A stretch of 39,123 nucleotides of DNA from the NCBI GenBank assembly GCA_017510725.1, contig JAFWMD010000040.1, forward strand, positions 1-39,123. Reading direction: 5' to 3'. This stretch comes from Mogibacterium sp. (lineage in GTDB: Bacteria; Bacillota; Clostridia; Peptostreptococcales; Anaerovoracaceae). The notes below the pieces were generated by a model that saw only the letters and a list, made by a program, of their open reading frames with translations, ran no database searches and was not told the origin of the DNA. The position numbers and the translations under genes are program-made. Below are positions 1-39,123 of this stretch, in pieces; the stretch's first letter is position 1; each line of letters begins with the position of its first letter.

Positions 1-575
1 ATCTTCAGACAAAAGGCATTAAAAAGATATCCTCAAATGAACTCAGTGAAATGATAGGTTATACTGCGTCTCAGATAAGGCAGGACCTTAACACTTTTGG
101 TGAGTTCGGTCAGCAGGGATATGGCTACGAGGTCGACAGATTATACAAAGAGATCAACAAGATCCTCGGGCTAGACAGAGAATACAAAACAGTAGTTGTT
201 GGAGTGGGTAATCTGGGACAGGCCATTACAAACTACACGTATTATTACAAGATAGGGTTCAATATCATCGGACTCTTTGATGCTAACCCTAAGATCGTCG
301 GCAATGTCATCAACGATGTTGAGGTGCTGGACGTTGCAGATCTCGAAGAATACTGCAAAAGAGAGAAAATAGATATCGGAATCATCTGCGTCAACAGAGA
401 GAATGCACAGAAGGTGGCAGACTCACTGGTTTCGGGCGGCGTAAAAGGCATTTGGAACTTCGCACCGATAGACCTCGAGATACCGGAAGGTATCGCGCTT
501 GAATCCGTACATCTTTCAGACAGTCTCCACGCTCTGTCATTTATGATCAAGAGCATGAATGAGGGCAGGGACTGA
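1..575 (+). CDS. rex: Redox-sensing transcriptional repressor Rex (5' end outside window)
   Basis: Rex is a cytoplasmic NADH/NAD+-sensing repressor of fermentation and redox genes. The open frame runs through the left edge (codons from base 3), so the true start is upstream. The visible part begins inside the winged-helix domain, with the Rex signature ISSNELSE...ASQIRQDLNTFGEFGQ (DNA-recognition helix), followed by the Rossmann fold with VVVGVGNLGQAI (GxGxxG, NADH binding) and the usual C-terminal swapped helix ending in SLHALSFMIKSMNE. About 190 residues are visible of the roughly 210 typical for the family. It ends in TGA and is followed by a bidirectional terminator shared with the convergent ferredoxin gene. 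Family assignment is certain. The Rex operators it would bind were not found with confidence in this window. Confidence 0.95.
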   Translation, partial: LQTKGIKKISSNELSEMIGYTASQIRQDLNTFGEFGQQGYGYEVDRLYKEINKILGLDREYKTVVVGVGNLGQAITNYTYYYKIGFNIIGLFDANPKIVGNVINDVEVLDVADLEEYCKREKIDIGIICVNRENAQKVADSLVSGGVKGIWNFAPIDLEIPEGIALESVHLSDSLHALSFMIKSMNEGRD

Positions 576-598
576 CGGTAATCACATCCGGACAAAAG

Positions 599-628
599 AA
601 AATCCCGTAGCCTCAGCTACGGGATTTT
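599..628. terminator. Bidirectional Rho-independent terminator between rex and ferredoxin
   Basis: A perfect 13-bp stem (599-611 with 616-628) encloses the 4-base loop CTCA. The stem has A residues at its left base and T residues at its right base, so it can stop transcription of rex (+) and of the ferredoxin gene (-). Confidence 0.9.
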
Positions 629-647
629 GATCATTATTGATGATCGA

Positions 648-815
648 TTATGCCTCTACAGGTGCTCCTACAGGGCAGTTAGCAGCGCAAGCTCCGCAGT
701 CGATGCAAGCGCTCTCATCGATAACGTAAGGTGTACCCTCAGTAATAGCCTCTACAGGGCAGTTACCAGCGCAAACTCCGCAACCGATGCAATCGTCAGT
801 GATCTTAAATGCCAT
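648..815 (-). CDS. 2[4Fe-4S] ferredoxin, clostridial type
   Basis: A 55-residue low-potential electron carrier of the cytoplasm. It begins MAFKITDDCIGCG and carries two CxxCxxCxxxCP motifs: cysteines 9, 12, 15, 19 and 37, 40, 43, 47, each set ligating one [4Fe-4S] cluster with the classical cross-over of the fourth cysteine. Such ferredoxins serve pyruvate:ferredoxin oxidoreductase, hydrogenases and Rnf in anaerobes. The start is set by a perfect TAAGGAGGT Shine-Dalgarno at 821-830. The gene is monocistronic, with its own strong promoter (858-886) and the terminator shared with rex. The position next to rex fits a redox role, but no Rex box was recognised. The two halves are near-duplicates of each other, as usual in this family. 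Confidence 0.97.
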   Translation of the reverse strand: MAFKITDDCIGCGVCAGNCPVEAITEGTPYVIDESACIDCGACAANCPVGAPVEA

Positions 816-857
816 AATATTACCTCCTTAGTGATGACAACATCTACTACGATTAAG

Positions 858-886
858 AGTATAACACCCGTGGTGCGGGTTGTAAA
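858..886 (-). promoter_or_regulatory. Sigma-A-type promoter of the ferredoxin gene with palindromic spacer
   Basis: Read on the minus strand: -35 TTTACA (881-886), 17-bp spacer, -10 TATACT (858-863), each 5/6 to consensus. The spacer contains the inverted repeat ACCCG-n5-CGGGT (866-880), a possible operator lying between the two hexamers. Confidence 0.8.
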
Positions 887-947
887 TAACAAAAAAACAA
901 AATAGTACAATCCTACCAAAACGGTGGGAATTAGTAATTGCAAGGAT

Positions 948-1826
948 ATGAAGGTAGTTTCATTCACCGGAAAAAGCGGAACGGGAAAAAGCTTTCAGGC
1001 CACTGCACTTGCGCAGAGGCGTGGTTTTGATGCCATTATCGACGACGGACTGCTTATTTATAAAGGGCAGATAGTTGCCGGAAGTTCGGCCAAAAAGTGC
1101 GCATCTAAGGCTGCGGCCATGAGGACTGCACTCTTCAATTATGAAGATCACAGGACCGAGGTTAAGGAAGCTATTGAAAGCTATGACCCGCAGGTTCTTA
1201 TGATAATAGGTACTTCTGACAGGATGACTGACATAGTCGCGACGCAGCTCGGTCTTCCTCTTCCTGAGGAGCGCATTTACATAGAGGACGTGACCACTGA
1301 AGAGCAGCGTAAGCTTGCAGCTCATTACCGCATCGAAGAAGGAGAACATGTAATACCGGCTCCGTTGGGACAGCTGAGACGTGACTTCGCGGGCTATTTC
1401 ATGGACCCTATCAAGCAGTTCATACACAAGGCGCGCGGAAACGCCCTGGAATCGGACGGGAATCCAAAACCGGTCGATGACGGTCCGAATGACCGTACAG
1501 TAGTAAGGCCTACCTTCAGTTATTTCGGAAGCTTTACAATAAGTGAGCAGGTCATAAGGGATATCATAAGGATAGCGGCTGAAGAATACGAGTCGCACCT
1601 GGTGGTAGTCGACAGAATGAACAACGGCAAGCAGACGAACATGTCGGTCACAATAGATGTAATGGCGATCAGAGACCCTGAGTCTATCGACAAATGCATT
1701 GATCTTCAGCAGGATGTCTATGGTGCGCTTGTAAATATGACGGCATTTACAATAGACAGCGTCAACGTCAGGATAAGAGACATCGTAAGAGACAGGGAAG
1801 AGATGCTCTCCAGAAAACTCCACTGA
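948..1826 (+). CDS. P-loop NTPase fused to an Asp23/Gls24-like C-terminal domain
   Basis: The 292-residue product has a Walker A motif GKSGTGKS at residues 8-15, right at the N-terminus, as in small nucleotide-dependent kinase-like or signalling ATPases. The middle (about 80-165) includes the strand QVLMIIGTSDR and looks like the rest of a P-loop fold. From about residue 190 to 278 the sequence (FGSFTISEQVIRDIIRIAAEE...VTIDVMAIR...NVRIRDI) resembles the Asp23/Gls24 (DUF322) envelope-stress family. The exact role is unknown. Start choice is uncertain: ATG 948 puts the P-loop in the usual place, while GTG 924 would add eight residues; neither has an ideal ribosome site. The next gene (glycosylase) starts 14 bases downstream and is probably cotranscribed. 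The long antisense ORF over it is a shadow. Confidence 0.75.
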   Translation: MKVVSFTGKSGTGKSFQATALAQRRGFDAIIDDGLLIYKGQIVAGSSAKKCASKAAAMRTALFNYEDHRTEVKEAIESYDPQVLMIIGTSDRMTDIVATQLGLPLPEERIYIEDVTTEEQRKLAAHYRIEEGEHVIPAPLGQLRRDFAGYFMDPIKQFIHKARGNALESDGNPKPVDDGPNDRTVVRPTFSYFGSFTISEQVIRDIIRIAAEEYESHLVVVDRMNNGKQTNMSVTIDVMAIRDPESIDKCIDLQQDVYGALVNMTAFTIDSVNVRIRDIVRDREEMLSRKLH

Positions 1827-1840
1827 TAAAAGGAAAGCGA

Positions 1841-2647
1841 ATGATTTTTAAAGACATAAAAGATATCGATCTCACACATATTTTTGAGTGCGGTCAGTGC
1901 TTCAGATGGGTGCCTGATGGCCCGGACGCGTATACCGGAGCCACAGGCTCTTTTGCCGCCCGGATCAGTCTTGAGGACGGCTGTCTCAATGTAGAAGCCA
2001 CAGGAGGGGATGAGGCCTTCTGGAGACAATACTTCGATCTGGATACCGATTACGGTGCCATAAAGGAGAGACTGACGGATTCGGAGCCGCTGATAAAGCC
2101 TGCGACAGAATACGGTTATGGAATAAGGATCCTGAACCAGGACCCGTTCGAGACGATTATTTCGTTCATCATATCCCAGAATAACAACATTCCGCGTATC
2201 CGCAAGAACATCGAATCGCTCTGCAGCTCATACGGGGAGCCGATAGAAGGCAGCAGTCTGTTTGCCTTTCCGTCTCCGGAAGCACTTGCCGGAGCGGATG
2301 TATGTGATCTGGCGGATCTCAGGCTTGGTTACAGATGCGAGTACATAAAGGCAAGTGCGGAGAGATATCTCAGGGAGGGATGTCCCAAAACGCGTGAGGA
2401 GCTTCTGGCTTTTCACGGCATAGGTCCTAAGGTCGCAAACTGCATAATGCTTTTCGGCCTCAGGGACACTGCAGCATTTCCGGTCGATACCTGGGTGAAA
2501 CAGATAATGAACGATATGTATGGGTTTGACATTAAGGACGCGAAAGGAATGCAGGCCTTCGCAGCAGAAAAATACGGCGATCTGGCAGGATATGCACAGC
2601 AGTACCTGTTTTACTATTACAGAGACAGAGCGCGTTCACAAAAGTGA
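1841..2647 (+). CDS. ogg: 8-oxoguanine DNA glycosylase/AP lyase, OGG1 type
   Basis: A 268-residue base-excision repair enzyme that removes 8-oxoguanine and nicks the abasic site. The N-terminal OGG domain has the CGQCFRW motif (17-23). The central NQDPFETIISFIISQNNNIPRI (99-120) is diagnostic of OGG1/AlkA-like glycosylases. The helix-hairpin-helix FHGIGPKVANCI (191-202) supplies the Schiff-base lysine K197, followed 19 residues later by the catalytic aspartate D216 in FPVDTWV, the same spacing as K249/D268 of human OGG1. AAGGAAAG precedes ATG 1841. Anaerobic clostridia commonly use this eukaryote-like OGG. It sits 14 bases after the P-loop/Asp23 gene and ends at the groESL promoter region; its stop codon lies inside a 16-bp palindrome (2644-2659). 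Confidence 0.9.
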   Translation: MIFKDIKDIDLTHIFECGQCFRWVPDGPDAYTGATGSFAARISLEDGCLNVEATGGDEAFWRQYFDLDTDYGAIKERLTDSEPLIKPATEYGYGIRILNQDPFETIISFIISQNNNIPRIRKNIESLCSSYGEPIEGSSLFAFPSPEALAGADVCDLADLRLGYRCEYIKASAERYLREGCPKTREELLAFHGIGPKVANCIMLFGLRDTAAFPVDTWVKQIMNDMYGFDIKDAKGMQAFAAEKYGDLAGYAQQYLFYYYRDRARSQK

Positions 2648-2659
2648 AGAATTCTTCAC
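2644..2659. repeat. Perfect 16-bp palindrome over the ogg stop codon
   Basis: GTGAAGAATTCTTCAC is self-complementary and includes the TGA stop of the glycosylase gene. It ends 9 bases before the groES -35 box. There is no T run, so it is unlikely to be a standard terminator; it could be an operator or chance. Confidence 0.5.
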
Positions 2660-2668
2660 CTGTAAGTG

Positions 2669-2697
2669 TTGACACTTTAGACCGCGGTGAGTACAAT
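2669..2697 (+). promoter_or_regulatory. Sigma-A promoter of groESL
   Basis: TTGACA (2669-2674), 17-bp spacer and TACAAT (2692-2697). The -35 box is consensus and the -10 is 5/6. The CIRCE operator follows at 2710, so HrcA bound there would block initiation or early elongation. Confidence 0.92.
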
Positions 2698-2709
2698 ATG
2701 TTTTGGAAT

Positions 2710-2736
2710 TTGGCACTCAAACATTCAGAGTGCTAA
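2710..2736. promoter_or_regulatory. CIRCE operator (HrcA binding site)
   Basis: TTGGCACTC-n9-GAGTGCTAA. This is the CIRCE inverted repeat with one mismatch in the left arm (consensus TTAGCACTC). It lies between the promoter and the groES ribosome site. The heat-shock repressor HrcA is predicted to act here; hrcA itself is not in the window. Confidence 0.95.
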
Positions 2737-2763
2737 CAAATAGAACTAATCAGGAGGCATAAA

Positions 2764-3045
2764 ATGAGCATCGGAATCAAACCACTCGGAGCAAGAGTAG
2801 TTATTAAGAAAATGGAAGCCGAAGAGAAGACGGAGGCAGGACTGCTGCTGTCCGGAAGCGCAAAGGAAAAGCCACAGCAGGCTGAGGTCCTGGCTGTTGG
2901 TCCTGGAACAGAAGAAGAGCCTATGCAGCTCAAGGTTGGCGATATCGTCATCTTCAGCAGATACGGCGGAAACGACCTTAAGTACAAGGGCGTTGAATAT
3001 ACGATCATCAATCAGAAAGACATTCTCGCTACCATCGAAAAATAG
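2764..3045 (+). CDS. groES: Co-chaperonin GroES
   Basis: A 93-residue cytoplasmic heptameric lid of the GroEL folding chamber. It begins MSIGIKPLGARVVIKKMEAEEKT, with the mobile loop at about 17-32 (EEKTEAGLLLSGSAKE) and the C-terminal YKGVEYTIINQKDILATIE typical of the family. Length is normal. AGGAGGCATAAA precedes the ATG. It is first gene of the groESL operon, 31 bases ahead of groEL, under a consensus promoter and a CIRCE element, so induction by heat shock through HrcA is expected. Confidence 0.98.
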   Translation: MSIGIKPLGARVVIKKMEAEEKTEAGLLLSGSAKEKPQQAEVLAVGPGTEEEPMQLKVGDIVIFSRYGGNDLKYKGVEYTIINQKDILATIEK

Positions 3046-3061
3046 CAGCGGGTGCATATAA

Positions 3062-4696
<1,635 letters not shown>

Positions 4697-4711
4697 TTTA
4701 GCCCGCTCGTC

Positions 4712-4811
4712 TTTTTCGCCACAGCTTTGTCAGCTGCGCGGCTTCGGTGCTCACGTACTCCGCGGTACGCTCCGCTCCTCAGCCGCTTGCTTCCTCGCTG
4801 TGGACGAAAAA
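4712..4811. repeat. 100-bp nested palindromic intergenic element after groEL
   Basis: Outer arms TTTTTCGCCACAGC (4712-4725) and GCTGTGGACGAAAAA (4797-4811) pair with a single bulge. Inside, GCGGCT (4738-4743) pairs with AGCCGC (4781-4786), and at the tip CGTAC (4754-4758) pairs with GTACG (4765-4769). The whole forms a long branched hairpin. It looks like a dispersed palindromic repeat or structured RNA rather than a simple terminator. No reading frame of interest lies in it. Confidence 0.7.
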
Positions 4812-4843
4812 TGCTTCGCGGACTATGCGGTCTACAATGATTG

Positions 4844-4878
4844 AAAAAAGGAAGGCTCCCGCATGGGAGCCTTTTTTG
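4844..4878. terminator. Bidirectional terminator between groEL and the MATE gene
   Basis: The stem AAGGCTCCC (4852-4860)/GGGAGCCTT (4865-4873) has the loop GCAT. An A run (4844-4849) lies on the left and a T run (4872-4877) on the right, serving groESL on the plus strand and the transporter on the minus strand. Confidence 0.92.
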
Positions 4879-4883
4879 TGTTT

Positions 4884-6236
4884 CTATTTAAGCTTTTTCA
4901 GCCTGTATATGAAGAGGAGATTGAGGAGAGTGCCTTTGAGGATGCTCGAAAGGGATATTGCCCACCAGACTCCGTTGATTCCAAGCACCGGCATCAGCAG
5001 GTAGCACATCGGTATCCTTGCGACTGTCAGGATAAGTCCGACAGCTGCCGGCAGCTTTGTCTGGCCGAGGCCATTGAATGCACCCGAAGTTGCAAGTTCA
5101 TAACCCATGAAGAGCTGCGAGAGACCTACTATTCTAAGGTAGTTGGCTCCGCCTGCGATAACGTCGGCTTCATGTATGAATAAGCTGAATATAGGGGCTG
5201 CGCCAAGGACCAGAAGGGCAGTGGCCAGGATCCCGTAAACGGTAACCATGCCGGTTCCTGTTTTGAAGCCATTTCTCACCCTGTCATAGTTTTCGGCACC
5301 GTAATTCTGAGATATGAACGCATTCATCGCATACGAGAAACCGTCACAGGTCATCCAGGTGACAGACTCTATCTGTCCGCCTATCCTCTGAATGGCGACC
5401 GCGGCATCACCGAATGTTACGATGATCCTCGAGATGACCATGGAGATGAAAGCGTAGCCTATGTTGAATATGGCAGGAGGTGCGCCGAGCTTTACTATGC
5501 GCACTGCTTCCCTGCGTTCAAACCTTCCGAACAGGCGGAAATCCTCGAAAAGATAGTTATCTGTCCTGATGAAGTTTGCAAACATTAATGAAACAACGCA
5601 TTCCGAGAAAACGGTTGCGATCGCAGCTCCCTCAACACCAAGCTCAGGGAACGGACCGATGCCGAATATCAGGACAGGGTCGAGGACGATGTTAAGTATT
5701 GCACCGGAAGAGTTGTATTTAAAAGGTGTTTTGCTGTCTCCTGCTGCGGTAAGCACTCCCTGCATCACATAGTTGAATCCCATGACGATGTGACCGATCG
5801 ATACTATCGACAGGTAGGAGGCTGCAAAAGCAGCGGTATCCGGATCGTGGAGACGGAAGAATGATATCAGCTGATGCCTGAATACGATGCATATCGTGGA
5901 GTATGCAATCATTATAAGAAGCATGAGCTGGATCGCAGTACGTGCAAAGCGGCGGGCCTTGATCATATTGCCTTCTCCGATGGACTGGCCGGTCATAACC
6001 TGTCCGCCAATCTGAGGTATCATGGCAATGCCTGAGCCAAGCCACATAAAAGAACCCGCGACTCCGACTGCAGTCACGGCCTGATTACCTAACTGGCCGA
6101 CCCACATGGTATCAAAAAGATTGTAAGCCATTTCTATGAACTGCGTTCCCATGATAGGGAGCGAGAGCCAGAACAAGGCGCCGGCTATCTTTCCGTTCAG
6201 CAGGTCTATTCTTTTTTCTTCAGTTTGTTTCTCCAA
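4884..6236 (-). CDS. MATE family multidrug/Na+ or H+-coupled efflux transporter
   Basis: A 450-residue polytopic inner-membrane antiporter of the MATE superfamily (NorM/DinF-like). About twelve hydrophobic segments are visible in two homologous halves; the N-terminal half has LPIMGTQFIEMAYNLFDTMWVGQLG, a conserved MATE signature, and the second half repeats the pattern (SLPQ-type segment near APPAIFNIGYAFISMVISRI). The start is TTG at 6236, preceded at good spacing by AGAGGT; no better ATG is nearby. The substrate cannot be read from sequence. The gene is monocistronic and divergent from the IMP dehydrogenase gene. A perfect palindrome in the shared upstream region (6344-6359) may be the site of a local regulator. 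Confidence 0.93.
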   Translation of the reverse strand: MEKQTEEKRIDLLNGKIAGALFWLSLPIMGTQFIEMAYNLFDTMWVGQLGNQAVTAVGVAGSFMWLGSGIAMIPQIGGQVMTGQSIGEGNMIKARRFARTAIQLMLLIMIAYSTICIVFRHQLISFFRLHDPDTAAFAASYLSIVSIGHIVMGFNYVMQGVLTAAGDSKTPFKYNSSGAILNIVLDPVLIFGIGPFPELGVEGAAIATVFSECVVSLMFANFIRTDNYLFEDFRLFGRFERREAVRIVKLGAPPAIFNIGYAFISMVISRIIVTFGDAAVAIQRIGGQIESVTWMTCDGFSYAMNAFISQNYGAENYDRVRNGFKTGTGMVTVYGILATALLVLGAAPIFSLFIHEADVIAGGANYLRIVGLSQLFMGYELATSGAFNGLGQTKLPAAVGLILTVARIPMCYLLMPVLGINGVWWAISLSSILKGTLLNLLFIYRLKKLK

Positions 6237-6263
6237 AGGTACCTCTTTTTTCAGTCAATGCCT

Positions 6264-6292
6264 ATTTTACATCAGCGCAGAAGGCATAACAA
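6264..6292 (-). promoter_or_regulatory. Probable promoter of the MATE gene
   Basis: On the minus strand: TTGTTA (6287-6292), 17-bp spacer, TAAAAT (6264-6269). It lies about 28 bases upstream of the TTG start. The aminotransferase gene at 37981 has the same hexamers and spacing. Confidence 0.5.
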
Positions 6293-6343
6293 TGATCCTT
6301 TTGAACTGATGATGACCTTTAAGAAAAGAGAAAATGCAAAAAA

Positions 6344-6359
6344 GTTAGAAATTTCTAAC
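6344..6359. promoter_or_regulatory. Perfect 16-bp palindrome between divergent MATE and IMPDH genes
   Basis: GTTAGAAATTTCTAAC is fully self-complementary and sits about halfway in the 257-base divergent intergenic region. Its size and AT-rich symmetric form suit a dimeric winged-helix regulator (MarR/TetR-like). The rest of the intergenic region shows weak -10-like TATATT at about 6395 but no strong promoter for the plus strand. Confidence 0.5.
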
Positions 6360-6493
6360 ATTCCAAAATTGCTTTATTTTGCTCATTTTTAATGCTATAT
6401 TAGGAAAAACAGCTCTGAATGGGGCAAAAGTTAGGTAGATTTAACGGTTAACAATTGGCTTTTTCTATAGAAATAACATTAAAGAGGTGAAAC

Positions 6494-8011
6494 ATGGCGA
6501 CTGTCCTTAAGGAACCATCAAGAACTTTTAACGAATATCTTCTCATACCTGGATATTCAAGCATGGAAGCAAGACCGGAGAACGTATCACTTAAAACACC
6601 GGTAGTAAAATTCAGAAAAGGCGAAGAGCCTGCTCTGTCGATGAACATCCCGCTGACATCTGCCGTCATGCAGGCTGTATCCGACAACAACATGGCTGTT
6701 GCTCTTGCCAAGGAAGGCGGCATCTCGTTCATTTTCGGATCACAGTCAATTGAGAGCCAGGCTGAGATGGTCAGAAAGGCCAAGAGTTACAAGGCAGGCT
6801 TTGTTCCAAGCGATTCCAACCTGAAGCCGGATGCTACCCTGCAGGACGTTCTGGACCTCAAAGCAGCGAAAGGTCATTCCACGATTGCAATCACTGAGGA
6901 CGGTACGGCTGACGGAAAGCTCCTTGGAATCGTAACCAGCAAGGATTACAGAATCTCCCGCATGAGCCGCGATACAAAGGTGGCAGATTTCATGACACCG
7001 TTTGATAAGATGGTATACGGCCACGAGGGCATCACTCTTTCAGAGGCAAACGATCTTCTCTGGGACAATAAGGTAAATCAGCTGCCTATCATCGATGACA
7101 ATCAGAGACTTACTTCTTTCGTATTCCGCAAGGACTATGACTCGCATAAGGAGCATCCGCTTGAACTTCTCGATGCAGACAAGAGGTACATCGTCGGAGC
7201 CGGCATCAACACCAGAGACTACAAGGAAAGAGTCCCGGCACTTCTCAATGCGGGCGTTGACGTTCTCACTATTGACTCTTCCGAAGGATATTCCGAATGG
7301 CAGGCAGTGACCCTCAAATGGATCAGAGATAACTATGGAGATACCGTTAAGGTCGGTGCAGGAAATGTAGTCGATGCTGATGGCTTCAACTTCCTCGCAG
7401 ACTGCGGAGCAGATTTCGTAAAGGTCGGTATCGGCGGCGGATCCATCTGTATCACCCGTGAGCAGAAGGGTATCGGACGCGGACAGGCTTCGGCAGTAAT
7501 CGAGGTAGCTCAGGCAAGAGATGAGTACTATAAAAAAACAGGCGTTTATGTGCCGATCTGCTCTGACGGAGGTATTGTATATGACTATCATATGACTCTT
7601 GCGCTGGCCATGGGAGCAGACTTCATCATGCTGGGCAGATACTTTGCAAGATTTGATGAATCGCCTTCAGCAAAACTGATGCTCAACGGAACCTATGTAA
7701 AGGAATACTGGGGCGAGGGCTCGGCAAGAGCGCGTAACTGGCAGAGATACGATCTGGGCGGAGATGCAAAGCTCAAGTTTGAAGAAGGCGTTGACTCATA
7801 TGTACCGTACGCGGGTTCTCTCCACGATAACGTGCAGATGTCGCTCGGAAAGGTGAAATCCACAATGTGCAACTGCGGTGCTCTCAATATTCCTGACTTC
7901 CACAAGAATGCAAAGCTGACTCTCGTGTCGGCCGTCAGCATCGTGGAAGGCGGAGCGCACGACGTAATACTGAAAGAAGTATCCAGCCGTACATCCGGCG
8001 GCGGACGTTAG
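6494..8011 (+). CDS. guaB: IMP dehydrogenase
   Basis: Cytoplasmic NAD-dependent oxidation of IMP to XMP, the committed step to GMP. The 505-residue protein has the (beta/alpha)8 barrel interrupted by two CBS domains (about 95-225). The catalytic cysteine loop is [21 protein letters not shown], a variant of the usual GPGSICTTR. The phosphate-binding segment [11 protein letters not shown], the flap region ...[18 protein letters not shown]... and [14 protein letters not shown] follow. This variant flap and GGGS loop belong to a divergent IMPDH group seen in clostridia. AAAGAGGTGAAAC precedes the ATG. It is followed after 43 bases by a stand-alone GMP synthetase ATPase gene, probably one operon for IMP to GMP. 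No purine riboswitch was recognised upstream. Confidence 0.95.
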
Positions 8012-8054
8012 TATAGCAAACATCACTCATTTGAGTTTCATGGAGGTATAGAAA

Positions 8055-9026
8055 ATGGGAAACATCAGACCAGACACGATGGAACGTATCACAACACGTG
8101 CACTCGCTGACAAGTTCATCGAGGAGCAGCTCGCTGAGATCAAGACGCAGGTAGGGGATAAGAAGGTTCTTCTTGCACTTTCCGGAGGCGTTGATTCAAG
8201 TGTAGTAGCTGCATTGCTTATTAAGGCGATAGGTGACAATCTGGTCTGCGTTCATGTAAACCACGGACTTCTCCGTAAGGGCGAGCCAGAGATGGTCATC
8301 AAGGTATTCAGGGAAGAGCTTGGCGCGAATCTCATCTATGTAGATGCTGTTGACAGATTCCTCGACAAGCTTGCGGGCGTAGATGATCCTGAAACCAAGC
8401 GTAAGATTATCGGCAAGGAGTTCATCGATGTGTTTGCTGAAGAGGCTGCTAAGCTCGACGGCATCGCTTTCCTCGGACAGGGTACAATCTATCCGGACAT
8501 CCTTGAGTCGGATGGAGTAAAGGCTCACCACAATGTAGGAGGACTCCCTGAAGATCTTCAGTTCGAGCTTGTTGAGCCTGTGAAGCTGCTCTACAAGGAC
8601 GAGGTAAGAGTAGTAGGCTCTGCACTCGGACTTCCTGACAACATGGTATACAGACAGCCGTTCCCGGGACCTGGTCTCGGTGTAAGATGCACCGGAGCTA
8701 TCACAAGAGACAGACTCGAGGCTCTCAGAGAAGCTGATGCGATTGTAAGAGAAGAGATTGGCAAGATGGAAAACGTGCCATGGCAGTATTTCGCAGTAAT
8801 TCCTGACATGCAGTCGACAGGTATCAAGGACGGCAAGAGATACATGGGATGGCCGGTCATCATCAGAGCCATCAATACAGTCGATGCTGTAACGGCAGAG
8901 TCGGTAGAAATTCCTTGGGATATGCTGAAGAGAATGAGAGACCGCATCATCGAAACCGTTCCTGGCGTAAACAGAGTAATGTGGGATATTTCCGATAAGC
9001 CTGTAAGCACTATCGAATTTGAATAA
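8055..9026 (+). CDS. GMP synthase ATP-pyrophosphatase subunit lacking the glutaminase domain
   Basis: A 323-residue protein covering only the ATP-PPase and C-terminal dimerisation domains of GMP synthase (XMP + ATP + NH3 to GMP). The PP-loop SGGVDSS is at 43-49. [30 protein letters not shown] and the terminal DKPVSTIEFE are all characteristic. No class I glutamine amidotransferase precedes it, so ammonia must come from free NH3 or a separate partner. GGAGGTATAGAAA precedes the ATG. It lies 43 bases after IMP dehydrogenase and ends at a strong terminator. A complete two-domain GuaA is encoded 2.5 kb downstream, so this is a second, diverged copy (for example VNHGLLRKGE versus [10 protein letters not shown]). 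It resembles the archaeal split GuaAb arrangement, without its partner here. Confidence 0.92.
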   Translation: MGNIRPDTMERITTRALADKFIEEQLAEIKTQVGDKKVLLALSGGVDSSVVAALLIKAIGDNLVCVHVNHGLLRKGEPEMVIKVFREELGANLIYVDAVDRFLDKLAGVDDPETKRKIIGKEFIDVFAEEAAKLDGIAFLGQGTIYPDILESDGVKAHHNVGGLPEDLQFELVEPVKLLYKDEVRVVGSALGLPDNMVYRQPFPGPGLGVRCTGAITRDRLEALREADAIVREEIGKMENVPWQYFAVIPDMQSTGIKDGKRYMGWPVIIRAINTVDAVTAESVEIPWDMLKRMRDRIIETVPGVNRVMWDISDKPVSTIEFE

Positions 9027-9066
9027 AACGTCAACATACTAAACAACGGACTTTATGAAACCATAA

Positions 9067-9106
9067 GCGCCGAAGCGATACATCATGTATGGCTTCGGCG
9101 CATTTT
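9067..9106 (+). terminator. Rho-independent terminator after the GMP synthase ATPase gene
   Basis: A perfect 10-bp stem GCGCCGAAGC (9067-9076)/GCTTCGGCGC (9092-9101) is extended by an inner ATACA/TGTAT helix and followed by ATTTT. The convergent metA gene ends 20 bases further on. Confidence 0.85.
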
Positions 9107-9125
9107 ACTTTGTGCTGAAAATCAG

Positions 9126-10082
9126 CTATTCCAATGTGTTTTTGATAAGGTAACTGTCTTCTTCAACCGGTCTCAGTTCACTGAGGTCATACGGCGTATC
9201 CTGATATACAAGATTGAGCCAGTTGGTATAGGTGCAGTTTGAACTTGAACGCCACGAGAGTATCGGCTCCTTTGTCGGATCATCGTCCGGATAATAGTTG
9301 ACAGGAATCTTCGGGTTCAGACCCTTTGCAAGATCTCTCTTGTATTCTTTATCCAGATCATATCTGTCATATTCCGAGTGACCTGTAACAAAAACCTGTC
9401 TTGATGAGTTTGCAAGAATAAGATAGCTTCCGGCCTCCGGGCTGTCAGCAACTACATAGAGTTCAGGATTGCTTCTGACTTTTTCCTCATCCAGACCTGT
9501 ATACCTCGACTGAGGAACATAGAATTCATCATCCATTCCTCTCATCAGGATCTTCTTCCTGTGAATGACACGGTGAAGATATACACCGCTCAGTTTTTCA
9601 GGCAGCATGAGCTTCTGTATTCCGTAGTGATAGTACAGCGCTGCCTGGGCACCCCAGCAGATGTGGAATGTAGAATATACATGTGTCTTCGACCATTCAA
9701 ATATCTGGCAAAGCTCGTCCCAGTAGTTTACTTCTTCAAATTCCAGGTGCTCTACAGGAGCGCCTGTGATGATCAGTCCGTCAAAGCGCTTATATCTGAC
9801 ATCCTTGAATGTCTGGTAAAACTTGTTGAGATGGGATCTGTCCACATGGCTTCCGCGGTGGGTTGCGGTGGTAAGGAATGTGATCTCAAGCTGTATCGGA
9901 AAATTCGAAAGTACTCTGAGTATATCGAGCTCGGTATCTTCCTTCAGCGGCATTAGATTGAGTATGGCGATCTCCAGCGGCCTTATGTCCTGAGAGACCG
10001 CACGGCTCTCATCCATTACGAATATGTTTTCATCCTCCAGTATCTTCTTGACCGGAAGATCATTCTGTATTTTTATCGGCAT
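9126..10082 (-). CDS. metA: Homoserine O-acetyltransferase (MetA family)
   Basis: Activates homoserine for methionine synthesis. The 318-residue protein starts MPIKIQNDLPVKKILEDENIFVMDE, typical of MetA. The acyl-accepting cysteine is C142 in HICWGAQAA, and the catalytic His-Glu pair is in GHSEYDRY. Residue 111 is glutamate (TGAPVEHLEF); in characterised MetA enzymes Glu111 goes with acetyl-CoA and Gly111 with succinyl-CoA, so the acetyl reaction is predicted. That fits the divergent neighbour metY, which uses O-acetylhomoserine. The start at 10082 has AGGAG six bases upstream; a longer in-frame ATG at 10181 exists but has no support. No SAM riboswitch (S-box) is seen; the leader has an imperfect dyad at 10122-10150. 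Confidence 0.95.
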   Translation of the reverse strand: MPIKIQNDLPVKKILEDENIFVMDESRAVSQDIRPLEIAILNLMPLKEDTELDILRVLSNFPIQLEITFLTTATHRGSHVDRSHLNKFYQTFKDVRYKRFDGLIITGAPVEHLEFEEVNYWDELCQIFEWSKTHVYSTFHICWGAQAALYYHYGIQKLMLPEKLSGVYLHRVIHRKKILMRGMDDEFYVPQSRYTGLDEEKVRSNPELYVVADSPEAGSYLILANSSRQVFVTGHSEYDRYDLDKEYKRDLAKGLNPKIPVNYYPDDDPTKEPILSWRSSSNCTYTNWLNLVYQDTPYDLSELRPVEEDSYLIKNTLE

Positions 10083-10121
10083 TGGCTTCTCCTGTCCCGG
10101 GAGTTTAAGGGAAATAATGCT

Positions 10122-10150
10122 GGGAACCAGCATGGTCAATGCTGATTTCC
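10122..10150. repeat. Imperfect dyad in the metA leader
   Basis: AGCAT (10129-10133) and ATGCT (10139-10143) pair round a 5-base centre, and the flanking 7-mers match at 5 of 7 positions. It lies between the predicted metA promoter and its ribosome site. Operator or leader hairpin is possible, and function is unproven. Confidence 0.35.
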
Positions 10151-10159
10151 AACTTAATA

Positions 10160-10189
10160 ATGATATTATGCCGTTTTGCAAACTGTCAA
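10160..10189 (-). promoter_or_regulatory. Probable metA promoter
   Basis: On the minus strand: consensus TTGACA (10184-10189), 18-bp spacer, TATCAT (10160-10165). TAATAT at 15-bp spacing is an alternative -10. Confidence 0.55.
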
Positions 10190-10213
10190 TTGGAATTTGA
10201 GAAGAAATCGGAG

Positions 10214-10242
10214 TTCGGTGGCTTGCATGAATTTAGTATAAT
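10214..10242 (+). promoter_or_regulatory. Probable metY promoter
   Basis: A consensus -10 TATAAT (10237-10242) lies 17 bp after a weak -35 TTCGGT (10214-10219). The site is 46 bases ahead of the metY start. Confidence 0.5.
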
Positions 10243-10288
10243 AAGTATGATTTTTATTATGAAACAGAAAAGGGAGGTATCAGAGAAC

Positions 10289-11566
10289 ATGAAAGATTAC
10301 AAACTCGGCACACAATGTGTTCAGGCAGGCTATACACCGGGTAATGGAGAGCCACGCCAGATTCCGATCATACAGTCAACGACTTTCAAATACGATACCA
10401 GTGAGGACATGGGCAAGCTGTTCGACCTGGAGGCATCAGGTTATTTTTACACCAGACTCCAGAATCCGACTAACGACATGGTCGCAGCCAAGCTCGCAGT
10501 TCTTGAGGGCGGTACGGCAGCTATGCTTACATCATCCGGTCAGGCTGCTAACTTCTTTGCTTTGTTCAATATCTGTGAATCAGGAGATCACATCGTTTCA
10601 TCCGCATCGATCTACGGAGGGACATTCAACCTGATTTCAGTGACCATGGCCAAGATGGGCATCAGTGCAACTTTTGTATCTCCGGACTGCACAGAGGAAG
10701 AACTGAATGCGGCATTCCAGGATAACACAAAAGCAGTTTTTGGCGAGACGATCGCGAACCCTGCGCTGACTGTCCTTGACATCGAGAAATTTGCAAAGGC
10801 TGCGCATGAGCACGGCGTGCCTCTTATCGTGGATAATACTTTCCCGACTCCGGTCAACTGCAGACCGATAGAGTGGGGAGCGGATATCGTTACACATTCA
10901 ACTACCAAGTACCTTGACGGACATGGTGCTGCAGTCGGCGGAGCCATTATCGATTCAGGCAAATTCGACTGGATGGCGCATAAGGACAAGTTCCCTGGGC
11001 TTACGACACCGGATGATTCCTATCATGGCATCATCTATGCAGAGAAGTTCGGAAATGAAGGGGCATTTATAACAAAGGCGACTTCACAGCTGATGAGAGA
11101 TTTCGGCAGTATCCAGTCACCTCAGAATGCGTTCCTGCTTAATCTGGGACTCGAATCACTGCATGTACGCATGCCTAAGCATGTAGAGAACGGACAGGCC
11201 GTTGCCGAGTTCCTTGCTAATCATCCTAAGGTTAAGAAGGTAAGCTATTCCGGACTTCCGGACGATCCGTATTATGAGATCGCACAGAAATATTTGCCTG
11301 ATGGCGGATGCGGAGTTGTTTCGTTCGAACTCGAAGACAGGCAGGCTGCTGAGAAGTTCATGGGACGTCTCAGACTCGCTGCAATCGAGACTCATGTTGC
11401 TGATGCAAGGACATGCTGCCTGAATCCGGCTACGTCAACACACCGCCAGATGACGGATGAGCAGCTTCAGGCTGCAGGCATTCCTGCAGGACTCGTAAGG
11501 ATGTCCTGCGGACTCGAAGATAAAGAAGACCTGATCGAAGATATCAGACAGGCACTTGATTTTTAG
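10289..11566 (+). CDS. metY: O-acetylhomoserine sulfhydrylase (aminocarboxypropyltransferase)
   Basis: PLP enzyme joining O-acetylhomoserine with sulfide to give homocysteine (or with methanethiol to give methionine). The 425-residue protein opens [33 protein letters not shown], as in MetY/CysD. It has [10 protein letters not shown], the PLP-ring segment [16 protein letters not shown], and the PLP lysine K207 in [12 protein letters not shown]. The C-terminal domain ends with [28 protein letters not shown] lies 10 bases before ATG 10289; the open frame extends further upstream without support. It is divergent from metA, which makes its substrate, and 14 bases ahead of guaA, so methionine and GMP genes may share a transcript. 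Confidence 0.95.
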
Positions 11567-11580
11567 GCAGGAGGAGTTCT

Positions 11581-13125
11581 ATGGCAGGGAACAGGATCCT
11601 TATAGTAGACTTCGGCGGGCAGTACAATCAGCTTATAGCCAGAAGAGTAAGGGAATGCGGTGTCTATTCAGAAGTCAGGGGATACGAATCCATTGATCTG
11701 GACGGGATACGCAGCTTTGACCCTAAGGGAATCATTTTTACCGGCGGGCCTCAGAGTGCATATGGAGAAAATGCTCCATCGATCGATGACGGTATTTTCG
11801 AACTTGGAGTTCCGATACTCGGTATTTGCTATGGGGCACAGCTCATGGCTTACAGACTCGGAGGAAAGATCGAGTCTGCACCTACCAGCGAATACGGGCG
11901 TACAGAAGTCGTCGTTGACGGCAGGGAAGGTATCCTCCGCACTGCTGATGATGTCAATGTATGCTGGATGAGCCATACCGATTACATAAGTGAGCCTCCG
12001 CAGGGATTCACTGTTACGGCTCATACGGATGACTGCCCTGTTGCTGCAATGGAGGACCGCTCCAGAGGATTCTATGCAGTGCAGTTCCATCCGGAGGTCA
12101 ATCATACGGAGCACGGTGCAGAGTTCATAAGGGATTTTGTACTTGATGTGTGCAGCTGTGATCAGGACTGGCAGATGAACTCATTCGCTGAAACTCAGAT
12201 TGCTGCGGTAAGGGAAAAGGTCGGAGACGGAAAAGTCCTGCTCGCGCTGTCGGGAGGCGTTGATTCATCTGTAGTAGCGGCTTTGCTTGCGAAAGCGATC
12301 GGTCCTCAGCTTACATGTGTATTTGTTGATCATGGTCTGATGAGAAAGAACGAAGCTGATGAGGTATCTGCAATATTCGGAAAGGAAGGGCAGTTCGACC
12401 TTAACTTCGTAAGAGTAGATGCGGCTGAGAGATTCTATGCTAAGCTGGCTGGTGTGACTGAGCCTGAGAGAAAGCGCAAGATCATCGGCGAGGAGTTTAT
12501 CAGGGTCTTCGAAGAAGAGTCAAAGAAGATAGGTGCAGTAGATTTCCTCGCTCAGGGAACCATCTATCCCGATATAATCGAGAGCGGACTTGGCAAGTCA
12601 GCGGTAATCAAGTCACACCACAACGTTGGGGGACTTCCTGACTATGTTGACTTCAAGGAGATAATCGAACCGCTGAGGATGCTGTTCAAGGACGAGGTAA
12701 GGCAGCTTGGACGTGAGCTGGGCCTTCCGGAGTATCTTGTGAGCAGACAGCCGTTCCCGGGTCCGGGACTTGGTGTCAGGATCATAGGGGATGTTACAGC
12801 TGAGAAGGTGAGAATAGTACAGGATGCGGATGCGATCTACAGAGAAGAGATCGACAAAGCCGGGCTCGCCGGAGAGATCAGTCAGTACTATGCAGCTCTT
12901 ACCAATATGCAGACAGTCGGAGTTATGGGGGACTTCAGGACATATGATCATGCCATAGCACTGAGAGCTGTAATAACATCAGACTTCATGACCGCAACGG
13001 CTGCTGAGATCCCATGGGATGTCCTTCAGAGAGTTATGACAAGGATAGTCAATGAAGTCGAGCACGTTAACAGAGTATTCTACGACCTAACCAGCAAACC
13101 GCCGGGTACAGTTGAACTCGAATAG
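11581..13125 (+). CDS. guaA: GMP synthase (glutamine-hydrolysing), full length
   Basis: Converts XMP to GMP using glutamine and ATP. The 514-residue protein has an N-terminal class I amidotransferase with nucleophile C83 in GICYGAQL and H170/E172 in QFHPEV. The ATP-PPase follows with SGGVDSS at 224-230, then the dimerisation domain with [12 protein letters not shown] and the terminal [11 protein letters not shown]. All key residues are present and length is normal. CAGGAGGAG precedes the ATG. It is 14 bases downstream of metY and followed by a strong terminator. It is the complete counterpart of the glutaminase-less copy at 8055-9026. Confidence 0.98.
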
Positions 13126-13155
13126 CAATCAGAGAAATTGACAGATCTTTACATT

Positions 13156-13192
13156 ACCGGAGCAGTGCATTTCTGCAATGCTCCGGTTTTTT
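13156..13192 (+). terminator. Rho-independent terminator after guaA
   Basis: Stem ACCGGAGCA (13156-13164)/TGCTCCGGT (13179-13187), with further pairing inside the loop, followed by a run of T. Confidence 0.93.
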
Positions 13193-13220
13193 ACACAAAC
13201 AGTACGGCTTCAGATATGCT
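13191..13220 (+). promoter_or_regulatory. Possible promoter of the small protein/nuclease-ATPase pair
   Basis: TTACAC (13191-13196), 18-bp spacer, TATGCT (13215-13220). It begins in the T run of the guaA terminator. Each hexamer is only 4/6, so this is tentative. Confidence 0.3.
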
Positions 13221-13266
13221 ATTATTTTTATGAGTAAAAATTATAGGGAGAGTGATTAAAAAAAGA

Positions 13267-13449
13267 ATGAAACTAATCATCAGAATGAATCTGATAACTC
13301 AGGCCGTGGATTATTTCCTGTACTGTTACGATAAAGTGAACGGAATGATGACCGGAAGCGATACAGATGCTGAAATAATCAGAGTAGATACATCGGAACT
13401 GGCAGAATACGCTAAGACAATGCGCAAGCAGCATTTTGAGGGGAAGTAA
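13267..13449 (+). CDS. Small hypothetical protein upstream of the nuclease-ATPase gene
   Basis: A 60-residue product if ATG 13267 is used (65 from GTG 13252). It has a hydrophobic/aromatic helix NLITQAVDYFLYCYDKVNG and a charged tail ending RKQHFEGK. No family recognised. The start is unclear: GGGAG at 13246-13250 is too close to the GTG and rather far from the ATG. It ends 24 bases before the next gene and probably shares its transcript; a small partner or antidote-like role is conceivable but unsupported. Confidence 0.5.
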   Translation: MKLIIRMNLITQAVDYFLYCYDKVNGMMTGSDTDAEIIRVDTSELAEYAKTMRKQHFEGK

Positions 13450-13473
13450 GGATCTCTTTAAAACCATAGAGAT

Positions 13474-14958
13474 ATGAAACCGGTAAATCTGTTCAGGGTA
13501 TCAAGAATACGTGATGAGAGGCTGTTCAATATCATGGAGAAGCATGAGGCCAGTGATCATGACAATCACAGGATACGCATCCATGAAATTGATTCTCTTC
13601 GCATACTCACAGATGCTCTTGCCGGGCAGGGAATAAAAGTCAGGGATACAGACGGATTTTACTTCGGATTCGTGATCCCTCTGGTTGGAAAAGAATTTGA
13701 TCTCGTAAAGGTAACAAACAAATACTGTCTCAATATCGAACTGAAATCACAGGATGTGGGAGAGGATCAGATCCTTGCCCAGCTCAGAAAGAACCGTCAT
13801 TACCTTACGCTACTCGGCAGGGATCTAATGCTGTTTACTGTCGTTACTGATACACTTGCCTGCTACAGGCTTACGGATGATAATGAGCTCGAACCGACGG
13901 ATATTAGTGAAATAGCAAAGGCTGTCAGGAAATGCAGGGCAGCGTATCACGGCAATATTGTCAAGTTGTTCCGTGCTTCGGAATACCTCATATCTCCGGA
14001 AGAAAATCCGGACAAATTCCTGCAGGGTCAGTATTTCCTGTCACCGGCTCAGGACTACGTAAAGGCAGAGCTGCTCAGAGATATAGCAAGTACGTCATAC
14101 TGTGCATTCTTTCATATTTATGGCAGACCCTGCACGGGAAAGACTCTTCTCATATATGACCTGGCGAAGCATCTGTCAGGGAGCGGCAGAACGCTGATCA
14201 CATGCGGGGAGGAGCCGGGCGGAGGCCTGATATCAATAAGCGAGTCGATAGAAAACCTTGACTTTATTTCGGTATCGGATATTGTTTCGTCTGATCGTAT
14301 AAGCGGATACGATTTCATTCTGGTGGATGAAGCTCTGCGTATAGATCCGGTGACATTCGACATTATCATAAATGCTGCTGAGACATATGAGCAGGTCTGC
14401 ATCTTTTCAACAGACCCTTCCGCTGTTCTTACAGATCCGGAGCAGGAAAATGATATAGCGGGAAGAATTCACAGTCTTGGTCTGGCAGGTGAGTATGAGC
14501 TGTCAGAAAGACTGCGGCTGAATATGGAAATACAGACTTTTCTCAGAAAGCTCAAGCATTTAGAATGTAAAACTGAAAAAAACTATGAGTTTGAACACAT
14601 TTCGGTCAATTATGCCAATAATGCCGATGAAGCCCGCAAGATAATAAATTATTATCGCAAGAAGGGGTACGTGTTCATTAATGCTCACAGACATTCAGAC
14701 GATCCCTTTGCAGATCTGGAAGAATCTTTCAGGCACAGGCACATAGCCGGGCGAGAATACAACAGCGTGGTGATGCTGATGGACAGCTCGTTCGAATATG
14801 ATGATGCAGGGTATCTTATGGGAATCCCGAAGCCGGATCCCGCACAGCCATATCCTAACATATTCTATCCAGGCATCACCCGCGTGCGGGAACACCTTGC
14901 ATTGGTAATACTTGATGCTCCTGAACTGCTGAGCAATATACTGTCGATATTCGATTAA
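13474..14958 (+). CDS. PD-(D/E)XK nuclease-like domain fused to an SF1/DUF2075-type P-loop ATPase
   Basis: 494 residues. The N-terminal part has EFDLVKV...LNIELKSQ (D76, E89, K91), the pattern of a PD-(D/E)XK nuclease core, followed by QILAQLRKNRHY, like the QxxxY motif of RecB/Cas4-type nucleases. The C-terminal part has Walker A GRPCTGKT (217-224), Walker B FILVDEA (281-287), an SERLRLN segment near 344-350 and ITRVREHLALVIL (468-480), like motif VI of superfamily 1 helicases. Such fusions act on DNA or RNA and are frequent in defence loci. The ribosome site is weak (AGAGAT directly before ATG). It is bounded by terminators on both sides, together with the small upstream gene, so the two form an isolated cassette. 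Assignment is by motifs only. Confidence 0.7.
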   Translation: MKPVNLFRVSRIRDERLFNIMEKHEASDHDNHRIRIHEIDSLRILTDALAGQGIKVRDTDGFYFGFVIPLVGKEFDLVKVTNKYCLNIELKSQDVGEDQILAQLRKNRHYLTLLGRDLMLFTVVTDTLACYRLTDDNELEPTDISEIAKAVRKCRAAYHGNIVKLFRASEYLISPEENPDKFLQGQYFLSPAQDYVKAELLRDIASTSYCAFFHIYGRPCTGKTLLIYDLAKHLSGSGRTLITCGEEPGGGLISISESIENLDFISVSDIVSSDRISGYDFILVDEALRIDPVTFDIIINAAETYEQVCIFSTDPSAVLTDPEQENDIAGRIHSLGLAGEYELSERLRLNMEIQTFLRKLKHLECKTEKNYEFEHISVNYANNADEARKIINYYRKKGYVFINAHRHSDDPFADLEESFRHRHIAGREYNSVVMLMDSSFEYDDAGYLMGIPKPDPAQPYPNIFYPGITRVREHLALVILDAPELLSNILSIFD

Positions 14959-15002
14959 GTATAATTTCTGAAATGCATAAATCAAATCGGTCATAATATT
15001 AG

Positions 15003-15033
15003 GTCACTGTGCACAAAATACAGTGACTTTTTT
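15003..15033 (+). terminator. Rho-independent terminator after the nuclease-ATPase gene
   Basis: Perfect 8-bp stem GTCACTGT (15003-15010)/ACAGTGAC (15020-15027) followed by six T. Confidence 0.92.
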
Positions 15034-15120
15034 AGTTGGTCAGAATATGTCGGAAAAATGATGAGTGAAATATGATTAAAGTACATAATAGATCACTATG
15101 ATTAAGGAAAGGGGTTCATT

Positions 15121-16041
15121 TTGACAGAGTATAAAGGCCTGGTAGCTGTTATAACAGGTGCCAACAACGGTTTCGGTAAAGAATTTGTAAAACAGGCGGC
15201 AAAACGCGGTATGAAGATAGTTGCCGTGGATATTGAAAGCGATTTTGATGATCTGGAAAAGACCGCCATGGAATGCGGTGCCGAAGAATTTTCCGCAATT
15301 CAGGCAGATGTAGGCATTTACGAAGAGACGGAAAAAGTCGTTAACTTCGTAATGGAAAAGTATGGCAGAATAGACCTCTTCATCAATAACGCCGGTATCG
15401 CGCAGTTCGGCGATATTCTTACGATGCCGGTAAGAGACTGGCTGTGGCATTCGGACACTAACTATCATGCACATATTTATTTCATGAGACAGGTGATACC
15501 AGTAATGATAGAGCAGGGAACACCTTGCCAGATACTCAATGTATGCTCCGTTGCGGGACTCCTGACTACCAGAGGCATGCCTGCTTATTATGCTTCGAAG
15601 CATGCTGCAGTTGCACTCTCGGAATGCATGGCATATGAGCTGGAAGAAAAGGGCGTGACAAATATCAACATAAGTATATTTTGCCCTGGATTCATACAGA
15701 CAACACTGGACAAGAGCGAGACAAGAAGACCTGCAAGATATCAGGCTCCGGATGACCCATTCTATCAGAGTGAAGCATTCAGGAGAAGCCTGGCTATCTG
15801 TGAGAATGTTATTGCGACAGGTAAGCCTATCGACGGCGTTGGCGAGCATGTATTCTCAGCAATGGAAAACGGAGATTTCTACATACTATATCATCCGGAA
15901 CACAACCCGGTCATTCTTGCTCAGACACAGGATGTGGTAACGAATGGCAGGCCAAGTCTTGCAGGACTCAAAGAGAAGGTAATGAAGATCGCTCAGGAGA
16001 TGGGCATCAAAGCTGCTTCAGGAACAGGTGATGTAAAGTAG
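15121..16041 (+). CDS. Short-chain dehydrogenase/reductase (first of tandem pair)
   Basis: A 306-residue classical SDR, NAD(P)-dependent oxidoreductase. The Rossmann motif TGANNGFG is at 12-19, an acidic residue (D37) ends the second strand and suggests NAD(H), NNAG is at 89-92, and the active site is S143, Y156 and K160 in SVAG...YYASK. The C-terminal extension of about 60 residues is longer than in the minimal family. The start is TTG 15121 with AAAGGGG upstream. Substrate unknown. The paralogue follows after 29 bases; both share NVCS(V/I)AGL, KHAAVALSE/AES and a FCPGFIQT(T/D)L...RPARY block, so they arose by tandem duplication and probably act together. Confidence 0.88.
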   Translation: MTEYKGLVAVITGANNGFGKEFVKQAAKRGMKIVAVDIESDFDDLEKTAMECGAEEFSAIQADVGIYEETEKVVNFVMEKYGRIDLFINNAGIAQFGDILTMPVRDWLWHSDTNYHAHIYFMRQVIPVMIEQGTPCQILNVCSVAGLLTTRGMPAYYASKHAAVALSECMAYELEEKGVTNINISIFCPGFIQTTLDKSETRRPARYQAPDDPFYQSEAFRRSLAICENVIATGKPIDGVGEHVFSAMENGDFYILYHPEHNPVILAQTQDVVTNGRPSLAGLKEKVMKIAQEMGIKAASGTGDVK

Positions 16042-16070
16042 AGTGTCTTCAGAGGGGAAAGGAGATAAAA

Positions 16071-16943
16071 ATGATCAGAACATACGTAGACCAGAAGGCT
16101 GTGATTACAGGCGCCGCAAGGGGTATTGGAAAAACACTTGCGCTTGGAATGGCAAAAAGAGGTGCAGATGTTATAGTTGCAGACATCCATGGTGATGAGG
16201 TCGCTGCGGTATGTGAGCAGATCAGAGAGATGGGAAGGGAATCCTACTGCATCCAGGCTGATGTTTCGCTCAGAGAGGAATGCGACAGGATCTTTGACTT
16301 TGTCATGGAGAAATTCGGACGCTGCGATATCCTTGTCAATAATGCCGGAGTTTCGATGAATGAGGACGTATGGGATTTCAGAGACGATGACCTGCATTGG
16401 ATATTTGAGACCAATGTGTATTCACACTGGTACATGCTGAGAAATTTTATTCCGCAGATGAGAGCACAGGGGAATCATTGTCAGATCCTCAATGTGTGCT
16501 CGATCGCAGGTCTTATTACTTCGGGACCGGGACCTGCATATTTCTCCACTAAGCATGCTGCAGTAGCTCTTGCGGAATCCACATACAAGCAGTTGCAGGA
16601 AGCCGGAGATGATATTGATATTTCCGTATTCTGCCCGGGATTCATACAGACAGACCTGTATAAAAGTGATGAGAACAGACCTGCGCGCTATGCGATAGAT
16701 CCTGACGACGAGTATTACAAGAGCGAGAAATATCAGAAATTCTATGCATTCAATAAGTATCTTCTGGATAACGGGCTTCCGCTCCAGGAGACTGTGGAGC
16801 AGGTATTCGATATGCTTTCAAAAGAGACATTCTATATCCTGACACATGATCAGTATGATGGACCTCTGCGCGCTCAGGGCCAGTTTATTGCAGACAAGAC
16901 AGCGCCAATGGGCAGCAAGCTGTCAAAGACGATTGACGACTGA
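16071..16943 (+). CDS. Short-chain dehydrogenase/reductase (second of tandem pair)
   Basis: A 290-residue classical SDR, paralogue of the preceding gene. Glycine motif TGAARGIG (13-20), D38 after the second strand (NAD preference), NNAG (90-93), and active site S144, Y157, K161 (YFSTK). It shares the CPGFIQTDLYKSDENRPARY segment with its neighbour. AAAGGAGATAAAA precedes the ATG. It forms a two-gene operon ending at the hairpin 16982-17040. The two enzymes may form a heteromer or catalyse successive steps; no substrate can be named from sequence. Confidence 0.88.
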   Translation: MIRTYVDQKAVITGAARGIGKTLALGMAKRGADVIVADIHGDEVAAVCEQIREMGRESYCIQADVSLREECDRIFDFVMEKFGRCDILVNNAGVSMNEDVWDFRDDDLHWIFETNVYSHWYMLRNFIPQMRAQGNHCQILNVCSIAGLITSGPGPAYFSTKHAAVALAESTYKQLQEAGDDIDISVFCPGFIQTDLYKSDENRPARYAIDPDDEYYKSEKYQKFYAFNKYLLDNGLPLQETVEQVFDMLSKETFYILTHDQYDGPLRAQGQFIADKTAPMGSKLSKTIDD

Positions 16944-16981
16944 AACAGACATGGCATAACTACCTGAAACTTATTATAAAA

Positions 16982-17040
16982 AACACCCTGACAGGTATAA
17001 TGATTTTCATTGTTTTATACCCTGCAGGGTGTTATTTTTT
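16982..17040 (+). terminator. Rho-independent terminator after the SDR pair
   Basis: AACACCCTG (16982-16990) pairs with CAGGGTGTT (17025-17033), extended inward by GGTATAA/TTATACC, and is followed by ATTTTTTT. Confidence 0.9.
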
Positions 17041-17106
17041 TATGTGAGACATGCTGAGAAAAGAATGGGGTATATTCACTGGACTGATCAATATGGGAGG
17101 CTGAAC

Positions 17107-17910
17107 ATGATCTGCAGATACTGTGGAAAAAAAATACCTGACGGTTCGGGCTTTTGCCCATCCTGCGGTAAAAGGCTCGAAGCACATTTACGTGCAGAGG
17201 ACAGGGAAAAAGAAAAAAAGGATTTTAAATATGAACCTGAAAATGAAGATGAATATGAAGAGCCTAAGGGGAAAAGAAGATTAAAGGCTTTTATATCGGT
17301 AATTGCAGCGATCCTGTTTGTTGCCGCAGCTTTCATCGCCATCATGGTGTTTGCAAAGCCATACTTGGGGGAAGAACCATGGCCGGATGAAAAGAAGCAG
17401 GCAGCTGAAGAGGAGGAGAACATCGGGTTCCCGAAAACCATGTACATATCAGCTGTGGATGGCATCTTATTACGAGAGGAACCTACAGAGGAAAGCAAGG
17501 CGATCCATCATCTGAACTATGGGCGTGAGATACAAGTCGACAAAATAGATGACGGCTGGGCCAATGCCACTGTTGATGGGCTAACGGGCTGGTGCTCCTC
17601 TGAGAATCTGATCGAGAACGCGGAAGAGATCAAACATGAAGCAATAAAGCCGAAATCAGATGCTGATAAAGGCCAGCTTGTGGAGCCCCCAAAACGCATC
17701 AAAACCGGATATCATGGAACTGTTAATTCAGAAGACGGCCTGAATCTCCGTTGCGGTCCCGGAGAGGATTATGACATCCTGATGGTAGTTCCTTATAAGA
17801 CTGAAGTGATTGAAGAGGGATGGAATGAAGGCTGGCTATACGTCAACTACGACGGTCAGTACGGATGGGTGAGATCTGAATATATTACTCCTACCGGAGA
17901 AGTCGAATAA
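17107..17910 (+). CDS. Membrane-anchored zinc-ribbon protein with two extracellular SH3 domains
   Basis: 267 residues. An N-terminal cytoplasmic zinc ribbon (C3, C6, C17, C20 in CRYCGKK...CPSCGK) is followed by a highly charged stretch, one membrane segment (about 60-84), and two bacterial SH3 domains outside (about 110-170, with DGWANATVDGLTGWCSSENL; about 202-262, with GLNLRCGPGEDYD...YGWVRSEYI). Such SH3 domains bind peptidoglycan. A role in cell-wall sensing or anchoring is likely, but no specific function is known. The start at 17107 is chosen because GGGAGG lies just upstream and the zinc ribbon then starts at residue 2; the open frame reaches 26 codons further back. An S58-peptidase remnant follows in the same frame directly after its stop. 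Confidence 0.85.
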   Translation: MICRYCGKKIPDGSGFCPSCGKRLEAHLRAEDREKEKKDFKYEPENEDEYEEPKGKRRLKAFISVIAAILFVAAAFIAIMVFAKPYLGEEPWPDEKKQAAEEEENIGFPKTMYISAVDGILLREEPTEESKAIHHLNYGREIQVDKIDDGWANATVDGLTGWCSSENLIENAEEIKHEAIKPKSDADKGQLVEPPKRIKTGYHGTVNSEDGLNLRCGPGEDYDILMVVPYKTEVIEEGWNEGWLYVNYDGQYGWVRSEYITPTGEVE

Positions 17911-18138
17911 TCCTTATTAGCAGGCATGACACATGACGGATTTGCCCGCTCGATCAGACCTGTACATACCAGTGCGGACGGTGACAGCATCTACGCAGTT
18001 TCAGTGGGAAACGTGGAAGCGGATCAGGATCTTGTCGGATCGCTTTCTGCAGTGGTAATGAGTGAAGCGATCAAGAGAGCGGTTTACAGCGCAGACAGCG
18101 CTTATGGAATCAAGTCCGCAAAGGACATGAAGAATTAA
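17911..18138 (+). pseudogene. C-terminal remnant of a P1/S58 (DmpA-type) aminopeptidase
   Basis: The roughly 70 residues MTHDGFARSIRPVHTSADGDSIYAVS...GSLSAVVMSEAIKRAV match the end of family S58 (DmpA/BapA) L-aminopeptidases, where HDGxARxIRPVHTxxDGDxxFA precedes the last helix. The first ~250 residues, including the autocleavage site, are absent. The frame is open from the stop codon of the SH3 gene (17908-17910) onward, and no ribosome site precedes the ATG at 17926. I read it as a deletion remnant, possibly created when the SH3 gene arrived or moved. Confidence 0.75.
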
Positions 18139-18163
18139 AAAACATATTATTGCTTAAAACATA

Positions 18164-19240
18164 ATGAAAAACAGAAAAACAACACATTTCATATTAGTTG
18201 TACTGCTGCTCGTGCTGACAGCGGCCTCGGTTCCATGCATTGTGTGCTTTGCAGAAACGGGGTCTTCCTTTGAGTACAAGCTTTACAGGGACCAGACCAT
18301 GTACAACATGGCCCTCCAGAGAAAAATGACTGATGTATATAACGACTTTAGCGGGAAGACGTTTGATGATAAAACCATGCCTATTCCGGGACTGGTAGAG
18401 ACATGCATTGAGACAGGAGGAGTAAGCAGTTCTTCAAATCAATATATACCGCAGGGAATGTGCCGCGCCGGAGATTACATGCTGATCACTGCCTACGACG
18501 TAAAAAAAAAGCATAACTCAGTGATATATGCCGTAGACATCAACGGGATGAGTCTTGTGTCTACGCTTACCATGCCTAACATGTTCCATGCGGGCGGCAT
18601 TGCTTTTGACGGAGAAAACATCTGGATGACGGGTGAAACTTCAGATAAGTATAAAGGCAATCCGTTCGTTCAATACATGACTTATGAGACCTTCCTCAGC
18701 CACATTGATGAGCCGGTGACAGAAGTGAAGGAGTCTGAACTTTCACAGTACATCTACATCAAGAACAAGCCATCATTTCTCGAATGTGACAACGGAACAC
18801 TTTGGGTAGGCACTTATGCCGGAAGAAAGAAAACGACAGATGCCTACATGTATGGATATGAAATCATAGGTGAACCCGGAAACCGCAGACTTAATACGCT
18901 GATGTATTCAATCATAGCCGGTATAGATACCAGTGCTCAGGGGGCTGATATAGTAGGTGATTATCTGTATGTTTCGAGCTCCTACAATTCTGCTTCACTG
19001 ATGAAGACATCCTATATAACTAAATATAACCTCAGGCGTTCAGATACCGGGACCGGCAATTATCTTGTTGAAGGTCATGAAATGAAGAGAGTGGAAGTCC
19101 CGAAGATGAACGAAGAACTGGTTGTCGACGGATCGACAATGTATATCAATTTCGAATCCGGAGCTTCCTATTGGAAGTATGTGCTCATAAGAACGGACAG
19201 AGTACTTGCTCTGGATCTGTCATTGTGGGGCAGGCGATGA
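18164..19240 (+). CDS. Secreted propeller-like protein of unknown function
   Basis: 358 residues with a clear signal peptide (MKNRKTTHFILVVLLLVLTAASVPCIVCFAE; cleavage near 30). The mature part holds repeating strand-rich units (YMLITAYDVKKKHNSVIYAVDI, AGGIAFDGENIWMTGE, PSFLECDNGTLWVGTYA, GADIVGDYLYVSSSYN) that resemble blades of a beta-propeller. No catalytic motif recognised. No Shine-Dalgarno is visible before ATG 18164 (TTAAAACATA), so translation may be weak or coupled. The next gene begins 16 bases later; together with the DUF362 gene it forms a probable three-gene operon. Confidence 0.75.
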   Translation: MKNRKTTHFILVVLLLVLTAASVPCIVCFAETGSSFEYKLYRDQTMYNMALQRKMTDVYNDFSGKTFDDKTMPIPGLVETCIETGGVSSSSNQYIPQGMCRAGDYMLITAYDVKKKHNSVIYAVDINGMSLVSTLTMPNMFHAGGIAFDGENIWMTGETSDKYKGNPFVQYMTYETFLSHIDEPVTEVKESELSQYIYIKNKPSFLECDNGTLWVGTYAGRKKTTDAYMYGYEIIGEPGNRRLNTLMYSIIAGIDTSAQGADIVGDYLYVSSSYNSASLMKTSYITKYNLRRSDTGTGNYLVEGHEMKRVEVPKMNEELVVDGSTMYINFESGASYWKYVLIRTDRVLALDLSLWGRR

Positions 19241-19256
19241 TAAGGAGGGCTCTGTG

Positions 19257-20468
19257 ATGAAAAAGATACTGAAAATCATCGGGATAATACTTCTGCTGAT
19301 CTTGCTGGTGGCAATTCCCATGTTCATAACGCTTATCCGCAATCCGGGATTATATCTGAAGCTGGTATCGGACAAGCTCGTCGAAGATCAGACTGTTGAG
19401 GCTTCATTTAATTACGATTTTGATGATACCTCAAAAATCAAAAAGGTTCCGTACTTCTACTTCGTACCTTCGGAGAGCGGAAACTATACCTTCAGTGCTG
19501 TCGATCTTAAGAGCAGCAGTGATGTATATGTGACCATAAACGTAATGGACAAGTACCTTAATGACTACTTTGTGGCAGACAACCGCGATCACGATACAGA
19601 AGGAGTGAAGGACAGTATAGAAGAGACAACGGCGCTTCAGGAATCGCAGCTGTGTCTGGTAATTATTAATGTAGAGCCGGTCGACGGAGATCTGGCTCAG
19701 TTCTCCGGATCGTTCAGGCTGACCGTAACAAAGTCTCAGGAAGATGAAGACCTTCCGCTTCTCACCATGGATGAACCTGTAACCATGAATGTAGCGTCTG
19801 AAGGGCAGACCTGTGCTGTATTCATACCGCCTGAGACCGGATACTACAGATTTGATCATTCCATCGTTTCACACGATTCTTCAAAGGGATATTCCAGCCT
19901 TTCATCGATAACATCAGCAGACAAGCTCAAGGTCGGTCTGACGAATGACATCTGCATGCTTCTGAAAGATAAGGAATACTATATATGGATGATCACAAAT
20001 GAGACCAGCAGCAAACAATCCAAGGTGGAGCTTTCATGCACGCCGATGAATACTGTAAAGGCAAAGGGCATATGTTCCGTGGAACTGACCGGAGACAGCG
20101 TGATCGAGTATGTTGCGGATAAAGAATGCAGCCTTGCCTTTTACTCGGTTTCATCAGGAGACCCGAAACTTGTCATTTATGAGCAGGCGGGGTTCCCTCT
20201 GAGAAGCGATGACACATCTGAAGCGTCGCTCAGCGATAATCCTGATGATGTCGCAACGGTGCTCAGAGTAAAAGAAGGAACGGGACTGCACATCTGTGTC
20301 TTCGGTGATGTTGCTGACTGCCGGATGTTCATAACTGAATATACAGGTGACGGAACATCTCTTACAACGGATGATCTTGTTCCGGTACCGGAAGGCAAAG
20401 TTACTGACAAAACAAATGTTGATGAGCCTGAGGAAGGAATTGACGAAGAGACTGAAGGGGAGGAGTGA
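19257..20468 (+). CDS. Membrane-anchored extracellular protein, acidic tail, unknown function
   Basis: 403 residues from ATG 19257, which has AAGGAGGG seven bases upstream; the open frame extends to 19206 without support. One N-terminal hydrophobic helix (KILKIIGIILLLILLVAIPMFITLI) acts as signal or anchor. The body is strand-rich, with two repeated modules of the type FYFVPSESGNYTFSAVDLKS and VFIPPETGYYRFDHSIV, like pre-peptidase C-terminal or other beta-sandwich domains. The C-terminus is strongly acidic (EEGIDEETEGEE). It overlaps the next gene by a few bases or abuts it. No function recognised. Confidence 0.75.
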   Translation: MKKILKIIGIILLLILLVAIPMFITLIRNPGLYLKLVSDKLVEDQTVEASFNYDFDDTSKIKKVPYFYFVPSESGNYTFSAVDLKSSSDVYVTINVMDKYLNDYFVADNRDHDTEGVKDSIEETTALQESQLCLVIINVEPVDGDLAQFSGSFRLTVTKSQEDEDLPLLTMDEPVTMNVASEGQTCAVFIPPETGYYRFDHSIVSHDSSKGYSSLSSITSADKLKVGLTNDICMLLKDKEYYIWMITNETSSKQSKVELSCTPMNTVKAKGICSVELTGDSVIEYVADKECSLAFYSVSSGDPKLVIYEQAGFPLRSDDTSEASLSDNPDDVATVLRVKEGTGLHICVFGDVADCRMFITEYTGDGTSLTTDDLVPVPEGKVTDKTNVDEPEEGIDEETEGEE

Positions 20469-20470
20469 CA

Positions 20471-21571
20471 GTGCAGAGAAACGAAATATGGCGCTCATAC
20501 GGAACAGACTATAAGGACATGACAAAGAGACTGCTGCAGCAGTCAGGTCTTGCTGAGCTGCTTCCTGAAGTGTCTGATCATGACCCTTGTATTGCGATCA
20601 AGCCCAATCTTGTGACTCCGGCTCCTGCTGTTTTCGGCGGAACGACTCACCCGGAGATAGTTGCGGGTATTATCGAGTTCCTCCGGGAAAGGGGCTACGG
20701 AAACATAGTAATCGCTGAAGGCTCATGGGTCGGTGATAAAACCGCAGAGGCTTTCGAATACTGTGGGTACAACACGGTTTCCCGTGAGTATGGTGTACCT
20801 CTTATTGACATGCAGAAAGATAAGGGCATAGATGTGGATTGTGCAGGTGAAACGCTTTCCATCTGCAAAAGGGTCAGGAACTGGGATTTCCTTATCAATG
20901 TTCCTGTTCTGAAAGGTCACTGTCAGACACATATAACCTGTGCTCTGAAGAACATGAAAGGCCTGATTCCCAATACTGAAAAGAGGAGATTCCATACTAT
21001 GGGGCTCCATAAGCCAATCGCTCATCTTAATGTGGGCATCAGACAGGATTTTATCGTTATAGATCACATCTGCGGAGATCTCAGCTTTGAAGAGGGCGGC
21101 AGCCCTGTCATCCGGGATTGCATAATGGCTGCTGTTGACCCGGTGCTCGTGGACTCCTATGTATGCTCACTTCTTGGATATGAGACTGAAGAAGTGGAAT
21201 ATATCGGCCTGGCGGAGGGCCTTGGAGTCGGAAGCAGCGACCTTTCCGGTCTGAGGCTTATAACATGCGAGGGCGAACCTTATGAGGACCTGCCCGCACG
21301 CGGTATTCTGGATGTAAGCTATGCTGTTGATGAGATGGATTCATGCAGTGCCTGCTACGGAGTCCTGATACCTGCTCTTGAAAAACTCAAACAAGAAGGC
21401 TTGCTTGACAGGCTTCCGGCAAATATTGCCATCGGGCAGGGGCACCGCGGTAAAAAGGGACTTCTGGGTATAGGCAACTGTACCGCAGGCTTTGATATAT
21501 GCGTAAAAGGCTGCCCGCCGAAGGAAGAGGACATCTACCGTCAGCTCAGGGAAATTGCCAGAAAGAACTGA
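20471..21571 (+). CDS. DUF362 family protein
   Basis: 366 residues. The DUF362 hallmarks are visible: IAIKPNLVTPAP near the N-terminus, VIAEGSW, INVPVLKGHCQTHITCALKNMKGLIP (the conserved core) and a C-terminal cysteine set (CSACYG...GNCTAGFDICVKGCPP) that could bind an Fe-S cluster or metal. Family function is unsettled. GTG 20471 is preferred because GGGGAGGAG lies 5-7 bases upstream; GTG 20465 overlaps the previous stop codon (GTGA) and is also possible. It is last gene of the operon with the two exported proteins and is followed by a terminator. Confidence 0.88.
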   Translation: MQRNEIWRSYGTDYKDMTKRLLQQSGLAELLPEVSDHDPCIAIKPNLVTPAPAVFGGTTHPEIVAGIIEFLRERGYGNIVIAEGSWVGDKTAEAFEYCGYNTVSREYGVPLIDMQKDKGIDVDCAGETLSICKRVRNWDFLINVPVLKGHCQTHITCALKNMKGLIPNTEKRRFHTMGLHKPIAHLNVGIRQDFIVIDHICGDLSFEEGGSPVIRDCIMAAVDPVLVDSYVCSLLGYETEEVEYIGLAEGLGVGSSDLSGLRLITCEGEPYEDLPARGILDVSYAVDEMDSCSACYGVLIPALEKLKQEGLLDRLPANIAIGQGHRGKKGLLGIGNCTAGFDICVKGCPPKEEDIYRQLREIARKN

Positions 21572-21597
21572 AGCCAATTGCAGTTAAAATGAAACAG

Positions 21598-21635
21598 ATT
21601 TCAGATAGTTTCCAGCTGTCTGAAATTCTTTTTTT
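21598..21635 (+). terminator. Rho-independent terminator after the DUF362 gene
   Basis: ATTTCAGA (21598-21605)/TCTGAAAT (21619-21626) stem followed by TCTTTTTTT. Confidence 0.85.
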
Positions 21636-21667
21636 GGAAAAGAATTATAATTAAAAGAGAATTGTGC

Positions 21668-21695
21668 TTGACAACGAAAATATATTGTGTAAAAT
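21668..21695 (+). promoter_or_regulatory. Sigma-A promoter of the ohrR-like/gpx/CDF operon
   Basis: Consensus TTGACA (21668-21673), 16-bp spacer, TAAAAT (21690-21695). The -10 box lies inside the first copy of the direct repeat 21685-21713. Confidence 0.8.
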
Positions 21696-21719
21696 ATAGT
21701 TGTGTTAAATATAATTTAA
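21685..21719. promoter_or_regulatory. Candidate operator: 14-bp direct repeat and dyad over the -10 region
   Basis: TTGTGTAAAATATA (21685-21698) and TTGTGTTAAATATA (21700-21713) differ at one base and have a period of 15. The second copy runs into the inverted repeat TTAAAT-ATA-ATTTAA (21705-21719). The site overlaps the -10 and start region, as expected for autorepression by the MarR/OhrR-type product. Confidence 0.55.
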
Positions 21720-21732
21720 AAAGGATTGGGCC

Positions 21733-22182
21733 ATGGATACAAAAGATAAAAATGAAATGATGAAACTTGAAAATCAACTGTGCTTTCCGCTTTATGCGGC
21801 AGCAAGAAGCGTGACAGGTCTGTACACACCATGGCTGAAGCAGCTGGGGCTGACATATACTCAGTACATCACGTTTCTGGTTTTGTGGGAGAAGGACGGC
21901 ATCACGGTCGGAGAGATATGCGACAGACTGATGCTCGATAACGGTACTGTTTCACCGCTCCTGAAGAAGATGGAAAGTGCAGGTTATATAAGCAGATCAC
22001 GCAGCACGGAAGATGACCGTGTCGTTGTGGTCACCCTGACAGAAAAGGGCAGAGACATGCAGGCAAAAGCGAAGGATATTCCGGAAAAAGTAGGGGAATG
22101 CATCGATCTGCCAGCTGAGAAAGCCGTAAAACTTTATGAATTGTTATATGAACTTCTGGGTAAGGAAAGGAGAACAAAATGA
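21733..22182 (+). CDS. MarR family regulator, OhrR-like peroxide sensor
   Basis: A 149-residue winged-helix repressor. The N-terminus KLENQLCFPLYAAAR places C17 exactly where OhrR proteins keep their peroxide-reactive cysteine (LxxQLCFALY). The recognition helix and wing are in LMLDNGTVSPLLKKMESAGYISRSRSTEDDRVVVVTLTEKG. Oxidation of C17 by organic hydroperoxide is predicted to release DNA. AAGGA precedes ATG 21733. It overlaps the glutathione peroxidase gene by four bases (ATGA), so repressor and peroxidase are translationally coupled. Its likely operator is the repeat over its own -10 box. Confidence 0.88.
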   Translation: MDTKDKNEMMKLENQLCFPLYAAARSVTGLYTPWLKQLGLTYTQYITFLVLWEKDGITVGEICDRLMLDNGTVSPLLKKMESAGYISRSRSTEDDRVVVVTLTEKGRDMQAKAKDIPEKVGECIDLPAEKAVKLYELLYELLGKERRTK

Positions 22183-22724
22183 ACAACGTTTATGATTATA
22201 GTGTAAAAGACAGAATGGGTAATGTAGTAAGTCTTGCAGATTACAAGGGCAAGGTGCTTCTGATCGTTAATACTGCGACAGGATGCGGCTTCACTCCTCA
22301 CTATGATCCGCTCGAGGCAATGTATAAGGAGATGAAGGATCAGGGCTTTGAGATTCTCGATTTCCCATGCAACCAGTTTGCTGATCAGGCTCCGGGATCC
22401 GATGATGAGATCCATGAATTCTGCACCCTTAAGTTCGGAACAGAGTTTCCGCAGTTTGCAAAGATCGATGTAAACGGTGAAACAGCAGATCCTCTGTTTG
22501 CATATCTGGCAACAGAGAAACCTTTTGAAGGGTTCGGCAAGGGCCTCAAAATGGCAGCTCTGACTAAATTCGCAAATGCCAACAACAAGAAGTTCGGCGA
22601 CAAAGCATACATCAAGTGGAATTTCACAAAGTTCCTGGTCGACAGGGATGGCAATGTCATCGCCAGATTCGAACCTACAGTTGATATGGCAGAAGTAAAG
22701 AAGGCCGTTCAGGCAGCTCTTTAA
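22179..22724 (+). CDS. Glutathione peroxidase family thiol peroxidase (Cys type)
   Basis: A 181-residue peroxidase reducing hydroperoxides with thiols (thioredoxin-type in most bacteria). The catalytic tetrad is visible: C36 in NTATGCGFTPHY, Q66 in FPCNQF, W147 and N148 in KWNFTKFL. The peroxidatic residue is encoded by TGC, so it is not a selenoprotein. C82 (EFCTLKF) is the likely resolving cysteine. The start overlaps the stop of the OhrR-like gene, and the CDF transporter follows after 21 bases. The order regulator-peroxidase-Mn transporter indicates an oxidative-stress operon. Confidence 0.94.
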   Translation: MNNVYDYSVKDRMGNVVSLADYKGKVLLIVNTATGCGFTPHYDPLEAMYKEMKDQGFEILDFPCNQFADQAPGSDDEIHEFCTLKFGTEFPQFAKIDVNGETADPLFAYLATEKPFEGFGKGLKMAALTKFANANNKKFGDKAYIKWNFTKFLVDRDGNVIARFEPTVDMAEVKKAVQAAL

Positions 22725-22745
22725 AGTATAAGGAGGAAACCTCTG

Positions 22746-23654
22746 TTGAAAGATCCGGAGATGAATAACAACGACACTCACATTACGGCGCTTGCTTATG
22801 ACAGGGAAAAAATCATTGTAAGAACCAGTATCATCGGTATCATTGCGAATGTGCTGCTTGCCGCATTCAAGGCAGCGGTGGGAATTATCTCAAATTCCAT
22901 CGCAGTGACGCTGGACGCTGTTAACAACCTCTCGGACGCACTGTCTTCCGTTATAACGATCATCGGTGCCAAGCTCGGCGCAAAAAAACCGGACAAGAAG
23001 CATCCGCTCGGTTACGGAAGGATAGAGTACCTGAGTTCTATGCTTGTCGCAGCGATAGTCCTCTATGCAGGTATCACATCAGTGGTGGAATCCGTCAAGA
23101 AGATCATTCATCCGGAAGCCGCAGATTACGGAACGGTATCCCTGATCATCATAGTAGTGGCGGTCATAGTAAAGCTGGTTTTAGGAAGTTATGTTAAAAA
23201 GCAGGGTGAGAAGGCTAACTCCGGTGCACTGATCGCTTCCGGAAAGGATGCATCATTCGATGCGATCCTTTCCGCATCTGTCCTGGCTTCTGCGGTCATA
23301 TACCTGATATGGGGTGTTTCACTCGAGGCCTACGTAGGCGTTGTAATCTCGATTGTTATAATAAAAGCGGGCATCGAAATGATGAACGAAACGCTGAACG
23401 ATATCATCGGTCAGAGATCAGACGCGGAGATCGGCAAACATATAAGACAGCTTATCAACGAAGAACCGGAGATAAGAGGTGCATATGACCTGACCCTGTT
23501 CAACTACGGCCCTGACAAGTATTACGGATCTGTTCACATGGAACTCCCGGATACCATGACAATAGAGGAAGCGGATCTGCTGACTAGAAGAGTGCAGCGC
23601 AAGGTGTTCCTTGAAACGGGTGTTATTCTTACCGGAATAGGTGTTTATTCATAA
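22746..23654 (+). CDS. Cation diffusion facilitator transporter, Mn-type, truncated by in-frame TAA
   Basis: A 302-residue metal/proton antiporter of the inner membrane with six membrane helices and a cytoplasmic domain. The metal site is N60/D64 (NNLSD) in TM2 and D168/D172 (DASFD) in TM5, the N/D-D/D set of manganese exporters rather than the H/D-H/D of zinc exporters. The start is TTG 22746, nine bases after GGAGG; ATG 22761 is too far. The frame stops at TAA 23652-23654, but the same frame continues open for 82 more codons with good coding character, so the ancestral protein was about 384 residues. The standard CDF core is complete and may still work. Confidence 0.85.
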   Translation: MKDPEMNNNDTHITALAYDREKIIVRTSIIGIIANVLLAAFKAAVGIISNSIAVTLDAVNNLSDALSSVITIIGAKLGAKKPDKKHPLGYGRIEYLSSMLVAAIVLYAGITSVVESVKKIIHPEAADYGTVSLIIIVVAVIVKLVLGSYVKKQGEKANSGALIASGKDASFDAILSASVLASAVIYLIWGVSLEAYVGVVISIVIIKAGIEMMNETLNDIIGQRSDAEIGKHIRQLINEEPEIRGAYDLTLFNYGPDKYYGSVHMELPDTMTIEEADLLTRRVQRKVFLETGVILTGIGVYS

Positions 23655-23900
23655 AACACTACAAATGAGGAGGCGGCACAGATACGCAACAACGTTCAGA
23701 AGGCGGTGCTGTCCCATGACTGGGCGCTACAGCTGCACGGCTTCTACGTGGATACTGAGAAGAAAACGATGCACTTCGATGTGGTCATAAGTTTCGATAT
23801 AGACTACAAGGAAGCTTTGGACATCATGATGAAGGAAGTTAAGGAGATGTATCCGGATTATTCAATACGGATCGTTCCGGATGCAGATATAGCAGACTGA
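23655..23900 (+). pseudogene. C-terminal tail of the CDF transporter, separated by an in-frame nonsense codon
   Basis: Directly in frame with the transporter: NTTNEEAAQIRNNVQKAVLSHDWALQLHGFYVD..., ending DADIAD and TGA. It looks like an extra ferredoxin-fold (ZT-dimer-like) domain found at the end of longer clostridial CDF proteins. The single TAA at 23652-23654 is the only break, with no frameshift. GTG 23706 has no good ribosome site; GAGGAGG at 23667-23673 has no start codon at proper distance. A nonsense mutation, sequencing error or low-level readthrough are the options. Confidence 0.75.
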
Positions 23901-23947
23901 TGCAAATGGATCTGTTATAACTGCTGTCGAACGGGCAGAATCATACG

Positions 23948-23982
23948 CGCCGGAGAACTTTGATGCTCCGGCGTTTTGTTTT
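23948..23982 (+). terminator. Rho-independent terminator after the CDF gene
   Basis: CGCCGGAG (23948-23955)/CTCCGGCG (23966-23973) stem, 10-base loop, followed by TTTTGTTTT. Confidence 0.92.
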
Positions 23983-24000
23983 GGCAAAAAAAGAAAAAGG

Positions 24001-24028
24001 TTGAAATTTCTTTTTTTTGGAGTATTAT
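24001..24028 (+). promoter_or_regulatory. Probable promoter of the GH13/glgA operon
   Basis: TTGAAA (24001-24006), 16-bp T-rich spacer, TATTAT (24023-24028), 25 bases ahead of the GH13 start. Confidence 0.6.
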
Positions 24029-24052
24029 GCTGCAGAGAAAGGAGAAAGACAG

Positions 24053-25630
24053 ATGGCCTGGTATGAAGAAGCTGTTTTTTATCATATATATCCGTTAGGG
24101 CTCCTCGGAGCTCCTGAGCTGAATGATCACAGTCAGCCGGTTCACAGACTTCCCGAACTTAAGGAGTGGGTCGATCATATGAAAAGATGCGGTTTTACAG
24201 CGCTGTATCTCGGCCCGTGCTTCTCTTCGGGATCACACGGATATGATACTGAAGACTACCGCAGGCTCGATGAGAGACTGGGAGATAATGAAGATCTTAA
24301 AGATCTGGTTAGATACTGCCATGAACAGGGCATGCGTGTCATCCTTGACGGTGTGTTCAACCATACGGGAAGGGGATTCTTTGCTTTCCGTGATCTGAAA
24401 GAGTACCGCGAAGGCAGCCGCTTCAGAAACTGGTACTGCAATGTGAATTTCTGGGGCAACAATGAATACAATGATGGCTTTTCCTATGAAAACTGGGGAG
24501 GCCACAATATGCTGCCTAAGCTCAACCTGTATGAGCCGGAGGTAAAGCAGTACCTGTTTGACACCATTCGTTTCTGGGTGTCGGAATTTGATATCGATGG
24601 TCTGCGTCTCGACGCTGCAGACGTGCTGGAGCACGGATTCATGCGCGAGCTCAGAAGTATCGCTGATGGCCTGAAGGAAGACTTCTGGCTGATGGGTGAG
24701 GTGATACACGGAGAATACAGCCGCTGGGTAAATGACAACACACTGCACTCTGTAACAAATTATGCACTGCACAAAGCTCTGTACAGCGCTCATAACGATC
24801 ACAATTATTTCGAGATAGCGCATACTGTCAAACGCCAGAGAGACATGGGACTCGGAGACAACGTGCATCTCTATGATTTCGTAGACAATCATGATGTAGA
24901 ACGCATCATGACCAAGCTGCGCGATAAGAGACATTTCCTCCCTGTTCATGTGCTTCTGTACACTCTGCCTGGCATTCCATCCGTTTACTACGGCTCTGAG
25001 TTCGGCATTGAAGGAAGAAAGGAAAGAGGTTCAGATGCCTCACTTCGTCCGGCACTTTCACTGGGAGAGCTTTCAGCATATGACAATATCCCTTTACAGA
25101 TCATAAGCGCACTTGGTAACATATACAGTAAGGAATCTGCTCTGTGGTACGGTGAATACCGTGAGATCGATCTGACTACAACAAAATACGCATTTATGCG
25201 CGGTGATATACTTATAACAGTCACTAACAGTGACCGTGAGGAGAGCTACGATCTTGGACTTAACGGATCATACACTGGAGCACTCCATGGAGGAGAGATT
25301 TCTTCCGATCAGGGCAGGCTCAGGTTTACTCTTGGCGGCAACAACGCTGAAATATGGATCCCGGTTTCCGATAAAAAGCTTTATGAACCGCTGAAGCGTA
25401 TCAGGGCAGAAGCTGCTCCGGTGACTGAAGAAACAGCATCGGCACCTGAAGAGATGCCGCAGAGAGCTGAGCCGGGCAAAAGCTTCGAGGAGATGAGCAT
25501 AGAGGAACTTCAGGCAGAGATACTCGCAAAACTTTCTGCCAACGGTCCGCTGACCGACAGGATGAAAAGAGAAGTAAGAGAGAACATTTACAGAGACTCG
25601 CTGCTCAACTGGGTAAAGAGCTTCCGTTAA
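24053..25630 (+). CDS. GH13 alpha-amylase family glycosidase
   Basis: 525 residues from ATG 24053, with AAAGGAG eight bases before; the open frame begins at 24017 without support. The GH13 regions are in order: DGVFNHTG (region I), GLRLDAAD with nucleophile D187 (II), MGEVIHG with acid/base E216 (III), FVDNHD with D281 (IV). It is shorter than typical extracellular amylases and has no signal peptide, so it acts in the cytoplasm on maltodextrin or glycogen. An unusual extension (about 450-525) has a Pro/Glu/Ala linker, then a helical EEMSIEELQAEILAKLSANGPLTDRMKREVRENIYRDSLLNWVKSF segment of unknown role. It is cotranscribed with glycogen synthase, 23 bases away. Confidence 0.9.
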   Translation: MAWYEEAVFYHIYPLGLLGAPELNDHSQPVHRLPELKEWVDHMKRCGFTALYLGPCFSSGSHGYDTEDYRRLDERLGDNEDLKDLVRYCHEQGMRVILDGVFNHTGRGFFAFRDLKEYREGSRFRNWYCNVNFWGNNEYNDGFSYENWGGHNMLPKLNLYEPEVKQYLFDTIRFWVSEFDIDGLRLDAADVLEHGFMRELRSIADGLKEDFWLMGEVIHGEYSRWVNDNTLHSVTNYALHKALYSAHNDHNYFEIAHTVKRQRDMGLGDNVHLYDFVDNHDVERIMTKLRDKRHFLPVHVLLYTLPGIPSVYYGSEFGIEGRKERGSDASLRPALSLGELSAYDNIPLQIISALGNIYSKESALWYGEYREIDLTTTKYAFMRGDILITVTNSDREESYDLGLNGSYTGALHGGEISSDQGRLRFTLGGNNAEIWIPVSDKKLYEPLKRIRAEAAPVTEETASAPEEMPQRAEPGKSFEEMSIEELQAEILAKLSANGPLTDRMKREVRENIYRDSLLNWVKSFR

Positions 25631-25653
25631 CACACAGACATAGGAGAACAGAA

Positions 25654-27165
25654 ATGACTAATGAAGAAACAATGAACACCGAAACAATGACAGCAGAAGC
25701 AACACTTCCGCAGCCAAGAAGAAGCATAGCTTTTATAGGTTCGGAGTGCTATCCGTTTGTAAAGACCGGAGGCCTTGGAGACGTAATGTATGCTCTGCCT
25801 AAGGCACTGGCAGACCTTAACTGCGATGTAAAGGTCATCGTTCCGCGCTATCACTGCATCCCTTGGAAGTACCAGGAAAAGATGGTATATCGCGGTGAGT
25901 TCTACATGGACCTCTGTGCGGATGGAAAATCATACTATGTAGGTATCATGGAATATGTGCATGACGGCGTGGTATATGATTTCATCGATAACGATGAGTT
26001 CTTTTCCTCCGGAAGTCCTTACACAAATCTCGTTGATGATATCCCGAAGTACTGCTACTTCTGCAAGGCAGCCCTTGCTGCATTGAATTACATGGACTGG
26101 ATCCCTGACATTATCCACTGCCACGACTGGCAGGCCAGCCTTGTACCGGTAATGCTGCGCACTCAGTTTGCAGATACAGCTATAAAGGATGCAAAGACAG
26201 TCATCACTATACATAATCTGCGCTTCCAGGGTGTGTACAATATTCCTACTATCAAATACTGGACAAACCTGCCGGATGAAGTATTCAACATTGATGTTTT
26301 CAAGACCAACTATGAAGACGCCAATATGTTAAAAGCGGGACTTGCGTATGCTGATGCCATTACTACAGTCAGTGAGACATACGCGGGAGAGATCCAGACT
26401 CCGTTCTACGGTGACGGCCTGGACGCACATATACGCCATCATTCCGGAAAGCTTCGCGGCATTGTCAATGGTATAGATGTTGTGCAGTGGGATCCTAAGA
26501 CTGATCCTAAGCTGGAAGCTCCTTATGATATTACAGACGTACTGACTCAGAAAAAGGAAGACAAGAAAGCCCTCCAGAAAGAACTGGGACTTGATGTAGA
26601 CGAGGGCAAGTTCGTTATCGGACTTATTTCGCGTCTGACTAATCAGAAAGGACTCGATCTGGTCAACGATATTCTTCCTGGGCTAATCGACGGTAATACA
26701 CAGGTTGTAGTTCTCGGCACGGGTGACGCCATCTATGAGGAATCATTCCGCAACTTTGAGAACTGGTACAAGGGCAGTGTGTGCTCATGCATCATGTACG
26801 ATGAAGGCAGAGCTCACAGGATCTATGCAGGAGCAGATGCGCTTCTGGTGCCATCACTGTTTGAACCATGCGGACTTACACAGCTGATCGCCATGCGCTA
26901 TGGAACCGTTCCTGTAGTGCGTGAGACGGGCGGACTGAAGGATACGGTAGAGCCATACAACATGTTCACCCAGCAGGGAAATGGCTTCACTTTTGACAAA
27001 TATGAAGCCGGACTGCTCTACGATGCCGTGAACCGCGCAAAGACATTATATTTCACTGACCGCTGGCACTGGGATGAGATGGTACAGAGAAATATGGCGA
27101 AGGATGTATCATGGGAAGCCTCAGCATGGAAATACAGAGACCTGTATCTTGAGCTGAGACCGTAA
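25654..27165 (+). CDS. glgA: Glycogen synthase (ADP-glucose, GT5)
   Basis: A 503-residue GT-B enzyme extending alpha-1,4-glucan from ADP-glucose. The donor-site KTGGLGDV motif is at 37-44, preceded by an unusual 20-residue Thr/Glu-rich N-terminal extension (MTNEETMNTETMTAEATLPQ) before the first strand RSIAFIGSECYPF. VPSLFEPCGLTQLIAMRYGTVPVVRETGGLKDTV in the C-terminal half is the second signature. AGGAGAACAGAA precedes the ATG; an internal start near the canonical beginning is less well supported. Partner GH13 upstream. glgB, glgC and glgP are not in the window. Confidence 0.95.
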   Translation: MTNEETMNTETMTAEATLPQPRRSIAFIGSECYPFVKTGGLGDVMYALPKALADLNCDVKVIVPRYHCIPWKYQEKMVYRGEFYMDLCADGKSYYVGIMEYVHDGVVYDFIDNDEFFSSGSPYTNLVDDIPKYCYFCKAALAALNYMDWIPDIIHCHDWQASLVPVMLRTQFADTAIKDAKTVITIHNLRFQGVYNIPTIKYWTNLPDEVFNIDVFKTNYEDANMLKAGLAYADAITTVSETYAGEIQTPFYGDGLDAHIRHHSGKLRGIVNGIDVVQWDPKTDPKLEAPYDITDVLTQKKEDKKALQKELGLDVDEGKFVIGLISRLTNQKGLDLVNDILPGLIDGNTQVVVLGTGDAIYEESFRNFENWYKGSVCSCIMYDEGRAHRIYAGADALLVPSLFEPCGLTQLIAMRYGTVPVVRETGGLKDTVEPYNMFTQQGNGFTFDKYEAGLLYDAVNRAKTLYFTDRWHWDEMVQRNMAKDVSWEASAWKYRDLYLELRP

Positions 27166-27223
27166 CAAAAGCATAACTCAGACATATTATTATAAATAGA
27201 GATCAACCGACTTAAGAGAGGTC

Positions 27224-27745
27224 ATGACTGCTCCGGGCAGCGGGACCGAGATCGTGATAAGGCTGAAGTTCAAGCTTGCCGAAGCGGATGATGTACCGGA
27301 TTCGGAAAAACTCCGCGACGGCTCAGCACCGGGTGAAGCAGCTTCTGAGCCAGAAATCGACTTCAGTACAAAGAGGATCCTTCTTGTAGAGGACAATCTG
27401 GTAAATATGGAGATTGCCAACATGATACTCATGCAGGCGGGATTTAATGTGGAGACGGCTGAAAACGGTAAGATCGCAGTGGAAATGGTTGAGGCTTCAG
27501 AACCGGGATATTACGATGCTGTTCTTATGGACATACAGATGCCGGTCATGGACGGCTATGAGGCGACAAGAACGATACGTAACCTTGAAAACAAGGATCT
27601 TGCCGGGATACCTGTTATAGCGATGACTGCGAATGCTTTTAAAGAAGACGTAGAAGCTGCTGCAGAAGCCGGCATGCAGGGCCATGTAGCCAAACCGGTT
27701 GATGTAGGCGTGCTGATGAGGACTCTTACATCTGTACTTCGATAG
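27224..27745 (+). pseudogene. Truncated hybrid histidine kinase: end of HATPase plus receiver domain
   Basis: 173 residues. The first 15 (TAPGSGTEIVIRLKF) look like the G2-box end of a HATPase_c domain, with the open frame extending a further nine codons upstream to a TAG. After an acidic linker there is a complete receiver domain: E56/D57 acidic pocket, phospho-acceptor D103 in VLMDIQMPVMDG, the conserved threonine in IAMTAN and lysine in HVAKPVD. Sensor, dimerisation and most of the ATPase domain are missing. AGAGGTC touches the ATG, too close for good initiation. It is either a deletion remnant or a receiver-only protein derived from one. No partner kinase is nearby. Confidence 0.65.
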
Positions 27746-27754
27746 CATAAAATA

Positions 27755-27783
27755 TTACGGAATTTCCGTATTTATAGTAATAT
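27755..27783 (+). promoter_or_regulatory. Candidate promoter of the RyR/K+ channel/TIR operon with palindromic operator
   Basis: TTACGG (27755-27760), 17-bp spacer, TAATAT (27778-27783). The perfect dyad TACGGAA-T-TTCCGTA (27756-27770) covers the -35 box and half of the spacer. The same dyad could instead act as a weak terminator for the receiver gene, since TTTATAG follows; the T run is poor. Confidence 0.5.
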
Positions 27784-27820
27784 TGTCTATAACTCTTCCG
27801 GATCAGAACAGGAGGTGCTT

Positions 27821-29683
27821 ATGACGAGTGTGACTGTTGTTATCCTGTCAACCGCATTGCTTCTGGCAATGGTACTTAACCTTGCTCTGAAGCCATCTTT
27901 TTCTGCCAGGCTCACAACCATATGCATGATCATAGCCTTTGCCGGAGGCGTACTTATATATGGCGTTGGATTTGCTGAAAGCACCGGTGACATCGGGCTC
28001 AGCATGATCCGTACGCCTTTTTGCGTGATAAAAATGTTCGTCGGTATAAATGATTACGGATCAATAGAAGGCACTTCACCTGTCGGGACCCCGTTCAGGA
28101 TCGTATTGTTCTGGATCATACACCTTCTGGCGTTTTATTCCATGGCCAGTGCTGCGATGTTCACGCTCGGTGAGGAAGCTTTGAGATACCTGCGAATGAT
28201 CCTTTCCGCAAAAGGCGACCTGACCCTGATTTACGGCATCAATGACCGGAGCATAAAACTGGGCAGGGAGTGCCGGAAAGCCGGAGCGGGTTCTGTAGTC
28301 TTTATTGCCGAGAATGCCGATCATGACGCTGTAACGGATCTGAACAATATGGGTATGTCAGTGATAAGCGGTCCGTCAGCTGTCTCATCCGACAAATCAG
28401 TGATGAGAAAGCTCAGAGCCGGCCGCCGCAGCATAAATGTGTTCGCGCTGGATGAAGAGGACAAAGACCTCTTTTATGCTCTTGGCCTGAAAGATGCTCT
28501 TAAGGAATTCGATGTTCCACCTGAAAAAACTGCCATCACACTTCCAGGAGCTGAAGATATTATTACGTCGATGCTGCAGGTATCTGCGGATCAGTATGGA
28601 TACGGTTATGTCAATGTTTATGACAGTGCCATGCTTTCAGCCAGAGCTTTGATAAAGGTATGTCCGCCCTGGGAACTCGTAAAATTCGGGAGTGACAGCC
28701 GTGCTCAGGAGGATTTTGACTGCGCCATAGTGGGCTTCGGCAGACATGGGCAGGCTGTACTGAAGCAGCTGCTTATGAACGGACAGTTTGCAGGCAGTAC
28801 ATTCCACTCTGCTGTTTTTTCGCCTAATTTTGAAAACGAGGCAGGGTACATGAAGGCTGAGTGCGCATCTATGTTTGAAAATTATGATATCAGAAGCTTT
28901 AACGCGGATGGCAGGAGCATTGAGTTCTATAACTACGTTGATAACAGGATAGATACACTCAAGCTTATAGCGGTATGCACCGGAAATGAAGAGAGCGACC
29001 GCGAGATATCGGATAATCTTATGATGTATCTGAAGCGCCGTAATGCTGAACATATCTGCGTCGTCAGGTGCGGAAAAGATGGTGTCAGATATCAGGAGAC
29101 AGTCGGCAGTCCGATCATCACTGCTGATATATATTCGCTTGAGTATCTTTCAGCACAGAATGCAGACCGTGATGCGATCATAATTAACAGCACTTATGAT
29201 GATTCTGACAGGACCGATTGGGAGAAATGGGTGGCATGCGACTCGTTCAGCAAGATGTCATCGCGAGCTTCCGCTGATTTCATACCGGCATTCATCAGTG
29301 CATCAGGTATGACAGCAGAAGAGGTGATGGCAGGCAGCTGGCCGCCGGCTGCAGACGTTCTGGAAGTATTGGGAGAGACGGAGCATCTCAGGTGGAATGC
29401 TTTCCACTTCGTGATGGGATACTCACCTATGAGCAGCGCGGAACTCGATGAAAGAACTGATACGTACAGAAAACGCATTGAAAAAGGCCTCCCGGGCATC
29501 AGGCTGTTCAAGGATTCTGAAAACCGTACTCATGCCTGTCTGATACCATGGGATGAGCTTGATGCTTTGTCAGAAAAGGAAAAATCAATTACAGGGCGTG
29601 CTGTGGACTATAAGCAGTATGACATCAATAACGTTCTGATTATTCCTGAGATCCTTAAACAAGGAGAAAAGGCAGCAAAATGA
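27821..29683 (+). CDS. Three-TM protein with two Rossmann/TrkA-like domains and a RyR domain
   Basis: 620 residues from ATG 27821 (AGGAGGT five bases upstream). Three hydrophobic helices (about 3-24, 32-52, 93-115) lie before the soluble part; a K+-filter motif is absent. The first nucleotide-binding fold begins LTLIYGINDRSIKLG; the second has CAIVGFGRHGQAVL (GxGxxG near 305-310). The C-terminal ~90 residues (ETEHLRWNAFHFVMGY...HACLIPWDEL...YDINNV) match the ryanodine-receptor repeat (RyR, PF02026) pattern. It overlaps the next gene by four bases (ATGA). I infer a poreless regulatory partner of the channel encoded next. Domain calls are by eye. Confidence 0.8.
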   Translation: MTSVTVVILSTALLLAMVLNLALKPSFSARLTTICMIIAFAGGVLIYGVGFAESTGDIGLSMIRTPFCVIKMFVGINDYGSIEGTSPVGTPFRIVLFWIIHLLAFYSMASAAMFTLGEEALRYLRMILSAKGDLTLIYGINDRSIKLGRECRKAGAGSVVFIAENADHDAVTDLNNMGMSVISGPSAVSSDKSVMRKLRAGRRSINVFALDEEDKDLFYALGLKDALKEFDVPPEKTAITLPGAEDIITSMLQVSADQYGYGYVNVYDSAMLSARALIKVCPPWELVKFGSDSRAQEDFDCAIVGFGRHGQAVLKQLLMNGQFAGSTFHSAVFSPNFENEAGYMKAECASMFENYDIRSFNADGRSIEFYNYVDNRIDTLKLIAVCTGNEESDREISDNLMMYLKRRNAEHICVVRCGKDGVRYQETVGSPIITADIYSLEYLSAQNADRDAIIINSTYDDSDRTDWEKWVACDSFSKMSSRASADFIPAFISASGMTAEEVMAGSWPPAADVLEVLGETEHLRWNAFHFVMGYSPMSSAELDERTDTYRKRIEKGLPGIRLFKDSENRTHACLIPWDELDALSEKEKSITGRAVDYKQYDINNVLIIPEILKQGEKAAK

Positions 29684-31233
29684 ACAGCAGAAAAAGAAAC
29701 ATACGTATAGTGGCCGCGATAATAGCTGCATATGCGGCAGTACTTGTACTGCTGCTGGCTGCTGAGTCAAAGGCGGAGGGTTCGTCCATACACAGTATAG
29801 GGGATGCCATCTGGTACTCTGTCATTACACTTACAACAGTAGGTTACGGAGATCTTTCCCCTGTGACCCCTGCAGGAAAAGCACTTGGTGTAATTCTTGC
29901 CCTTTGCAGTCTCGGGGTGTTCACCGCACTTGTAGGTGTACTGATAAGTTTTATCAGTGGACAGGCAAGACCGCGATTCAGACTCCGGTCGTTAAGGGAC
30001 CGCAGATGGTATGCGATCAGTGAGGAGAACGAGCAGTCTGCTGTATTTGCAGGATCCGTTCTTGCTGATGACCCTGACGCCGCCATTATTTTCCGCCGCT
30101 CGGCAGAAAACCGGATAGGCGGCAGGGCTGTTGTGCGCCTTGACTGCAATCCTGAAGAACTCATCGATCTGAAGGGGAGCGGGCAGGATATAAAGTATTT
30201 CTGCCTGGGTGAAGACTCATGGGAGAATTACCGTCAGGCGACAGATGCTGCCGGTCTGGATATAGATACGTACTGCCTTACAGACTTCGGGTCTGACGAG
30301 ATATCGGGCAGCCTTCATACATTCAGCAAAAAAGAGATCATCAGCAGGTGCTACTGGAGAGATCATCCTTTACGCAAAGACGAGAAGACCATAGTTCTGA
30401 TCGGCAGCGGAAAGATCGCAGCAGAATTGCTTGAAAGGGGACTCCTTACCAATGTATTCGAGCCGGGCAGATACATCTGCTACCATGTCTTTGGAGATTC
30501 CTCGGATTTCAGGAAGTCACACCGTGAGGCAGTCAGAACTTTATGCGGCGGAGATCCTGAAGATGACGCACTGTTCCTCCACGAAGAATGCTGGGAGTAT
30601 CATCCGGAGATCATACGCAATGCCGACAGGATCATCATCTGTGAGGATGATGACAGGAGCGATCTGGCAACTTATAAAGAGATCATGATGCTGTTCCCGA
30701 CAGCTGCAAAAGTCCATGTCAGGTTAAACAATACAGTTGAAAAGATCAGCTGTTTTGGCAGCAGCAAAGATATATTTACGATGAGAGCATTTGTCAGGGA
30801 CGATATCAACAGGCTTGCGGTCACGCTCAACGATATCTATAACGAAGGATCTGGCAAAACTGGCGGATGGAGCGATCTCAGCGATCATCTGAAACGTTCC
30901 AACATAGCTGCGGCCGATCATATGATCGTAAAGGTCCGATATCTTCTCGATGACGACAGCATCACGGAGCTCACGGAAGAGAACTGCCGCAGAGCATATG
31001 ATGTGTTCAGCGATGCAGACCCTGATAAGAGGGACATATGCAGGGAGATGGAGCACAGACGCTGGATGAGATACCACCAGATGTACAACTGGACATACTC
31101 ACCTGAAAGGAACGATCTGATGCGCAGGCATCCTATGATGCTCCCGTATTCAGAACTCAGTGAAGAAGATAAAGAAAAAGACGCTTTTGCATGGGAGATG
31201 CTTGCCGGAGTCGCAGACAGGTCTGCTGTCTGA
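29680..31233 (+). CDS. Two-TM potassium channel with Rossmann-like region and C-terminal RyR-like motif
   Basis: 517 residues. TM1 (about 9-28), pore helix, selectivity filter TTVGYGD (52-58) and TM2 (67-92) make a complete two-TM K+ channel, expected as a tetramer in the membrane. The cytoplasmic part has a Rossmann-type strand TIVLIGSGKIAAELL (GxGxxA), like TrkA_N/RCK domains. Near the end MEHRRWMRYHQMYNWTYSPERN (457-478) repeats the EHxRW signature of the RyR domain in the preceding protein. ATG 29680 overlaps the previous stop. Gating by a nucleotide or similar ligand through the Rossmann and RyR parts is inferred from known RCK channels, not demonstrated. Confidence 0.85.
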   Translation: MNSRKRNIRIVAAIIAAYAAVLVLLLAAESKAEGSSIHSIGDAIWYSVITLTTVGYGDLSPVTPAGKALGVILALCSLGVFTALVGVLISFISGQARPRFRLRSLRDRRWYAISEENEQSAVFAGSVLADDPDAAIIFRRSAENRIGGRAVVRLDCNPEELIDLKGSGQDIKYFCLGEDSWENYRQATDAAGLDIDTYCLTDFGSDEISGSLHTFSKKEIISRCYWRDHPLRKDEKTIVLIGSGKIAAELLERGLLTNVFEPGRYICYHVFGDSSDFRKSHREAVRTLCGGDPEDDALFLHEECWEYHPEIIRNADRIIICEDDDRSDLATYKEIMMLFPTAAKVHVRLNNTVEKISCFGSSKDIFTMRAFVRDDINRLAVTLNDIYNEGSGKTGGWSDLSDHLKRSNIAAADHMIVKVRYLLDDDSITELTEENCRRAYDVFSDADPDKRDICREMEHRRWMRYHQMYNWTYSPERNDLMRRHPMMLPYSELSEEDKEKDAFAWEMLAGVADRSAV

Positions 31234-31248
31234 TAAAGGGGGACTGAC

Positions 31249-33915
31249 ATGAAAAGTAATGCGCGCAAAACCATCAGCATATTAATGATCATGCTTATGA
31301 TCATGCCTTTTACGTGGCAGGTCTTTGCAGACGACACTTTACCGGAGGATCAGGACACAGCAGCTGATACTGAAGCAGTGCAGCCTGAGCCTGAGGCGGA
31401 GACAGCAGCTGAGAAACCTGCAGCTCCTGCATCAAGCGAGAGTGCGGCTGCGCAAATACCTGAATCATCTGAGAATGCAGCTATGCAAACACCAGAAGCA
31501 TCTGAAGCAAAGGCCGGAACTGCAGCTGAAGAAGTGGCTGCAGAACCCGAGCCGTACGAGCCTGCTGAGCAGGATACGGCGGAGTCAGCTGCTGCACCTG
31601 AACCGTCCGGGCCTGAAGAAGATCCGAAAGATACGGCGCCTGCACCTGCTGTGGCAAAAGCGGCTTATGCACCTGCTCCGGCAGCTGCAGCATCAGTAAG
31701 AACAGCAGCTCAGACAGATAAAACGATTACCATTGCCGGAACTAAGCTCAACTGCACTGCCGACAGCAGCGGAAGCGGATGGACTTACGAAAAGGACAGC
31801 GGCAGGATAGTTCTCAGGGACTATACAGACAGCGCTGATATCACATCAGACGGCACTGGAGTCGATATCGTTTCCACCGGTTTAAACAGGATCGGAACGC
31901 TTTCCTGTGACGGGGACATCAATGTTATCGGGACCGGGATCCTTCTCATCGATAAGGTTGAGCTTGCAGAAGGGTGCTCCTTCAATCTTCTTCCTCTTAA
32001 AGACTATTATGGAGAGGACGGGGGCAGCGTTGCAGTATTCCTTAAACAGGATGATGAATCATATATGCTTATTAACGGAACGGTCAAAGGCATTGTCGAT
32101 GAGAATTATAAGATCGAAGATGTGAAGCTTGTACTTCCTGAGAACTCTTATCTTGAACTTCAGGCTCTTGGTGTCGTAGTTGAGACGGATGAAGACGGTA
32201 ATGAGACTATCATAAGGGACTATTCCGGCTTTAGTGAAGAAGAATTGAAAGCAGCTGCTATCAGGTACTACATAGCTAATCTGAAGGTAAACGATCTGAC
32301 CGTCAAAAAAGGCGCAACGATCAAACTCAATAGAGTATCGGATGTGATCATATCAAGCCTCACAGTTGTCGGCAGTCTGGTAAATGATGGAGTCATCAAC
32401 GGCGGCCTTGTAGACGCTGTCGGTTATTCGGGATCAGGTATTATCGAGAATTCCATAATTACACTTAGCCAAGGCCAGACAACGAGCATCAAGCTCAGGG
32501 ATGCCAATGTTTCTCTGGAGCGTGGTGATTATACGCTCAATGAATTAAACATCACGGGAAACTGCGAACTATATTATGAGGGTAATGTTGAATTAAAGAA
32601 GATAAAGTCTTCTTCCAATGGTTCGTTGAGTATATACAGCAGAAATATTTTTAATGACAATCGTATTGTTAAGATCACTGACGAGATCGAAAAAGTCTCT
32701 GTTGTGATCAAATCTGCTATTACAGAACTCGAAGCGGATCTTAAAGTGAATGAAGCCACAGTAAGCAACCAAACATATGGAGGGCCGGTGTTCGATTACA
32801 GCGGGAAAGGTGCTGTATCATACGGGATAAACGGATCTGTATACCTCGGTCCGAAAGATATTATCATGCCGGAGGCTGATTCTATCCCGGTCGTGTCTTT
32901 GGCTCTTCTTGATACCAGGAAACCCTTGTTATATTACACATGGGAAGAAAACGTGAATGAAGAAGAGGTTTACACTCAGCTTGCAGACTATAATGTATCA
33001 GAGAAAAACGAAGAAGGATTGATTACTTATACTGACCTGCTTAGCTCCTATGTCCCTGAAGAGATATTATCAGAGTTTGGGGTTTCCCCATTTTTATTCG
33101 AGGTGCTCCGCTGCAAAAACGGCAGATTGTCCATGACTATTCTTGGATATGGCTATCAGCAAAGCACTGATGCTGACGGTGTGTTTCTGATAAGAAAGGT
33201 GGTTCGGACCGCTACGGAAGAGAACAGTGGAGGATCTGCCATGACTACGACACATGCATCACAGACCGGCTCGGGAAATATTGGCGGTAATTCCAAACCT
33301 ATCTTTACAGGAACAGGCATTTCAAGGTTCTCGTCAGAGGATCCTGTCGAGCCTGAACCAAAACCTGAACCAAAGCCTGAACCAAAACCTGAACCAAAGC
33401 CTGAACCAAAGCCTGAGCCAAAACCGGTTGATCCGGACCCTGGCAAACCGGCCGGTGATTACACGATCGCAGCAGTCACTACAGTAGGTGATACAATTGT
33501 GCTTCAGATCAATGAGTTCGATCTTAACGAAGGCGTTGAGAATGCCGAAAAAGCGCCGTATTATAACCTTACGGCATATATAAACGGTGCGCAGATCACC
33601 GAACTCAGCGGGGTTGTCGAGGCGGAAATGGAGTATGTGCTTCCGGAGGAATTCAGGGATAAACCACTCTATGCAGTCTTTGCCAATGAGGATGAGACTT
33701 CGGATGAGATCCTCATGGCTGTCAGTGCCACATACGATGAAGAGGCAGCAACACTCACGTTTGAGACTTCACAGACAGGAGAGTTTATAATCACTGCACT
33801 CGAGTTCGATGGCAGGGAGTTTTCACCGGAATTCTATGATGAGCTCGAAAAGACGGACGAATCAAAACTGTTTTTAAAACATCTGGAAGAAAAGAAGAAT
33901 GATGCAGGATTATGA
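31249..33915 (+). CDS. Large secreted low-complexity/beta-rich surface protein
   Basis: 888 residues with a signal peptide (KTISILMIMLMIMPFTWQVFAD). Residues about 25-160 are an Ala/Pro/Glu-rich spacer. Then comes a long strand-rich region (about 160-560) with short repeating units of the TVKKGATIKLNRVSDVIISSLTVVGSLV type, suggesting a beta-helix or stacked repeats. Next is a Gly/Ser linker, six Pro-Glu-Pro-Lys units (about 702-725) and a final beta-domain (about 740-865). No LPxTG, choline-binding or membrane anchor is visible. AAGGGGG precedes the ATG. It sits 15 bases after the channel gene and overlaps the next TIR-like gene by 17 bases, so it belongs to the same transcript. Ligand unknown; it may be an extracellular sensor or shield. 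Confidence 0.8.
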   Translation: MKSNARKTISILMIMLMIMPFTWQVFADDTLPEDQDTAADTEAVQPEPEAETAAEKPAAPASSESAAAQIPESSENAAMQTPEASEAKAGTAAEEVAAEPEPYEPAEQDTAESAAAPEPSGPEEDPKDTAPAPAVAKAAYAPAPAAAASVRTAAQTDKTITIAGTKLNCTADSSGSGWTYEKDSGRIVLRDYTDSADITSDGTGVDIVSTGLNRIGTLSCDGDINVIGTGILLIDKVELAEGCSFNLLPLKDYYGEDGGSVAVFLKQDDESYMLINGTVKGIVDENYKIEDVKLVLPENSYLELQALGVVVETDEDGNETIIRDYSGFSEEELKAAAIRYYIANLKVNDLTVKKGATIKLNRVSDVIISSLTVVGSLVNDGVINGGLVDAVGYSGSGIIENSIITLSQGQTTSIKLRDANVSLERGDYTLNELNITGNCELYYEGNVELKKIKSSSNGSLSIYSRNIFNDNRIVKITDEIEKVSVVIKSAITELEADLKVNEATVSNQTYGGPVFDYSGKGAVSYGINGSVYLGPKDIIMPEADSIPVVSLALLDTRKPLLYYTWEENVNEEEVYTQLADYNVSEKNEEGLITYTDLLSSYVPEEILSEFGVSPFLFEVLRCKNGRLSMTILGYGYQQSTDADGVFLIRKVVRTATEENSGGSAMTTTHASQTGSGNIGGNSKPIFTGTGISRFSSEDPVEPEPKPEPKPEPKPEPKPEPKPEPKPVDPDPGKPAGDYTIAAVTTVGDTIVLQINEFDLNEGVENAEKAPYYNLTAYINGAQITELSGVVEAEMEYVLPEEFRDKPLYAVFANEDETSDEILMAVSATYDEEAATLTFETSQTGEFIITALEFDGREFSPEFYDELEKTDESKLFLKHLEEKKNDAGL
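33352..33423 (+). repeat. Six tandem 12-bp units encoding Pro-Glu-Pro-Lys
   Basis: CCTGAACCAAAA/G is repeated six times with one or two base changes, in frame, in the surface-protein gene. Prone to slippage in steps of four residues, giving a variable-length wall-spanning spacer. Confidence 0.95.
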
Positions 33916-34747
33916 TATCTGCATCCTCGCAGTAGCCGGGGACGCATCAGTTGCGAATAAGCTGGCGGAGAGCATCCGCAGATATAAGCTTCCGTCTGGT
34001 ACTGTCATTCCGGACAGCAGTCTGGATTACAGACGGGTCTATGTTGAAGTGTCCGGCAGGGACTTCGATGATGAAGCCCGCAGCATACTGGATCACAGCC
34101 GCTGCCTGGCTGTACTCTGCTCACCTGAAACGAGGACCAGCCGGTTCATACTTGACCGCCTGGCATATTTCCGTGAAATCGGAAAAGACAATAACATAAT
34201 TGCAGTAATCATCCGGGGAGAGCCGGTCGATTCTTTCCCGGAGTCTTTTATTGAGAAAAAGACCGTACGGAAGATACTTCCGGACATGACTGTTGTGGAG
34301 CGTACCGAAACAATAGAGCCGGTAGCCTCAGACCTCAGAGCGGAGACCCGTTCGCGCTGGAAGGAGGCTTTGAACTATGAGACCGTAAGGATCATAGCAT
34401 CCATACTTGGGCTGCATCCGGACGACCTTGAGCAGCGCCACCGCATGCGTCACAGAAAGGCTGTCATCACCCTGGTTTCGGTCATAGCCGCTGTCTGCCT
34501 CGGGGCAGCAGGTATTTTCGCATATCTCGGACATGTAGCCCGTCTCGAAGGAGAAATCGCCGATCAGCAGGCAAAACTGTGTGTGGATATAGCTGAGAGA
34601 ACGATGAACGAACTTCCTGCGGCATTCGCCGATGAGCCGCGGGCGCTTGTATACATACAGCAGGCAGTCGATAACGCCAGGGACTCACTTGAGGAACTGG
34701 GGCTTGATTCGCCGTCTGATGAAGGCACGGCTGTAACGGGAGGCTAG
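33899..34747 (+). CDS. Membrane-anchored degenerate TIR-like protein
   Basis: 282 residues. Residues 1-120 align by eye with the TIR domain of the next protein: YDICILAVAGDASVANKLAESIRRYKLP against YDVFFSYRH...LFNLAENYRLP, then SRCLAVLCSPETRTSRFILDRLAYFREIG against TNCLAVVCSTDTPSSEWVDREVATFIELG. The SYRH loop is lost, and the WxxxE pair (W87/E91 in the neighbour) is replaced by F83 and R87, so NADase activity is unlikely. A shared helix (ETVRIIASILGLHPDDLEQRHRMRHRK) leads to one TM (187-211) and a short tail with coiled-coil character. The start overlaps the surface-protein gene by 17 bases; the TIR-TPR gene starts two bases after the stop. I infer a pseudoenzyme partner or scaffold. Confidence 0.75.
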   Translation: MMQDYDICILAVAGDASVANKLAESIRRYKLPSGTVIPDSSLDYRRVYVEVSGRDFDDEARSILDHSRCLAVLCSPETRTSRFILDRLAYFREIGKDNNIIAVIIRGEPVDSFPESFIEKKTVRKILPDMTVVERTETIEPVASDLRAETRSRWKEALNYETVRIIASILGLHPDDLEQRHRMRHRKAVITLVSVIAAVCLGAAGIFAYLGHVARLEGEIADQQAKLCVDIAERTMNELPAAFADEPRALVYIQQAVDNARDSLEELGLDSPSDEGTAVTGG

Positions 34748-34749
34748 AC

Positions 34750-36789
34750 ATGTACGATTACGATGTGTTCTTCAGCTACCGTCACAGGCCGCTGGACAGT
34801 GAAATAACGCAGAAACTTTTCAATCTGGCAGAGAATTACCGCCTGCCTGCTCCTTTGCGTGAAGAAGGCCTGAGCGGAGTTAAGCGTGCTTTCCGGGATA
34901 CCGAGGAGCTGCCTGTCAGCAGGATACTCACTGACACCATCGACAAGGCTCTGCGTTCGACAAACTGCCTGGCTGTTGTCTGCTCAACTGATACACCTTC
35001 GTCCGAATGGGTAGACAGGGAGGTAGCAACATTTATAGAGCTCGGCAGGGCGGATCACATATTCCCGATACTCATAAGCGGCGATCCTGAAACATCATTC
35101 CCGGAATCCATGAAGCTTATACCGGACATCATGGACAGGCTCATGGACATACGTGCCGCAGGGAATGATATTAAAAGGATGATGGCGCTTGCTTCAACAG
35201 AGATGCTCAGGGTGATCGCATGCGTTGCAGGCTGTACTGAAGAGGAACTTCTCAGGGAGCATCGCATGGAACAGGGCAGACAGACTGTTAAGCGCGCAGT
35301 CTGCAGCGCTGCAGCATTCGTCCTCATTCTGGCGGTTTCGCTTAGTCTGATGTTACGAGCGCAGAATTACAGGAAAGAGGCTGAAAAAAGAGAAGCAGCT
35401 TCGATGCAGATACTGAATGAGCTTACCTACGGGCTGCCTGACAGGCTTTCTGATGTGCCCGGCTCATACAGCCGCATAAGGGACATTCTTTACAGCAACA
35501 CTGAAGACATAAATAAGATACTCAGGCTGACACGCAACAGAGAGGCAGGCGAGTACGAAGCAGCAGTAAATTACGAGAAGCTGGCAACTGCTGAAAATGT
35601 ACTTGGACGGCATAATGAGGCGCTGGAATCCGAGAATACAGCCATATCTCTGTTTGAGACGCTGGCGGGATCCGGCTATGAGCGTGCGGAATCAGGTGCT
35701 GCCTCAGGTTACAACAACCGTGCCATCATCCTTAATTCAGCCGGACGCTATGAAGAGGCCGGTGCGGATTATGACAAAGCTATCAGCATGCAGGAATCTC
35801 TGGCATCAGGGGACAAGCTTGTTCTGGCAAGGATGTTCTTTAATGCCGGAGCAAATGCGGTCGACATGGGAAACGGCAATCTTGCAGCGGAGCGCTTTGA
35901 ACAGAGCCTGGAACTTTTCAGCGGAATGGGGAGGTCGGCTGATGTACTGGATGCGCTTAGTATGGTGAAATACAATTATGGGGTGCTTCTGTACAGATCC
36001 GGACTCTATGATGATGCTTCGGCAATGCTTTCCTCTGCGTGTGACGACCTGAACGAACTTATCGGAATAAACGATTCCCTTAAAAACAGGAGCAGTTATG
36101 TTCAGACAGCTTCCATGCTTGCCGCCTGTCTCACGGATGCAGGCAAGTATGAAGATGCAGACGGGTATTATGAGGAAGCCATAAAGGCTGCTGAAATACT
36201 GGCGCAGGACGAAGAGAACATCTCTTATCAGCAGATGCTGGCCGAACTGTATAATAACAGAGGACTCAGCCACAATATACGCGGGGACTATTCGACCGCG
36301 GATGAGTATTATGCTGCCGCATCGGAAGTATACAGAAGTATTTATGAAAAGACGGGCATGGATCCGGACTGTGCGTCATATGCGATGAGCCTGCTCAACA
36401 CAGGCGAGAATGCGTTCAAGGCTCATGACTATGAGCGGTCTGAGCAGTTTTTCGTCAGTGGACTCGATGAGTATGACAAGGTGGCAGATTCACTGGGGAC
36501 GTATCATAAGGCGCAGTATCTTGCATGGAGATCCTATTATGAGCTTATCCATCTTAAGGATTTCAAAGCAGCTCTTGCATCTGCATCAGCTGCGTATGAG
36601 ATGCAGCCTGACAACACTCTCGTAAAAATGAATTACGCATATGCCTGTCTGTATTCCGGCGATACAGCCCGCGCACAAAAACTGCTGAAGGAAATAGCGT
36701 CGTCCGGACTGGGAGAGGAGGAAACTATAAAAAGAGACCTGCAGGCACAGAGGGATGCAGGTCTGAAAAGCGAGAATATAGACATATAG
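34750..36789 (+). CDS. TIR domain-transmembrane-TPR protein
   Basis: 679 residues. The TIR domain (about 2-125) opens YDVFFSYRHRPLDSE, has the box-2-like KRAFRDTEELP and keeps W87xxxE91 (SEWVDRE), the position of the catalytic glutamate in NAD-cleaving TIR domains. A linker helix (EMLRVIACVAGCTEEELLREHRMEQGRQ) precedes a single TM (182-203). The remaining ~450 residues are TPR repeats (units such as ALESENTAISLFETLAGSG, AGADYDKAISMQESLA, ADGYYEEAIKAAEILAQ, ADEYYAAASEVYRSIYE). TIR inside and TPR outside, or the reverse, depends on topology: positive residues around the TM favour the TIR side in the cytoplasm. It is last gene of the operon. The terminator of the convergent aminotransferase gene lies inside its 3' end. 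Confidence 0.88.
   Translation: MYDYDVFFSYRHRPLDSEITQKLFNLAENYRLPAPLREEGLSGVKRAFRDTEELPVSRILTDTIDKALRSTNCLAVVCSTDTPSSEWVDREVATFIELGRADHIFPILISGDPETSFPESMKLIPDIMDRLMDIRAAGNDIKRMMALASTEMLRVIACVAGCTEEELLREHRMEQGRQTVKRAVCSAAAFVLILAVSLSLMLRAQNYRKEAEKREAASMQILNELTYGLPDRLSDVPGSYSRIRDILYSNTEDINKILRLTRNREAGEYEAAVNYEKLATAENVLGRHNEALESENTAISLFETLAGSGYERAESGAASGYNNRAIILNSAGRYEEAGADYDKAISMQESLASGDKLVLARMFFNAGANAVDMGNGNLAAERFEQSLELFSGMGRSADVLDALSMVKYNYGVLLYRSGLYDDASAMLSSACDDLNELIGINDSLKNRSSYVQTASMLAACLTDAGKYEDADGYYEEAIKAAEILAQDEENISYQQMLAELYNNRGLSHNIRGDYSTADEYYAAASEVYRSIYEKTGMDPDCASYAMSLLNTGENAFKAHDYERSEQFFVSGLDEYDKVADSLGTYHKAQYLAWRSYYELIHLKDFKAALASASAAYEMQPDNTLVKMNYAYACLYSGDTARAQKLLKEIASSGLGEEETIKRDLQAQRDAGLKSENIDI
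36725..36764 (-). terminator. Terminator of the aminotransferase gene, inside the TIR-TPR coding sequence
   Basis: On the minus strand, the perfect 9-bp stem AGACCTGCA/TGCAGGTCT (36735-36743 with 36756-36764) is followed by CTTTTTATAG. It falls within the last 22 codons of the convergent gene. No other terminator exists in the 19-base gap between the two stops. Confidence 0.75.
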
Positions 36790-36808
36790 ACAATCCATAT
36801 CGTGGGGA

Positions 36809-37981
36809 TTATTTCCTGTATGGCATTTTCTTTCTGATGGATTCAAGACGGTTCAGGGCAGCATATAATGTGCTGTCCTGTTTTGCGAAATGGAACCGTA
36901 TAAGGTGATTTACAGGCTCCCTGAAGAAGCTCGAGCCGGGTACAGCCGCTACTCCGACTAAGCGGGTCAGATCCTCACAGAATTCAAGGTCATTTTCATA
37001 GCCGAACTCAGAAACGTCCATCAGAACATAGTAAGCTCCCTGCGGATCAGTGTGGTTCAGGCCTAAATCGTCAAGGCCTTTCAGGAAGATATCGCGCTTG
37101 TGCGTATATAAGTCAACAAGTCCCTTATAGTATTCAGGACCGGCCAGCAGTCCCGGAATAACTGCCTCCTGTAGTGGGTGAGGTGCACCGACTGTCAGGA
37201 AATCATGCACTTTCCTGACACACTCGGTGATTTCAGGCGGTGCAATAACATAACCTATCCGCCATCCGGTTATGGAATAAGTCTTTGAAAGGGAAGAGCA
37301 GGACAGCGTACGCTCGCGCATTCCCGGCAGGGATGCGATATAGGTGTGCTTATATGGCTCATAAACGATGTGCTCGTAGACTTCATCAGTGATGACATAT
37401 GTATCGTATTTTATAGCCAGATCCGCTATGATCTCCAGTTCTTCACGTGTAAACACCTTGCCTGTCGGGTTGGAAGGATTGCATAGTATCATCGCCTTCG
37501 GATGCTGTCTGAAGGCGTCCTCGAGCACTTCCGGATCAAAGTGAAAATCAGGCGGTACCAGAGGCACATATATAGGCTCGGCACCGGACAAAATGGTATC
37601 TGCACCGTAGTTTTCATAGAACGGAGAGAATATGATGACCTTATCGCCCGGGTCAGCAACCGTGAGCACGGAAGACATCATCGCTTCAGTACTCCCGCAT
37701 GTTACGGTTATCTCGGTATCGGGATCGATGTCCATTCCCATGAAACGGCTCTGCTTTTCGGCAAGTGCCCGGCGGAATTCCGGATCTCCGAAAGTTATTG
37801 AGTACTGATGCACATCGAGCATGTCAGCAGTTTCTCCAAGTCTCTTAAGCAGCATCTCAGGAGGTGCGAAATCAGGGAATCCCTGGGACAGGTTGATGGA
37901 ATCATACTGATAGGCGATTCTGGTCATGCGCCTTATTACGGAATCCGTAAAATGTTCTGTTTTTTTCGATAGTTTCTGCAT
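36809..37981 (-). CDS. Class I/II PLP-dependent aminotransferase
   Basis: 390 residues from ATG 37981, preceded by AGGGGG; the frame is open to 38110 without support. Fold-type I features: INLSQGFPDFAPP near the N-terminus (as in methionine/kynurenine/aspartate aminotransferases), CNPSNPTGK (167-175), the PLP-phenol-binding D199 in ITDEVYE, the PLP lysine K233 in SSLSKTYSITGWRIGY and R241. Substrate is not certain; methionine, aromatic or aspartate are all possible. Monocistronic, with promoter at 38013-38041 and a terminator embedded in the TIR-TPR gene. Confidence 0.93.
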   Translation of the reverse strand: MQKLSKKTEHFTDSVIRRMTRIAYQYDSINLSQGFPDFAPPEMLLKRLGETADMLDVHQYSITFGDPEFRRALAEKQSRFMGMDIDPDTEITVTCGSTEAMMSSVLTVADPGDKVIIFSPFYENYGADTILSGAEPIYVPLVPPDFHFDPEVLEDAFRQHPKAMILCNPSNPTGKVFTREELEIIADLAIKYDTYVITDEVYEHIVYEPYKHTYIASLPGMRERTLSCSSLSKTYSITGWRIGYVIAPPEITECVRKVHDFLTVGAPHPLQEAVIPGLLAGPEYYKGLVDLYTHKRDIFLKGLDDLGLNHTDPQGAYYVLMDVSEFGYENDLEFCEDLTRLVGVAAVPGSSFFREPVNHLIRFHFAKQDSTLYAALNRLESIRKKMPYRK

Positions 37982-38012
37982 GTAATACCCCCTGACACTC
38001 TGTTCTTCAGCT

Positions 38013-38041
38013 ATTTTATCAATTGCACTGAACATTAACAA
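38013..38041 (-). promoter_or_regulatory. Probable promoter of the aminotransferase gene
   Basis: On the minus strand: TTGTTA (38036-38041), 17-bp spacer, TAAAAT (38013-38018), 32 bases before the ATG. Confidence 0.6.
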
Positions 38042-38089
38042 CAATAAGTCTTTTCTATGTTTTGCTTTGTTCTGTTTGCCCCGTTTTGT

Positions 38090-38118
38090 TTGAATAACCC
38101 CCTCTTTCAATGTAGAAT
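38090..38118 (+). promoter_or_regulatory. Probable promoter of the carboxyltransferase gene
   Basis: TTGAAT (38090-38095), 17-bp spacer, TAGAAT (38113-38118), about 50 bases before the start. It is divergent from the aminotransferase promoter. Confidence 0.5.
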
Positions 38119-38171
38119 AGAATCAGGAAAAATTGTAGTGCTATTATCATAAGCTCATAAGGAGGAAACTT

Positions 38172-39123
38172 ATGAAGGTAATCGCAAGTGATGAAAGAAC
38201 TGCCGTGGTTTCCAGGGTCATGGAACTTCTGGATCCGGGCAGCTTCATGGAGATGGGCGAACATGTATCGGCGAGGTTTACCGAGTTCTATCACCCGGAC
38301 TCCGTTAAGGAGTCAGACGGTGTGGTGACCGGTTACGGCACGATAAATGGGAACCTTGTATTTGTCTATGCCCAGGACAATGAAGTAATGGGCGGCACAT
38401 TCGGTGAACAGCACGGACGCAAGATAGTCGATCTGTACGAGCATGCTATCAAAGCAAATGCTCCTGTGATCGGACTCCTTGACTGTGCAGGTTTCCGTAT
38501 TGAAGAAGGGCTGGACGGACTTTATCAGTTTGCGAAGCTTTACAAGAGACAGACAGAGGCTTCGCACATCATACCGCAGATAGTTGCGGTAATAGGACAG
38601 TGCGGCGGGGGAATGTCGATCGCTGCACAGCTTGCAGACTTTGTCTTTATTGAGAAGGATAAGGGAAGCATATTCGTTAACCCGCAGAGAGTTGTAAGCA
38701 ACGCCATCGGTGACAATCCATATGTTGAGGCACTCAATGACGGTACATTTGAGTGGGCAGAGATCGTAGAGAAGATCCATGGCATAGTGGACATCCTGCC
38801 GCCGAGCAGCAAGTTTGCGCCGAATGTTCTTGAGGTAAGCGACGAAGATCTCAACCGCAGCTGCGACGGTATCGAAGACAGCCTCGGAGATGCAAGAGCG
38901 ATACTCGCTGAGCTGTCTGATGACGGCCGTCTAATAGAATGCAGGAGCGACGAAGGTCAGAGCATAGTGACCGGATTCATCAGAATCGCGGGCATGCCTC
39001 TCGGAGTGGTGGCCTGCAATGAGTATGAGGGCAAAAAGCGTCTGACAGCTGCCGGCTGCAACAAGGCTGCAAAGCTGATAGACCTTTGCACCAGATTCCA
39101 CATTCCGCTTCTGACCATTACTG
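38172..39123 (+). CDS. Acyl-CoA carboxylase/decarboxylase carboxyltransferase subunit (3' end outside window)
   Basis: The open frame starts at ATG 38172, six bases after AAGGAGG, and runs off the right edge after 317 codons without a stop. It encodes a crotonase-fold carboxyltransferase (PF01039 type): MKVIASDERTAVVSRVMELLDPGSFMEMGE, VVTGYGTINGNLVFVYAQDNEVMGGTFGEQHGRKIVDLYEHAIKANAPVIGLLDCAGFR, then the oxyanion-hole GQCGGGMSIAAQLADFVF in the first half, and the beginning of the second half (GMPLGVVACN). It is closest by eye to the alpha/carboxyltransferase chain of biotin-dependent, Na+-pumping decarboxylases (methylmalonyl-CoA type) or acyl-CoA carboxylases. The biotin carrier and membrane subunits would be expected next, outside the window. 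Confidence 0.88.
   Translation, partial: MKVIASDERTAVVSRVMELLDPGSFMEMGEHVSARFTEFYHPDSVKESDGVVTGYGTINGNLVFVYAQDNEVMGGTFGEQHGRKIVDLYEHAIKANAPVIGLLDCAGFRIEEGLDGLYQFAKLYKRQTEASHIIPQIVAVIGQCGGGMSIAAQLADFVFIEKDKGSIFVNPQRVVSNAIGDNPYVEALNDGTFEWAEIVEKIHGIVDILPPSSKFAPNVLEVSDEDLNRSCDGIEDSLGDARAILAELSDDGRLIECRSDEGQSIVTGFIRIAGMPLGVVACNEYEGKKRLTAAGCNKAAKLIDLCTRFHIPLLTIT

Follow-up and report, generated by a model that had tools for sequence, protein, structure and literature searches.

The five-gene operon at positions 27,821 to 36,789 of the 39,123-nucleotide stretch of Mogibacterium sp. DNA analysed here (the window) may well encode a Thoeris-like module, in which a nucleotide made by a TIR protein acts on a channel bearing a RyR domain. 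The probability of this reading, the likeliest of those considered, is put at roughly 0.5. All five open reading frames (ORFs) lie on the forward strand (Table 1), and the spacing given in a preliminary description of this DNA, with gaps of -4, +15, -17 and +2 bases, was reproduced from them. The genes are referred to as g1 (RyR membrane protein), g2 (RyR K+ channel), g3 (secreted protein), g4 (degenerate TIR-TM protein) and g5 (TIR-TM-TPR protein). Ligand binding, channel gating and phage defence are the functions that we infer for the operon.

Table 1. Features of the operon and its flanks (window coordinates).
Feature	Coordinates	Strand	Evidence
Left flank: response-regulator receiver ORF, 173 aa; outside the module	27224..27745	+	Pfam; orthologous region abuts the right-flank gene in 2 operon-less relatives
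g1: membrane protein, cytosolic part related to g2, RyR-like C-terminus	27821..29683	+	ORF, hydropathy, hhalign
g1 RyR-like region, residues 512-588	29354..29584	+	Custom-built RyR HMM; alignment
g2: 2-TM K+ channel, C-terminal RyR domain, 517 aa	29680..31233	+	Pfam; PDB profile search
g2 selectivity filter TVGYGD, residues 53-58	29836..29853	+	Sequence; alignment
g2 RyR domain (PF02026)	31045..31185	+	Pfam; RyR HMM; RyDEP residues from PMC13232231
g3: secreted/surface protein, signal peptide, Glu-Pro-Lys linker	31249..33915	+	ORF; comparison of relatives
g3 putative signal peptide, about residues 1-27	31249..31329	+	Sequence; hydropathy
g4: degenerate TIR-TM protein	33899..34747	+	Pfam; alignment; hydropathy
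g5: TIR-TM-TPR protein	34750..36789	+	Pfam; hydropathy
g5 TIR domain (ThsB_TIR)	34768..35073	+	Pfam
g5 putative catalytic Glu91 codon; WxxxE = W87-E91	35020..35022	+	Alignment
g5 TM segment, about residues 182-202	35293..35355	+	Hydropathy
Right flank: aminotransferase gene; outside the module	36809..38110	-	Pfam; comparison with relatives

The genes g1, g2, g4 and g5 occur together at all ten related loci. The 4-base overlap of g1 and g2 is conserved at nine of these, and the +2 gap between g4 and g5 is constant throughout (10/10). This linkage supports the earlier claim of a single functional unit. The secreted protein behaves differently: it is missing from the slot between g2 and g4 at three of the ten loci, an extra copy is present at two others, and it evolves faster than the other four genes. 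It is, in other words, optional. The preliminary description had cast it as sensor; because its presence varies among the loci, an obligatory role of this kind is rejected. The five-gene linkage on which that description depended is conserved for g1, g2, g4 and g5, but not for g3; of the interpretation as a whole, the unit, the TIR/RyR link, the catalytic-type Glu and the K+ filter were supported, and a required sensor role of g3 was not. Pfam and PDB searches with g3 gave no informative match. A relative of g3 is found elsewhere in the same genome, where TIR_2 and ThsB_TIR matches lie only within the window. At the g3/g4 junction, translation of g4 may start at the second ATG (33902), giving an overlap of 14 bases with g3; the same overlap is seen in six of the seven relatives carrying g3 in the slot.

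The operon forms a module of about 9 kb. In two relatives it is missing, and the flanking receiver and aminotransferase regions adjoin. It is present or absent as a unit, patchily, at more than one place. AGGAGG precedes the ATG of g1 at 27821, and a promoter scan returned 13 sites where shuffled sequence gave 11.6. A phage or plasmid origin was also considered and rejected on searches for full-length relatives of g2: five records in a phage collection matched the pore region only, none of 14 records in a plasmid collection covered 80%, and no such relative was confirmed in viral contigs. The Pfam search of the flanks, which hold glycogen synthase, receiver and aminotransferase genes, revealed no defence gene adjoining the operon, and this was counted against a TIR-to-channel module.

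The surroundings also bear on another purpose for the same chemistry, namely envelope or ion-stress signalling, in which the TIR signal would tune K+ flux rather than act against phage. In the window and six relatives, the operon occupies a chromosomal slot adjoining the aminotransferase gene; it includes a secreted component; and the same genome has a second, related RyR channel, whose neighbouring genes cluster with those for TrkH and TrkA, an observation also counted in favour of the TIR-to-channel module. Such a role is nevertheless judged rather unlikely, as the unit is patchily distributed over more than one place, and the neighbours of related RyR/TIR or RyR/DUF4062 pairs include type III-A CRISPR genes and, on plasmids, a Pycsar-annotated gene and type I restriction.

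The channel itself is well defined. The g2 protein matches Pfam Ion_trans_2 (60.8 bits, E=1.2e-16) and, in a PDB profile search, a voltage-gated K+ channel (6uwm, 1.1e-17) and a RyR1 chimera (6uhi, 1.4e-16). Its VGYGD is invariant across 21 aligned homologues, and the TVGYGD filter, two TM helices and Ion_trans_2 match together bear out the K+ channel first proposed. The C-terminal RyR domain scores 29.1 bits, above the cut-off of 27.4. A comparison by hhalign shows homology between the cytosolic region of g2 and its counterpart in a different family of TIR-linked 3-TM RyR proteins (P=2.2e-16). In g1, simple hydropathy marks four hydrophobic segments, starting near residues 1, 26, 58 and 87. 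Pfam RyR finds no match in this protein, and its assignment comes from profile-profile alignment to g2 (hhalign P=7.5e-8) together with a custom-built RyR HMM. Double Rossmann/RCK domains in g1 and g2 are weakly indicated and are kept as a possibility: TrkA_N scores 17 bits in g1, below the cut-off of 23.8, and is not matched in g2 (Pfam), and hhalign against a TrkA alignment gives probabilities of 5.0% for g2 and 1.0% for g1.

The two TIR proteins differ in their catalytic residues. In g5, the ThsB_TIR match reaches 32.7 bits (cut-off 21.2), TPRs are also matched by Pfam, and W87 and E91 of the WxxxE motif are invariant in 11/11 sequences, as expected from the claimed TIR with a catalytic-type Glu. 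PADLOC matches to g5 are SAVED_TIR (3.6e-7, TIR part only, residues 5-110) and ThsB (0.01). Its charges do not decide the membrane orientation, and those of g4 indicate N-in (11/11). The TIR match of g4 is sub-threshold (19.8 bits against a cut-off of 21.2), which fits the degenerate TIR described earlier, and Arg occupies the catalytic Glu column. As the two proteins are 27% identical, g4 is a diverged homologue of g5. The lost catalytic residues of g4 would suit a K+ regulator assembled on non-enzymatic TIR scaffolds, with the RyR domains binding an ordinary adenine nucleotide; human RyR3 Repeat12 structures have been solved with adenine-containing ligands (PMC13232231). This arrangement is very improbable in view of the invariant WxxxE of g5 and of the Glu retained in 22 of 23 aligned TIR rows, g4 being the sole exception.

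An experimental precedent for the binding of TIR products by RyR domains, a step that the preliminary description lacked, is available in phages. According to a 2026 preprint, cyclic ADP-ribose signals from TIR enzymes are bound by RyR domains of phages, which use four residues to bind or cut 2'/3'cADPR (PMC13232231). H459, W462, H484 and D501 of g2 correspond to H75, W78, H100 and D117 of RyDEP, with identical spacing. The RyR-like region of g1 has the equivalents of H75, W78 and H100; the fourth position is without an aligned Asp, and this was counted against the TIR-to-channel module. RyDEP is a glycosidase and some of its relatives are sponges; the other homologues tested do not cut the signals, and two of eight gave no stable complex (PMC13232231), both points also being counted against the module.

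These activities raise the idea that NAD+ depletion by the TIR is itself the effector, the RyR proteins either sensing NAD+/ADPR to limit damage, or sequestering or hydrolysing the signal to silence the system without infection. Both catalytic-dyad residues, H and D, are present in g2, and stand-alone RyR proteins of 92-99 aa directly adjoin TIR genes in three genomes (G288, G169, G795). In the operon, however, RyR is joined in g2 to a canonical K+ channel and in g1 to a protein with several TM segments, which would be odd for a mere quencher, and g1 is without the dyad Asp; we consider the idea improbable.

The TIR-to-channel module draws further on a survey of RyR genes. In the order, 41 RyR genomes hold 50 RyR places, of which 14 have a TIR_2 match within 5 kb, against 0.31 expected under uniform placement. 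In a phylum sample, RyR lies within 5 kb of TIR in 7/9 other RyR genomes. As a control in the same 41 genomes, Ion_trans_2 places were near TIR in five of 55 cases within 10 kb (two within 5 kb), and all five are the RyR channel of the operon studied here. The claimed TIR/RyR connection is therefore seen far above chance in both order and phylum sample. The adjacent TIR proteins have TM-TPR, TM-WD40, NACHT-TPR or TPR architectures (the last without TM), or carry no other Pfam domain. In some relatives, TIR is replaced beside RyR genes by DUF4062, a TIR-like NADase family described as Swarozyc (PMC13174449). Several results of the survey were counted against the module: 33/50 order-level RyR places have no TIR_2 within 10 kb, and 19/41 RyR genomes have no TIR_2 match anywhere. 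Two genomes (G301, G267) keep all four ligand residues, yet are without TIR_2, ThsB_TIR or DUF4062 matches. Retention of the third ligand residue (H100) looked suggestive by eye as a marker of TIR linkage, but showed no significant correlation with it (p=0.10, from a rough table compiled by hand in which the residue of G221 was entered unseen).

Several known systems resemble the operon in part. Thoeris effectors are SIR2-SLOG, macro-TM or caspase-like proteins. As in Thoeris, a TIR gene with a catalytic-type Glu adjoins the proposed receiver of its nucleotide product; here, however, that receiver is the RyR domain of a K+ channel, the operon also encodes a secreted protein and a pair of TIR-TM proteins, and SIR2-SLOG, macro and caspase families have no match among the five proteins. 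A nucleotide cyclase or CD-NTase (Pycsar/CBASS) was likewise not found among them (Pfam, NCBIfam and PADLOC for both searches). The animal ryanodine receptor is a giant Ca2+ release channel. It shares with g2 a RyR repeat on an ion channel, reflected in the RyR1 profile match, whereas g2 is a 517-aa protein with a TVGYGD K+ pore. Like RCK/TrkA-gated bacterial K+ channels, g2 joins a 2-TM pore to a cytosolic module, but this module ends in RyR and its TrkA similarity is below threshold. The g2 RyR domain (Repeat12) shares its H-W-H-D residues with RyDEP; RyDEP is phage counter-defence, whereas the operon RyR is bacterial, channel-fused and co-encoded with TIR. The likeness to Swarozyc lies in the DUF4062 genes that take the place of TIR in relatives, but the window's genome has no DUF4062 match. 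A text search found no mention of RyR in the main text of the Swarozyc preprint (PMC13174449), nor of bacterial RyR with TIR in PMC7159879 on conflict systems; passages from PMC7016017, on Ca2+ stores, hold nothing on this pairing either.

A working scheme for the TIR-to-channel module can be proposed. The g5 protein would be a TIR enzyme anchored in the membrane, its TPR part acting as sensor. Once triggered, it would turn NAD+ into a small signal of the ADP-ribose type, and g4 may be its regulatory or scaffolding partner. Judging from homology and genomic linkage, the RyR domains of g1 and g2 would bind this signal on the cytosolic side, and the bound signal would open or alter the g2 K+ channel, g1 serving either as its sister subunit or as a second effector. 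Loss of K+ and depolarisation would follow and arrest the cell or the invading phage. The g3 protein would be an optional surface component.

The survey provides a simple rule for finding more systems, namely RyR adjoining TIR or DUF4062. A broader proposal, tentative and put at clearly less than an even chance, is that bacteria have a cADPR-RyR axis of their own: a TIR in the membrane would make a cyclic ADP-ribose isomer whose binding to RyR domains directly opens a K+ channel, pairs of TIR and RyR receptor would be a widespread branch of TIR immunity, and RyR would long have been a receptor of TIR-type nucleotides. On this view the RyDEPs of phages would derive from captured bacterial RyR receptors, and there would be a prokaryotic counterpart to the disputed effect of cADPR on animal RyRs. 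Direct action of cADPR-type nucleotides on RyR domains has long been debated. If the TIR-to-channel reading is true, bacterial TIR nucleotides gate an ion channel through the very domain that names the animal ryanodine receptors, and TIR immunity gains an ion-channel output. It would also suggest a reason why phages encode RyR-domain proteins that bind or cut such signals, and would offer a small, purifiable system in which direct action on RyR domains can be tested.

The five genes were found in the layout and with the junctions claimed in the preliminary description, as borne out by the open reading frames of the window. Gene 2 encodes a 2-TM K+ channel, identified by an Ion_trans_2 match in Pfam (E=1.2e-16) and the TVGYGD sequence, and carries a RyR domain at its C-terminal end (29.1 bits vs the Pfam cut-off of 27.4). 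Searched as a profile against solved structures, gene 2 and its homologues matched voltage-gated K+ channels (1.1e-17) and the RyR1 construct 6uhi (1.4e-16). No RyR domain is recognised by Pfam in gene 1; its cytosolic part aligns with that of gene 2, both RyR motifs included (hhalign P=7.5e-8), and support for the Rossmann domains also proposed stays weak. Gene 3 begins with a putative signal peptide; the domain searches gave it no informative match. Gene 4 combines a TIR domain below the Pfam threshold with a TM segment, and gene 5 has a TIR-TM-TPR architecture. The TM segment of gene 4 bears greater positive charge on its TIR side in 11/11 sequences, by which the TIR is predicted to lie inside; in gene 5, the flanking charges do not decide the orientation. 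None of the five proteins matched NCBIfam at or above the cut-off. The PADLOC match of gene 5 is restricted to its TIR and TPR parts (SAVED_TIR, 3.6e-7; ThsB models, 0.01), while gene 2 reaches 0.039 only.

The W87xxxE91 motif of gene 5 is retained in all 11 sequences, and its equivalent in gene 4 is missing from all 11. The two window TIRs were aligned with TIRs beside or near RyR genes at 21 other places, one of which (in genome G002) lies nearly 9 kb from its RyR match. The glutamate column holds Glu in 22/23 rows, the sole exception being window gene 4.

Coordinates of the operon, its flanks and related features
Feature	Location	Positions	Strand
Receiver ORF, 173 aa (left flank)	window	27224-27745	
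Five-gene operon	window	27821-36789	+
Aminotransferase gene (right flank)	window	36809-38110	-
934-aa ORF with many TM segments, counterpart of the window receiver ORF	locus L119 (genome G004)	10593-13397	
Stand-alone relative of secreted gene 3	locus L138 (own genome, contig C42)	2840-5701	
Second RyR-domain K+ channel, 36% identical to gene 2	locus L048 (own genome, contig C86)	8492-10075	
1507-aa protein with RyR-like stretch	locus L123 (genome G634)	2654-7177	

Orthologues of gene 2 (66-81% identity) are present in 9 of the 35 same-genus genomes searched, and an order-wide search added one in G379 (68%). The claimed linkage of five genes holds for four of them: genes 1, 2, 4 and 5 occur together, in identical order, at all 10 fetched loci, with the 4-base overlap of genes 1 and 2 retained at 9/10 and the +2 gap between genes 4 and 5 at 10/10. 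Gene 3 occupies its slot at 7/10 only, L029 among these with two copies; the slot is empty in L030, L032 and L096, and a copy lies downstream of gene 5 in L031 and L032. Its identity is also lower (36-76%) than that of the other operon genes (66-91%). Among the relatives with named records (11 loci, the other operon genes being examined in all but L116 and L117), some are 'Mogibacterium sp.' MAGs from the goat gut, and the rest are MAGs labelled 'uncultured Clostridiales' whose isolate names begin with RUG, a prefix used for rumen genomes.

The operon acts as a self-contained unit occupying more than one place, because its flanks are joined without it in some relatives and differ among others. 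In G004 and G012, the receiver and aminotransferase regions are adjacent, about 30 bases apart and 84-90% identical to the window, the left-flank match covering the receiver ORF only. In G004 this match is the C-terminal end of the 934-aa ORF; in the window, a glycogen synthase precedes the receiver. The 173-aa ORF may be a cut-down remnant of the longer type. G003 has the aminotransferase with neither neighbour beside it. The aminotransferase flank is common to the window and 6/10 relatives (L030-L035) and was not found in the fetched stretch 3' of gene 5 in L028, L036 and L096. For L029 the fetched stretch covers the side away from the gene 5 end, and orthologues of window genes 6494-9026 lie there. 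Conservation tends to be higher in the common flank genes (80-98% identity) than within the operon.

The proposed co-occurrence of TIR and RyR genes was seen well beyond this operon. Across the order, 41/393 genomes contain PF02026; the 50 places listed for it are phylogenetically non-independent. Counting TIR_2 matches, with ThsB_TIR left out, a TIR lies within 5 kb of RyR at 14/50 places (13/41 genomes) and within 10 kb at 17/50, where uniform placement predicts 0.31 and 0.61, respectively. As a control, 55 Ion_trans_2 places in the same 41 genomes had a TIR within 5 kb at 2 and within 10 kb at 5, every one being this operon's own channel. The linkage was repeated in a phylum sample of 398 genomes (requested completeness 90 or more): among nine RyR genomes besides the window's, all from outside the order, TIR_2 lies within 5 kb in 7/9 genomes and at 10/12 places (by eye), G539 and G602 having none at that distance. 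RyR/TIR pairs overlap through start and stop codons in G111, G117, G675 and G750. Against the linkage, at 33/50 places of the order no TIR_2 was found within 10 kb, and 19/41 RyR genomes have no TIR_2 at all; 10 RyR proteins tested gave no PADLOC match.

The RyR places lacking a nearby TIR_2 include members of a gene 2 paralogue, an ~860-aa clade, G301 and G267. The paralogue (34-39% identity) occurs at 15 places in the genus and adjoins genes clustering with TrkH and TrkA at 12/15 fetched loci (Pfam tested on one); one, L037 in G010, has a TIR gene next after it. The neighbours of L048 cluster with TrkH, TrkA and MatE genes, with no TIR among them, and its third ligand residue is Asn. The ~860-aa clade (L054, L066-L068, L071, L073-L076) belongs to other families of the order, has no TIR_2 within 10 kb and gave a sub-threshold AAA match in one tested member. 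The RyR domains of G301 and G267 retain all four ligand residues; no TIR_2, ThsB_TIR or DUF4062 was found in these genomes.

These residues are those of the phage RyR protein RyDEP (H75, W78, H100, D117); in PMC13232231, 6/8 RyDEP homologues are described as stably complexing the TIR-made signals, none of these cutting them. Gene 2 has H459, W462, H484 and D501 with identical spacing, and the set is retained in window-type channels except for one D-to-N (L033). Gene 1 retains 3/4. At the third position, 18 aligned paralogous channels have Asn (16), Ser (1) or, only in the TIR-flanked L037, His. Across lineages, a rough table of third residue against TIR linkage was not significant (p=0.10).

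DUF4062, which a 2026 preprint (PMC13174449) shows to be a family of TIR-like NADases active against phages, is present in 8/41 RyR genomes of the order; it adjoins an RyR gene in G140, G171 (twice) and G197 (convergent), and lies 2 kb away in G288 as a 61-aa frame only. A similar RyR and 4-TM gene pair occurs in G499 (L127) and G602 (L126), partnered in one genome by a TIR-NACHT-TPR gene and in the second by a DUF4062-STAND-TPR gene, possibly a sensor swap. An Arcobacter plasmid carries consecutive NAD-binding, RyR and DUF4062 genes with type I restriction nearby, and the Priestia plasmid NZ_CP128553.1 (L136) a Pycsar-effector-annotated gene, a cyclase and RyR, with a TIR 1.4 kb further along, on the opposite strand. 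For the RyR gene of an Acinetobacter plasmid, the PLSDB gene table lists no TIR up to 6 kb away. In L124 (G795), L125 (G689) and L136, a cyclase-domain gene, a stand-alone RyR protein of ~95 aa and a TIR gene are clustered. The cyclase domain was tested for in L124, is taken from the annotation in L136 and is assigned from a similar start in L125; in such TIR-type Pycsar loci the RyR protein may be a quencher or guard. A 3-TM RyR/TIR-TM-WD40 pair adjoins type III-A CRISPR genes in G117 (L092) and G111 (L093), as assigned from Csm1 and Csm2 tests in the former and gene lengths and starts in the latter. The L123 protein has a sub-threshold Card1/NERD nuclease match, and its stretch holds three TIR_2 matches.

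Among the literature matches listed, PMC13232231 alone was notable for connecting RyR domains, of phage or bacterial origin, to TIR signals. In its accessible part it treats phage proteins, not bacterial TIR/RyR operons, and cites a preprint that catalogues TIR systems systematically (bioRxiv 10.64898/2025.12.03.692087); RyR effectors are not claimed here as unpublished. The operon is filed as a variant of TIR nucleotide signalling and not as Thoeris, since the known Thoeris effectors were not found in it. In the favoured mechanism, the membrane TIR-TPR protein, once triggered, would make an ADP-ribose-type signal, which the RyR domains of genes 1 and 2 would receive, altering K+ flux; the output is concrete because gene 2 is identified as a channel. 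In another family of TIR-linked RyR proteins, the cytosolic part is homologous to that of gene 2 (hhalign P=2.2e-16) while the membrane segments differ. Gene 2 may thus be the readily interpretable representative of a family of membrane effectors under RyR control.
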